Shown in pieces: positions 1 through 64,000 of a DNA stretch of 64,000 bases. Under the pieces are notes generated by a model. The model did no database searches. It was not told the origin of the DNA and was given only the letters and a program-made list of their open reading frames with translations. Origin of the DNA: Apteryx mantelli (taxonomy: Eukaryota > Chordata > Aves > Apterygiformes > Apterygidae); assembly GCF_036417845.1 (NCBI RefSeq), contig NC_089981.1, positions 20,046,001-20,110,000 on the forward strand, written 5' to 3'. Each line of letters begins with the position of its first letter. Positions within the stretch are counted from its first letter, which is position 1. Position numbers and translations under genes: made by a program.

Positions 1-1282
1 CAGCAGCTACAGTGCCTAAGCAGATCCCTCTCAAGGCTCCAGTTAAAACAAGGTCCTATCACAAAGCGGAAGGGCATCTTGGAACTTAAAGTTCTGGGGA
101 AAGGTGGCTGTGCTTTCAGGGTGGAAACTGGCCTCTCTTTATCTCTCTACAGACTAGGCAGAGTCTTTCCTTCTGCTCTTGTTTCCTTCATTAGAAGTGA
201 GATTCATGTCTCTTTGGACTACCACACTACAGGCAAGCTACAGCCAAAGTGGCCCTCTGGCTTTCCTGGCAGTGTAGAGGATTGGCTCTTCTGACCTGTC
301 ATGAACTATTTCTCTTAGATTAAGAAGCCTTCTCCTCTGAGGGTAGCTTGACTATGGGAGAGGTTTAAATGAAATGCTCAGGCTTTGAGGCTTGCTCTGT
401 AGATGTTGAAAAGGAGCCCAAGGCCAGCTGCCTCCCTGCACGCCATCGTGCACGCCAAACAACTCCCTCAGCTAGACGCTTTCACTTTTAACCTTTTGAC
501 GCAAGACCTTTTGACAAAGGTTGCCAAGGCGGGTAAATCTTAAGGCAAATCTCCCCTTAATCATTTCCTTTCCAGTTCAGGGGTTTGGTCTCTTTTGCAC
601 AGCTGATGTGAAAGTGCTCAAGCAGACATCTAAAATATCTGTTGCTACATTAGAAGTCCAGCACCAACTGTCATTAAATAATATAGATGGGATGAAACAT
701 ATCTAACTAGAAACTTCTGTGCTCAGTCAAGTGAGACTACTCTCAGCTTAATTACAGAAGGGCATACTACTTCTCTAGTAGCAGTAGTACCCTTCAAATG
801 CCCTTTCAGAGTACTAAGGCATGCCTTAAGCTGTCATTTTCATAGGCTTTAGGAAGGATTTTCCAATGGGTGACAAAATGCCTACATGTTCCTCCAACGC
901 AGGGCATGATACAATGCTTGCCTTACACTTCCACTAACCTCTTCATTGCAAAGCTCTCCCCTTACCTGAGGAGGTGCTTGCTAAAATAAATTGGAGTCGG
1001 GCACTTCTGCAGGGCAATTCATCCCCTCCAAAGAAAGCTCTTAGCCATTTGGGGTAAATCATCACCTGTAGCTGCTCACTTCCTGCCTTTAAAGGGAAAG
1101 TAGACACCCGTGTAGAGCTAAACTTACAAAGGTTGGATGCCCAAGAGTCAGTGAAGATTCCGCACAGGACAGAGACCTGCACATAGGGCAAAGAAGGAGT
1201 GATCTAGGATATCACTGAGTGCATATAACCATTGAAACAAGAGTGCTGCTGAAGAATACCTAGTGAGAACGGGTGGCCTTCA
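1..1282. other. Non-coding start of the duplicon
   Basis: No gene seen. Repeated almost base for base at 14626-15899. By analogy with 14229-14625 this stretch should lie just upstream of a minus-strand B-type OR beyond the left edge. Bases 1-47 are identical to 63954-64000. Confidence 0.7.
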
Positions 1283-1825
1283 TCACAGAATCACAGACTG
1301 GTGGAGGTTGGAGGGGACCTCTGGAGATCATCTAGTCCAACGCCCCTGCTCAAGCAGGGTCACCTAGAGCACGTTGCACAGGATCGCGTCCAGGCGGCTT
1401 TTGAATATCTCCAGAGAAGGAGACTCCACAACCTCTCTGGGCAACCTGTTCCAGGGCTCTGTCACCCTCACAGTGAAGAAGTTTTTTCTCACGGTCAGAT
1501 GGAACTTCCTGTGTTTCAGTTTGTGCCCGTTGCCTCTTGTCCTGTCGCTGGGCACCACTGAAAACAGTCTGGCCCCATCGTCTTGACACCCTCCCTTAAG
1601 ATATTTGTATACCTTGATAAGATCCCCTCTCAGTCTTCTCTTCTCCAGGCTGAGCAGGCCCAGCTCTCGCAGCCTTTTCTCCTAAGAGAGAAGCTCCAGT
1701 CCCCCCCTAATGATCTTCATAGCCCTTTGCTGGACTCTCTCTGATACTTCCATGTCTCTCTTCTACTAAGGAGCCCAGAAATGGACACAGTACTCCAGAA
1801 GTTATACCACGTGAGCCTCAAGTGA
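1283..1825 (-). mobile_element. CR1 LINE, 5'-truncated
   Basis: On the plus strand it opens with the reverse complement of the CR1 3' tail (two copies of an 8-base unit, cacagaat) and then the avian CR1 3' signature gacctctggagatcatct. Going 5' on the minus strand, the reading frame at 1364-1558 gives the C-terminal end of CR1 ORF2, with key text [14 protein letters not shown]. The element stops near 1825, so only the 3' end is left, as is usual for CR1. An allelic-looking copy sits at 15901-16441, so insertion predates the duplication. Confidence 0.93.
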
Positions 1826-1857
1826 AGGTCCTGAAAAAGATAAGGACAACTTAATTT

Positions 1858-1872
1858 GGGGGGGGGGGGGGG
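1858..1872. repeat. Poly(G) run of 15
   Basis: Fifteen consecutive G directly after the 5' end of the CR1 fragment. In copy 2 the equivalent place (about 16476) has only seven G interrupted by T, so this run has changed length since duplication. It is a likely sequencing or polymerase slippage point. Confidence 0.9.
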
Positions 1873-4800
1873 AGGAAACAGGAGGATGGAGCAGCCATGA
1901 GTGACAGAAAGCTACATTCTCTTTTGCACCTTCCTGCTGGGGTCCAGGATTGTCTGCACTGCCTACAGGAGCACTGGTCATGGCCAGCTACCTGCAGCAG
2001 AGCTGCCGGCAAAGCCCCGTTTCACCATGCATGCCGGGGCTCTGGAGCCCAGCCAACTATCCCCTGGGTGTCAGCAACATCCTGAGGAGGCCAAGGCAGA
2101 AGCTTTTCCTGGGCAGATGTGCTCATTCCTTGCCTGACACAGCTACCTGCCCAAGCAAGTGGGGAGTATGGGCTCAAACTCTCCTTCTAGCAAGTTCCTC
2201 TGCTGTTCCTCCCAAGCCCATCTGGACTTGTTTCCATAATGCAGGAACAATACAGATGTGAGGCGAGCTTGGACCTGACAACAGCCTGGGACCCACTCTT
2301 GAAACACCACCAGGACCCAGCAGAGCTGTGTCCAAGTGTGCCCTGGATGTCGGTGTGCTCTCTGCTTCCCGGTACTTTGTCCCCTGGACTCCGGGTAGCA
2401 CTGGTGGGGAAGATGCTCTTCTACAGACATGTCATCCCGTGGTGAAAAGTAAGTGTAACCAACCCAGGGATGGTTGTGTGTTTGGGTGAGGCAAGGGGGA
2501 CCTGCTAGGTTTGGGGTATCCTGTCTCATCGGTCCCCCAAATCCCTTCTTGCACATTACAGTAGGCGTGCTTGTTCTCTCATTCATTTGTGCATCTCTCC
2601 TCCTGCAGCTCCTGGTGGGATGCAGTGAAGTATACCTGAGGAGTATGTTTGCATACTGTGCCTTTTGTCAGTACATACTCTGTTTTTGAGATCCCCATGA
2701 TTAAGGGAATGGTGCTCAGGGGCAGGCATTGACACCTGAACAGGCATTTCCAACAATTATGATCCAAAATCACCCCACCCACAGGACCTCATCCTCTTAA
2801 CATACATTAGTCTTCCACAGTTTTCAGCAGAACCTGAAATCTCCAACTGTCGTGCCTCTTACCTGGATACAGACAAACTGTAATGATTCAGACAAACTTT
2901 CAAAAGTGAATAATAATGGTGAGGTATTTGGCCAGCGTTCGTTTTGAAAGCGTGCCACAGGCAAGACAAGCTGACAAAAAAAATTTTCCTACCTTACATT
3001 GGCGTTCCTGCAGTTCTTCACAGTTCTCCTCCATCCCAGTGAAACTACAGGCAGGTAGGATCATCAGCCAGGTGCTGAGAGAGGATTTTGTCCAGGCACA
3101 AAGTTATCCAGTTCTTCTCAGAGACATATGAGGACACTCAACACATCACCATCCAGCATCTCTTTGTCTTGGAAATTCACTCACGTTTGCTCCGTTCAGT
3201 GGTCTCCCCGAGCTATTGGCAGACCCCCACTCAGTGAGGACTGAGCGGAAGTCCAAATATAGGCTCTGTCGGTCTCTGTGAAACCAGAATGATGTCCCAC
3301 TCATCCCATACTCATGGGATAAGTTATCAGAGGTTCTCCAGGGCACCTGGTAAACAGAGCGAGCTTCCCCTGAGGACCTGGGCTTGCATCATGCAGAGAT
3401 TTCTCTCTGCAGCTAATGTTTTGGCAAATCCCCCAAACATATCAGAAATAATGCCTGCAGACGATAAGTCATTATACTGATGCACTTAACTTTGCAGGGA
3501 AGAACTAAACACGAGACAATGCATTTCTGTGGAAGGATGTAAATCAGAAGAACAACTTCTTCCTGTGTTTCTGGAGAAACACATACAAGTAACTTCTTAC
3601 TGCTGGCTCAATTGAAGGAAATCTGTTCGTCTCTGTCATGGCCAGTCACGTTAAATTTACTTTTATTTGTGTAATATTTTTGCTTGAATTGAACATGCAT
3701 CTGTTAAAGCACAGCAAAATACAGAAATCAGTCTGCTACCATTCTCCCTTCTCCAGTTTGAAGACAACTTGCAGTTTCATATTGCCCTTTCTCATACGAT
3801 TGTGCAGCAGGTTTTTCCTCGGGTGGGGTGCCATATCAGCTTCTTTACTTAGTCTTTTCAAGGACTCAGGCTAGCTTTGGACACCTCTGCAGGACATATC
3901 ACTCATCAGAAGCACCTGTTTCTCACTGTACAGGATTAAGGACACCTGGACAACAAGGCCAGACCTACAGAAACAACTTTTCAACACCTGCAGTTAGGCG
4001 GGTGAATCCCAACCAGGACACTCTTTTACCAAGTCTCTGAGTTCACACTCAGTGAGTTTACATCTGTTGTTACTAAGTCTTTCTTTCTGGGATTTACCTC
4101 CAACTCTGGAGGTAACACCTACCTCTGGGCTAGTTTACCTGAGCTTCTCTCTGCTCACAAATGCATTCATTTCTAAGAGGATCAAGCTTGGCTTCCCCCA
4201 CAGCACCTCACGCTCCACAGTTTGTCCAGTTCTGATAGTCCAACCTGTGGAGAACATAGAGGGCAAAATGGAGATATGTGTTCTCTCCAGAAGCAGTGTG
4301 CCCCAGCCCAGCTCAGGGGCTAAGGACTCCCTTAATGCACCATGACCAGTGGAGCACCTCTGGCCATGGGAGCCACCTGATCACTGCTCCGGGGCCCGGG
4401 GGCAGCCCCACACCAGAGCCCTATCGGAGCTGGAGAACCGGGTGCCAAGCACACAGCCCTTCATCTCCTCTGGGGCTGCTCCCCACAAGATGCTCTTGGC
4501 CATGGGAGACCACTTTCATCCTCCAAGCAGATCGCTGCCTTCTGCAACCTTTCTTCTGATGGATGCCAATGCAGGGCTGGCTGTACAGCCCTGCCAGCGT
4601 CACAAGTGGCATTTCAGCTAGTGCTTTTCTTCTGCAGCATTCCTTCCTTCCTTCCTTCCTTCCTTCCTTTTCTGAGTGCCTGTGGCCTCAGTGTGGGAAG
4701 CAGGGCAGATATGTAACCCTCAGCTCAGCTGAGGAGGACTCTCAGGCAGTATGCTTTGGCTCCCTGGTGGCAGTGATACACTTGCAGGTGGGAATGGACA

Positions 4801-5090
4801 GTGGCTGCAAACAGCTGGGGAAAGGATGCATATGAGTTGCCTGAGAGCACCTGTGAAAGAAAAGCCTTGTCCAACCTAAAACATGCCATGTGCCACCATT
4901 AAGACATGTTCAGGAGCTGCTCTGCTGCACTCATGCCACTAGAGAGCAGTGGTGGTACTTTAAGGATGCTTAGAAAATCCCAGGACGTCTCATTCAACAT
5001 GTTGGCTAGTTTAGCATTACTGTCTCCACATCACACACTATCCATGGAGCCTGCACAAAGGTCCTGGCTCTTCAGCCCCTTCGTAGGTGA
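1873..5090. other. Non-coding duplicon body
   Basis: No recognisable gene. Open frames up to 147 codons occur on both strands but overlap each other and show no known domain. Bases 4161-4856 are absent from copy 2. Copy 2 in turn has about 270 extra bases at the point equivalent to about 2975. Confidence 0.6.
4641..4670. repeat. (TTCC)n microsatellite
   Basis: Seven or so tandem TTCC units. It lies within the 696-base segment missing from copy 2, so there is no counterpart to compare. Confidence 0.9.
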
Positions 5091-5985
5091 TCACTGAATC
5101 AGACTAATCACGGACTCGGGTGGGAAGGGACCTCAGGAGGCCTCTAGTCCAACCTCCTCCTTAATGCAGGTTCAACACTGAATTCATGTCACATTGCACA
5201 GGGCCTTCTCCAGTCAAGGCTTGAAAAATCTCCAAGGATGGAGGCTGCACAGCCTTGCTGGACCCTCTTCCAGTGCCCGACTGTCCTCTGGGGGGAAAAC
5301 GGTCTTCTATCCAATCATACCTCCCCATTTCGGTTTATGACCACTGTCCCTCATCTCTCTGCTGTGCGCCTCAGCAGAGTCTGGCTTTGGCTTCTTGATA
5401 ACCTGCATGTAGGCACTGTGAGGCTGCTCTTAGGTCCTCCCAAGGCCTTCTGGTCTCCAGGCTAGTGTAAGTACTTTTCCCTCAGCTTCTTCTCACAGGT
5501 GGCCCCCAACTGTCTTGGTGTCCCTGCTAGACTTGCTCGGGTTTGTTGACAACGTTCTTGCTGTGGGAGGCCAAACCTGGAGGGGGTACCCAAACATGGC
5601 CTAAGAAGTGCCAAGTAAAGGGGGATAAGCACAGCCCTCCACATCCTGGCTGTGCTCCTGTGCACGTGGCCTAGGATGCTCTAGGCTCCACTCGCTGCCA
5701 GGGCACACTGCTGGCTCAGGCTTGCCTGCCAGGACTGCAGGTCTCCCAGCAGAGATGCTCCCCAGCGCACACCAGTCTGTCACAGGCACAGCACTTATCA
5801 TTTGTCCCCGCTGAAGTTCATGAGGTTCCTGGCGGCCCATTCCCCCAGCCTGCCCAGGTCCCTCTGCACAGCCACCCTGCCCACAAGCATATCAGCTGGT
5901 CCAGCCCCACAGTTTGGCATCACCCACACACTTGACGAGGGTGCACTCCATCTCCTCCATGCATTAACAAAAACCTAAAACAGGA
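5091..5985 (-). mobile_element. CR1 LINE, older and more diverged copy
   Basis: The plus strand shows CR1 3'-end landmarks in reverse complement: tgggaagggacctcaggagg, then ctagtccaacctcctcctta, then internal landmarks such as agggcacactgctggctcag and gttcatgaggttcct followed by ccaggtccctctgcacagcc. This is the order expected for the CR1 3' UTR leading into the ORF2 reverse-transcriptase end. It is longer and more decayed than the CR1 at 1283. The copy-2 counterpart (19264-20081) lacks about 100 bases at the 5' side. Confidence 0.85.
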
Positions 5986-5989
5986 CAGC

Positions 5990-6360
5990 TCCAGGACAAA
6001 GCTTCAGGAAGCAGCGAGGGCCAGCTGGGACCTCAGCACAGGCAGGACCCTCCCCATGGGGACACAGACCCACAGGCACAGACCCAGCAGGCAGAGCCTG
6101 GGGCTGGCAACAGGCTCCCTTGACAGCCCCAGGCACGGCAAGCAAGGAGCCAGGTCTGGGGCCCATCCAGAGGCGACCTATGGTGCAGGTCTGAGGTCCA
6201 CCCAGGAGGCAGAGACCAGGCTGGAGACAAGCACACCTACAGCATAGCTCAGGAAGAGGCTGAAGGCCCTGGGCTGAGCTTAAACAGGGCTCCTGGGCCA
6301 TGGGCAGGGTGGTGTGAGTGGGGCTCCAGGTGAGGCTCCTCAGGGCTATTATGCCCCCTT
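5990..6360. repeat. Unclassified interspersed repeat R, copy a (duplicon 1)
   Basis: Homologous to 40925-41390 and, more distantly, to about 9800-10255, positions that are not equivalent within the duplicon, so this is a dispersed family. Shared landmarks in order are cagccccaggcac, caggtctgaggtcca, ctcaggaag with aggccctgggctgagctta, and gctcctgggcc. A TATA-like core (ttaaacaggg here, taaataggg in sister copies) with no coding potential would fit a solo LTR, but I could not identify the ends or name the family. Confidence 0.6.
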
Positions 6361-8342
6361 GCTGCCCTCAGGGCACTAAAATGCACAATGAATGCCATCC
6401 CAGGAGGGATAGAGAAGGCATTAAACAGGAACATTTTGACCAGTTCAGAAAGCAATGTTTTTTGTCGGACGTGGAAGTATACCATCTTGGCACATACACT
6501 TGGACCTTTTCATCTGCATTATGAAAAGGCACCTTTCATTTAAAGATTGATCTTTATTTTAACTGGCTTAAGTAAATTGCAAACAAATAAACTTCATGCT
6601 GCGTCCAATAGAAATGCACTTTTCAGTCTTTCTTCTGTATTCCGCGCGCACACACACACACACGCATATATATATACATATAAAGAGAGGCAAATGTACA
6701 TATGTATATGTGTACAGATGGAAAGGAACCAAGTCTCTAGCATTCTTCCCACCACCCTGAGGATAACCTAAGGCAGAACAGACCTTGCAATCAAAACTGA
6801 GGTCGCTGGGACACTTGCAAAGCAGAGGTATTGGTCCAGCATCACAGAGTCCACCATTCCCCAGCAATGTGCTCCTCTATCACACAGAAGTGAAAACAAG
6901 GCGATAATCATGTCCCCGAGCACAGTAAGCTTAACTGAAAGGACCATCCTTTCAAAACACACAGGAACCTTTTTGGTTTTGTTTTTTTTAAAGCAATGCA
7001 TAGTGCCAGGATAACTCTCTTCTCCCAGGGAGAGGATTTGGGACAAAAGAGGTTCCTCGTGGTCAGAGGACAGTGGGGCAAGCAGACCAAAAGGACTTTG
7101 GGTTTCCATGAGAAATCGCGCCAGTGAAAAGCTGAAGCTCAGGGTAGCTCTGCAGCTGCTTGGCCCAGCACGTGTTTGATGGGGTGCCTCACCCTGCGCA
7201 ACAGGCAGGGTAAGGCAACACTGAAGCTGCCCACTCAAAGGAAGAGAAGGCAGAAATTCTACTCCTACTCTTGATTTCTTATTCCAAATGGCAAGGAGGG
7301 CTTCATCGCCTGTAACAGGGAAGCTCCCAACTGGTGATCAGCCTGTGACTGTGCAGCGATGTTGCTGGGGCAGCTGGCTGAGCCCTCAAGCCGCAGGAGA
7401 GCATCTGCCAGGCTGCACTGGTCCTAGGTCAGGGGATGGCTTGGGTGATCTCTCAAGGTCTCCACTAGCACAGATTTTCTAAACTGTAAGTTGAGACCGA
7501 TTGCGAACTCACAAGGAACAACATGAATAACCGCGAGCCTTGAGTTGGGACTGCCATCTTCCCCGCTCTCGCCTGGAAAGAGCACAGTGATGGACACCAA
7601 AGGCTCCAGTCCTGAAAGCTTTTCTCTGTAGGAGTGCAAAGATACCGATGTGGAACAAGCAAACTAGGTGGCTGGGGCAGTCGAGCCGCGCTGGGTGAGG
7701 GAGGGCTTGAACACACCTTTAGCGCCCATCACAGCAGTCTTGCAGGGCAAACGCCTTCTACCAGCCCACGTCTCCACTCCAGGTAGATTTCACACCTTCT
7801 TGGAGTCCACAGATCCCTCAGGCTCTCCAGAGACCTTGGAAAGGCTTCCTCTTTTCCTGGAGCTTCAAGTCTGCTTCCCTGCCACCCCCCAGCCAGCTCC
7901 CCCTGAGCCAGCTGTCTCCCCAGTCCCTCCCAGAGCCAGCAGCCCCCCTTCCTTCCTCCAGAGCCTCTCCCCGGGCAGGCGGGCACCTCTCTCCCCAATA
8001 TATGACCTTTTTCTAAACATCATTTATTGGTTCTGGACACCATCTGACAAGGAGACATTTTGACCACCCAGCACAGCATAGCTGATTTGAACTCTGCAGT
8101 AAGAAAGGAAGTGGCAAGCAACTAATGCCTGAACGGAGCTGGATTAGCTCCTGAAAAGAAGGATTTGCTAGAGCTGCCCACAAGGACTAAAGGTGATTCA
8201 GAAGTCTTTCCAGTCCTACATCACATTTCTACAGAAAAGCGATCGCCAGCCCCATGAGATTATCTCCTAGGACTACCAGGGCACGGCTACCGAGCTATCT
8301 AACTAACACTAGCCCCTCTCCTGGCTTTTTCTTTCTTCACTC
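6361..8342. other. Non-coding region upstream of OR pseudogene A1
   Basis: No gene recognised. A 131-codon frame at 7668-8063 is preserved in copy 2 (21387-21782), but this follows from overall identity of the duplicons and it resembles no known family. Bases 7172-7471 (300) are missing in copy 2. The junction there uses the pentamer AGCAC found at both ends. Confidence 0.6.
6649..6682. repeat. (CA)n(TA)n microsatellite
   Basis: A short CA tract followed by a TA tract. The copy-2 counterpart at 20695-20734 has a longer CA tract, so the locus has changed since duplication. Confidence 0.9.
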
Positions 8343-8344
8343 AG
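8343..8344 (+). other. Candidate 3' splice site before OR pseudogene A1
   Basis: A long pyrimidine tract (8326-8342) ends in CAG fourteen bases before the ATG at 8359. This fits the usual OR layout of one or more non-coding 5' exons spliced to a single coding exon. Confidence 0.65.
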
Positions 8345-8358
8345 GCTGGGAAGAAAGG

Positions 8359-8980
8359 ATGGTAGAAAACTGCACAGAAGCAATAGAGTTCACTCTTGAG
8401 GGTTTTTCAGACTGCCTGGAACTGCGGATTCCCCTTCTCTTGGTTTTCCTGGTGAGCTACGTCATCACATTAGTGGGGAAGCTTGGGATGATCTTTCTAA
8501 TTGGGGTTGACCCTCAACTTCACACCCCCACGTACTTCTTCCTCAGTCACCTGTCCCTTGTAGACCTCTGCTGCTCCTCCGTGGTCACCCCCCAGGTGCT
8601 GGCCAATTTCTTTGCTCAGCAGAAAGCCATTTCACTTCTGCAGTGAGCCACACACATGTGGTTCTTCAGCCTCTTTGTGCCTGCCAAGTGTCACCTCCTG
8701 GCAGCAATGGCCTAGGACCGCTACGTGGCCATTTCCAAACCGCTGCTCTACGCTGTCATCATGTACCCAAAATCTGTGCCCGGCTGATAGCTGGCCCTTA
8801 CATGGTGGGGATCGTGAATGCCGTGACACATAGCAGCCTTGCTTCCAGCTACGCTTCTGCAAGCCCAGTGTGATCAATCACTTCTTCTGCGATATCCCCA
8901 CAGTGATCCCCTGCTCCTCCTCACACACACGCACCAACAAGCTGGTGCTTTTCACCCTGTCCTTCGCACTTATGTACTGG
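8359..8980 (+). pseudogene. Olfactory receptor pseudogene A1 (class II)
   Basis: The first 95 codons read as a normal OR: N-glycosylation site NCT at residues 4-6, TM1 with GKLGM in place of the usual GNLGM, and [13 protein letters not shown] at the start of TM2. An in-frame TGA at 8644-8646 stops it before TM3. A second in-frame stop (TAG, 8713-8715) replaces the first Tyr of [10 protein letters not shown] one-base loss relative to A2 near 8768 and a further frame change near 8840 follow. Homology ends in TM5 at about 8980, so TM6 and TM7 are missing. Both stops are shared with A2 (22036-22681), so the gene was dead before the duplication. It faces tail to tail with B1. The family is probably in the 5/8/9 group. 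The frame is open 35 codons upstream of the ATG, but that stretch precedes the likely splice site and is not receptor-like. Confidence 0.93.
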
Positions 8981-9799
8981 AGAAACCCACATCTCCCACA
9001 GACTCCCCTGGAACAGTCAAAGCCCCTAGGATAGATGAGGCCTTTAGCAGCTATGTACAAAGACAAACGCAAAATTATTTCATACACGGTAAGGCAGAAA
9101 AGGGGGAGCACAGCCAGAGCTAGACACGAGTCTCTCCTCGACCAACCCAGGCTCCCACAATACCTAAAGGACTTCTCAAGTTTTTATTTGATTTTCTATG
9201 GAGTGAAAAACAGGCAAAGATTAAACATCCGATTAGTAAAAGCCAACAAATGCATATGAACTGTACGTGTAGTGAGAACCAGAGATGCCTTATTCTTTAA
9301 GGAGACCAAATGAGAGGCCTTGTCCACCAGCAGGCAGAGGGAAGAGTTGAAGCTTGACCCACTGGAAGCCCCTCGGCTGGCCTGAACTCCAAGCTCTCAT
9401 CACCTAGGCTACGCTAGGCTAGGTTAAATCTATTTCTGCCACAAATGACACTGCTCTGCTTCCCAAAACAAGCAGCTCACTCTGGGGGCCAGCCAGCCAG
9501 CCTTCCAGGAGTCATCAGCTTAACAAGCCCTTCTGGGCATTAGGAAGAAAGTCCCTAATGACCCTGAAACCTTCTTGGAGAGCTCATACTCACCTTACCT
9601 CATTCTTCCTAACAAGCCACTGCGGGACAACCTCAGAGAGACTATCAAGAAGGAAACTTTCTTCTTTGTTAATGGCAACAAGCACTTCTAAAGCTGTTTG
9701 GTTTGTCACAACTACCTCGGCCCTGAAGCCTGTGGTTAGGGAGCTTACGGGTCAGTACGTTGGCCTATGCCTCCCCAGTCCTCCACTCCATTGGTACGG
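8981..9799. other. Non-coding region 3' of A1
   Basis: Begins exactly where OR homology stops (gagaaacccaca). No gene recognised. The sequence is repeated at 22682-23520 and 53452-54290. Confidence 0.6.
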
Positions 9800-10255
9800 A
9801 GGTTGCACCAGAGGTCCAAGTCCATGCAGCTTGCCACCAGCAGCTGAGAAGGCAGCTTCCCCTGGCCACCAAGGGTTGGCAGAAGTCACTTAGCACCTTG
9901 CAGCAGGAGCTTGGGGCCTCACAGGGGCTGCAGCATGGAGAGCTAGAAAACTCAGCATGAAGGAGACCCCCAACACACTAGAAGCAAGCATCAGGGGCCA
10001 GTAATAGGGCCCATCAGCAGCCCCAGGCACCACAAGTGAAGAAGCAGGTCCGGAGTCCATCCAGGGCCTCCCATCAGGAGCAAAAGGAGACCAGGCAGGT
10101 CCAGAGAGCAGCCACAATGTATGTTCCAAGGGTCCATCTAGGAGGACAACTACCTACAGTGCAGGTCTGAGGTCCATCCAAGAGACAAGAGAGGAGCCAG
10201 TCGCGCCTACAATACATCTCAGAGAAGGGCTGAAACCCCTGGCCTGAGCTTAAAG
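9800..10255. repeat. Unclassified interspersed repeat R, copy b (duplicon 1, truncated)
   Basis: Shares cagccccaggcac, gtgcaggtctgaggtcc, ctcagagaagggctgaaacccc and the gagcttaaa core with the other R copies. It ends abruptly at 10254, where about 420 bases present in copies 2 and 3 are missing, so the right end of R is lost here. The left limit is uncertain. Confidence 0.55.
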
Positions 10256-11999
10256 GAGCTGCTAGTCCTAGTGAATTCAGCTATTCATGCAGGCCCACAT
10301 CTTGGCAGCCTTCAGGGAGTCGCTAACCTCCCACCTCAGACTCAAAGGGGACATTAGCACCTGGTTTCTCTTAGAGAACTTCATGGCATTGCACCGTCTG
10401 CCTGAGTCACCAGACACTGTGTAGCCCCTTCAAGCTGGGTCATCAGGCCCTACCCAGATGGCAAGGTAGCACGTGTCCAGCTGAGGCACACGCTTGGTGC
10501 ACGGGCAGCGCTGCCTGGGACAGGCGACATTCCCCTGTCCGCAAGGGCAGGGGCTGCCAGCGATGCCTCTGTCGGCCTCGGCATGGATGCAGGTGAGCCC
10601 TCAAGCTCTGCCGGGGTAATGGGGACCAGTTCCCCCAGCAGCTGCATGCGGAGGGCCCGCCAGCATTCAGGACACCCAGGTTGGCACCTGAGTCCAGAGT
10701 GATGCCTGCACCACCACAGCCAAGGGACGGAGAAGGAAAAGGGAAGTGGTGTGAGCCTTGCAGGGTGACAAACAACCGTCCCCTCAGTCTCTCTGCTGGA
10801 CAATTTTAAAAAGCCTTGATTTCCTTGGTGGTGATATTTCCAGCTCTGTGTTCTGTAGCAGGGCTGTATGGCGCATGCTCCAGGACCACTCCGCAATGTG
10901 ATCCAGAGCTAACCAGCGTGGGCATGGGGAGAGTCAAGAAACACAGAGCACAAGGCAGGGACCTGCACCCCAAGGGGCTCTCAAAGAAGCCACGCACAAG
11001 AAGGTGCTGGGCAGGAAGATGGCAAGTGAAAGTCAGCATACCTATAGAGAAAGCGGGGCACAGGAGGAAATAAAGATCATTAACTTCAGCTCAGAACCCC
11101 TTTTTTTGTACTCGGCCACGGTTTCATATCCCGTGCTGAGCGCAGGAAATGGAAAAAGTGCCTCTGGCCCTCAGTATAATCTAGAGAAGAAAACTTACTT
11201 TAAGGGAAGACTCAGAATATGAATTTGAAGGGCTCATTTAACGTGTTCTTTATACATACAGAAGAGTATAGTCTGTCCAAGGATATGAAGTTATACCTTT
11301 AATATCCTAGGAGGGTAGTGGTGGTCAACAAATCAGGTAGCACAACACTTCATGATTCAGCCTCAAACTATTCAGATATAGAAATGTAACATAAGTTTGT
11401 TCATCATTCACTGAGGTTTACATTTTCTCCCGACTTTTAAAATAGTCTTCATTGAACACTGTACATTCAAACTCCCGTTCACTCAGCATAGGCATTCTGG
11501 AAACGTGGTGAGACTGCTTGACAAAAATGGAAAATAGAAACAAATAGTTTTGGCTAACAGAAAAAGGAGATGGTGCGAAGCAGCTGAAAAAGCTTTGAGG
11601 GGAATTTCAACGTTCCTATACTTTAAGAGGGCCTGTGAGAAGACATTTCACTCATAAAGCCTGTGTTCCTGGAGGACTCTCTTTTATTTTTTCCTGCTCT
11701 TATAATCTCCTCCAATTCATTTCACCATTTTCTTCTCTTACTGCCCCTCTATCCTTTGGATTGACTATGTTACGCACTGTTCTCTGCTGTTGCCACACAT
11801 GTGCGTACCTGCCAGCATGTGATGCCCTCTCCTCTCCCATCGGTGTTGTGACCTCCTGGTGCTATACTAGAAACACTATCATTGCAGATTACTGGGGAAG
11901 TGGTCAGTGTAGGTGTTCACTAGCATGGTCAAGGGGAATACAAATCTTCCTTAGTTGCTAGGATAATGAGTCTCTTCCTTTCAGCTCTGTCATTAAGAG
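10256..11999. other. Non-coding region between R and CR1
   Basis: No gene recognised. A 148-codon minus-strand frame (10450-10896) recurs in copy 2 but is broken in copy 3 and resembles no known protein. Bases from about 11664 up to 12497 in the CR1 are absent from copies 2 and 3. Confidence 0.6.
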
Positions 12000-12988
12000 C
12001 AGCACAAAGTCCAGCCAGAGGCCAGTCACTAGTGGTGTACCCTGGGGTAGACACTGGGGCCAATACTGTTTGACGACTTCATTAGTGACCTGGATGATGG
12101 GACCAAAGTCACTCTCAGCAAATCTGCAGATGGTGCAAAAGTGGGAGGAGTGGCTGATACAGCACACGGTTGTGCTGTTATTCAGAGGGGTCTTGACAGG
12201 CTGGAGAAAGGGGCAGAGAGGAAACTCATGAAGTTCAACAGAGGGAAGTTCACAGTCCTGCCTCTGGGGAGGGATAGCCCCATGCACCAGGACATGCTGG
12301 GGGCTGACCTGCTGGAGAGCAGCTCTGCAGAGAAGGACCTGGGAGTCCTGGTGGACAGCAAGTTGAGCATGAACCAGCAATGTGCTCTTGTGGCAAAGGC
12401 GGCCACCAGCCTCCCAGGCTGCATGAGGCAGAGCGTTGCCAGCAGGTCGAGGCAGGTGATCCTTCCCCTCCACTCAGCCCTGGTGAGGCCACACGTGGAG
12501 TGCTGTGTCCAGGTCTGGGCTCCCCAGTACAAGGGAGACATGGAGCTCCTGGAGCGAGTCCAGCAAAGGGCTGTGAAGGTGATTAAGGGACTGGAGCATC
12601 TTTGCTGTGAGGAGAGGCTGAGAGAGCTGGGACTGTTCAGCTTTGAGAGGAGAAAGCTCAAGGGGGATCTTATCAATGTATAGAAATACCTGATGGGGGG
12701 AGGTAGGGAAGGTGGAGCCAGACTCTTCTCGGTGGTGCGCAGTGAAAAGACAAAATGAAATACAGGCAATGCTATTTAAACATAAGAAAAAAGTTTTGAT
12801 GGTGAGGGTGGTCAAACACTGGAACAGGGTGCCCAGAGAGGTTGTGGAGTCTGCATCCTTGCAGCTATTCAAAGCCCGACTGCACACAGTCCTGAGCAAC
12901 CCACTGTAGCTGATCCTGCTCTAAGCAGAGGACTTGGACTAGACAGCTGCAGAGGTCCCTTCCAACCTTAACCCTTCTGTGATTTTGT
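12000..12988 (+). mobile_element. CR1 LINE, about 1 kb, ORF2 end plus 3' UTR
   Basis: Plus-strand CR1 starting within the reverse-transcriptase domain (landmark ccagtcactagtggtgtacc, then gacctggatgatggg), through the ORF2 end (reading frame 12141-12683), the gttgtggagtctgcatcctt landmark, and the 3' end gcagaggtcccttccaacct followed by ttctgtgatttt. It is 5'-truncated. Copies 2 and 3 keep only the part from 12498 on, with an identical deletion junction. The 180-codon frame here is transposon-derived, not a host gene. Confidence 0.92.
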
Positions 12989-13292
12989 GTGCAGATCCAC
13001 AGCATCACCATCTCCAGCTCATAAACTCACTTTTTGCCGTTTTGCACAGTGGCAATATAACTATGAGAGTGTTGGGGACAGACTAACTGGACAAGAAGCT
13101 TGTTCTTCAGACAAGAAAGATGTAGCTATGTCAGTGGGCACAATCAGTCTGAGAGATGGCTAATTAATTCTCCAGTCCTAATCTATGAGGTTTCAAACAG
13201 TTTTGGAAGCAGCAGATCTCAGAAACATGCATGAAACATTCTCTTTCAAGAGAGGAAAAACAAAGGAAAACAATATAAAATGAGAATGCCTT
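12989..13292. other. 3' flank of OR gene B1
   Basis: About 300 bases between the CR1 3' end and the OR stop codon. No gene. On the minus strand this would hold the B1 3' UTR, but I see no AATAAA close to the stop. Confidence 0.5.
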
Positions 13293-14228
13293 TCAGAAGT
13301 ACACTTTCCTCCTGATAATATTGATTGTGGCATGCTTCACCTCCTTGTTCCTCAGACTGTAAATCAAGGGATTCAGCATGGGGATTATAATGTTATAAAA
13401 GATGGATGCAAATTTCCTGCTCTCCATTGAGTTCATTGAACTGGGTTGCATGTAATTGAAAGCAGCAGATACGTAGAATATGGTGATGGCTGCTAGGTGG
13501 GAGGCACAGGTGGAGCAGGCTTTGCGCCTGCCTTCAGCAGAGCGCATCCTCACGATGGTCACTGCAATGTGGGTGTAAGAGGCGATGATGAGCGTGATGG
13601 TGGTGATCACGTTGAAGCCCACAAACACAATCATCACAACCTCATTGAGCCACGTGTCAGTGGAGGAGAGAACAAGCAATGGGGGCCCATCACAGTAGAA
13701 GTTATTGATGACGTGAGGGCCACAGAAGGAGAGCTGGAGCAAGCCACTCGTGTGTATGATGGCATTCAGCAGCCCTGCAAGGTAGGACCCGGCAACCAGG
13801 CACGTGCAGAGTCCAGGAGACATGACGACCCCGTAGAGCAGGGGGCTGCAGATGGCCACGTAGCGGTCATACGCCATGGCAGCCAGAAGGTAGATCTCAG
13901 CTGTGGCAAAAACAGCATAGAAGTATAACTGCATGAGGCAGCCAGCAAAAGAAATGGCTTCGTGTTTTTCTGAAAGGTCCAACAGCATTTTGGGGCTGAT
14001 GGTGCAGGAATAGCAAATGTCTAAGAAGGACAAGTTACTGAGGAAAAAGTACATGGGGGTGTGGAGCTGGGGGCTGACCCTGACCAGCACGATGATGCCG
14101 AGGTTTCCCACTAGGGTCAGCATGTAGGTGCCCAGGAAGAGGGCAAAGAGGACGGGCTTCAGGTGTGGGTGCTCTGTGAGTCCTGCAAGGGTGAAGTGGG
14201 TCACCCTGGTGCAGTTCTCATCCGCCAT
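13293..14228 (-). CDS. Olfactory receptor B1, intact (class II, family 5/8/9-like)
   Basis: A 311-residue odorant receptor, a seven-helix G-protein-coupled receptor expected in the cilia of olfactory neurons, signalling through G-olf. Visible marks: NCT glycosylation site at 5-7; GN at 41-42 in TM1; PMYFFL at 58-63 in TM2; Cys97 at the top of TM3; [10 protein letters not shown] at 118-127; Cys169 and Cys179 in extracellular loop 2; [10 protein letters not shown] at 236-245 in TM6; [12 protein letters not shown] at 283-294 in TM7. Length is normal and there are no breaks. The usual third loop-2 cysteine (near 189, LSCSDT in most ORs) reads LSSTDT, so Cys169 lacks its common partner. The ATG at 14226-14228 is the first in-frame Met after a likely splice site. 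It lies tail to tail with pseudogene A1. Sister loci are B2, B3 and B4. The ligand cannot be predicted. Confidence 0.96.
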   Translation of the reverse strand: MADENCTRVTHFTLAGLTEHPHLKPVLFALFLGTYMLTLVGNLGIIVLVRVSPQLHTPMYFFLSNLSFLDICYSCTISPKMLLDLSEKHEAISFAGCLMQLYFYAVFATAEIYLLAAMAYDRYVAICSPLLYGVVMSPGLCTCLVAGSYLAGLLNAIIHTSGLLQLSFCGPHVINNFYCDGPPLLVLSSTDTWLNEVVMIVFVGFNVITTITLIIASYTHIAVTIVRMRSAEGRRKACSTCASHLAAITIFYVSAAFNYMQPSSMNSMESRKFASIFYNIIIPMLNPLIYSLRNKEVKHATINIIRRKVYF

Positions 14229-14625
14229 CTGTACTGTCCTTAATCGCTGCAGAGACCTGGAAGGAAGAGGGTGAAAACAATTCTGGATGCAATTTCCACT
14301 TCAAAATATCAATGTGAAAAGATGACACTGCCTTTGAGGTTAAAGGGACAAGGAAAAAAGTAAAAGAACTGCTGATTATTCTCTTGCAGTGACAGTAACC
14401 TCTTTGGAAGAAGAAAAAAACGCAGCAGTTCTTAGAAATTCTTTTCCACAAGTATCCAGCAAAGAAAGCAGGGTGTCACAACCTGTTCTGTGACCCCTGA
14501 TTCCCTTCCAGGCACAAATCCAGTATCTACATGCGCATTTTGGGGGGCTCATGAGATGTTTCATAAATATAATGATGACAGCTGGGGACCATGCACCCTT
14601 CTTCGTGTTTTCCTGTATTTTGATG
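14229..14625. other. Region 5' of OR B1, end of duplicon 1
   Basis: Presumed intron upstream of the B1 coding exon. Repeated closely at 63558-63953. No further gene seen. Confidence 0.55.
14247..14258 (-). other. Candidate 3' splice sites before OR B1
   Basis: On the minus strand a pyrimidine-rich tract runs into CCAG (AG at 14257-14258) and again into CTGCAG (AG at 14247-14248), giving 28 or 18 bases of leader before the ATG. The 18-base option matches the spacing seen at the other OR genes here (14-19 bases). Confidence 0.6.
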
Positions 14626-15900
14626 CAGCAGCTACAGTGCCTAAGCAGATCCCTCTCAAGGCTCCAGGTAATACAAGGTCCTATCACAAAGCGGAAGGGT
14701 ATCTTGGAACTTAAAGTTCTGGGGAAAGGTGGCTGTGCTTTCAGGGTGGAAACTGGCCTCTCTTTATCTCTCTACAGACTAGGCAGAGTCTTTCCTTCTG
14801 CTCTTGTTTCCTTCATTAGAAGTGAGATTCATTGGACTACCACACTATAGACAAGCTGGAGCCAAAGTGGCCCTCTGGCTTTCCTGGCAGTGTAGAGGAT
14901 TGGCTCTTCTGACCTATCATGAACTATTTCTCTTAGATTAAGAAGACTTATCCTCTGAGGGTAGCTTGACTATGGGAGAGGTTTAAATGAAATGCTCAGG
15001 CTTTGAGGCTTGCTCCGTAGATGTCGAAAAGGTGACCAAGGCCAGCTGCCTCCCTGCACACCATCGTGCACGCCAAACAACTCCCTCAGCTAGACGCTTT
15101 CACTTTTAACCTTTTGATGCAAGACCTTTTGATAAAGCTTGCCAAGGTGGGTAAATCTTAAGGTAAATCTCCCCTTAATCATTTCCTTTCCAGTTCAGGG
15201 GTTTGGTCTCTTCTGCACAGCTGATGTGAAAGTGCTCAAGCAGACATCTAAAATATCTGTTGCTACATTAGAAGTCCAGCACCAACTGTCATTAAATAAT
15301 ATAGATGGGATGAAACATATCTAACTAGAAACTTCTGTGCTCAGTCAAGTGAGACTACTCTCAGCTTAATTACAGAAGGGCATACTACTTCTCTAGTAGC
15401 AGTAGTACCCTTCAAATGCCCTTTCAGAGTACTAAGGCATGCCTTAAGCTGTCATTTTCATAGGCTTTAGGAAGGATTTTCCAATGGGTGACAAAATGCC
15501 TACATGTTCCTCCAACGCAGGGCATGATACAATGCTTGCCTTACACTTCCACTAACCTCTTCATTGCAAAGCTCTCCCCTTACCTGAGGAGGTGCTTACT
15601 AAAATAAATTGGAGTCAGGCACTTCTGCAGGGCAATTCATCCCCTCCAAAGAAAGGTCTTAGCCATTTGGGGTAAATCATCACCTGTAGCTGCTCACTTC
15701 CTGCTTTTAAAGGGAAAGTAGACACCCGTGTAGAGCTAAACTTACAAAGGTTGGATGCCCAAGAGTCAGTGAAGATTCCTCACAGGACAGAGACCTGCAC
15801 ATAGGGCAAAGGAAGGAGTGATCTAGGATATCACTGAGTGCATATAACCATTGAAACAACAGTGCTGCTGAAGAATACCTAGTGAGAACGGGTGGCCTTC
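14626..15900. other. Non-coding start of duplicon 2
   Basis: Counterpart of 1-1282. No gene seen. Confidence 0.7.
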
Positions 15901-16441
15901 ATCACAGAATCACAGACTGGTGGAGGTTGGAGGGGACCTCTGGAGATCATCTAGTCCAACGCCCCTTTTCAAGCAGGGTCACCTAGAGCACGTTGCACAG
16001 GATCGTGTATAGGCAGGTTTTGAATATCTCCAGAGAAGGAGACTCCACAACCTCTCTGGGCAACCTGTTCCAGGGCTCTGTCACCCTCACAGTGAAGAAG
16101 TTTTTTCTCACGGTCAGATGGAACTGTCTGTGTTTCAGTTTGTGCCCGTTGCCTCTTGTCCTGTCGCTGGGCACCGCTGAAAACAGTCTGGCCCCATCGT
16201 CTTGACACCCTCCCTTAAGATATTTGTATACCTTGATAAGATCCCCTCTCGGTCTTCTCTTCTCCAGGCTGAACAGGCCCAGCTCTTGCAGCCTTTTCTC
16301 CTAAGAAAGAAGCTCCAGTCCCCCCTAATGATCTTCGTAGGCCTTTGCTGGACTCTCTCCAGTAGTTCCATGTCTCTTGTACTGGGGAGCCCAGAAATGG
16401 ACACAGTACTCCAGATGTTATACCACGTGAGCCTCAAGTGA
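15901..16441 (-). mobile_element. CR1 LINE, 5'-truncated (copy 2 counterpart)
   Basis: Same insertion as 1283-1825, with the same ends. The ORF2 C-terminus can be read at 15983-16174 on the minus strand. Duplicated along with the unit rather than newly inserted. Confidence 0.93.
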
Positions 16442-19263
16442 AGGTCCTGAGAAAGATAAGGACAACTTAATTTGTGGGGGGGAGGAAACAGGAGGATGGA
16501 GCAGCCATGAGTGACAGAAAGCTACATTCTCTTTTGCACCTTCCTGCTGGGGTCCAGTATTGTCTGCACTGCCTACAGGAGCGCTGGTCATGGCCAGCTA
16601 CCTGCAGCAGAGCTGCCGGCAAAGCCCCGTTTCACCATGCATCCCGGGGCTCTTGAGCCCAGCCAACTTTCTCCTGGGTGTCAGCAACATCCTGAGGAGG
16701 CCAAGGCAGAAGCTTTTCCTGGGCAGATGTGTCATTCCTTGCCTGACACAGCTACCTGCCCAAGCAAGTGGGGAGTATGGGCTCAAACTTTCTTTCTAGC
16801 AAGTTCCTCTCCGTTTCTCCCAAGCCCATCTGGACTTGTTTCCATAATGCAGGAACAATACAGATGTGAGGCGAGCTTGGACCTGACAACAGCCTGGGAC
16901 CCACTCTTGAAACACCACCAGGACCTAGCAGAGCTGTGTCCAGGTGTGCCCTGGATGTCGGTGTGCTCTCTGCTTCCCGGTACTTTGTCCCCTGGACTCC
17001 GGGTAGCACTGGTGGGGAAGATGCTCTTCTACAGACGTGTCATCCCGTGGTGAAAAGTAAGTGTAACCAACCCAGGGATGGTTGTGTGTTTGGGTGAGGC
17101 AAGGGGGACCTGCTAGGTTTGGGGTATCCTGTCTCATCGGTCCCCCAAATCCCTTCTTGCACATTACAGTAGGCGTGCTTGTTCTCTCATTCATTTGTGC
17201 ATCTCTCCTCCTGCAGCTCCTGGTGGGATGCAGTGAAGTATACCTGAGGAGTATGTTTGCATACTATGCCTTTTGTCAGTACATACTCTGTTTTTGAGAT
17301 CCCCATGATTAAGGGAATGGTGCTCAGGGGCAGGCATTGACACCTGAACAGGCATTTCCAACAATTATGATCCAAAATCACCCCACCCACAGGACCTCAT
17401 CCTCTTAACATACATTAGTCTTCCACAGTTTTCAGCAGAACCTGAAATCTCCAACTGTCATGCCTCTTACCTGGATACAGACAAACTGTAATGATTCAGA
17501 CAAACTTTCAAAAGTGAATAGTAATGGTGAGGTATTTGGCCAGCATTCATTTTGAAAGCGTGTCACGGGCGAGGCAAGCTGACAAAGGTTCTGCCTTATT
17601 CTGGGACGTGGAAAAAATTAACTTTAGCACCTGACTTAAACACAGTGCTAAACTAAGAATCCCCCTTGGCTGTGTTGCTTGTCCACTATGACACTCTTCC
17701 TGCTTGTGAATTCTAGTGAGCAGCATAGGTCTAGTAAGGTTAATCCAACACCATGTGTAGAAGCATTATTCCATGTGCCCTGCCATTTCCCACCTCTTCT
17801 TTTGCATCTTTGCTGCATTCTTTATCAGTAGTTTCTTACCAAGATCCTTAATTTTCCTACCTCACATTGGCGCTCCTGCAGTTCTTCACAGTTCTCCTCC
17901 GTCCCAGTGAAACTACAGGCAGGTAGGATCATCAGCCAGGTGCTGACGGAGGATTTTGTCCAGGCACAAAGTTATCCAGTTCTTCTCAGAGACATATGAG
18001 GACAGTCAACACATCACCATCCAGCATCTCTTTGTCTCGGAAATTCACTCACGTTTGCTCCGTTCAGTGGTCTCCCCGAGCTACTGGCAGACCCCCACTC
18101 AGTGAGGACTGAGCGGAAGTCCAAATATAGGCTCTGTCGGTCTCTGTGAAACCAGAATGATGTCCCACTCATCCCATACTCATGGGATAAGTTATCAGAG
18201 GTTCTCCAGGGCACCTGGTAAACAGAGCGAGCTTCCCCTGAGGACCTGGGCTTGCATCATGCAGAGATTTCTCTCTGCAGCTAATGTTTTGGCAAATCCC
18301 CCAAACATATCAGAAATAATGCCTGCAGACGATAAGTCATTATACTGATGCACTTAACTTTGCAGGGAAGAACTAAACACGAGACAATGCATTTCTGTGG
18401 AAGGATGTAAATCAGAAGAACAACTTCTTCCTGTGTTTCTGGAGAAACACATACAAGTAACTTCTTACTGCTGGCTCAATTGAAGGAAATCTGTTCGTCT
18501 CTGTCATGGCCAGTCACGTTAAATTTACTTTTATTTGTGTAATATTTTTGCTTGAATTGAACATGCATCTGTTAAAGAAAAAGCATAGCAAAATACAGAA
18601 ATCAATCTGCTACCATTCTCCCTTCTCCAGTTTGAAGACAACTTGCAGTTTCATATTGCCCTTTCTCATACGATTGTGCTGAGGGTTTTCCTCAGGTGAG
18701 GTGCCATATCAGCTTCTTTACTCAGTCTTTTCAAGGACTCAGGCTAGCTTTGGACACCTCTGCAGGACATATCACTCATCAGAAGCACCTGTTTCTCACT
18801 GTACAGGATTAAGGACACCTGGACAACAAGGCCAGACCTACAGAAACAACTTTTGAACACCTGCAGTTAGGCAGGTGAATCCCAACCAGGACACTCTTTT
18901 ACCAAGTCTCTGAGCTCACATTCTTTGAGTTTACATTTGTTGTTACTAAGTCTTTCCTTCTGGGATTTACCTCCAACTCTGGAAGTAACACCTACCTCTG
19001 GGCTAGTTTACCTGAGGTTCCCTCTGCTCACAAGAAAAGGTGTCCAACCTAAAACATGCCATGTGCCACCATTAAGACATGTTCAGGAGCTGCTCTGCTG
19101 CACTCATGCCACTAGAGAGCAGTGGTGGTATTTTAAGGATGCTTGGAAAAACCCAGGATGTCTCATTCAACATGTTGCCTAGTTTAGCATTACTGTCTCC
19201 ACATCACACACTATCCAGGGAGGCCTGCGCAAAGGTCCTGGCTCTTCGGCCCCTTCGTAGGTG
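16442..19263. other. Non-coding duplicon body, copy 2
   Basis: No gene recognised. A 180-codon frame at 16511-17053 is broken in copy 1 and has no known domain. Bases 17587-17855 have no counterpart in copy 1. The 696-base segment with the TTCC repeat is absent near 19033. Confidence 0.6.
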
Positions 19264-20081
19264 ATCACTGAATCAGACTAATCATGGACTCAGGTGGGAA
19301 GGGACCTCAGGAGGCCTCTAGTCCAACCTCCTCCTTAATGCAGGTTCAACACTGAACTCACATCACATTGCGCAGGGCCTTCTCCAGTCAAGGCTTGAAA
19401 AATCTCCAAGGATGGAGGCTGCACAGCCTTGCTGGACCCTCTTCCAGTGCCCAACTGTCCTCTGGGGTGAAAAACGGTCTTCTATCCAGTCAAACCTCCC
19501 CATTTTCGTTTATGACCACTGTCCCTCATCTCTCTGCTGTGTGCCTCAGCAGAGCCTGGCTTTGGCTTCTTGATAACCTGCGTGTAGGCACTGTGAGGCT
19601 GCTCTTAGGTCCTCCCAAGGCCTTCTGGTCTCCAGGCTAGTGTAAGTACTTTTCCCTCAGCTTCTTCTCACAAGTGGGGTGCCTCAGACCCCAACTGTCT
19701 TGGTGTCCCTGCTAGACTTGCTCGGGTTTGTTGACACCGTTCTTGCTGTGGGAGGCCAAACCTGGAGGGGGTACCCAAACATGGCCTAAGAAGTGCCAAG
19801 TAAAGGGGGATAAGCACAGCCCTCCACATCCTGGCTGTGCTCCTGTGCACGTGGCCCAGGATGCTCTAGGCTCCACTCGCTGCCAGGGCACACTGCTGGC
19901 TCAGGCTTGCCTGCCAGGACTGCAGGTCTCCCAGCAGAGATGCTCTCCAGCACACACCAGTCTGTCACAGGCACAGCACTTATCATTTGTCCCCGCTGAA
20001 GTTCATGAGGTTCCCGGTGGCCCATTCCCCCAGCCTGCCCAGGTCCCTCTGCACAGCCACCCTGCCCACAAGCATATCAAC
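19264..20081 (-). mobile_element. CR1 LINE, diverged (copy 2 counterpart)
   Basis: Same insertion as 5091-5985, about 100 bases shorter at the end next to repeat R. Confidence 0.85.
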
Positions 20082-20412
20082 AAGACAAAGCTTCAGGAAG
20101 CAGCGAGGGCCAGCTGGGACCTCAGCACAGGCAGGACCCTCCCCATGGGGACACAGACCCACAGGCACAGACCCAGCAGGCAGAGCCTGGGGCTGGCAAC
20201 AGGCTCCCTTGACAGCCCCAGGCACGGCAAGCAAGAAGCCAGGTCTGAGGTCCACCCAGAAGGCAGAGACCAGGCTGGAGACAAGCACACCTACAACATA
20301 GCTCAGGAAGAGACTGAAGGCCCTGGGCTGAGCTTAAATAGGGCTCCTGGGCCATGGACAGGGTGGTGTGAGTGGGGCTCCAGGTGAGGCTCCTCAGGGC
20401 TATTATGCCCCC
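20082..20412. repeat. Unclassified interspersed repeat R, copy a (duplicon 2)
   Basis: Counterpart of 5990-6360. A 37-base segment between two caggtctg repeats is missing compared with copy 1. The TATA-like core reads agcttaaata (20331-20340) followed by gggctcctgggcc. Confidence 0.6.
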
Positions 20413-20691
20413 TTGCTGCCCTCAGGGCACTAAAATGCACAGTGAATGCCATCCCAGGAGGGATAGAGAAGGCATTAAACAGAAACATTTTGACCAGTTC
20501 AGAAAGCAATGTTTTTTTCAGACGTGGAAATATACCATCTTGGCGCATACACTTGGACCTTTTCATCTGCATTATGAAAAGGCACCTTTCATTTAAAGAT
20601 TGATCTTTATTTTAACTGGCTTAAGTAAATTGCAAACGAATAAACTTCATGCTGCGTCCAATAGAAATGCACTTTTCAGTGTTTCGTCTTG

Positions 20692-20733
<42 letters not shown>

Positions 20734-22019
20734 CATATAAAGAGAGGCAAATGTATATGTGTACAAAAGGAAAGGAACCAAGCCCCCTAGCATTCTTCCC
20801 ACTACCCTGAGGATAACCTAAGGCAGAACAGACACTGCAATCAAAACTGAGGTCGCTGGGACACTTGCAAAGCAGAGGTATTGGTCCAGCATCACAGAGT
20901 CCACCATTCCCCAGCAATGTGCTCCTCTATCACACAGAAATGAAAACAAGGTGATAATCATGTCCCCAAGCACAGTAAGCTTAACTGGAAGCATTTATTT
21001 ATTTATTTTTCAAGATGCATAGTGCCAGGATAACTCTCTTCTCCCAGGGAGAGGATTTGGGACAAAAGAGGTTCCTCGTGGTCAGAGGACAGTGGGGCAA
21101 GCAGACCAAAAGGACTTTGGGTTTCCATGAGAAATTGCGCCAGTGAAAAGCTGAAGCTCAGGGTAGCTCTGCAGCTGCTTGGCCTAGCACAGATTTTCTA
21201 CACTGTAAGTTGAGACTGATTGCAAACTCACAAGGAACAACATGAATAACCGCGAGCCTTGAGTTGGGACTGCCATCTTCCCCGCTCTCGCCTGGAAAGA
21301 GCACAGTGATGGACACCAAAGGCTCCAGTCCTGAAAGCTTTTCTCTGTAGGAGTGCAAAGATACCGATGTGGAACAAGCAAACTAGGTGGCTGGGGGAGT
21401 CGAGCCGCGCTGGGTGAGGGAGGGCTTGAACACACCTTTAGCGCCCATCACAGCAGTCTTGCAGGGCAAACGCCTTCTACCAGCCCGTGTCTCCACTCCA
21501 GGTAGATTTCACACCTTCTTGGAGTCCACAGATCTCTCAGGCTCTCCAGAGACCTTGGAAAGGCTTCCTCTTTTCCTGGAGCTTCAAGTCTGCTTCCCTG
21601 CCACCCCCCAGCCAGCTCCCCCTGAGCCAGCTGTCTCCCCAGTCCCTCCCAGAGCCAGCAGCCCCCCTTCCTTCCTCCAGAGCCTCTCCCCGGGCAGGCG
21701 GGCACCTCTCTCCCCAATATATGACCTTTTTCTAAACATCATTTATTGGTTCTGGACACCATCTGACAAGGAGACATTTTGACCACCCAGCACAGCATAG
21801 CTGATTTGAACTCTGCAGTAAGAAAGGAAGTGGCAAGCAACTAATGCCTGAATGGAGCTGGATTAGCTCCTGAAAAGAAGGATTTGCTAGAGCTGCTCAC
21901 AGGCATTGCCCAAAAGCAATCGCCAGCCCCATGAGATCATCTCCTAGGACTACCAGGGCATGGCTACTGAGCTATCTAACTAACACTAGCCCCTCTGCTG
22001 GCTTTTTCTTTCTTCACTC
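20413..22019. other. Non-coding region upstream of OR pseudogene A2
   Basis: Counterpart of 6361-8342, lacking the 300 bases 7172-7471. No gene recognised. Confidence 0.6.
20695..20734. repeat. (AC)n(AT)n microsatellite
   Basis: Longer AC tract than the copy-1 counterpart at 6649-6682. Confidence 0.9.
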
Positions 22020-22021
22020 AG
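22020..22021 (+). other. Candidate 3' splice site before OR pseudogene A2
   Basis: Pyrimidine tract followed by CAG, fourteen bases before the ATG at 22036, unchanged from A1. Confidence 0.6.
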
Positions 22022-22035
22022 GCTGGGAAGAAGGG

Positions 22036-22681
22036 ATGGTAGAAAACTGCACAGAAGCAATAGAGTTCATTCTTGAGGGTTTTTCAGACTGCCTGCAACT
22101 GCGGATTCCCCTTCTCTTGGTTTTCCTGGTGAGCTACGTCATCACATTAGTGGGGAATCTCAGGATGATCTTTCTAATTGGGGTTGACCCTCAACTTCAC
22201 ACCCCCATGTACTTCTTCCTCAGTCACCTGTCCCTTGTAGACCTCTGCTGCTCCTCTGTGGTCACCCCCCAGGTGCTGGCCAATTTCTTTGCTCAGCAGA
22301 AAGCCATTTCACTTCTGCAGTGAGCCACACACATGTGGTTCTTCAGCCTCTTTGTGCCTACCGAGTGTCACCTCCTGGCAGCAATGGCCTAGGACCGCTA
22401 CGTGGCCAATACGTGGCCATTTCCAAACCTCTGCTCTACGCTGTCATCATGTCCCCCAAAATCCGTTCCCAGCTGATAGTTGGCCCTTACACAGTGGGGA
22501 TCGTGAATGCCGTGACACACAGCAGCCTTGCTTCCAGCTACGCTTCTGCAAGCCCAGTGTGATCAATCACTTCTTCTGCGATATCCCCACAGTGATCCCC
22601 TGCTCCTCCTCACACACACGCACCAACAAGCTGGTGCTTTTCACCCTGTCCTTCGTACTTATGTACTGGCCTTTGTACTGG
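22036..22681 (+). pseudogene. Olfactory receptor pseudogene A2 (class II)
   Basis: Sister of A1. The first 95 codons are open (NCT at 4-6, GNLRM in TM1, HTPMYFF in TM2). It then meets the same TGA (22321-22323) and the same TAG in place of the first Tyr of MAYDRY. It has its own 11-base tandem duplication in the DRYVA region (tacgtggcca twice), its own 12-base duplication around tgtactgg at the 3' end, and lacks the one-base loss of A1. Homology ends in TM5, with no TM6 or TM7. The changes shared with A1 date the loss of function before the duplication, and the private ones came after it. Confidence 0.93.
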
Positions 22682-23524
22682 AGAAACCCACATCCCCCAC
22701 AGACTCCCCTGGAACAGTCAAAGCCCCTAGGATAGATGAGGCCTTTAGCAGCTATGTACAAAGACAAACGCAAAATTATTTCATACACGGTAAGGCAGAA
22801 AAGGGGGAGCACAGCCAGAGCTAGACACGAGCCTCTCCTCAACCAACCCAGGCTCCCACGATATCTAAAGGACTTCTCAAGTTTTTATTTGATTTTCTAT
22901 GGAGTGAAAAACAGGCAAAGATGAAGCATCTGATTAGTAAAAGCCAACAAATGCATATGAACTGTACGTGTAGTGAGAACACTTCTCTAAGGAGACCAAA
23001 TGAGAGGCCTTGTCCACCAGCAGGCAGAGGGAAGAGTTGAAGCTTGACCCACTGGAAGCCCCTCGGCTGGCCTGAACTCCAAGCTCTCATCACCTAGGCT
23101 AGGCTAAGTTAAATCTATTTCTGCCACAAATGACACTGCTCTGCTTCCCAAAACAAGAAGCTCACTCTGGGGGCCAGCCAGCCAGCCTTCCAGGAGTCAT
23201 CAGCTTAACAAGCCCTTCTGGGCATTAGGAAGAAAGTCCCTAATGACCCTGAAACCTTCTTAGAGAGCTCACACTCACCTTACCTCATTCTTCCTAACAA
23301 GCCACTGCGGGACAACCTCAGAGAGACTATCAAGAAGGAAACTTTCTTCTTTGTTAATGGCAACGAGCACTTCTAAAGCTGTTTGGTTTGTCACAACTAC
23401 CTCGGCCCTGAAGCCTGTGGTTAGGGAGCTTACAGGTCAGTACATTGGCCTATGCCTCCCCAGTCCTCCACTCCATTGGTACGGAGGTTACCACCAGAGG
23501 TTGAAGAAAAGCAAGCCCATGCAG
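22682..23524. other. Non-coding region 3' of A2
   Basis: Counterpart of 8981-9799. No gene seen. Confidence 0.6.
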
Positions 23525-24090
23525 CTTGCCACCAGCAGCTGAGAAGGCAGCTTCCCCTGGCCACCAAGGGTTGGCAGAAGTCACTTAGCACCTTGCAGCA
23601 GGAGCTTGGGGCCTCACAGGGGCTGCAGCATGGAGAGCTAGAAAACTCAGCATGAAGGAGACCCCCAACACACTAGAAGCAAGCATCAGGGGCCAGTAAT
23701 AGGGCCCATCAGCAGCCCCAGGCACCACAAGTGAAGAAGCAGGTCCGGAGTCCATCCAGGGCCTCCCATCAGGAGCAAAAGGAGACTAGCCAGGTCCAGA
23801 GACCAGCCACAATGTATGTTCCAAGAGTCCATCTAGGAGGGAAGCCACCTGCAGTGCAGGTCTGAGGTCAATCCAAAAGACAGGGGAGGAGCCAGTCACG
23901 CCTACAAAACATCTCAGAGAAGGACTGAAACCCCTGGGCTGAGTTTAAATGAAGTCCTAGGCTATGGGCTGGGTGGAGGTCCAGGTGAGGCTCTTCAGGG
24001 CCATCAAGGCCTATTATTGCTTTCAGGACCCTGACTCAAACAGTGCTACTAGCCCAGCTCATGGATGCTAACTGTGCTGGTGGTTCTTAG
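23525..24090. repeat. Unclassified interspersed repeat R, copy b (duplicon 2, fuller)
   Basis: Includes the right half lost in duplicon 1, with gggctgagtttaaatgaagt then ggtccaggtgaggct and cagggccatcaaggcc, which align with 6290-6360 and 41270-41350. Boundaries are approximate. Confidence 0.55.
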
Positions 24091-25780
24091 CTGCTTTCTG
24101 CTGCTTGAGGGACTGAAGTCTGTGAGGTGGCCTCCTCCACGGCCAGCTCTATCAGTAAAAGCAGGCCTTGATGTGCAGCAATGCTAGGCTTTTCCCGCCT
24201 GCGATTCTTGCCCCTCCCTCTTCAATGCATGTCAAACCATAGTCCTCTCCAACACAGGGCTGACTGCTGGTGCAGCCTTGCATCTCTCTGAGATGTGCAG
24301 CTGCTTAACCACACTTCAAATGGATGTGGTATTAAATTGGTTAACATGTTAAAAAACGCTGAATGATATGAAAGCACTACTAGTCCAAGTGAATTCAGCT
24401 ATTCATGCAGGCCCACATCTTGGCAGCCTTCAGGGAGTCGCTAACCTCCCACCTCAGACTCAAAGGGGACATTAGCACCTGGTTTCTCTTAGAGAACTTC
24501 ATGGCATTGCAGCGTCTGCCTGAGTCAGCAGAGATTACGTAGTCCCTTCAAGTTGGGTCATAAGGCCCTACCCAGATGTCAAGGTAGCACGTGTCCAGCT
24601 GAGGCACACGCTTGGTGCACGGGCAGCGCTGCCTGGGACAGGCGACATTCCCCTGTCCACAAGGGCAGGGGCTGCCAGCGATGCCTCTGTTGGCCTCGGC
24701 ATGGATGCAGGTGAGCCCTCAAGCTCTGCCGGGGTAATGGGGACCAGTTCCCCCAGCAGCTGCATGCAGAGGGCCCGCCTGCATTCAGGACACCCAGGTT
24801 GGCACCTGAGTCCAGAGTGATGCCTGCACCACCACAGCCAAGGGACGGAGAAGGAAAAGGGAAGCACTGCGAGCCTTGCAGGGTGACAAACAACCATCCC
24901 CTCGGTTTCTCTGCTTGACAATTTTAAAAAGCCTTGATTTCCTTGGTGGTGATATTTCCAGCTCTGTGTTCTGTAGCAGGGGTGTATGGCGCATGCTCCA
25001 GGACCACTCCGCAATGTGATCCAGAGCTAACCAGCGTGGGCATGGGGAAAGTCAAGAAACACAGAGCACAAGGCAGGGACCTGCACCCCAAGGGGCTCTC
25101 AAAGAAGCCACACACAAGAAGGTGCTGGGCAGGAAGATGGCAAGTGAAAGTCAGCATACCTATAGAGAAAGCAGGGCACCGGAGGAAATAAAGAAATCAT
25201 TAACTTCAGCTCAGAACCCCCAGTTTTGTACTCAGCCACGGTTTCATATTCCGTGCTGAGCGCGGGAAATGGAAAAAGTGCCTCTGGCCCTCAGTATAAT
25301 CTAGAGAAAAAAACTTACTTTAAGGGAAGACTCAGAATATGAATTTGAACAACTCATTTAACGTGTTCTTTATACATACAGAAGAGTATAGTCTGTCCAA
25401 GGATATGAAGTTATACATTTAATATGCTGGAGGGTAGTGGTGGCCAACAAATCAGGTAGCACAACACTTCATGATTCAGCCTCAAACTATTCAGATATAG
25501 AAATGTAACATAAGCTTGTTCATCATTCATTCAAGTTTACATTTTCTCCCAGCTTTTAAGATAGTCTTCATTGAACACTGTACATTCAAACTCCCGTTCA
25601 CTCAGCATAGGCATTCTGGAAACGTGGTGAGACCGCTTGACAAAAATGGAAAATAGAAACAAATAGTTTTGGCTAACAGGAAAAAGAGATGGTGCGAAGC
25701 AGCTGAAAAAGCTTTGAGGGGAATTTCAACGCTCCTATACTTTAAGAGGGCCTGTGAGAAGACATTTCACCCATAAAGCC
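24091..25780. other. Non-coding region between R and CR1, copy 2
   Basis: Counterpart of 10256-11663 plus the approximately 420 bases missing there. No gene recognised. Confidence 0.6.
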
Positions 25781-26274
25781 TGGAGTGCTGTGTCCAGGTC
25801 TGGGCTCCCCAGTACAAGGGAGACATGGAGCTCCTGGAGTGAGTCCAGCAAAGGGCTGTGAAGGTGATTAAGGGACTGGAGCATCTTTGCTGTGAGGAGA
25901 GGCTGAGAGAGCTGGGACTGTTCAGCTTTGAGAAGAGAAAGCTCAAGGGGGATCTTATCAATGTATAGAAATACCTGATGGGGGGAGGTAGGGAAGATGG
26001 AGCCAGACTCTTCTCGGTGGTGCGCAGTGAAAAGACAAAATGAAATACAGGCAATGCTATTTAAACATAAGAAAAAAGTTTTGATGGTGAGGGTGGTCAA
26101 ACACTGGAACAGGGTGCCCAGAGAGGTTGTGGAGTCTGCATCCTTGCAGCTATTCAAAGCCCGACTGCACACAGTCCTGAGCAACCCACTGTAGCTGATC
26201 CTGCTCTAAGCAGAGGACTTGGACTAGACAGCTGCAGAGGTCCCTTCCAACCTTAACCCTTCTGTGATTTTGTG
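25781..26274 (+). mobile_element. CR1 LINE, 3' half only (copy 2 counterpart)
   Basis: Begins at tggagtgctgtgtccaggtc, equal to 12496 on in copy 1, after the deletion junction shared with copy 3. It runs to the CR1 3' end ttctgtgatttt. Confidence 0.92.
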
Positions 26275-26580
26275 TGCAGATCCACAGCATCACCATCTCC
26301 AGCTCATAAACTTACCTTTTGCCCTTCTTGCACAGTGGCAATATAACTGTGACAGTGTGGGGGACAGAGTAACTGGAGAAGAAGCTTGTTCTTCAGACAA
26401 GAAAGATGTAGCTGTGTCAGTGGGCACAATCAGTCTGAGAGCTGGCTAATTAATGTTCTGGTCCTAATCTATGAGGTTTCAAACAGTTTTGGAAGCAGCA
26501 GATCTCAGAAACCTGTGTGAAACATTCTCTTTCAAGAGAGAGAAAAAAAAAAAGAAAACACTATGAAATGAGAATGCCTT
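26275..26580. other. 3' flank of OR remnant B2
   Basis: Counterpart of 12989-13292. No gene seen. Confidence 0.5.
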
Positions 26581-26845
26581 TCAGAAGTACATTTTCCTCC
26601 TGATAATATTGATTGTGGCATGCTTCACCTCCTTGTTCCTCAGACTGTAAATCAAGGGGTTCAGCATGGGGATTATAATGTTATAAAAGATGGATGCAAA
26701 TTTCCTGCTCTCCATTGAGTTCATTGAACTGGGTTGCATGTAATTGAAAGCAGCAGATACGTAGAAGATGGTGCCGGCTGCTAGGTGGGAGGCACAGGTG
26801 GAGCAGGCTTTGCGCCTGCCTTCAGCAGAGCGCATCCTCACGATG
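26581..26845 (-). pseudogene. Olfactory receptor remnant B2 (last 87 codons)
   Basis: Only about residues 225-311 of a B-type receptor remain, starting [14 protein letters not shown] and running through [10 protein letters not shown] and [12 protein letters not shown] to the same RRK-x-YF end and stop as B1. Everything upstream (TM1 to TM5, start codon, splice site) is cut off at the duplicon edge and replaced by unrelated DNA. The frame stays open for 21 codons beyond the break by chance, ending in a Met at 26907. It cannot encode a receptor. The surviving part is almost identical to B1, so the truncation is recent relative to the duplication. Confidence 0.95.
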
Positions 26846-28079
26846 CGGGAAACAGCAGTGCATGGGAGACACTGAGGAAGGAGAAGAAAAAGTGACACCA
26901 TCATCACTTTAGACTAACTGGAAACCTTCTCTCCTTGTACAAAGTCCTGCAGAAGGGCATTCTTCTGCAAACAACAGGTAGGAGACAGTCCAACCCCTTC
27001 CCCTACATCCCCTGCCACCACAGGACTTCTTGCAATTAGACAGACCCCTTTTTGTTTCAGTCACTTTCTGTTTTCCTCTTAGCTGGGAACATCAGGACTG
27101 AGCAACAGCTGCTACGAAAGCAACCAAACCCTAAGGCCTGAGAAGCGGGAAGCAGATAGAGTCCCTTCCTGACCAGCACATGACATTTATTCATTGTCCT
27201 TCTTCAGAAGGCGAAAGCATTTCATTTTCAGGCAACATTCTTTGTTCTGACATCTGCAGTAACCAAACTGAGCATGATAACATTCATTTGCTAAGAGCAA
27301 ATTGTAAAAAGCATCTTTCTTCCCCAGTGGAAACAAGTGGATTGTCCTCACTCCGTACTGCTGGGCAGGAAATATGTGAAAGGTTACAGTACTTAGCTTT
27401 AATTTCAGAGTTCAATCATTATGCCAACAATCCTGTCCTTCACAGCTCTTCCTAGACCTTTGTAACATTCCCATTTTGCTTACAGCACCAGGACTACAGT
27501 CAACACAGAGAAAGTGGCCACAGCTCCCAGCACCTCCTCCTCTTTCGACCCCTTTCCCCAAAACACAGAGATCTAACAGAACTGGGGGGTGAGGAGGGGC
27601 AATAAAAAGCTGCCAACTGCCGGCAGTGCCCTCCAGTACTTATTACCATTACCGTTTTCATTGCTAACACGCCTGCCTAATCCTGTCATCTTAAGGCGAG
27701 AAACCTAATTTCCCTGTAAGTACTTTCCACTTTGCTGGTCTTCACGTACATTAGCTCTGCTTCCCCAGGCTGCACAACCGTGTCATAACTCATCTGGGTC
27801 TTCCTTCCCTCAGTAGGATGGATCTGAGTGACACTTCCACCTCACCGCACTCCCCAAGGCTGCCTGAAACATCAGGGCATCTCCCTCCTCCGAAGCCTAT
27901 GCCAGCCTGTGGCCCAGGGCTCACGCAGCCCCGCATGAGCCCCGCTTGCCATTAAGGCAAAAAAAGCGCATTCTGCCTGCCGCACAAAGCAAGTCACAAA
28001 GCGACCACTCAGCCGTCACAACCACAAGGCCACCTGAGTGCTCAGACAAGCTTTAAACCCCTGGGGTCCCTCTCAGAGC
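26846..28079. other. Single-copy non-coding DNA before the CpG island
   Basis: First unique sequence after the duplicons. No gene recognised. GC content rises towards 28000. Confidence 0.5.
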
Positions 28080-28282
28080 ACCGCAGGGGAGGAAGAAAAC
28101 CATGGTAAGCGACAGAGCCCGGCCGGGCACGGCACTGAACGGCCCTTGCCCTCCTTCCCGCCCTGAGGCAGGACACTGCCAGGCCCCGGCACCGCCTCAC
28201 ACAGCGGCACTGCGCCAAGAGGCCCGGCCAGCCCCGGCCGTTGAAGGCAGGGAGGCCCAGCCGGGAGCCGCCGCAGCACCCG

Positions 28283-28302
28283 CGCCGCGCCGCGCCGCGC
28301 CG
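28283..28302. repeat. Short (CGCGC)n tandem repeat
   Basis: About four tandem five-base units of the GCCGC type inside the CpG island. Confidence 0.8.
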
Positions 28303-28546
28303 GGCTGGTGGCGGCAGCAGCAAGCCCCGCGGCCCAGCACCCGCGGCCGGGCCTGGCCGTCCAGGCAACGGCGGGGCAGCTCGGGAGGCCCGGTCGGAGC
28401 CTTGCAGGCCTTGCAGGCCCCGCTGAGGCCGCGGGGGGCTGCGAGGCACCGGCCCTGCCCCGCGCGGCCACCGGGGGGCGCCGGGGCCCGCCCTGCCCCG
28501 CGCGGGCCGCGCGGGGGCGCTGTCGCCGCAGGAGCACCCGGCTGAG

Positions 28547-28551
28547 CCAAT
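28547..28551 (+). promoter_or_regulatory. CCAAT box (NF-Y type)
   Basis: The context gagccaatcaggag is a good match to the NF-Y consensus. It lies about 50 bases before the first ZNF143-type element. Confidence 0.6.
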
Positions 28552-28597
28552 CAGGAGACGCTGGGAAGCTGCACGGAGCGTGCGCGGCGGCCGCGAG

Positions 28598-28616
28598 GCA
28601 TGCTGGGAGACGTAGT
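28598..28616 (-). promoter_or_regulatory. ZNF143/THAP11-type element 1
   Basis: GCATGCTGGGAGACGTAGT. Its reverse complement fits the vertebrate promoter motif ACTACAnnTCCCAGnATGC bound by ZNF143 and THAP11. Identical to the element at 28878-28896. Confidence 0.7.
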
Positions 28617-28854
28617 TCCGGGAGGGCAGCCCGGCAGTGGGGCGCCCCCCCGCTGCCAGGGCGGCTCTCACCGCCCGTGCGGAGCTGCGGCGCTCGGGAT
28701 CGCCTCTGGGTCCGTGATCAGCGTGTGGCGGTCGCCTGGGGTCACCTCCTACACAGCTGTCGCGGGGCTGCGCGGGGGGCGCCGGGCTGCCCGCGGCCGC
28801 GGGGCGGTGGCGCCGCGGTTGCCATGAGGACGAGGCCAGCGTGTCGCGCGCCGA

Positions 28855-28862
28855 TTACGTCA
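28855..28862 (+). promoter_or_regulatory. ATF/CREB-type site
   Basis: TTACGTCA, a close variant of the cAMP response element, 16 bases before the second ZNF143-type element. Confidence 0.5.
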
Positions 28863-28877
28863 CCGGGCCGCCGTGCG

Positions 28878-28896
28878 GCATGCTGGGAGACGTAGT
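28878..28896 (-). promoter_or_regulatory. ZNF143/THAP11-type element 2
   Basis: A second exact 19-base copy of the element at 28598-28616, same orientation, 280 bases downstream. The flanks differ apart from one or two bases, so this need not be a larger local duplication. Confidence 0.7.
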
Positions 28897-28970
28897 CCGC
28901 GGAGGCGGCGGCCACGGCGGCCATGACCCCGACCCGCCGGTGTCCGACAGACTGTCGCCTCCGTAGTTTC

Positions 28971-29511
28971 TTTCCCTTTACGATTATCATCCTTCCTGCG
29001 TTGCCGTTTTTCCTTTTCTACTAAGAACCCCAGTCTCAACAGTGTAGCGCTGTCGTGGCTTCCTCTTTGCAAAAACTGGCTTTCTCAGCCGCCCGAGCCA
29101 CGGTTGCGCAGCTGGGCTGTAGTGGAGATGGACCTTGGCCTCTTGGCACAGAGGGAGCTGAAAGCTGGGCAGCAGATGCAAAGGGGAGGCTTATAAAGAG
29201 AAGTTTACAGGAGGAAGATAAGGAGGAGCGCTTGGCAAACCTTGTGAAGGGGAACCGTCCCCAGTGCATGCAGTGCGTTGCAGCATCACGGAAGTGTTAA
29301 ATTGCATCCTCAGTTTTCCAAGAAAGCAGCTGTCCATGGACCCTTGTCCATAGCGCACACACACAATTCCCTTCCTCTGCGGTTGCTAACCTAAGAAATT
29401 GGTATTTTCAGTGCTTACCAATAGCCATGGCTAGATATTTTTCAGTAGGGACAGATGAAAGAAAATGAAGAAATCTGGTGCCAGGTTAGGTTGATCGTCG
29501 GGAGATACCTT
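28971..29511. other. Flank of the CpG island
   Basis: An 81-codon frame at 29055-29300 begins close to the island, but it has no recognised domain and no clear support as a gene. Otherwise nothing seen. Confidence 0.4.
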
Positions 29512-29910
29512 TGGACTGGAAGGGACCTCGGGGAGTCATCTAGCCTTGCCTGCCAGCATGCCGGTGCTTCTCTGCAGAGCTGCTCCAACCCATGGGTCCC
29601 CAAGCTGTCTCGATGCTTGGCATCATTCTGGCCCAGGAGCAGGGTTTGGCACTTTGCTGAACTTCAGAAGGTTCCTCTTGGCCCATTCCCCCAGGTCATC
29701 AAGGGTCCCTGTGGAGGTGAACCCTGCACCCTCATGGTATAGACTGCTTCCCCGCTTCAGTTTACCGTTATCTCCATGCTCGTTTAGATACCCTCTGTCC
29801 CCTTGTGGGCAGTCATTGATGCTGCTGCTGAACAGGATCAGGCCCAGTGTTGGGCCTTGAGTGATGCCACCCATAACCACCTGGACTTTGAGCTGCTGAC
29901 TGCTGCATTT
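29512..29910 (-). mobile_element. CR1 LINE fragment, old
   Basis: Reverse-complement CR1 landmarks in order: ggactggaagggacctcggg, a decayed middle, gaacttcagaaggttcctct with ggcccattcccccaggtcat, then a stretch equal to the CR1 reverse-transcriptase end (aacaggatcaggcccagtgt). More diverged than the CR1 copies in the duplicons. Confidence 0.75.
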
Positions 29911-32900
29911 TGAGCCTGAAGGTCGGGTGCCTCATCTCGACGCCGCCTGCCAGGTAGGGGGCAGCTGCCTTTGCCCCAGCCCCTTCTTGGCCCTTTCTCT
30001 AATTCAGCCTGAATAGATGGATGATATCTGAGGGCGGCACTGGCCACCGGTTCTGCCCAGCCTGAAGGGGTGCTGGCCTCGGGGTCTGAACGTGGGCTCA
30101 GACACCCCGTCTCATTCACCGCCACCCTGCAGGGACAGGCTGCCAAGGGGGAATACAGGAGCATTGCCCAGGTGTGCAAAGCATGGCATTAGGAAACTCA
30201 GAGCTTGGCCTCAGCTCAAAGTGGCAAGAGATGGGCAAGGACAATCAGAAGGGCTTCTACAGAAACATGAGCATCTTACCCAGCATCAGAGGGGGAAGCC
30301 AGTGCCTTGGATCATGCCTGCCTATAAAGGAAGCTTAGGAGGACATCCAAAGAGAGCTTTACAAACATACTTTCTACATGCAATTCTTCCTTGTATATCA
30401 GACATTCAGACATATTAAATGATGTGTATGAAATAGGACATCAGGTGGCATTTTATTTAAGAGCTAGAACATAGCACTTGGGAAGAACATATTACCTAAC
30501 ATGTAATAACTGGTATACATTCATCTTGGTGAACTATAGGGTAAAGAGTTCACGCAGAGTTTGAGGTTAACAGTGACCTTTCTGATTTAACAGAGAAATT
30601 GGACACTGGAAAAAAGAATAGATTGAAATGCTGAAACAAAGATTTTTTTAAAACAAAGGAAAACAAAAGGCAAAATTAATGAAGAATGAACACAAAAGAA
30701 TGAGTTCAAAGTGAAATGAAATGTTGCACCTCATTCTGGGATTTTTTTACAAAATATTTTGATTTTTTTTTTCCTGAGATAGCTTAAGTTTAAAGTAAGT
30801 TCTGAAAAGAAGAAATCAGTGCTGTTTTAAATGTTCAAACAAGGATATTCTTACATTTTCAAAACAATTATCCTCACATATTTGTTTTGGATGAAGCTCA
30901 ATCAATTAATTGATACTGAATGATATTTCCAAATACATACAGAAGATTCTGGGTACTAATGTTACACTTCTAGAAAAAATGCAGAGCTTAACTTAACTTT
31001 GCAAAAGTAAAGACATTTCTGCTGATGCCAGTATAAACTCTAGGCGGGACAGATACACCTTGCTCACCCTTGCATTTACAGGAGATGTAATGATTCCAAA
31101 AGGAGCTCTAATAAAAGACCTGCTGACAATTCAGTAAAATAACCCTGTAAATATCAATGCTATGCAGAAAAAGACACAGGTAAAACAGAAACCTCTACGT
31201 TCCTGCAAAAAAAAGGAAGGTAATCCGTTCCAGCTAGAATACCAAATGGTTAAGACAGAGTCTGGGGGTTCAGAAAGGAGGACTTCAGTTCCCAACTGTA
31301 TTTCCAGGCACTCTAGTTGCCATGAATCACGCCTATATGTAGCTAAGTGTGGGTCAGAGGAGATGATCTTAGGCTCCATCTGTAACCATTACAGAGGGAT
31401 AGGGGGATGCGTTGCTTGCTGGATGCGTGTCTGTCCATTGATGGGAAAGGAAGCCCAGATGACCAACGTAGATTCACTGGCAAAAGTTTAGATGGTTAAA
31501 ATTGAGCAAGATGAATCCCACCTTAGATAGCTTGGTCTGCTCTGGTCTTTCAAGGTCCTTCATTCTCAGTGAAAACTTGGTGCATCCTAAAATCTCATTT
31601 TCTAGATGTGACTATTTACTGCAGAAGTAGTCTGGGGTGATTCAGGTCATGGCTTAGGTCCCCCATTTACGTTCTTAGAATAAGGTGACAAGTTCCATAG
31701 ACTTTTAATTGTGATTTATTTTTAGCCAAGGCCAGTTATACAGTGCAACGTGGCAATTTATTTCCACACTATCATTGTCTTTCAGGCAATTTGTGAGAAT
31801 TTTGATGAAAAACAAAAAAAACACTTCTGCCCTGAAAAGCATGCCATGGTTATATAGACCTGGCTGTTTCTTCCTTTTTTTCAGCTGTTGATCATCCTCA
31901 GACAATGAGATGTGAAAATGCTAACGCCTGCTAACAGTTCAGTGGTCTCTGATGCAGACCTGCAAGAGATTTCAGTCCCCAGATCAATATTTTAGGTGCA
32001 AAAATTAAAAAAGTTAAACTCCCCTACATTTTCAAAAATATTTTCGTAATACTTTTTTCTTTCTCTACATCATGATGAAGCGCATCTGAAATTCATCCAG
32101 TTAACAAGGCAGTAGATTTAGAACAGCTTCTACACAGCTCACCGAGTGGAAGGAAATTTAACTTATTAGGAAACTTACCCACTAGGGAAATATTTGGTCT
32201 TTCCTAGATGTGGAGAATGTTTCTGTTGGGAAGTGCCACAGACTTTCTACTCTCCCTATGGATACGGGAGACCATGCTGTTCGCAAGGGAAGGGTAGAAC
32301 AGAAAATTAAAGTGCTGCTGGTGGTGTCTCAGTGTGACAATGCCTTCATGAAATAATATGCTCTAAAGATATTGCAAGCACCGTTGGAAATGTTTCTAAT
32401 ATTTCCTTTGACTGGAAACAGATAAACAGTGATTTTAAAGGCCAGCAGACTGGTGCTGAAATAAGATGGATATTCTGGCAAAACTGAGTCCCAAGCTGTG
32501 ATCTGAAGTCATGGAAGCATGCCCCTGGGCTCTGGAGGCAACCACTTTTTGAAACATTTTCAAATGCACTTCAAAGTGATCAACATCACTTTGAAAACAA
32601 GATTCAGGCGGTCACATTAGAACTTTTGATACTGTGATTATGATCATGTCAAACAGAAAGATGCCTGTTCTCTCTAGCGATGATCCCTATATAATAAATA
32701 CAGGAGTGATGCACGCAAGGAAAGGTTTAGAGCTGTTTACCTCATTACCTAACTACTGCTTAATATAAGTGATAAATCACTTTCATTAGTATCAAATTGA
32801 TAGGAAAAAAAAGAAGCGAATGTTTCTTTCATAGGAGAGTTAATATTAATACCCTTAGCTAATCAAAAGATGTTCTGTGAATAAAATAATAATATCAAGC

Positions 32901-35900
32901 AGCTCTCTAGATGGACAGATGCAATAAAGGAGCTTTCAAGTCTAACTTGTTTGACAAACACACAGTTGATGCATTTTTCGCAGAGGAAGTTTCGGTGACT
33001 CAACATTTTTATTCTCAAACTACTCAACAAATTTTATAGTTGCTACGTTGCTTGTCTTTTCCTTCTATCTAGTTCATGTGCCACTGTGCAACGGAAGGCA
33101 TGTAGATGTTCCCAGGCAAGCACTTAATCTCTTACGGTTTTACTTCGTCTGAACCTGAGCCATTCCTCATGGTGGTCTCCAAGGACATCTAAATGGGGAT
33201 AAGGGCAACTTTGAGGCATTCAGTTTGTGTTGGGCAACAAATAAACCATCTCTCAAAGACCCTGGAGGTCAGAGGAGGCCAAAACCAGTGCCTGATAGTG
33301 AAATTCATCTGAATTTTAAACATCTAAAACTGGGTAATCTAAGTCACTGGGTTTCTTTGACCTGACATTGGCAAGAAATAAGCGGTTCCAGAGGATGCCT
33401 CATCCCATCCTAAAATAAGTTTCTAAGGAAAATAGCTTGTATTGCTTTTTGCACATCTCTCGGTCCTTCCATTGGCTATAAAATAAACCCAGACAGCGAG
33501 TTTGGGCTTGCACAGCTAAATTTTGTGCTCCTGAAATTATATAAAATGGATCCTAACTTTCTTAGCACTGCACCGCATCCCTCAGCCCTTACACAGAGCA
33601 CAGCTTGAAGCTCTGGGCTCTGAACTTACGGAGGACACCCCTGAGGCAAGACCCTACGTAATCACCAAAACAATCCTACGGAAGGGGAGCAAAAAACAGC
33701 AGCCAAGCTGATTTTTATTCAGACCATTTCAACAAACTGTTGGTGAAGAGATGGGAAAGCTCCACTGAGGCTTCCAATAGCCAGTGACAGGTGGGCTTGG
33801 CCTGTCTGAAACACCAGACAGGGACTAAACCATGACACATGAGGGATGTAATGGATGCACTGGTTTTGGGGGGAGTGATGTGGGAAAGCCCCTCCAGGAG
33901 AAAGTGGGAAAATTATCACCTTTGGACTGTTATTCATATCTTTGATATTTTTGTTGGTTTTCTTAGTATGGGATTCATCACCCAGCTTAAACAATTAAAA
34001 GTTACCTGTCTAGGCTTAACTTCTAGATGACCGCTCTAATTTGTGTAGGGAAATAATCACTCAAATCCCAGAAAATATGCATGGGACAAACATCTCTACA
34101 TAGGTTACTGTGGACATTGCTTATCTGAGTTCAGGCTGCATATGTCTCTTCTGATCCAGCTGCGCTTTTAGGGACCAGCCACATGCCTAATGTTAATCAA
34201 CTGTCTCCTTTGATGTCGGTGGGTCAAATGACCACAGACTGCAAATCAGCAAAAATAAATTTTACTGGTCAATCAGGAAGACTGCCAAGTGATGTAGACT
34301 GTCTTTAGGTCCAACAAGAAAAGTGCCAACTGGAATTCAGCTTGCATACGTTGGCATTGTTTCCTGAGAGTCAGCAAAGATTTGAGGTGATTACCTTCCC
34401 TTCAGGTCAACTTTTCCAAGTTCTCCTGTAAGTGCTGATCACTTTGTGGGACCAGCAGTCATCTGCCACCTCTTGTTCTGTCTGACCCATGTACAATTCA
34501 TGGCCAAAGAGAGGATTTAATCTATGTCCAAAAAAAAAAAAAAAAAAAAAAGGCTCCAACTGACTGTGTCAAAATAAAGAATAACATTACCTAAAGATGA
34601 ATATGGGTCCTCTACTTATGTTCTGGAATTTTTTTTCCACTTTTTTTTTCCTAATGAGCTCTGGATTCATGAACCAAGACCTCCACATACTGCAGCCATT
34701 ACATCACACTCTCAATGCAGGATCCCCCTGGGACATGTACAGCACTTAAGGGAAGTTGATCGTGAGGAGCTTGCATTCCCCCGCTGACCAGGCGTATCGT
34801 CTCATCTTTAGTCAATGCCAGAAGGGGAAAGGCAGAACATGCCAACAGCTTACTTGACCCGGTAATTCAGTGCTTCTCTGGATGCCCTTGTGTCCAGCTT
34901 TCTAGCAGCATTTTTTTCAGAGGAAAAGAAAGCAACATTTTCTAACAAGTGAGTTTCCAAGGTAGGAAACATAGTAGGAAACATATCTATGTACCTGTGT
35001 ATAGATCATCTACTTGTGTCACTGTGTTGTCTTTCCTTACTCTTTTCTTGAAATCTTACTCATAGAACGTACAAAATTGCAGTCTGTGCTCATGTACACA
35101 ACGGTAAAAGAAAAAAACTCATTAATGAGCTTCCATATAAAGGAATGCTAAAAACAGAATCTTGTAAAAAATTAATAAGACTGCAGCCACAGAAAGAAAA
35201 ATGCTTTTGACCTGAACTGAGGTGGATTTTTTTCCTGTTTTGGGGGAAACATCCTTGCAGAGTCGGGAGAACAAATACTGGTGAGCGTCTTTGTGGCTTT
35301 GCTTCCTAACGCACTTGGAGGCTTTTGGGCTCTTTCTCCTGAAAATTTTTATTTAGAATAACAAAAGACATTTGGGCAAGTACAGAACAACAGGGGACTC
35401 TACCCTCGGTCAGGGCTGATCTGTGATAGCTGCAAGTCAGCTATTCTCTGTGGTTGCAGCAGATGCAGAGCTGTTCAGAATGTGCTCATAAACTGTGTTT
35501 AAATCTTAATCTCAAACCACCAAAATTCATGGAAGTTATACTATAGGCCAGATGAGCACTGAATTCCTCAAAAAAAGAAAAAAAAGAAAAAGAAAGGAGA
35601 AGAGGATAAGGCATAAGAAGAATCATTTAGCGTCATCAAGAGGTGATACAGACCATAGTGCTGGTCACTAAAAGTGGTCTTACTGACTTGTACAGAATTC
35701 CCTACAGCAAAGAAAATTACGAGCACACTTCATTAGCAATCACGCTGCTGGGCTCTGCAAGCTTCTGCTCCCCAGCTGAATCACTGTAATGACCCAGAAG
35801 TGCATTCTTAATTATTTGGAATACAATACAAACAACAGCAGCTGAAAAAGCATTTAAATCATTCATGTGCTTCACTAAGTAGCACCTCCATGCTAACTCA

Positions 35901-37224
35901 GGCATTCCTTTAATATACTTGCAATTAGCACTTCTCATTTTCTACAGAACTCTAAAAAGAAATACCAAAACAAGACCATAATCTGAAAATGAGAGGCATT
36001 CTTCTTGAAATCAACATTTAAGAGAAATGAAAAGGCAATTATGGGGTAATAGCATTTTTCTTTCTATATCATCTATTGACATTTTTATATGCTTTTATAT
36101 AACATGTCAGTTAACTCTGAAGCTCTGATTAGTCTGACTAAATGTTATCATCTACAGAGACAGACTTCTACAGCTGATCTAATCATTATTCACTCTTTAT
36201 AATCAGTGGTGAGAAACAGGCCCCTCTAAGAGGCAATGCATTTTTCCCCAAGTAAGTAGACATCCTAAGCAGCTTACGTGAATTTTGCCTTAGGGTTCCC
36301 ACTTCTTTCCCTTGACTATAAATGAAGCCTTAAATGACTACCTCAAAATGTAGCTATCCACTTGATAATTGGGTAACGTTAGGCGAGATGGATTCTGTCT
36401 TCAGTGTCAGCTCCTGTGTTTCTTGCTATTTATACGTGACTCCTTTCTTCGTGTTGGACAATGCAAGCATGATTTTGTCAGGACAGGAGTTTCGTCTTGC
36501 TGTTAGCACTGCTTAATAAGACAACACACTCCTGGCTGCAGAAGGAGGAAGAGCCATGTGACAGAGCGGTTTGACTGCACTGCTCCACTGCCCCATCTTC
36601 TCCTTTGAGTTGTTATATTTGGGATCAGCAAATAAACTTTGATGAAATTATCATCTGCTTTTTAATATACACTGCCTTTCTGTATGGATTTTTTCCTTAA
36701 TCTGAGGGTTTTGCTTTTTTTTTTTTTTTACAAGGACCCCTCCTCAGAACTCACTGGCCAGTTTAAACATCATCCGTGAAAGTGGAGAGCAATTAAGTAC
36801 TCTAATGTTCAGCAACGGCAGAGTAAATAACCGGAATCATCCTTTTATCCCTCCTAGGCACCATGGACACAAGACGAGCTTTTGAGAAAAATTTAAAAAT
36901 AGAACTGAGCAGGAAATATCAAAATATAACAGCTTTATGCTCTTTCCTGGAACAATCTCAGTAATGGAACTAAAGTAATCCTTCTTTGAGGCTATCATTC
37001 CAGGAGTGTTAAAGGCGTAAGAACAGCAAACTTTCAAGAGAACTGAGTTAAGCGCCCAGTTCCGGTGTACTAACAGACAGGTAGGTTTCTATTAAAATAA
37101 AGCAGCATCCAATTTTCTTTTTCTACGTTCCTGTCAAATGCAATGCATTCCCACTGTCACTGTCAATTATCCTTCTATCTAGAGTTGGAACTGATTTGTG
37201 TTCTTTGTTTTTTGTCCCTCTCAA
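29911..37224. other. Long AT-rich intergenic region
   Basis: No gene recognised over about 7.3 kb. No frame exceeds about 110 codons. Simple sequence includes an A tract at 34529-34551, an A/G-rich tract at 35569-35605 and a T tract near 36715-36729. Scattered old repeats are probable, but I cannot name them. Confidence 0.5.
34529..34551. repeat. Poly(A) tract
   Basis: More than twenty consecutive A. No retroposed gene or flanking target duplication was recognised upstream. Confidence 0.85.
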
Positions 37225-37226
37225 AG
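37225..37226 (+). other. Candidate 3' splice site before OR C
   Basis: A pyrimidine tract (ttctttgttttttgtccctc) runs into CAAAG, with 19 bases of leader before the ATG at 37246. Confidence 0.55.
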
Positions 37227-37245
37227 ACACACGTTGATTAAGGGA

Positions 37246-38202
37246 ATGATCAGAAGAAACAGGACAAGCATTGATGAGTTCATTCTCTTGGGAATCACAG
37301 ATATTTGGGAGCTGCAAGTCATTCTTTTTGTGCTGTTCCTTCTGATCTACGTCACCACCTTGGTGGGGAATCTCGGCATGATTGCATTAATCAGGCTCGA
37401 CACTCGACTCCACACCCCCATGTACTTCTTCCTCTGCCACCTCTCTCTGCTAGACCTAGGTACTTCCTCAGCAGTTGCTCCCAAAATGCTGGTGAGCTTC
37501 TTTGCAGAAAGGAAAGCCATTTCTGTGCCAGGGTGTGCAGCTCAGATGTACTTCTGTGCGATGTGCATAGTCACTGAGTGTTACCTGCTGACTGCAATGG
37601 CCTATGACCGGTACGTGGCCATCTGTAGCCCTCTGCTCTACAGGGTCACCATGTCTCAAAAGGTTTGTGTCCGACTGGCTGTGGGATCCTACATGATAGC
37701 CCATGGGAATGCAATAGCGCATGTCAGCTCAGTGTTCAGTTTACGCTTCTGTGGCCCTAATGTCATCAATCACTTCTTCTGTGACATTCCTCCACTACTG
37801 AAACTTTCCTGCTCCAGTACCACTGTTAACGAACACGTGCTTTTTACCTGTATTACCTTTGTTGGACTTAGCACTTTAACATTCATCCTTGTCTCTTACG
37901 GTTATATCCTCTCAACCATCCTGAGGATCCACTCCTCAGAGGGCAGGTACAAAGCTTTCTCCACCTGTGCCTCACACTTCATATCAGTCTCAGTTTATTT
38001 TGGAACTATGATCTTCATGTACCTCCGCCCCAGTTCTATCTACTCCCTGAACCAGGACAAAGTGGTGTCCATTGCCTACACCCTGGTGGTCCCCATGCTG
38101 AACCCCCTCATCTACAGCCTGAGGAACACAGAAGTGAAGAATGCTCTCAAGAGGCTCCTAGAAAGAGTTCTTGTCTCATTTCCAAAAAAATCAAGCTGGT
38201 AA
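37246..38202 (+). CDS. Olfactory receptor C, intact (class II, family 5/8/9-like)
   Basis: A 318-residue odorant receptor, complete. NRT glycosylation site at 5-7; GNLGM at 41-45; HTPMYFFL at 56-63; Cys97; [10 protein letters not shown] at 118-127; Cys169, Cys179 and Cys189 all present in extracellular loop 2 (LSCSST at 187-192); [10 protein letters not shown] at 236-245; [12 protein letters not shown] at 283-294; a slightly long C-tail ending PKKSSW. The frame is open 16 codons further upstream (Met at 37198), but that part lies before the likely splice site and is not receptor-like, so I start at MIRRNRT. Single copy in this window. It is clearly distinct from the B group, closer in text to pseudogene A, and is the best candidate here for an old, stably kept OR. 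Confidence 0.96.
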
Positions 38203-40924
38203 AGGGATGTCATAAATTAAACAAAATAGACTTGGACATTCTTGAAATTTAGTCTCCATTTTGCTACTGACCATTTAAACTAAAAGGCAACAGGAGAAAA
38301 CAGCGATCACGAGGACTTAAAGGCCTGCGAGTGTCATTGCTGCCAAGAGCTAGCGAGCCACTGCCTCCTTTCTAGCCTGTCAGGATGCAGCTATACTGTT
38401 TGATTTTGCCCTTTAATCTTAGTCCCCGAATTGTACTCAAAGTCTCACCTGTTCTCCTTTCCCACATGCCATACTTCAAAGATGTCATCTTCCTGGTGTC
38501 ACTCCATAAGGAGCTGTGTTTCTCAGATGGGGAAGCATCCCTCACATTATTTAGTTCCTCTTCTGACACAATGACAGCTCTTCAGGAGGGAATGATGGGG
38601 CAAAGATCCAGATCCTCATGAATGTTTGCTAAGAATAAACCTGGGCTAACAGGTGTGATACCAGAAGCATTTCCAATGGCAGTGTATGACCACAACTGTT
38701 GAGTTTGCAGAAGCCAAGTTTAACATTACTAATGATCAATGCTCTTTTTAAGTTGAAATAAATGAAAGCTGCACATGTGCGTTCCCCAGATAGGGTTGAG
38801 CAAGCAGACATAGCTTGATGCAAGCAATTGTAATACATGACATCTTTAGCTAAAGGTCATCATCCAGATTTGGTAACTAAGGCAAAGTCAGTGGTAGTGA
38901 GTAGACAAGAAAACAGCCCTGAAGGAGGGAGACACTTATTGGTTATTCTAAAGCTGACTGGAAACCTTCATAGAATGAGAGCAAATTTATTTTCAATAAG
39001 ATTTATTTTCAATAAAATTTATTTTCAATAAAATTGCAGTACTACTTGGAGATAATTTGACTTTGTGGAGGTCTGAAAGCAAGGAGGCTTTTGTTTTTTA
39101 CTAGGATCCTTTACTGACACAGGAAATCCATCTAGTTTAAAAACTAGAAAAAAAAAATTTGCAAGTCCCAGCTGTGGGTTTAAATGGAAAAATGTTATCT
39201 CTGAGGGGTCACCATGCTCTCAAATATTTATTCATTAGCAGAACCAATGTCAATGCAGACCACATCACCCAAAGCCCTTAGGGAGCAGCAGAAAAAAAGG
39301 AGGGTTTTTGTCTCAAAATGCTCACAGAGAAGCTCTTCTCGTGCACCACACTTAGGAGGAATCACCTTAGGAGAGACATATTTCACCCCTTTGATAATAA
39401 AGCGAGCAGAGGCAAGTAACTATGAATTGCACATCTCCCTGTTAGGCACACAAAATCAGGGACATGGATCTTATCCATGTAGAAGCATCAGAGTGTTTCA
39501 GACTCACCTACAACGCTATCTTCATCTTAGAAAAGGTAAAAGTATTTAGGAGCCCCTGGCCTGAGGTTAAGCTAACTGAACAGAACATGCGAGATGACTG
39601 GACAAGGCATGAGAAACCACTGGCAGTAACAAACAGTGTGAGAAGCTGGCAAATAAGAGCACCACGATGGATGGGCAGTTTTTCAGTGGTGATTAAGAAG
39701 CTGTACTAGAGATGGCCAGGCTTCAACATGACTGAAGAGGAGTAGTGGGGACCCTCTGGGGAGCAGACCCTCACAAGGCCAGCAGTGCCTAGGAACCATA
39801 TCAGTAACACCATATAAGGCCTAGATTACCTAGGTGATGGTATCAGGAATAGCAGATTTGGGTGCAGATGTAGCAAAACCAGAGCCAATAGCGGGGGAGT
39901 GTTTGGGAGGAGGCAATGGTGGAGAAACTGAGGCACCACCGTGGATTGGAGAAGAGCAAGCAGGGGAAAATGGAGATAAGAGAGGTTATCCCAGCATCCT
40001 GGATGAGAAGGGAGGTTAAAAGGGACCGGTTGCCGGGGAGTTTGCCAGGCTAAGCGCTGTGCCTGACCACTGCAGCCACTCCCATCTTCTTGTAAGACTG
40101 TACTCCTAACTAGGCACTGGGGGATCTGTGCTTGGCCTCACTGCCAGCTGGACTTGGGAACAGCCTAGCATCCAGCAGGCTGGGAAGGAGAACTTGTCCA
40201 GGTCCCGAGGCCCAATGGACCCAGCTCCCCAAAAAGTAGTTCAAAGTTAGAGACTCGTGAGGCAACAAGCCGAGAGAGACAATGAAGCAACTGGGACTTT
40301 CCACCAGGTTTTTTGTTTTCCGGTCCAGGATATCCCCCCGAAAGACCATTCTCTGTGCTGGGCTTATGCTACAAAATAAAGCAGGGACTTCAGAGTCCAA
40401 TTAATCTGTTCCTTTTCACGACTGTTAGTTCTCATTTCAAAACAGAGGTAACCTTTTGTCTTTGTGACTACTTCTGCTAGCAACTGGGACTTAGAGCTTA
40501 GAGATATGGGAAAGAGATCCAGTAATGACTACGTACTAGGTATAAGCAATGCAATTATTTCACCATACGGTCAGCTGGGACTGGACTGACTGAAAAGCAT
40601 CTATCCAAAGGGCAATGCAGCAACAGCAGAAAATGCATGCACTTAGTAAGATGAGGGTTCCTAGTCATCTATACTGCATCTGATAGGCTGGAAATAGAAA
40701 GAAAACAGCCTCAAGGAGAGATGGAGCAGAACAGAGTTCAACCCTGAATCTGTTCTACAAGAAGTTTGATGAAAAAAAGGAAAAAGACTTAATATTGAAG
40801 ATAGTCAGGGATATTTCAGAACTGGGTTAGACAGGCCAAGTTGTGTTTTCCTTCAGCATCCAAGGGGCTTCAGAAGTAGAGGCGCACTCATGCAACACGT
40901 CCATGTTGCTACTATCGGGGAGGG
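38203..40924. other. Intergenic region 3' of OR C
   Basis: No gene recognised. An AATAAA at 38634-38639 could serve as a polyadenylation signal for OR C. A 16-base triplicated unit lies at 38985-39032. Confidence 0.45.
38985..39032. repeat. Three tandem copies of a 16-base unit
   Basis: atttattttcaataag followed by two copies of atttattttcaataaa. Each unit holds an AATAAA-like hexamer. Confidence 0.9.
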
Positions 40925-41390
40925 GAAGGGACAGGGAGCCAAGGGAACCCCAGATGAAGCAGTGCCCTTCCGACAGGGCACAAACCCACAGAGGCTAGAC
41001 ATAGCAGGCTGAGCCAGAGGCCGGTAGCAGGGTCTATTGACAGCCCCAGGCACAGCAAGCAATAAACCAGGTTTAGGGTCCGTTTAGAGGGTCCCATCAG
41101 GAGTAAAAGGAAATGGGACCAAAAACAGGGACAAAGCTACAACATATGTCTGAGGGATCCGCCTAGGAGACGAGCTCGCTGCAGCGTAAGTCCAAGGTCC
41201 CTCCAGGAGGCAGAGAGAGAGGGCTGGAGACAGGCATACCTAGGACACAGCTCAGGAAAAGAGTGAAGGCCTTGAGCTGAGCCTAAATAGGGCTCCTGGG
41301 CCTGTGGGCAGGGGAGCTCAGGTGAGGGTGCTCAGGGCCATTAAGGTCCATTAATGCCCTCAGAGCCCTGTCAACTTCTAGCTGGGTCCA
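40925..41390. repeat. Unclassified interspersed repeat R, copy c (single-copy region)
   Basis: An independent third location for R. Landmarks: ttgacagccccaggcacagc, cccatcaggagtaaaagga, gtccaaggtccctccaggag, cacagctcaggaaaagag, ccttgagctgagcctaaata then gggctcctgggcc, and tcagggccattaagg. It combines features of copies a and b (the cccatcaggagnaaaagga box is in b and c), showing they belong to one family. Possibly a solo LTR; boundaries are not defined. Confidence 0.65.
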
Positions 41391-41697
41391 GAAATAGTAG
41401 CAGGAAGCTGAGTTTTGACTGACTGGTACTAGCAAGAGAGTGAATCTCTGTAAGAGGGGTGATCCTTCTGGAGACGTCAAGGAATCCATAAAGACTCCCT
41501 TGACAAGGGCTGTCCTGAGGCATCTAACCCCTCCTTTTGCATTCGAGGTTGAAAGAATTAACCATGAAGCTCACTCTGAATCACCAGAAACATCCATCTT
41601 ATGTGATAGTAAGTCTTCAAGGATCCACAGCTTCTCAAGGAGAGGAAATATATTTTATAATATATGAAGATGCAAAGTACCACAAAGTAATAAATGC

Positions 41698-41702
<5 letters not shown>

Positions 41703-41728
<26 letters not shown>
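41703..41728. repeat. (TG)n microsatellite
   Basis: Thirteen TG units, followed by imperfect TG/TA sequence to about 41751. Confidence 0.92.
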
Positions 41729-44700
41729 CCTATGTATATGTGTGTATGTGCACAGTCTGAGGTGAATGATAGTTCCTTATTAGTCTATAATCTCCTTGTT
41801 CTCGGTGTGTGTATTTGACCCTATGAATTGCATCTGGGCACCACATCTAAACAGTTCATCTCACATATTTTATGTGCGCAAGTATTTAAGCAAATGAAGA
41901 AAACTTTCTTTGGAAAACTGCATACTTAGATGAAACAAGCTATCACAGCAAAGCGTTCTTAGAGTCATTCTGCTAACTTCTTCAGTAGGAGTTTTTGCTT
42001 TGAAGTTTTGAATGTCTTTCTTTGGTTCCAAATTTATAGTCCTCCATATAAATAAGGAATGTGGTCATGACAGATATGTGCCCCTTTTGTATACAGAATG
42101 TAAAACATATAGAGGAAATGAAAGAGAGAACAGCACTAAAACACTGAACCTAACTCTTCTTGATCCCCAAAGTCTTGGAATAACTCTAAAGTCAGAACTA
42201 TACCACAACATGAATTTCACAGCCAGATGGTATTTTTAAGGAACAAAATAAATCATTCACAACCTCTTCCCCACTGTGCATTTTCAAATCTGGCAGCATA
42301 CAAAAGACAGACAGGAAATGCTGCCCTGGTTACACTGCAAACAATAAAGAAAAATACATTGCTAAGGTATTTGATTTTTCTTGAGGAAAAAAAATCTCTT
42401 TTATCTTAAGAAACCCCTTCTCCACAGCAAAAGTACTGAGAAGTGAGCCATGAGATGAATATTCACAACTTCACTGTATTCTTGTGCTCCGGTTGTATGT
42501 TTTGATTAACACACACTTTCTGAGAATACAAGGCATTGACATGAGAAATGAATTATAGCAGCGAGTTTCAGAGTGGCTCAGGAGACATTAAACAATCTAC
42601 AACAGGTCTATGTAATTATATTAAGCAGTGAAAGTTGGTGTCTTTGTGGTGGTGTCAACTGAAGTTCAACCACGAAGACGCATGCAAAAATTTTTGAAGG
42701 CTCATCCAGAATTTCAGGAATCCCTGACGTGTGGGATTAGATAAATGAAAAAAACTTCATTTTCATCCCTCAGCGGTTATATGAGATTAGCCAGTTATGA
42801 AAATAGATTAAGTCTGATTTTCAGTGGCAAATGTGAAGTGCACACCTTCCAGTGATGATTAGTATGAGGATTCCATTGACATAAGGTACCTTTTTTCACT
42901 TTATTTTGAACCCCCCCCCTTATTTTATTCAACTACAGGGATGACTTTTTATGAGAGAGAAACTGGTTCCAGAAATGCAGCTTCTCCTCCCAACATCCTG
43001 GTGCAAAAGAGCATGTCAGAGAAGACGGTGTTTGTGGAGACGGGAGCGAGCAGCTGCAGAGAAATCAAGACTGGAATATTCCTGAAGCAGCGTGTGAAAA
43101 AAGGCTCACCGGACAGAGCTTGCCAACATTTTACCGCCTGTTCCAGCTGGCCATTCAGTGACAGCACTGTCTGTATCCTCACCCTGCTATTCTAGCTGGG
43201 CAGCTCCACTTCTGGGAGCATGGGAATAGCTCTGCAGTGGGACACCAGGCAGCCAGCCCGGGGGTATCTATTTCTGACAGCAGCCGGAAATAGATATTCA
43301 GAGAAAGAATATAAGAAAGTGGCTAATATGGTCCATTTCTGATGTGCTTTTCCCACTCTGGCAGCGAGCAGTTTATAGGGCAAAGAATCACCAGTGCGAG
43401 TGAGGAAATGGATAGGACAAAATCACGGCTCTGGGACAGCGTTCCCCTTTCTACTGTTGTAGCCACTTGGTCAGAAGACCAACAAAGAGAACACGTGTCT
43501 GTTTTTTTGAGGAAGGCTTTGGATGGGCACTTAGCTCCAAGAGAGGGTTGTAGGTAGTGACTTCTCCCCAGAGATAGGTGCAGCTCTTCCTCCTGGTTGG
43601 AGATGCTTATATTCCTAGGGGAAACTGGACTGAAATGACTGTCTGCATTAGATATGTCTGTTCCCAGTATTACAGCATCTGCAAGCTCTTTTTCTAGCTA
43701 CCTACTTCTCCTCATGCACAGGGAGCCTAAATGGCTAACCCAGAGATGCAGACACTGTTAAGACTATGGGACTTAAGTCCAATGGATCCAACAAATCAGC
43801 CTCTATAGGTGCTTGGATTTCTCTATTGTCTAGTGGGGTAGCATAAAAGACTAGCTTACACTTTGAAAACTCAGTTTTACATGCCAAAGAGAGGTAGGAT
43901 GAATCCCCTCAAAATGTCTGAGCCAGGTATGACTGCACTGAAGGGATTCTCACTTCTCCTTCGGCCCCCAAAAGTTTGCGTGAACCTTTAGCACAGCTCA
44001 TCCAGAACTGACATCTGATGAAAAACGCATCATGCAACAAGCCCAGGCTCCAAGCCCAAAGTTTTGCAGTTGAAACAGCTGATGTTCCAAAAAACCCCAA
44101 CATTTCCTGAATCAAAGACAGTTCTCTCCAAAACTCTTCTAGCTTCTTGTGACGTCTGTCTTTGGTCCAGGCAGACGGGAACTGGACGAATACCTGGTGC
44201 AAGGGGGAACCTCCTGATTGTCCATCCCACAGCCACCTTCCCACACCACCAGCCTTTGTGATGAGTCATTTGAGCAAATATAGGCACGTAGCCTCATCTT
44301 TCCAGACAGTTGAGATTAATCACTCTCCAGAAGCGCTGATTCCTCTGAGTTGAGCATGAAGGAAGTACTGTTTCCCTTGTGCTCTGAAAGTCACTATTTT
44401 CCCCCATTATTACACCGAGTTAGTACCTTAGCCCTACCTACCTAACTTTTAGACATCTGATGAGGAGTTCGCCTTGTGAGATGTCTCAGATTCTCTGGTT
44501 CCCGATGTCTTCAGACCAAAACTCAAGTATTGATGTGTTTCACCCTTCCAGAAGTCACTGGGCTCAAAGTCAGAATAACTGGATAAAATTCCATGTTTAG
44601 ACAACCTTCTCCACATAAAAATCTATTACAATATTTGGTCTCTTGAGAATTTCACTGTAATGTACCGTTTACAAAACGTCTTGAACAGAGAAGAAGCAAT

Positions 44701-45699
44701 TTTAAAAACTTTTACCAAAACTACAATTGTTTGTGATGTAAATAAAATTATACCTGGGCTTGTGCTTACAAGAAGTAATTGCAATGTTACCCCTGGGACC
44801 ACTTCCCTTTGGCATTAAAATTATTGTGTCTGTGTCTCAGTAGGAAAATTTTGAAATGATGTGAATTCAATTCTTCCACCTCTTTGCTATCACTTCAGTG
44901 AGTTAAATCTTTGGGAAGGACCAAGCCACTCCACATTTATTTCTCATCTACAGCTATCTATCTGACACATTTCTTCTTGAGATTTTTTTTTGGGGGGTGG
45001 GGGTGCGATTTCCTTTTGATTATTTTGCTATCAGTACTCCTGTTATGGATGGGTTTCAACCTTCACGCAGATTGGGCGTTTACAGGTACAGAAAAAACAT
45101 TCTTTAGTTCTACAAATCTTGATCACTGAGATGTGTCAGGATGATTTCAACGTATTTTAGTCTGTATGAGAATTCACAGAGGTCCAATGTATGTTTGTCA
45201 CTGATGGTGGATAAGCCGTGATGAGGTGATAGTTACTTCAAAAAACATCTTTTAACCTTGAGCGGAGTACTTAACCTTGTTTTTGCCTACGTTTTCCTCG
45301 CCTACTAAACAGATGACTCTCATCCTTTAAAGTGCTTCAGAAGCAAAAGAGTAAAAGTTCAGAGCTGCTATATATTCATGTCAATAATATGTTATAAGGA
45401 AAGGGTGTTCAAAAATTGCTAAGTGACTTAGTAGTGCAAATCTCAAGCACACAGAACTTCTTCTTGTGAGCCGCTTAGTCTCGGATACTCCAAAGAATTT
45501 AGAAAAAGAAATCCTAAAGAAAATTCCACTCTAGTAATTTATACTATTGCTAGAGTAGATTTTCTTCCCTGTTCCCAGAGGCTTACACAGTTTTCAGAGC
45601 CTGAGGGTTTCTTTTTTAATGTGGTATGATATACATCTGAAACATGACCATAACTTGTTTATTGAAGGCAAAATTGAATTGTTCTGTGCCTACACAGTG

Positions 45700-46560
45700 C
45701 TGTGGTGTAATTGTAAATGCCTGAGCATTGAGCCAACTGGCTCAAGCGTAGTTACACAGGGAACTGGGCTCGGGCACCTGTTGTCACTTTAGACAGCACA
45801 GGCCATCCCACTGGGATCCAGAAGTAGCTCCAGACAGCAGAAAGTCTCCTGCAGCGCTTGTATCATATCTGCCTGTCCCCTACAGATGTCTTGGATACCA
45901 TAACACATCTCAAATGGCAAGAGGCATCAATGCTTAGGCACCTTAATCCCACCTTCAAAGTCAGGAGAGAGGCACCTGGCCTTCGCTGACTGAAAGATAG
46001 GTGGTGGGCAGTCCAGGTGCCTCGGGCTGCAGTGGAGACAGAGGCCTCTGGTCGTGCTGAGTGGGATAATAGCTCAGCCACGGCCTCACCCGCCTGAGAT
46101 GCTGATCCTGGGCTGAGCTAAATCACCTCTTAGACATGAGCTTCTTACGCTTATTTCTTCACCTCCCCACAAGAACAGTTTGCCTTGCAGACGTGCTTCA
46201 TTTATCAACACTTTGGTTGATAAATAGCAAATACACTATTTGTATTTGCTAATTCAGGTCTTTTTGGTCTTGAGCCCAAAGGACAGGTTTCAGTTTCAGA
46301 TGAATGCATCCGATTTAGGCGTCTATGTATAGGCATCCATATGCGAGTTACACATCTGCATTTGCATTGTAGTCAGTGAGGAACAAGTCAAGTCTCAAGG
46401 GAGCCCAGGAGGCTGCTCAGCTTCTCAGGGGCAGCTGAGGTACCTAAAGTTATCACCTACTAGCTGGTCAGCTGAATCACCCCTTGGAGTCCGTTGAGTG
46501 TACTGAGTAGGCATCCTAGCTGTCTGGTGCTATGTGGGACACCCTGGTGTGCCCTGTCAT
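45700..46560. repeat. Possible old decayed repeat, unclassified
   Basis: Less AT-rich than its flanks. Short words of the type aggtgcct or its complement occur repeatedly (for example at about 45938, 45971, 46014 and 46440). Similar words recur at about 50270-50440. No ends or family could be defined. Confidence 0.3.
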
Positions 46561-47445
46561 TTGTCCGGCTTTCATTCCAGAGGAGCACAAGTCTCCCAGC
46601 TTGCTCCCAATCCGTGCATCATATCTGATAGCCACCTGCAGGTGCCTCAGATAACCTACAGCATATCAAATGGCATTTATTAGTGTCTTCTACAGCATTA
46701 TTAATGCAGGCATTCTGCTACTCTCCTTTTACTGTGCAAAGCTCCAGGATCCAGCAGCCATGAGCATATTACTCTGAAACTTTCAAATCATACGGATGTT
46801 TAAGTACATCTTAGACAACATAGTGGAAATACAGAAGATGAACATGAGAAGATATAGTAATGAGAATGCCATACAATCCTAGATATAGAACTTGGTGGGA
46901 CATATTGCTTTGTTAAGTATGGTACGCATGCTGAATATTTTGGCTTTACTGCAGAAAAAGGATAAGGATCTAGGCATATTTGTCTGAAAATGTGGAGTTT
47001 TGCCATAATGAAAATGTTTGAAGGCCAGTTTCACTGAAGAAGTCTTTCGTGTTTCTTCCCATATTAAGAAAGAATATTAAGCAAGCTTTTAACACTATTT
47101 TTTGCTCTAACAGAAAATTTTGATTTTTTTTTAAGAAAAAAAAGAGTCAGTCTGTTGGGAATTAAAATTCTTTAATTAGGTATTCTTCAGTTAAATGTAA
47201 TTAAATCACAACCACTATGAACTGGTATTCAGCTAACTCTACCATGAGAAAACTTCAACATTTTCTTTTCATTTCTCTACTCAACACAGTGCATGATATA
47301 AAATGGATGCTGTGCTGCATCTGAGATGCATGATTCTCCGTGGCAGATTCTCTCCCCTTTTCAGGTGGTAAAATATGAGCTATTGTTACACTTTTCTTGC
47401 AACAGATTTGAGCTGACTTTGTTACTATCTTGTTCTTATCTTGAC

Positions 47446-47447
47446 AG
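47446..47447 (+). other. Candidate 3' splice site before OR D
   Basis: cttgttcttatcttgacag directly before ctaacc, with 18 bases of leader before the ATG at 47466. Confidence 0.6.
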
Positions 47448-47465
47448 CTAACCATTGGAATAATA

Positions 47466-48407
47466 ATGGCCGAGGAAAACCAAAGCATAGTGACAGAATT
47501 CATCTTTCAAGGCCTTTCCAGCCAACCAAGGACACAGACTGTTCTTTTCGTAGTGTTCCTGTTTTTTTATCTGTTCACAGTGGTTGGGAACACCATGATC
47601 ATTACAGTGATCAGAGCCAGTCCCCAGCTGCAGTCACCCATGTACTTTTTCCTTGCCAACCTATCCTTCTTAGACATCTGCTATGTCTCCACCAACATCC
47701 CGCAGATGCTGGTGAACCTCTTGACCAAGAGGATGACCATTTCTTTCCCTGGCTGTGCTGCTCAGATGTGTTTCTCCCTGGCTTTTGGCATAACAGAGTG
47801 CGTCTTGCTTGCAGTCATGGCCTATGACCGGTACGTGGCAATATGTCAGCCCTTGCACTATACCACTGTCATGAACAGGAAGCTTTGCTCTCACATGGTC
47901 GTGGCTTCCTGGACCGGCAGCCTGCTGAGCTCCATGGTCATCAACAGCCTCGTCTTGAGGCTGCCCTTCTGTGGGCCTAACACCGTGAACCATTACTTCT
48001 GCGAAGTGCCAGCCATGCTGGCCTTGGCCTGTGCCGACATTGCCCTCACAGAGATGGTGGTCTTCATCTTCAGCATCCTCGTCGTCTTCATCCCCTTTCT
48101 CCTGATCATCATCTCTTATGGCCGAATTCTTCTGACCATTTTGCAGATTCAGCCTGCCCATGGGCAATCCAAAGCCTTCTCCACCTGTGGATCCCACCTG
48201 ATGGTGGTCACCATATTCTACGGGACAGAAATCTGCATGTACATGCATCCTAAGTCAAGGTCCCCACGGGACGGGGACAAAGTGGTGGCAGTGTTTTACA
48301 CTATTGTGGCCCCCATGCTGAACCCCCTGATCTACAGCCTCAGGAACAAGGACATGAAGTGTGCTTTGAGAAGGGCAATCAGTAGACCCAAATCCCTGTT
48401 TGTCTGA
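47466..48407 (+). CDS. Olfactory receptor D, intact (class II, family 2/13-like)
   Basis: A 313-residue odorant receptor, complete. NQS glycosylation site at 5-7; GNTMI at 41-45; [18 protein letters not shown] at 56-73, with Ser in place of the Thr of HTPMYFF; Cys97; [20 protein letters not shown] at 111-130; Cys169, Cys179 and Cys189 in loop 2; KAFSTCGSHL at 236-245; [19 protein letters not shown] at 283-301. The QSPMYFFL, ECVLLAVMAYDRY and STCGSHL texts are typical of OR families 2 and 13 and set it apart from A, B and C. Single copy here, same strand as OR C and 9.3 kb downstream of it. The start is the first in-frame Met after the likely splice site. Confidence 0.96.
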   Translation: MAEENQSIVTEFIFQGLSSQPRTQTVLFVVFLFFYLFTVVGNTMIITVIRASPQLQSPMYFFLANLSFLDICYVSTNIPQMLVNLLTKRMTISFPGCAAQMCFSLAFGITECVLLAVMAYDRYVAICQPLHYTTVMNRKLCSHMVVASWTGSLLSSMVINSLVLRLPFCGPNTVNHYFCEVPAMLALACADIALTEMVVFIFSILVVFIPFLLIIISYGRILLTILQIQPAHGQSKAFSTCGSHLMVVTIFYGTEICMYMHPKSRSPRDGDKVVAVFYTIVAPMLNPLIYSLRNKDMKCALRRAISRPKSLFV

Positions 48408-51296
48408 AGAGTCTACAAGGGTGGTAGTATTTCATTTAGCTCTGAGGTGAGTGATGTGCTCAGATGAGGTTATTTCTCTAATTGCAATTATTATTTTAGA
48501 TTTCTTTTACAAAGACTGAGATAAGTGTGCTAAATTCAACAGGGCCTAACAAAAAAGGAATTACTATAAATAACTTTCTAAATAGCTTTTGGAATTTGGC
48601 TTAAAAAAAAAAAAAAAAGACACTGTGACTTCAGCCTGTCTCAAGCCAGTAATTCATTTAAAGTAGAATAGAAAATACGAGCAAAGGTAAGCCATGCTAT
48701 CATTAACTACTGCTGTGACTTCTCTTCAGACTTCCAGATTTGTCAACCTCTGTTGTATTGTTCTGTGTTTTATCACAAGCGTAAGGAAGGGTAACAGCCT
48801 CGCTTCTCATTTCAAGGTTTGGTTGAAGACTGCTGGTTAGCTGGTTAGCAAACAAAACTGCCATCTTCTCCAATGAATGATGCAGGTGTTTGCAACTAGT
48901 ATTTATTTCCTTGTGCTGTGGGTATTCTCTCAACCCTGCTTCTGCAACTGACTTTGCTGCTTCTGCATCTGATTTCTGCCCGTTTAGTTTCTGTTGCGTT
49001 TTGGTCCACCTCTGAATCCTGATGGGGCAAGAGCCTTCAATTTTACTGTGTCATGGGGACAGCTGACCAATAGCTTTTCATTTTCTGATCTGAGTAGGGT
49101 AGAATCACACATGAGTCTCAGAGAGGGATTTTCTTTCTTTAACTCAAGACAGGTCTTCTTTAGGTTTCAAGTAACCCAGGAAGTATGAAGAATGTTTCAA
49201 AATACCCCTGAGGTTACTGACAGTTAAATTAGCCTTTTGGAAGATGTGCTTTGTGCTCATATTCCTGTAAAACTGGTGGGTTTGTTCCCCCCATAATAGC
49301 TTTTTCAGTCACAGACACCTGTGCCTCCTCCTTTCTTCAGTGTGGATTTGTTTCCTACTCAGTGACATTCTCGCCAAGATCTGGGTGCCACAACGTGCCT
49401 GCATTAGGAGTTGCCTGCTCTGAAGAGGACAGACCTGCAAAGTTATTCCAACCTCAGATCTAGATCACCCACTGACTGTAGAGGGAGTTTGCCTCTCCGG
49501 TGATCAGCCTTCCTCATTTAGTCATATCACTTCAATGATTAAATTTAGATGGGAATAATCCAAACCTAGAGGAACCTACAGAAAGTTCTTGCGCCATGGA
49601 GTTTAAAGTCTAAATAAACCAATGCTGGAAGAAGAAAGCAAGCACAAATCCCTATGGCATCTCCAGGACATGTAGAGGCAAAGCAGACGGAGTGTCTTTA
49701 AGGGAAAAATCTTGTCTTCTCCCTTCAGTTTTGTGGCAAAAAGTGTTCTGCTCTGAGAAGTTATCACCTGGCACAAATCTGCCTGGGAGATATTCTCCTG
49801 GTAGGTGATCTGGAAGGCAACCTACATATTTGCCAAAACCCTGAAACACAGGTCAAAATTCATGACTGCAAGGATGAGCAAAATGGCATCATCCCATCTC
49901 AATTCACTGCAAAGGCTGGGCAAGACAAACTGATACTGAGCATTAGAGAGGTGAAAACAGCTACGAAATCAACCTAAACCCAAGGTTTTGAGCAGCAGGT
50001 CTTCTTCAGCAATACATGTAAAATCGCTGTCAGTTATGATACTCTGTAAATACATGCCTCAAAAGTACTATGATTTTGCTGGAAGTTTGGGGCAGTACAG
50101 TCAGCGAGAAATTTTTGGAGGATCTCTTAAAATAATCTGTTGTTCCTGAGGTCAGTGTTTGTCAGTAATGCAGTTCTCTTCCCATAGAAGGAGCCTAGAC
50201 AACTGCTTTCATATTTCATAGGCTAAGCCCTGTGACTCACAGTGCAACTCCGCTACCATGCAAGTAATAGGTGTCAACACCACTGTACTTCCGAGGGAGT
50301 AAAGAAAAGTTTGTTTTAGGTGCCTTAGAAACCTTCAGACTGATCTGTCGATTGTGGTATCTAAGGTGAAATAGAAGCTAAGTGGCTGGGTGACTTAAGC
50401 ACCTAAGTCCTGTCTAACTTGGGATTTAGGTGAAATTTAGGGTAGCCATGTTTAGTCCTCTTGTATACAAGAGGCAAATGGACAGTTTCTTGGCCTCCAC
50501 GATAACATCCACAAAAATTTCTCCGGCAGATTTCTTTCGGATGGCCTGGTTAGCTCAGATTTGTTTCCATCGTTCTTTTCCTCAAGGAACTGTGGCTGTA
50601 CTTGCTATTCCTCTCTCTGCTTGTCTCCTACCTCTTCCAACAACTATGCTGAAAAAGGTAGGTGTGTTAAGGAAAGCTGGGATATGTTCACAAAACACAG
50701 AAAGGCAGGAGAGCTCTGGAAAGTCTAATTCTAGGATACAAGGACAAAACAAAATTTAATTTGCATGCGCAATCATATATTTACTCAACAAAGTATTGTC
50801 AGAAACATTCTGTTCTATCCGAACGGTGCACCAAACAGCTGAACTACCGACCTCAGGGACCAGGTCTGAAAGGATCCTCAGAACAAGAGAATGGATAAAT
50901 GTCCCCAGTCACACCAACATTTGGAAAGGTGAGAAAGTATCTTCTTCCTGTGCTTTGCCGGGTGAAGTAGCAGAGGGGTTTTGCAGGGAACACATTATTG
51001 CTGCCTCTGTTCTGGCAATCTCTAATCAGTGCAGTGTTGGACAACTCTGAGTACAAAGGACAAAAAGGCATCTACCGGTAGGTCCTACTGTGGTTGGGAA
51101 GACAGGAACTTTAATTCTCCTGCCTGTGCAATGATTTACATAGCTATTTTCCATTTGTTTGTTTTGAGAGCTCCGGCATGCTGAAACCCGTCGTTGCTAT
51201 CTCTTGTTACTATTATTATTTGCCATTGCCCAAAATCTTCCCTAAAAAGAGAATCTACATCGAGAATCTTTCTCGAGTGAAATTTTGGTGCTTCTT

Positions 51297-51321
51297 TCTT
51301 TTTTTTTTGGGGGGGGGGGGG
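51297..51321. repeat. Poly(T)-poly(G) tract
   Basis: Twelve T followed by thirteen G, then aggtaggggg-like G-rich sequence. Likely slippage-prone. Confidence 0.85.
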
Positions 51322-51424
51322 AGTAGGGGGGCCAGTGCCTAACCAGAGCTGCCCTCAAGAAAACTAATTTTACTCCAGCCTGGTCCCGTTTTCCTGCTCT
51401 CTGTCATTATGTTGCCTGAGTGGA

Positions 51425-51860
51425 AGTAGAAGAGTCACCATATTAGGCCAGATCAGAAGTCCATCAAACCCACTGTTCGATCCCTAACAAACAACCAGCA
51501 CCAGAATCCTCTGAGGAACATGTCAGGAAAACGGCATCAGGCATATAGAAAACTATAACAAAGCACAGCGGGATACAGCTGACTTTCTGGTCTCCAAAGA
51601 TGAGATTCATCTCACGTGTTTTTAAAAACCTGAAGTTAAGCATCCCAAGTCCAAGCTAGCTCCCTAGGCCATGAGGTGGTTCTCTGGGCTCCCTCTACAG
51701 TCAATGGGCAGAAAACTCTTCCCATGCTACCATAGATGTCTGAATACCAGTGAATTCTCCATAAGGCACTCTCAAAGTCCAAAAGCTAGACAGAAATTTG
51801 TTTGCCCAAGATATAAAACAGCAGAGCAAAGGCTTCCTTAACCTGCTTCAAGCAGGGGCA
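51425..51860. repeat. Old interspersed repeat, probably LINE-derived
   Basis: The start (accatattaggccagatcag then aagtccatcaaacccactg) resembles a widespread sauropsid repeat reading like agaccaatggtccatctagcc, which I recall as an old CR1/L3-type 3' region. Highly decayed. The assignment is from memory and uncertain. Confidence 0.35.
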
Positions 51861-53452
51861 GAAAAGCTTCAGAGGGCTATAAAGAGGGCACATCCGTGAA
51901 GAGCACAAGGCATGCCGCCAGCTAGCTTGCCAGATGTGGGTCTGGGAAGCATAGCCCGTTGTTTTCCAAACAACTCAGCTGCTGGACGAAACAGCTCATT
52001 CATGGCCAGCCTAAGACTGAGGGAATTCTGTCTGAACTCTACAGCTGTAATAAAAAACATATCAGGCCCCAGCTGTTGCCAGAGGAATACAATGTTTGGA
52101 TGTTTTACATGTGAATGAAAGACTAGGAAAATAGTTCTCATTGTAAAATCTCATTTTTCCGAAAAGACTAATAGTGGAAATATGCTTGGGGGGAAAAAAG
52201 AGTAAAATACAAACAATGCTGTTACAGGCATCTGTGATGTGGTATTTGTTTCTATTTTTCTGCCTTTGTATTTGTCCAGGAAAACTGGCTCAATTTAGAC
52301 ACCTATTTTAAGATGAGGCTAAACAATTAGTTTTTAGACTCCAAGACTTCAGTAAGCTGAATTACAGTCTTTACAGATGCAAGTATGCCTGTAATCTCCC
52401 AGGTAGGCAAACACTTTCCCCCTCCCCCCCACACACCCAAATGATTTTTTTTTAAACAACATTCCTAAAAACAGAGGTCATTCCAGATATACAAATTTGT
52501 AATTACAACTTTCATGGTGCACATTCTATTTTAATGTTTGTCCACACAAAACAAAGCAAAAGCCTTAATAGGCAGTATTCGTACTGATGTGGTTTCCTCT
52601 GCAAGCTAGTTGAAAGAATCCCAGCATCGAGTAAAGTGGTTTTTGTTGTCTTTTTTTGGTTTTTTTTGTATGTTTGTTTTTTTTAGCGAAACTGGTGCTT
52701 CCTGGCCCTGCCTAAGGAAGAGCACAGCACTGAATAAGCAGCTGTTAGAAAGATGTTTTGAGTGAGGCTGGTGCATCCTGACCCTGCCTGGAGGTTGAGG
52801 TGCAGAAATTGCAATCGTTCATTAGTATCCTACGTGCCAGAAGTGAGCAGTCCTAAACACCATCCCGCACAGGAAAGGACCTAACCAAGAAATAATCCCG
52901 ACCCTAGCTCCTACGGCTGTATCAGACATTGACAGCCTGAGCCCAGGTGCCCGCCCTGCGGAGACAGGTCTGGGCTGTCCTACTACTGCCCCGGCTGTGG
53001 CTCTTGCCTTTCTCGCTGTGGCGTGAAAAGAAGAAACCCCAGAGCATGATTCTGGCATTCAGTGATGCATCTTCAGCTGCTCTCCATCTCTTATGCCCCG
53101 TAACGTATAAAACAGATACAAGGACAACTCCAGGTTGTCTGGGTTTCCGGCTCAGATGGCTGCCCCTGCTACCATATGCCACGTTTGAAGGTAGCCACGT
53201 GAAAGATTGGGGTTTGACACCTGGCACAGGCCCTTGCTGGGCTGTGACCTGTTGGCATTTCCGTAAACGAGCCTTTCTTTGCATCCTCGGCAGAGGCATG
53301 CGGTGCTGGCAGGCATTCCTACCGCTCAGCACCACCCTGTCTGTCCCAGTCCGAGACTGTCCAGATGCCCAGCAGGAGCGTTAGTTAGCCTCAGCTTATG
53401 TCAGCTGAGGGAGCCCAGAAGAATTAAATTTGGACCAGGTGGCCTATGTACT

Positions 53453-54299
53453 GGAGAAACCCACATGTCCCACAGACTCCCCCGGAAGAGTCGAAGCCCC
53501 TAGGATAGATGAGGCCTTTAGCAGCTATGTACAAAGACAAACGCAAAATTATTTCATACACGGTAAGGCAGAAAAGGGGGAGCACAGCCAGAGCTAGACA
53601 CGAGCCTCACCTCAACCAGCCCAGGCTCCCACAATATCTAAAGGACTTCTCAAGTTTTTATTTCATTTTCTATGGAGTGAAAAACAGGCAAAGATGAAGC
53701 ATCTGATTAGCAAATGCCAACAAATGCATATGAACTGCACGTGTAGTGAGAACCAGAGATGCCTTATTCTTTAAGGAGACCAAATGAGAGGCCTTGTCTA
53801 GCAGCAGGCAGAGGGAAGAGTTGAAGCTTGACCCACTGGAAGCCTCTCGGCTGGCCTGAACTCCAAGCTCTCATCACCTAGGCTACGCTACCCTAAATCT
53901 ATTTCTGACACAAATGACACTGCTCTGCTTCCCAAAACAAGAAGCTCACTCTGGGGGCCAGCCAGCCAGCCTTCCAGGAGTCATCAGCTTAACAAGCCCT
54001 TCTGGGCATTAGGAAGAAAGTCCCTAATGACCCTGAAACCTTCTTGGAGAGCTCACACTCACCTTACCTCATTCTTCCTAACAAGCCACTGCGGGACAAC
54101 CTCAGAGAGACTATCAAGAAGGAAACTTTCTTCTTTGTTAATGGCAACGAGCACTTCTAAAGCTGTTTGGTTTGTCACAACTACCTCGGCCCTGAAGCCT
54201 GTGGTTAGGGAGCTTACAGGTCAGTACGTTGGCATATGCCTCGCCAGTCCTCCACTCCTTTGGTACGGAGGTTACCACCAGAGGTCCAAGTCCATGCAG
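53453..54299. other. Non-coding part of duplicon 3
   Basis: Counterpart of 8981-9799 and 22682-23524. Only about a dozen bases of pseudogene A remain in front of it. No gene. Confidence 0.6.
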
Positions 54300-54860
54300 C
54301 TTGCCACCAGCAGCTGAGAAGGCAGCTTCCCCTGGCCACCAAGGGTTGGCAGAAGTCACCTAGCACCTTGCAGCAGGTGCTTGGGGCCTCACAGGGGCTG
54401 CAGCATGGAGAGCTAGAAAACTCAGCATGAAGGAGACCCCCAACACACTAGAAGCAAGCATCAGGGGCCAGTAATAGGGCCCATCAGCAGCCCCAGGCAC
54501 CACAAGTGAAGAAGCAGGTGCGGAGTCCATCCAGGGCCTCCCATCAGGAGCAAAAGGAGACCAGGCAGGTCCAGAGACCAGCCACAATGTACGTTCCAAG
54601 GGTCCATCTAGGAGGGAAGCTACCTGCAGTGCAGGTCTGAGGCCAATCCAAGAGACAAGGCAGGAGCCAGTCATGCCTACCAAACATCTCAGAGAAGGGC
54701 TCAAACCCCTGGGCTGAGCTTAAATGAGGTCCTAGGCTATGGGCTGGGTGGAGGTCCAGGTGAGGCTCTTCAGGGCCATCAAGGCCTATTATTGCTTTCA
54801 GGGCCCTGACTCAAACAGTGCTACTACCCCAGCTCATGGATGCTAACTGCGCTGGTGGTT
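54300..54860. repeat. Unclassified interspersed repeat R, copy b (duplicon 3)
   Basis: Counterpart of 23525-24090, with core gggctgagcttaaatgaggt then cctaggctatgggctgggtg. Full length relative to the truncated duplicon-1 copy. Confidence 0.55.
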
Positions 54861-56552
54861 CTTAGCTGCTTTCTGCTGCTTGAGGGACTGAAGTCTGTGA
54901 GGTGGCCTCCTCCACGGCCAGCTCTATCAGCAAAAGCAGGCCTTGATGTGCAGCAATGCCAGGCTTTTCCCGCCTGCGATTCCTGCCCCTCCCTCTTCAA
55001 TGCATGTCAAACCATAGTCCTCTCCAACACAGGGCTGACTGCTGGTGCAGCCTTGCATCTCTCTGAGATGTGCAGCTGCTTAACCACACTTCAAATGGAT
55101 GTGGTATTAAATTGGTTAACATGTTAAAAAACGCTGAATGATATGAAAGCACTGCTAGTCCAAGTGAATTCAGCTATTCATGCAGGCCCACATCTTGGCA
55201 GGCTTCAGGGAGTCACTAACCTCCCACCTCAGACTCAAAGGGGACATTAGCACCTGGTTTCTCTTAGAGAACTTCATGGCATTGCAGCGTCTGCCTGAGT
55301 CAGCAGAGATTACGTAGTCCCTTCAAGTTGGGTCATCAGGCCCTACCCAGATGTCAAGGTAGCACGTGTCCAGCTGAGGCACACGCTTGGTGCACGGGCA
55401 GCGCTGCCTGGGGCAGGTGACATTCCCCTGTCCGTGAGGCAGGGGCTGCCAGCGATGCCTCTGTCGGCCTCGGCAAGGATGCAGGTGAGCCCTCAAGCTC
55501 TGCCGGGGTAATGGGGACCAGTTCCCCCAGCAGCTGCATGCGGAGGGCCCGCCAGCATTCAGGACACCCAGGTTGGCACCTGAGTCCAGAGTGATGCCTG
55601 CACCACCACAGCCAAGGGACGGAGAAGGAAAAGGGAAGCACTGCGAGCCTTGCAGGGTGAAACAACCATCCCCTCAGTCTCTCTGCTGGACAATTTTAAA
55701 AAGCCTTGATTTCCTTGGTGGTGATATTTCCAGCTCTGTGTTCTGTAGCAGGGGTGTATGGCGCATGCTCCAGGACCACTCCGCAATGTGATCCAGAGCT
55801 AACCAGCGTGGGCATGGGGAAAGTCAAGAAACACAGAGCACAAGGCAGGGACCTGCACCCCAAGGGGCTCTCAAAGAAGCCACGCACAAGAAGGTGCTGG
55901 GCAGGAAGATGGCAAGTGAAAGTCAGCATACCTATAGAGAAAGTGGGGCGCAGGAGGAAATAAAGAACGTCATTAACTTCAGCTCAGAACCCCCAGTTTT
56001 GTACTCAGCCATGGTTTCATATTCCGTGCTGAGCGCAGGAAATGGAAAAAGTGCCTCTGGCCCTCAGTATAATCTAGAGAAAAAAACTTACTTTAAGGGA
56101 AGACTCAGAATATGAATTTGAACAACTCATTTAACGTGTTCTTTATACATACAGAAGAGCATAGTCAGTCCAAGGATATGAAGTTATACATTTAATATGC
56201 TGGAGGGTAGTGGTGGTCAACAAATCAGGTAGCACAACACTTCATGATTCAGCCTCAAACTATTCAGATATAGAAATGTAACATAAGCTTGTTCATCATT
56301 CATTGAAGTTTACATTATATCACAGCTTTTAAATAGTCTTCATTGAGCACTGTACATTCAAACTCCCGTTCACTCAGCATAGGCATTCTGGAAACATGGT
56401 GAGACTGCTTGACAAAAATGGAAAATAGAAACAAATAGTTTTGGCTAACAGAAAAAAGAGATGGTGCAAAGCAGATGAAAAAGCTTTGGGGGGAATTTCA
56501 ACATTCCTATACTTTAAGAGGGTCTGTGAGAAGACATTTCACCCATAAAGCC
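54861..56552. other. Non-coding region between R and CR1, copy 3
   Basis: Counterpart of 24091-25780. No gene recognised. Confidence 0.6.
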
Positions 56553-57048
56553 TGGAGTGCTGTGTCCAGGTCTGGGCTCCCCAGTACAAGGGAGACATGG
56601 AGCTCCTGGAGTGAGTCCAGCAAAGGGCTGTGAAGGTGATTAAGGGACTGGAGCATCTTTGCTGTGAGGAGAGGCTGAGAGAGCTGGGACTGTTCAGCTT
56701 TGAGAAGAGAAAGCTCAAGGCGGATCTTATCAATGTATAGAAATACCTGATGCAGGGGGAGGTAGGGAAGATGGAGCCAGACTCTTCTCGGTGGTGCGCA
56801 GTGAAAAGACAAAATGAAATACAGGCAATGCTATTTAAACATAACAAAAAGGTTTTGATGGTGAGGGTGGTCACACACTGGAACAGGGTGCCCAGAGAGG
56901 TTGTGGAGTCTGCATCCTTGCAGCTATTCAAAGCCCAACTGCACACAGTCCTGAGCAACCCACTGTAGCTGATCCTGCTCTAAGCAGAGGGCTTGGACTA
57001 GACAGCTGCAGAGGTCCCTTCCAACCTTAACCCTTCTGTGATTTTGTG
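56553..57048 (+). mobile_element. CR1 LINE, 3' half only (copy 3 counterpart)
   Basis: Same insertion as 12000-12988 with the same deletion junction as 25781-26274. Confidence 0.92.
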
Positions 57049-57351
57049 TGCAGATCCACAGCATCACCATCTCCAGCTCATAAACTCACTTTTTGCCGTT
57101 TTGCACAGTGGCAATATATCTATGAGAGTGTGGGGGACAGACTAACTGGAGAAGAAGCTTGTTCTTCAGACAAGAAAGATGTAGCTGTGTCAGTGGGCAC
57201 AATCAGTCTGAGAGCTGGCTAATTAATTCTCCAGTCCTAATCTATGAGGTTTCAAACAGTTTTGGAAGCAGCAGATCTCAGAAACATGCATGAAACATTC
57301 TCTTTCAAGAGAGGAAAAACAAAGGAAAACAATATAAAATGAGAATGCCTT
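57049..57351. other. 3' flank of OR B3
   Basis: Counterpart of 12989-13292. No gene. Confidence 0.5.
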
Positions 57352-58291
57352 TCAGAAGTACACTTTCCTCCTGATAATATTGATTGTGGCATGCTTCACC
57401 TCCTTGTTCCTCAGACTGTAAATCAAGGGATTCAGCATGGGGATTATAATGCTATAAAAGATGGATGAAATTTTCTTGCTCTCCATTGAGTTCATGGAAC
57501 TGGGTTGCATGTAATTGAAAGCAGCAGATACAAAGAAGATGGTGACGGCTGCTAGGTGGGAGGCACAGGTGGAGCAGGCTTTGCGCCTGCCTTCAGCAGA
57601 GCGCATCCTCACGATGGTCACTGCAATGTGGGTATAAGAGGCGATGATGAGCAGGTTGGTGGTGATCACGTTGAAGCCCACAAACACAAACATCACAACC
57701 TCGTTGAGCCACGTGTCAGTGGAGGAGAGAACAAGCAATGGGGGCACATCACAGTAGAAGTTATTGATGACGTGAGGGCCACAGAAGGAGAGCTGGATCA
57801 AGCCACTCGTGTGTGCAACAGCATTCAGCAGCCCCGCGAGGTAGCACCCAGCAACCAGGCACGTGCAGAGTCCAGGAGACATGACGACCCCGTAGAGCAG
57901 GGAGCTACAGATGGCCACGTAGCGGTCATACGCCATGGCAGCCAGAAGGTAAACTTCAGACGTTACAAAAAAAGCATAGAAGTAAAACTGCATGAGGCAG
58001 CCAGCAAAAGAAATGGCTTTGTGTTTTTCTGAAAGGTCCAACAGCATTTTGGGGCTGATTGATAGTGCAGGAATAGCAAATGTCTAAGAAGGACAAGTTA
58101 CTGAGGAAAAAGTACATGGGGGTGTGGAGCTGGGGGCTGACCCTGACCAGCACGATGATGCCGAGGTTTCCCACTAGGGTCAGCATGTAGGTGCGCAGGA
58201 AGAGGGCAAAGAGGACGGGCTTCAAGTGTGGGTGCTCTGTGAGTCCTGCGAGGGTGAAGTGGGTCACCCTGGTGCAGTTCTCATCCACCAT
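57352..58291 (-). pseudogene. Olfactory receptor B3, single frameshift
   Basis: Very close to B1 over its whole length. The only disabling change I see is a four-base gain near 58055-58065: copies 1 and 4 read gctgatggtgcagg, this one reads gctgattgatagtgcagg, as if TGAT had been doubled. It falls at about residue 77 (CTI before SPK in TM2), so the first frame ends early and the remaining 231 codons are open in another frame (57352-58047). All motifs are otherwise kept: NCT near the start, [32 protein letters not shown]. The loop-2 LSSTDT variant of B1 is present. The upstream region beyond 58328 differs from B1 and B4. A fresh pseudogene, or possibly a broken allele or a sequencing error. 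Confidence 0.93.
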
Positions 58292-58321
58292 CTGTACTGT
58301 CCTTAATCGCTGCAGAGAGAC

Positions 58322-58323
58322 CT
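58322..58323 (-). other. Candidate 3' splice site before OR B3
   Basis: The minus strand reads tttgctctgtctttcttcca then G, 30 bases before the ATG; a second AG lies in CTGCAG. The pyrimidine tract is partly new sequence from beyond the duplicon edge. Confidence 0.5.
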
Positions 58324-58328
58324 GGAAG

Positions 58329-61300
58329 AAAGACAGAGCAAAGAAGTGAGAGAAATTTGTGTTAACATCCTCGCTGTCGTCCACCTTGAGAAAGCTCTCT
58401 CAGTATCTGAGACAGCGTGAGCAAAAGCCATGGACAATCCGTACATGCAGATGTCTTCCGGTGAACACAAGTGTAATCTGACAAACTGACAGCAATTCAT
58501 CTGCCCTAATTGTCCAGGCTGTCTTTTTAATCCAAGGTGAGAGAAATAGGCTCTCCTGAGTGTGTATTCCTCCAACATATTCCAGCTGTCTAGCTTAGGA
58601 AGAGATGATTCACACCCTTGAGGACAGCCCTAGGTTTTCTCAGCACACACATCACCTCCCTTCCCCCTGGTTGTTCTCTCTCACAGGCTCAACATTGCTG
58701 AGGTTTCCCTTGCTTTGTCTTGTTAGGCAGCTTTACCTGTGCAGGTCCCCAGGCACTCTGCCCTGCAGTCCCTTTCACTGGTTGCAGGAATCAGAGTTCA
58801 ATGAACTTCAAGGTAGAGTGAAAGGCAGACACAAGCTTTAGTTAACGTGTGCTGAGTTTCCTCTAAGCATGTTGCAGCTGCCACTTCCACCTCGGTGTCG
58901 GGATTTCAGCAAGAGCCATGGCAGCAGGAACAGAGTAAAGAGACTGTGGAGTGAAAGACAAGATTCCCGGACACACCTGGGCAGCAGCAACATCTCCTCA
59001 AGCTTTAGCGCATGCTGCACAGGGACATGAGACACTTGTAGCCTTGGGTCAGCCTCCCTGGAGCACATCAGGAGCTCAGCAGGAGGAGAAGCAATTAAGT
59101 AATACCTCTGCATTTCCCATGGTAGCTGCCATTTCGCCTTAGACTGAGTGTAATATCAAAATCTAAAACTCAGAGAAACTCCTTCTCAGGGAGAGAAAAT
59201 GTTAGCGTGGGACATCAGCCTTATCCCTTCGACCTGCTGAATTGCATGCATGTTGCTCACCTTATGACTTGGAGACACCAAGGTTAACCGGGCAGCAGAG
59301 GAGGAAGGGATCCCTTCTGAGGCCTTTCACTCGCTCCCACACACAGACCCTGGTTTTCCTGCTCGTTCCCCTCATTTCTCTTCACTCTGCCTAGGACTTC
59401 CTGGGGGTATCACCTGAGAGGCTGAGCGGGGAACGGGCTTTCTTATTCCGAGATTCAATCTCCAACAGCATCCAGGAGATTTCCTCTTTGCTTTTCTGTC
59501 CTGCCGACCAGTTCCTTGCATGAGTATAACCCATGCTCTACTGGGCTGGTTTTGCTTGGTCGTCTTTTGCCATGCACACAAAGACTCTGCAAGCAGGTTA
59601 TACACAGCTTAAGAGTAGACAGCAAGTATTTATTAGCTAAGGCACACACAAGATGATAGCTCAGACCAGCAGGCTACTGAGGTAGGCATTGCTGTGCTCC
59701 TGCCCCATCCCACTGAGGCTGCTGGCCAGGTGGGCATCAGCCAGGCTGGGAAGATGCAGCATCTTTCACCCCTGGGAAGGGGCTGAGCCTTCATCCTCCT
59801 GGCAACTCTTCTGATTTTCCCCTCAAGGTTTTGTAACATTTCAGGCCAGTATTCTTCCTCTTGGGCCCCTGAGTTAGCATCACCATCTCCACAATTTGAC
59901 TGCTGTCCGTGTTTTCGTTCATGCGGCTTTAGCTTATGGACTCTTACAGCTCTTCAGCAGTGTTTTTGAGGAGGGCAAAGAGAAGGTCTCGCAGCCTTCC
60001 TGCAGGACCTTGGGTCCACGCTCAGAGCCAGGCAGTGGGCTATGAGCAACCCAAGCAACATCTGCTCTTGCCTTACACAACATAATACTTAACCAGGCTG
60101 CAGAGAGAGATGTTTGTGCAGGGCTGGTCACTCCCTTCAGTGGCAAACCTCACTTTGGAACAGCAATGAGATTCAAAGTCAAGGTCTAGAGGGCTTAAGG
60201 TACAAACGGTGCCACCTCCTCTGCCTGGGCCAGGGAGAGGAAGGTGTCTGGGAAGGTAACATGCCTGCACATGGCTATGTATATGTCCTGTCAGGGATGG
60301 CCTTTTTCAGAAAACATGTGATGGGGGTGGCCGCATCCACGCCATGTGTAGGTGGGAGGCAGCAACCTGCACCACGACATTGCAGGACTCCATGCAGAGG
60401 CACTTCCCAGCCATCGCCGCTTTGTCTCCAGCAGCATTTGTAGGACCCTCACAGCAGAAGACATGACTGATTCCCTCTTTCCTCCTCTCCCCCCACCATC
60501 CAGGACACACCTCCTGACTCTCTACAGCCTGGTCAGTGTCACCGCAGAATACGCCCATACCTCTCCCTTCCCCAGGCACCAACCATCACAAAGCAACCTG
60601 ATGCTCGCTGGAGCTATGGACAGGACAAAAGCAACAGCAGGGACAGGGGAATTTCCCTCAACACCCGGGCTGAGTGCTCAGCCCTGACCATGACGACCGA
60701 GCAGGAGGAGGAGCAGTTGGTGGGCTCATGACTCCTAGGCCGGGATTATGCACTCTTGCAATTATTGCCCAGATGAACATCCAGCTCAGCTCTGCGCAGA
60801 ATGGACCAAAAGGGCAGTCCGTGTCCTGGACCTGCACGGAGGCGACATTCACCTTTTTTTCCAGCTGATCGTATCACTGCATGGCCATCATTAGTTGGCC
60901 GCCTTCCCCCAGCAGATGGTACCTCTGCACAGGTAAAAGGGAGATTTTCTCCAGTCAGCCGCCCCCAGCACCTACGCAGCCTCCACCTGGATCAAGGCCA
61001 GCCATCCCCTCCCAGCACCATGCAAACCCTCCTGGGCACTTGGACCATTTTGAATAGTTCTGCCTGTGGCCTGGCTTCACAAAGCCAGCTACGGTGGGTT
61101 TCATAGCATGGTCCTGATATGCAGAGCACAGGCGAGGGCATGGCAGCAGTGCGTGCAGACAGAGGGCAGCCGCGCCGGGTCTCCTGGGATGGTGCAGGAC
61201 TGTGCCGGAGGGAGCAGGCCAAAACAGCACAGCCTGCTCCAAACCACTGACAGCAAACAGTCCCAGCATATGCCACTGCCACGCTGAGCTCATCCTGCTG

Positions 61301-61730
61301 GGGTGGGAGGAAGGGTCCAAAGTTGTGCCAGGGAAGGTGTCAGACCACTTAAGCAGCCTGGGTAATCTGTGCCAGCGCTCTAGGTCCTGCCCTGGCACCT
61401 TGCTGTACTACCACATGCGTAAGCACAAGTCAGGCTTTGGCTTTTAGTTACTTGGCGGTGGCCATGTCTTTTCCAAAAGCTTAGGGGATTTTCTCCTTGG
61501 CTGTGGGAATGTGACATAGCCCAGTGTTTTCCAAAGGTGCTCGAAGAAAGGCACGGTTGCTTTGATGCCTTTCCAGACTATTCAGCTTGGGTTATGCATT
61601 CCCTTTTGCTCTACAAGCCTGCCTGAAGGTATGTGGGCTAAGTCCGCTGTCCAGCGATACCTGTTGGAAAGGTAAATACAAGCAAGCAAAGTTGTTGCTA
61701 AAAAGGATGGAAGGGTTGTTATCACCTCAC
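58329..61730. other. Single-copy region between OR B3 and the CR1
   Basis: About 3.4 kb without a recognised gene. GC-rich for much of 60200-61450, where frames of 90-147 codons overlap on both strands (for example 60955-61398 minus). None carries a domain I know. It is not found elsewhere in the window. Confidence 0.45.
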
Positions 61731-61945
61731 CCACAGAATCACAGAGTGGTTGAGGTTGGAAGGGACCTCTGGAGATCATCTGGTCCAACCCTGCTGCTCA
61801 AGCAGGGTCACCTAGGGCCTGTTGCCCAGGATTGTGCCTAGATGGCTTTTGAACCTCTCCAAGGAAGGAGACTGCACAACCTCTCTGGGCAACCTGTCCC
61901 AAATGCTGTTCCAGGCTGTTCCACCATCACTTTCAGGGCCCTGGA
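61731..61945 (-). mobile_element. CR1 LINE, short 3' fragment
   Basis: Plus strand: cacagaatcacagagtggtt, gttggaagggacctctggag, gtccaaccctgctgctcaag, then ctctgggcaacctgtcc, all reverse-complement CR1 3' end. About 215 bases. Not shared with the duplicons. Confidence 0.9.
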
Positions 61946-62621
61946 GAAGGAAAGAACAACTCTCTGTTGCTCTCCCTAATAAATTATAGCCCACCACAGC
62001 AGTGCCATCAGACTCTCTTCCCTCTCCTCCTGGAGAGGTCCAACTTTGCAGTCCTGCCTGTGATGGAAGCTAATCGCAGGGCAGAAAAGCCTTCCTGCCA
62101 CACACGGCCAACAGCTCTGGCCATCAGTGGAGAGCAGCAGTCACATCATGGGCCTTGGGCAGCTGCAACCAGCAGCACCAGTATGACGTGTCATCTCTGA
62201 TCGCTCACGTGGAGCTCAGGCTTTCCCTCTGCAAACTCCCTGCTGGTTTTTACATGCGTCTTTGAGTCCCAAAGCTGCTTCTCAGGACTAAGCGCCCCAA
62301 GTTATGTTCTCTAGGGACAGAAGGAGCAGGAGCAGGCCCACCTGGCAGCCAGAAGTTCCTTTCCTCAATGCCAGCTGCATCCTTCAGGGCTACAACAATC
62401 ACCACAAAGAAATTTGGAGGCCGCATGGTTGACCCTGGAGACTAGTGGTGGCTGTGAAGTCAGGAAATAAGCTCATGTAGCAATTCAGATGATGCATTGC
62501 ATCTCCCTTACGTACTTGCTAAAGAAGGAACAGCTCCTCAGTAGTACTGATCAGTGCTTTGGGAAACAGTGTCCCTGAGCAGAAGGAAGAGGAGAAGAAG
62601 AAGAAGAAAAAAAAATCATCT
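61946..62621. other. 3' flank of OR B4
   Basis: Single-copy sequence unlike the 3' flank of B1, B2 and B3. A purine-rich stretch (GAAGAAGAA type) lies at 62583-62615, next to the B4 stop codon. No gene. Confidence 0.5.
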
Positions 62622-63557
62622 TCATGGGCACATTGTCCTCCTCAGAAGTCTCCTCAGAGCAGCCTTCACCTCCTTGTTTCTCAGGCTGTAAATCAGAGGA
62701 TTTGACAAAGGTATCACTACCGTAGAGAAAACTGAAGGCCACTTATCTTCATCAACTGCTGAACTAGAGCTGGGCCGTAGGTACATGAGGAAAAAACTCA
62801 CATAGAGAATCAGGACAGCCGCTAGGTGGGAGGCACAGGTGGAGCAGGCTTTGCGCCTGCCTTCAGCAGAGCGCATCCTCACGATGGTCACCGCAATACG
62901 GGTGTAGGAGGTGATGATGAGCAGGTTGGTGGTGGTCAGGTTGAAGCCCACAAACACAAAAACCACAACCTCGTTGAGCCATGTGTCAGTGGAGGAGAGA
63001 ACAAACAATGGGGGCGCATCACAGTAGAAGTTATTGATGATGTGAGGACCACAGAAGGAGAGCTGGAGCAAGGTGCTCGTGTGTATGACGGCATTCAGCA
63101 TCCCTGCAAGGTAGGACCCGGCAACCAGGCACGTGCAGAGTCCAGGAGACATGACAACCCCGTAGAGCAGGGGGCTGCAGATGGCCACGTAGCGGTCATA
63201 CGCCATGGCAGCCAGAAGGTAGATCTCAGACGTGGCAAAAACAGCATAAAAGTAAAACTGCATGAGGCAGCCAGCAAAAGAAATGGCTTTGTGTTTTTCT
63301 GAAAGGTCCAACAGCATTTTGGGGCTGATGGTGCAGGAATAGCAAATGTCTAAGAAGGACAAGTTACTGAGGAAAAAGTACATGGGGGTGTGGAGTTGGG
63401 GGCTGACCCTGACCAGCACGATGATGCCGAGGTTTCCCACTAGGGTCAGCGTGTAGGTGCCCAGGAAGAGGGCGAAGAGGACAGGCTTCAGGCGTGGGTG
63501 CTCTGTGAGTCCTGCAAGGGTGAAGTGGGTCACCCTGGTGCAGTTCTCATCCGCCAT
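62622..63557 (-). CDS. Olfactory receptor B4, intact mosaic (class II)
   Basis: A 311-residue odorant receptor with an open frame and full motif set: NCT at 5-7, GNLGI at 41-45, HTPMYFFL, Cys97, [10 protein letters not shown] at 118-127, Cys169 and Cys179, [10 protein letters not shown] at 236-245, NPLIYSLRN at 286-294. Residues 1 to about 246 are nearly identical to B1 and B3. From there on (YVSFFLMYLRPSSSSAVDED to the end, RRLLRRTMCP) the sequence and the 3' flank are unlike them. The join at about 62820 coincides with the edge of the duplicon and keeps the frame, so this looks like a fusion of two ORs by unequal recombination. TM7 reads [12 protein letters not shown] where [12 protein letters not shown] is usual. 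The frame is open 34 codons upstream, but that is the presumed intron. Confidence 0.95.
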   Translation of the reverse strand: MADENCTRVTHFTLAGLTEHPRLKPVLFALFLGTYTLTLVGNLGIIVLVRVSPQLHTPMYFFLSNLSFLDICYSCTISPKMLLDLSEKHKAISFAGCLMQFYFYAVFATSEIYLLAAMAYDRYVAICSPLLYGVVMSPGLCTCLVAGSYLAGMLNAVIHTSTLLQLSFCGPHIINNFYCDAPPLFVLSSTDTWLNEVVVFVFVGFNLTTTNLLIITSYTRIAVTIVRMRSAEGRRKACSTCASHLAAVLILYVSFFLMYLRPSSSSAVDEDKWPSVFSTVVIPLSNPLIYSLRNKEVKAALRRLLRRTMCP

Positions 63558-63953
63558 CTGTACTGTCCTTAGTCGCTGCAGAGAGACATGGAAGGAAGAG
63601 GGTGAAAACAATGCTGGATGCAATTTCCACTTCAAAATATCAATGTGAAAAGATGACACTGCCTTTGAGGTTAAATGGAAAAGGAAAAAAGTAAAAGAAC
63701 TGCTGATTATTCTCTTGCAGTGACAGTAACCTCTTTGGAAGAAGAAAACGCAGCAGTTCTTAGAAATTCTTTTCCATAAGCATCCAACAAAGAAAGCAGG
63801 GTGTCACAACCTGTTCTGTGACCCCTGATTCCCTTCCAGGCACAAATCCAGTATCTACATGCAGATTCTGGGGGGCTCATGAGATGTTTCATAAATATAA
63901 TGATGACAGCTGCGGACCATGCACCCTTCTTCATGTTTTCCTGTATTTTGATG
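63558..63953. other. Region 5' of OR B4
   Basis: Counterpart of 14229-14625, presumed intron. No gene seen. Confidence 0.55.
63576..63589 (-). other. Altered 3' splice site region before OR B4
   Basis: The CCAG found before B1 and B3 reads CCAT here (A at 63588 on the plus strand where B1 has C). The nearby CTGCAG (AG at 63576-63577) is kept and leaves an 18-base leader, the same spacing as at the other OR genes. Confidence 0.5.
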
Positions 63954-64000
63954 CAGCAGCTACAGTGCCTAAGCAGATCCCTCTCAAGGCTCCAGTTAAA

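What the first reader, a model, noticed from the sequence alone, without database searches (positions are those of the whole stretch)
62622..63557. In-frame chimeric olfactory receptor (B4) made at a duplicon edge
The first ~246 codons match B1 and B3 almost exactly. The last ~65 codons and the 3' flank belong to a different OR lineage. The switch at about 62820 is in the conserved [10 protein letters not shown] stretch and is also where duplicon homology stops, so unequal recombination between paralogous OR exons is the simplest cause. It yields an intact receptor with a new TM6 end, third extracellular loop, TM7 and tail.
Basis: partly seen in the sequence, partly recalled or inferred. Interest (0 to 1): 0.75.

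Follow-up and report, generated by a model that had tools for sequence, protein, structure and literature searches.

The report
Smell-receptor array with two swapped tails
A smell-receptor gene that looked like a one-off hybrid is one of six near-identical intact copies in a 300-kilobase gene array in which paralogous receptors share a front part but carry one of two very different tails, an ordinary kind of recombination in this gene family seen here unusually clearly.

Summary
B4 (62622-63557, minus) is an intact 311-aa receptor. Its first 737 nt are 95% identical to B1, the last 199 nt only 57%, with the switch at 62820/62821. In the whole genome B4 is not a lone chimera made at this duplicon edge: six intact genes carry its tail (X), and eleven genes plus a stub carry the B1 tail (Y), all in one ~300 kb array. 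Among the scored candidates neither tail sits on another 5' half, so no donor was found. Flanks sort 16 of the 17 genes into X, U2Y (B3 type) and U1Y (B1 type). X and U2Y share only ~780 bp of exon. All seven U1Y genes have the X-type upstream flank and the U2Y-type downstream flank and sit between two copies of a ~14-kb unit. The simplest reading: B1 is the crossover hybrid and B4 a parental or edge gene. Both tails are OR5-like. Tail Y groups with two local receptors whose 5' halves are unlike B, so Y is the likelier altered class; X is unresolved. Mosaic and fused receptors are known: a clear new example, not a new kind.

The parts
62622..63557 (-). B4, intact olfactory receptor gene of class X (U1 upstream, X tail), 311 aa
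62821..63557 (-). 5' part shared with B1/B3 (codons 1-246), 95.1% to B1, 93.4% to B3
62622..62820 (-). X tail (end of TM6, third extracellular loop, TM7, C-terminus by recalled receptor topology); 40-44% nt different from tail Y; six copies found in the genome
58334..62621 (.). spacer between B3 (U2Y) and B4 (X); its B4-side end is left of all six X genes, its B3-side end right of all three U2Y genes
63558..64000 (.). U1 upstream flank, shared with B1; runs into the start of another S unit (63954-64000 = 1-47 = 14626-14671)
13293..14228 (-). B1, intact OR of class U1Y: X-type upstream flank, Y tail and Y downstream flank; junction gene between two S units
57352..58291 (-). B3, frameshifted OR of class U2Y
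26584..26845 (-). B2, stub holding only codons 225-311 with tail Y
1..13292 (.). S unit I (between an X gene whose start codon is about 0.4 kb left of the window, and B1)
14626..26583 (.). S unit II (between B1 and B2)
53440..57351 (.). right end of an S unit, left of B3

Best explanation
B4 is a regular member of a recombining OR5-like array, not a private chimera. SHOWN: two tail classes, X and Y, 42.7% different in nt on average, are attached to one 5' part that differs by 3.9-8.4% between classes; X genes and U2Y genes (B3 type) share only ~780-790 bp of exon (5' UTR to codon 246); each of the seven U1Y genes (B1 type) has X-type sequence upstream and U2Y-type sequence downstream. INFERRED: two old neighbouring paralogues were made alike over the first ~250 codons by gene conversion, which stopped where conserved motif gives way to variable sequence at codon 246. 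Crossovers between a U2Y gene and an X gene (~5.25 kb apart, same strand, or one ~14-kb unit apart) then made U1Y hybrids such as B1 and multiplied the S unit. B4 is a parent or edge gene of that process. FUNCTION, inferred: the two classes would share most of the receptor body and differ in the end of TM6, third extracellular loop and TM7, so they probably differ in odorant response. Because the crossover lies in an uninterrupted coding frame and in register, products stay intact.
For: Six X genes, 6 of 6 intact, and 11 Y genes, 9 of 11 intact, plus the B2 stub, within C4:19.808-20.110 Mb (the DNA searches of the genome scored only the best 40 candidates each, so counts are lower bounds). Upstream 900 nt (658 for Y_20039): U1 in 6 of 6 X and 7 of 11 Y genes, U2 in 3 of 11 Y, other in 1 of 11 (5'-truncated); no U2X gene. 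S and spacer mapping: 6 of 6 X genes have spacer left and S right; 7 of 7 U1Y have S on both sides; 3 of 3 U2Y have S left and spacer right, ATG to ATG 5244-5266 bp from an X gene. B3-B4 homology is one 790-bp block at 92.8%, apart from a 39-bp piece of the tail and a 171-bp dispersed repeat. B1 paints as XXXXX222X222 at 12 fixed X/U2Y differences; one switch explains 11 of 12, permutation p 0.013. Tail Y groups with o19369 and o19304, 96/96 starred; in the 5' tree B groups with o19254 and o19260 (94/92), and B held with o19369+o19304 has p-AU 0.042.
Against: The other six U1Y genes do not paint as one clean switch (for example 2XXXX222X2XX), so a single simple crossover does not explain them. 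When neighbouring sites are merged into events, B1's switch between B4-like and B3-like sequence is not significant (p 0.10), and in nt 1-162 B1 is slightly nearer B3 than B4 (2.5% against 3.1%). In the 25-row tail tree no alternative placement of X or Y is rejected (p 0.13-0.37). The 5' rejection is borderline (0.042; in the smaller set, with o19369 alone, 0.064), and o19369 was fetched because it was the best outside hit to tail Y. In nt 1-737 the X genes form one clade (90/92; in nt 491-737 alone they do not, p-AU 0.435 for holding them together), which fits one old joining event as well. A U1Y-first history with separate changes at the two edges is not excluded. S between C4:20.012 and 20.039 Mb was read only at its ends.
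Confidence: 0.6

Rival explanations
1. One reading: the B5'-Ytail gene is ancestral, and a single old crossover at codon 246 with an unknown OR gave the first X gene, which was later amplified to six. B4 would be a descendant of a chimera, not a new one.
For: The tail change is abrupt and single. X genes form one clade in nt 1-737 (90/92). Within-class tail divergence in X (up to 5.5%) is similar to 5' divergence between classes (3.9-8.4%).
Against: No donor for tail X among the scored candidates above 64% aa over most of the tail. It needs a second, separate event to give the U2 flank, with both events falling exactly on the edge genes. Tail Y, not X, has relatives with an unlike 5' half.
Confidence: 0.25
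2. Both tail classes are discordant with the 5' part: a B 5' half spread by repeated gene conversion over two unrelated OR5-like genes.
For: In the 23-row set, holding X or Y tails with the 5' relatives o19254+o19260 was rejected (p 0.032 and 0.028).
Against: With six more receptors and four rows left out the same tests no longer reject (p 0.264 and 0.256). Sixty-one tail columns carry little signal.
Confidence: 0.12
3. Assembly artefact: the B4 mosaic is a misjoin of repeat copies.
For: The region is highly repetitive, with several copies 99.8-100% identical, a setting in which misjoins happen.
Against: Six copies with the same junction, in two tail subtypes 5.5% apart, all six with intact frames, and three with a U2Y gene at nearly the same distance.
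Confidence: 0.03

Closest known systems
Human OR8U1 chimera of OR8U8 and OR8U9 (PMC2570968, passages read)
   Same: Two intact OR genes recombine inside the coding exon, in a 119-bp identical stretch, to give a chimeric OR
   Different: There a deletion allele segregating in people; here an array with 6 + 11 genes in one assembly and tails ~43% different in nt
Human OR51A2-OR51A4 fusion (PMC2978733 and PMC2570968, passages read)
   Same: Crossover inside OR coding regions, with deletion and duplication alleles at the locus
   Different: Fusion near the 5' end that leaves the protein of one parent; here the switch is at codon 246 and changes TM6-TM7
Mosaic ORs by gene conversion in OR clusters (review PMC1995454, passages read, citing Sharon 1999, which I did not read)
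   Same: Conversion and recombination make mosaic receptor sequences and homogenise paralogues
   Different: Here the shared part stops at one repeated point, leaving two persistent tail classes
Avian gamma-c OR expansion (PMC2758906 and PMC6969042, passages read)
   Same: Species-specific amplification with suspected gene conversion
   Different: B genes are OR5-like by best match and were not tested as gamma-c members

Membership tests
Class II (OR5-like) olfactory receptor | Pfam 7tm_4 over its cut-off across most of the protein | tested here: met
   146.7 bits against a cut-off of 27, residues 34-305
Class II (OR5-like) olfactory receptor | Consensus OR5 is the best solved relative of the whole protein, the 5' part and the tail separately | tested here: met
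   394.3, 311.2 and 66.2 bits
Class II (OR5-like) olfactory receptor | Uninterrupted coding frame of ~310 codons with PMYFF-, [10 protein letters not shown], SY- and [13 protein letters not shown] motifs (motif list recalled) | tested here: met
Class II (OR5-like) olfactory receptor | Expression in olfactory epithelium and odorant response | not testable with these tools
   no RNA or assay data
Chimeric/mosaic OR gene made by NAHR or gene conversion | Abrupt identity change inside the exon | tested here: met
   702/737 against 113/199, 0 of 500 shuffles
Chimeric/mosaic OR gene made by NAHR or gene conversion | Both parental genes identified, for B4 | tested here: not met
   among scored candidates tail X occurs only in the six X genes
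Chimeric/mosaic OR gene made by NAHR or gene conversion | Both parental gene types identified, for B1 (U1Y) | tested here: met
   X-type upstream and U2Y-type downstream flanks
Chimeric/mosaic OR gene made by NAHR or gene conversion | Direction shown by an outgroup | tested here: inconclusive

The most novel reading that the evidence does not exclude
A modular receptor array: conversion keeps one shared receptor body nearly uniform over 16 full-length genes, while selection keeps two alternative TM6-TM7 cassettes apart, so that new intact receptors arise by cassette combination rather than by slow divergence of duplicates.
Probability: 0.2. Interest if true: 0.6.

Novelty: new member of a known kind. 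Interest (0 to 1): 0.4.

Why it matters
Within one array it shows both conversion-like homogenisation confined to part of an exon and crossover-type hybrids, in genes that mostly stay intact. It is a natural set for asking how a TM6-TM7 swap changes odorant response, with six and nine intact receptors on the two sides. It also warns that a chimera call from one window can have the direction wrong: the apparent parent (B1) is the better candidate for the hybrid.

Tried and rejected
Family-level origin of the tail: rejected; both tails score best with consensus OR5 (66.2 bits for X; 71.3 for Y, its best single stretch 65.4). Comparing tail identity with references to find the odd tail: X is closer to consensus OR5 (37/61) than Y (32/61), but the difference is not significant (sign p 0.38).

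B1 as a single-switch hybrid from the three window genes alone: p 0.0005 by sites, 0.10 by merged events, so not used alone. Viral contigs: 6 pattern matches, none a relative. Structure prediction of B4 and B1 from four-row alignments: mean pLDDT 44.2 and 40.7, useless; no fold search was made. In one search, B held with o19369 alone in the 5' tree gave p-AU 0.001, but that test also breaks the o19369-o19304 pair, so I use the 0.042 instead.

A literature search for 'chimeric olfactory receptor gene' found 0 papers. Other searches were made; passages of PMC10463633 were read and not used.

Full report
OBSERVATION. B4 lies at 62622-63557 on the minus strand and encodes an intact 311-aa receptor. 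Pfam 7tm_4 matches at 146.7 bits, and the best solved relative is the consensus OR5 receptor. Against B1, nt 1-737 match 702/737 and nt 738-936 match 113/199. The best change point is after nt 737, and 0 of 500 shuffles reach the gain. The 3' flank of 300 nt is no more alike than shuffled sequence, and the upstream 440 nt are 96.8% alike. Synonymous divergence from B1 is 0.08 in the 5' part and 1.3 in the tail, so the tail is not a fast-evolving copy of the same tail.

FIRST CLUES AGAINST A PRIVATE CHIMERA. Window positions 63954-64000, 1-47 and 14626-14671 are the same or nearly the same sequence, so B4, B1 and something left of the window all open onto the same repeat unit. In the window alone, B1 resembles B4 in nt 163-490 (3.4% different, against 7.0% to B3) and B3 in nt 491-738 (2.8%, against 8.1% to B4); in nt 1-162 it is about equally near both (3.1% and 2.5%). 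A permutation over all break points gives p 0.0005, but merging neighbouring sites into events gives p 0.10.

WHOLE GENOME. The window is C4:20046001-20110000 of a 1.504-Gb genome. The 936-nt B4 query finds six full-length genes (B4 itself, two at 98%, three at 96%), eleven genes matching only up to nt 740-744 (one of them from nt 128), and the B2 stub; all lie between C4:19.808 and 20.110 Mb. That search scored 40 of 1442 candidates, so counts are lower bounds. The B4 tail plus 300 nt of flank is 100% identical in three genes, B4 included, and present in three more as two pieces (94% and 100%) with about 190 extra nt between them; other listed matches are at most 83% over stretches of 75-143 nt (40 of 436 candidates scored). 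The B1 tail plus flank occurs in 12 places; the best outside match is 76% over 119 nt, the rest short pieces, mostly of 51-65 nt around one conserved stretch, at up to 92% (40 of 50 candidates scored). As protein, the X tail outside the six matches at most 63% in the 150 scored candidates. 6 of 6 X genes and 9 of 11 Y genes are intact. Over nt 1-737 the differences are X-X 0-5.0%, Y-Y 0.1-6.2% and X-Y 3.9-8.4%; over nt 738-936 they are X-X 0-5.5%, Y-Y 0-7.5% and X-Y 40.2-44.2% (without the 5'-truncated Y_19925).

ARCHITECTURE. By upstream sequence (900 nt; 658 nt for Y_20039), U1 is carried by 6 of 6 X genes and 7 of 11 Y genes, U2 by 3 of 11 Y genes, and the truncated gene has neither. Downstream sequence splits strictly into X and Y. 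Mapping unit S and the B3-B4 spacer gives spacer-X-S in 6 of 6, S-U1Y-S in 7 of 7 and S-U2Y-spacer in 3 of 3. U2Y and X start codons are 5244, 5261 and 5266 bp apart. In the window, X (B4) and U2Y (B3) share one block of 790 bp at 92.8% with unrelated sequence on both sides, besides a 39-bp piece of the tail and a 171-bp dispersed repeat. A patch with both flanks unlike is what gene conversion leaves. A gene with one flank from each class (U1Y, thus B1) is what a crossover leaves. C4:20008005-20012420 reads as an X gene with S on its right, 20022441-20026180 as U1Y with S on both sides, and 20038800-20041000 as U2Y with S and spacer: the order expected from an unequal crossover between X and U2Y, although S between them was read only at its ends.

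DIRECTION. At 12 fixed X/U2Y differences, B1 reads XXXXX222X222; one switch explains 11 of 12, p 0.013. The other six U1Y genes read 2XXXX222X2XX (four genes), 2XXXXX22X2XX and 2XXXXX22XXXX, which needs later conversion or a different history. With outside receptors of the same contig, the B 5' part groups with o19254 and o19260 (94/92), while tail Y groups with o19369 and o19304 (96/96, starred), which are each other's sisters in the 5' tree (100/99). B held with o19369+o19304 in the 5' tree has p-AU 0.042; with o19369 alone in the smaller set it was 0.064. Tail X is unresolved: none of four tested placements of X alone is rejected in the larger set (p 0.26-0.33), although in the smaller set X, and likewise Y, with o19254+o19260 was rejected (p 0.032 and 0.028). 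X and Y tails as one clade are not rejected either (p 0.37). o19369 was chosen because it was the best outside hit to tail Y; o19304 came from the X-tail listing, so it is the fairer witness. I therefore lean to Y genes as the altered class and B4 as the older form, without claiming proof.

HOW IT MAY WORK. The coding frame is uninterrupted, so crossover or conversion in register keeps the frame; the intact frames fit this. The swapped part covers the end of TM6, third extracellular loop, TM7 and C-terminus (topology recalled). From the same conserved tyrosine on, B4 reads YVSFFLMYL and B1 reads YVSAAFNYM, at positions that by recalled GPCR numbering (6.48-6.56) border the ligand pocket. Different odorant tuning is thus an inference, not a result. 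Structure predictions were too poor to add anything.

KNOWN CONTEXT. Human OR8U1, a chimera of OR8U8 and OR8U9, and the OR51A2-OR51A4 fusion are described (PMC2570968 and PMC2978733, passages), and a review names gene conversion and recombination as makers of mosaic receptors (PMC1995454, passages). The kind is known. What is distinctive here is the repeated, two-tailed layout. The listings of seven searches did not show such a layout, but subscription journals are mostly not held and I read no paper whole.

Noticed in passing
G000 C4:1.3-15.6 Mb: Dozens of OR pseudogene fragments of the same shape (open frame about 165 aa, mostly with one TGA, 53-58% to the X tail) are scattered over about 14 Mb of the same contig; the call scored only 150 candidates, so their number is a lower bound.
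   Followed up: no
window 37246-38202 and 47466-48407: Both other intact ORs of the window have close copies at C4:19939247 (98.4% aa) and 19949893 (95.8% aa), so the middle of the window is also duplicated.
   Followed up: partly
window 8365-8977 and 22042-22672: Both S units of the window carry a truncated, frameshifted OR pseudogene related to the 37246 gene, on the plus strand; similar ones lie in other S copies.
   Followed up: partly
C4:19808-19822, 19853-19882 and 19912 kb; 20010 kb: X_19853, X_19912 and X_20010 differ by at most 0.2% in coding sequence, and four Y genes by at most 0.5%; blocks about 59 kb apart look very recently duplicated or converted.
   Followed up: partly
window 11664-12495; 23961-24376; 54736-55151: Unit I has about 832 bp absent from units II and III, while II and III share about 416 bp absent from I.
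   Followed up: no
window 26845 and 62818: B2 ends at codon 225 and the B4 duplicon starts at codon 246, so the two block edges overlap by 69 bp of the same exon (98.6% identical).
   Followed up: no
B1, B3 and B4 codons 106-112, 146-164 and 199-222: Copy-specific substitutions occur in tight clusters, by recalled topology in the putative ligand-binding helices, which may reflect small conversion tracts or selection.
   Followed up: no
G000 C1:0.39-1.67 Mb: 112 of the 138 scored 7tm_4 matches sit in one 1.3-Mb stretch of C1, most with far higher scores than the one C4 gene listed; possibly class I receptors (not tested).
   Followed up: no
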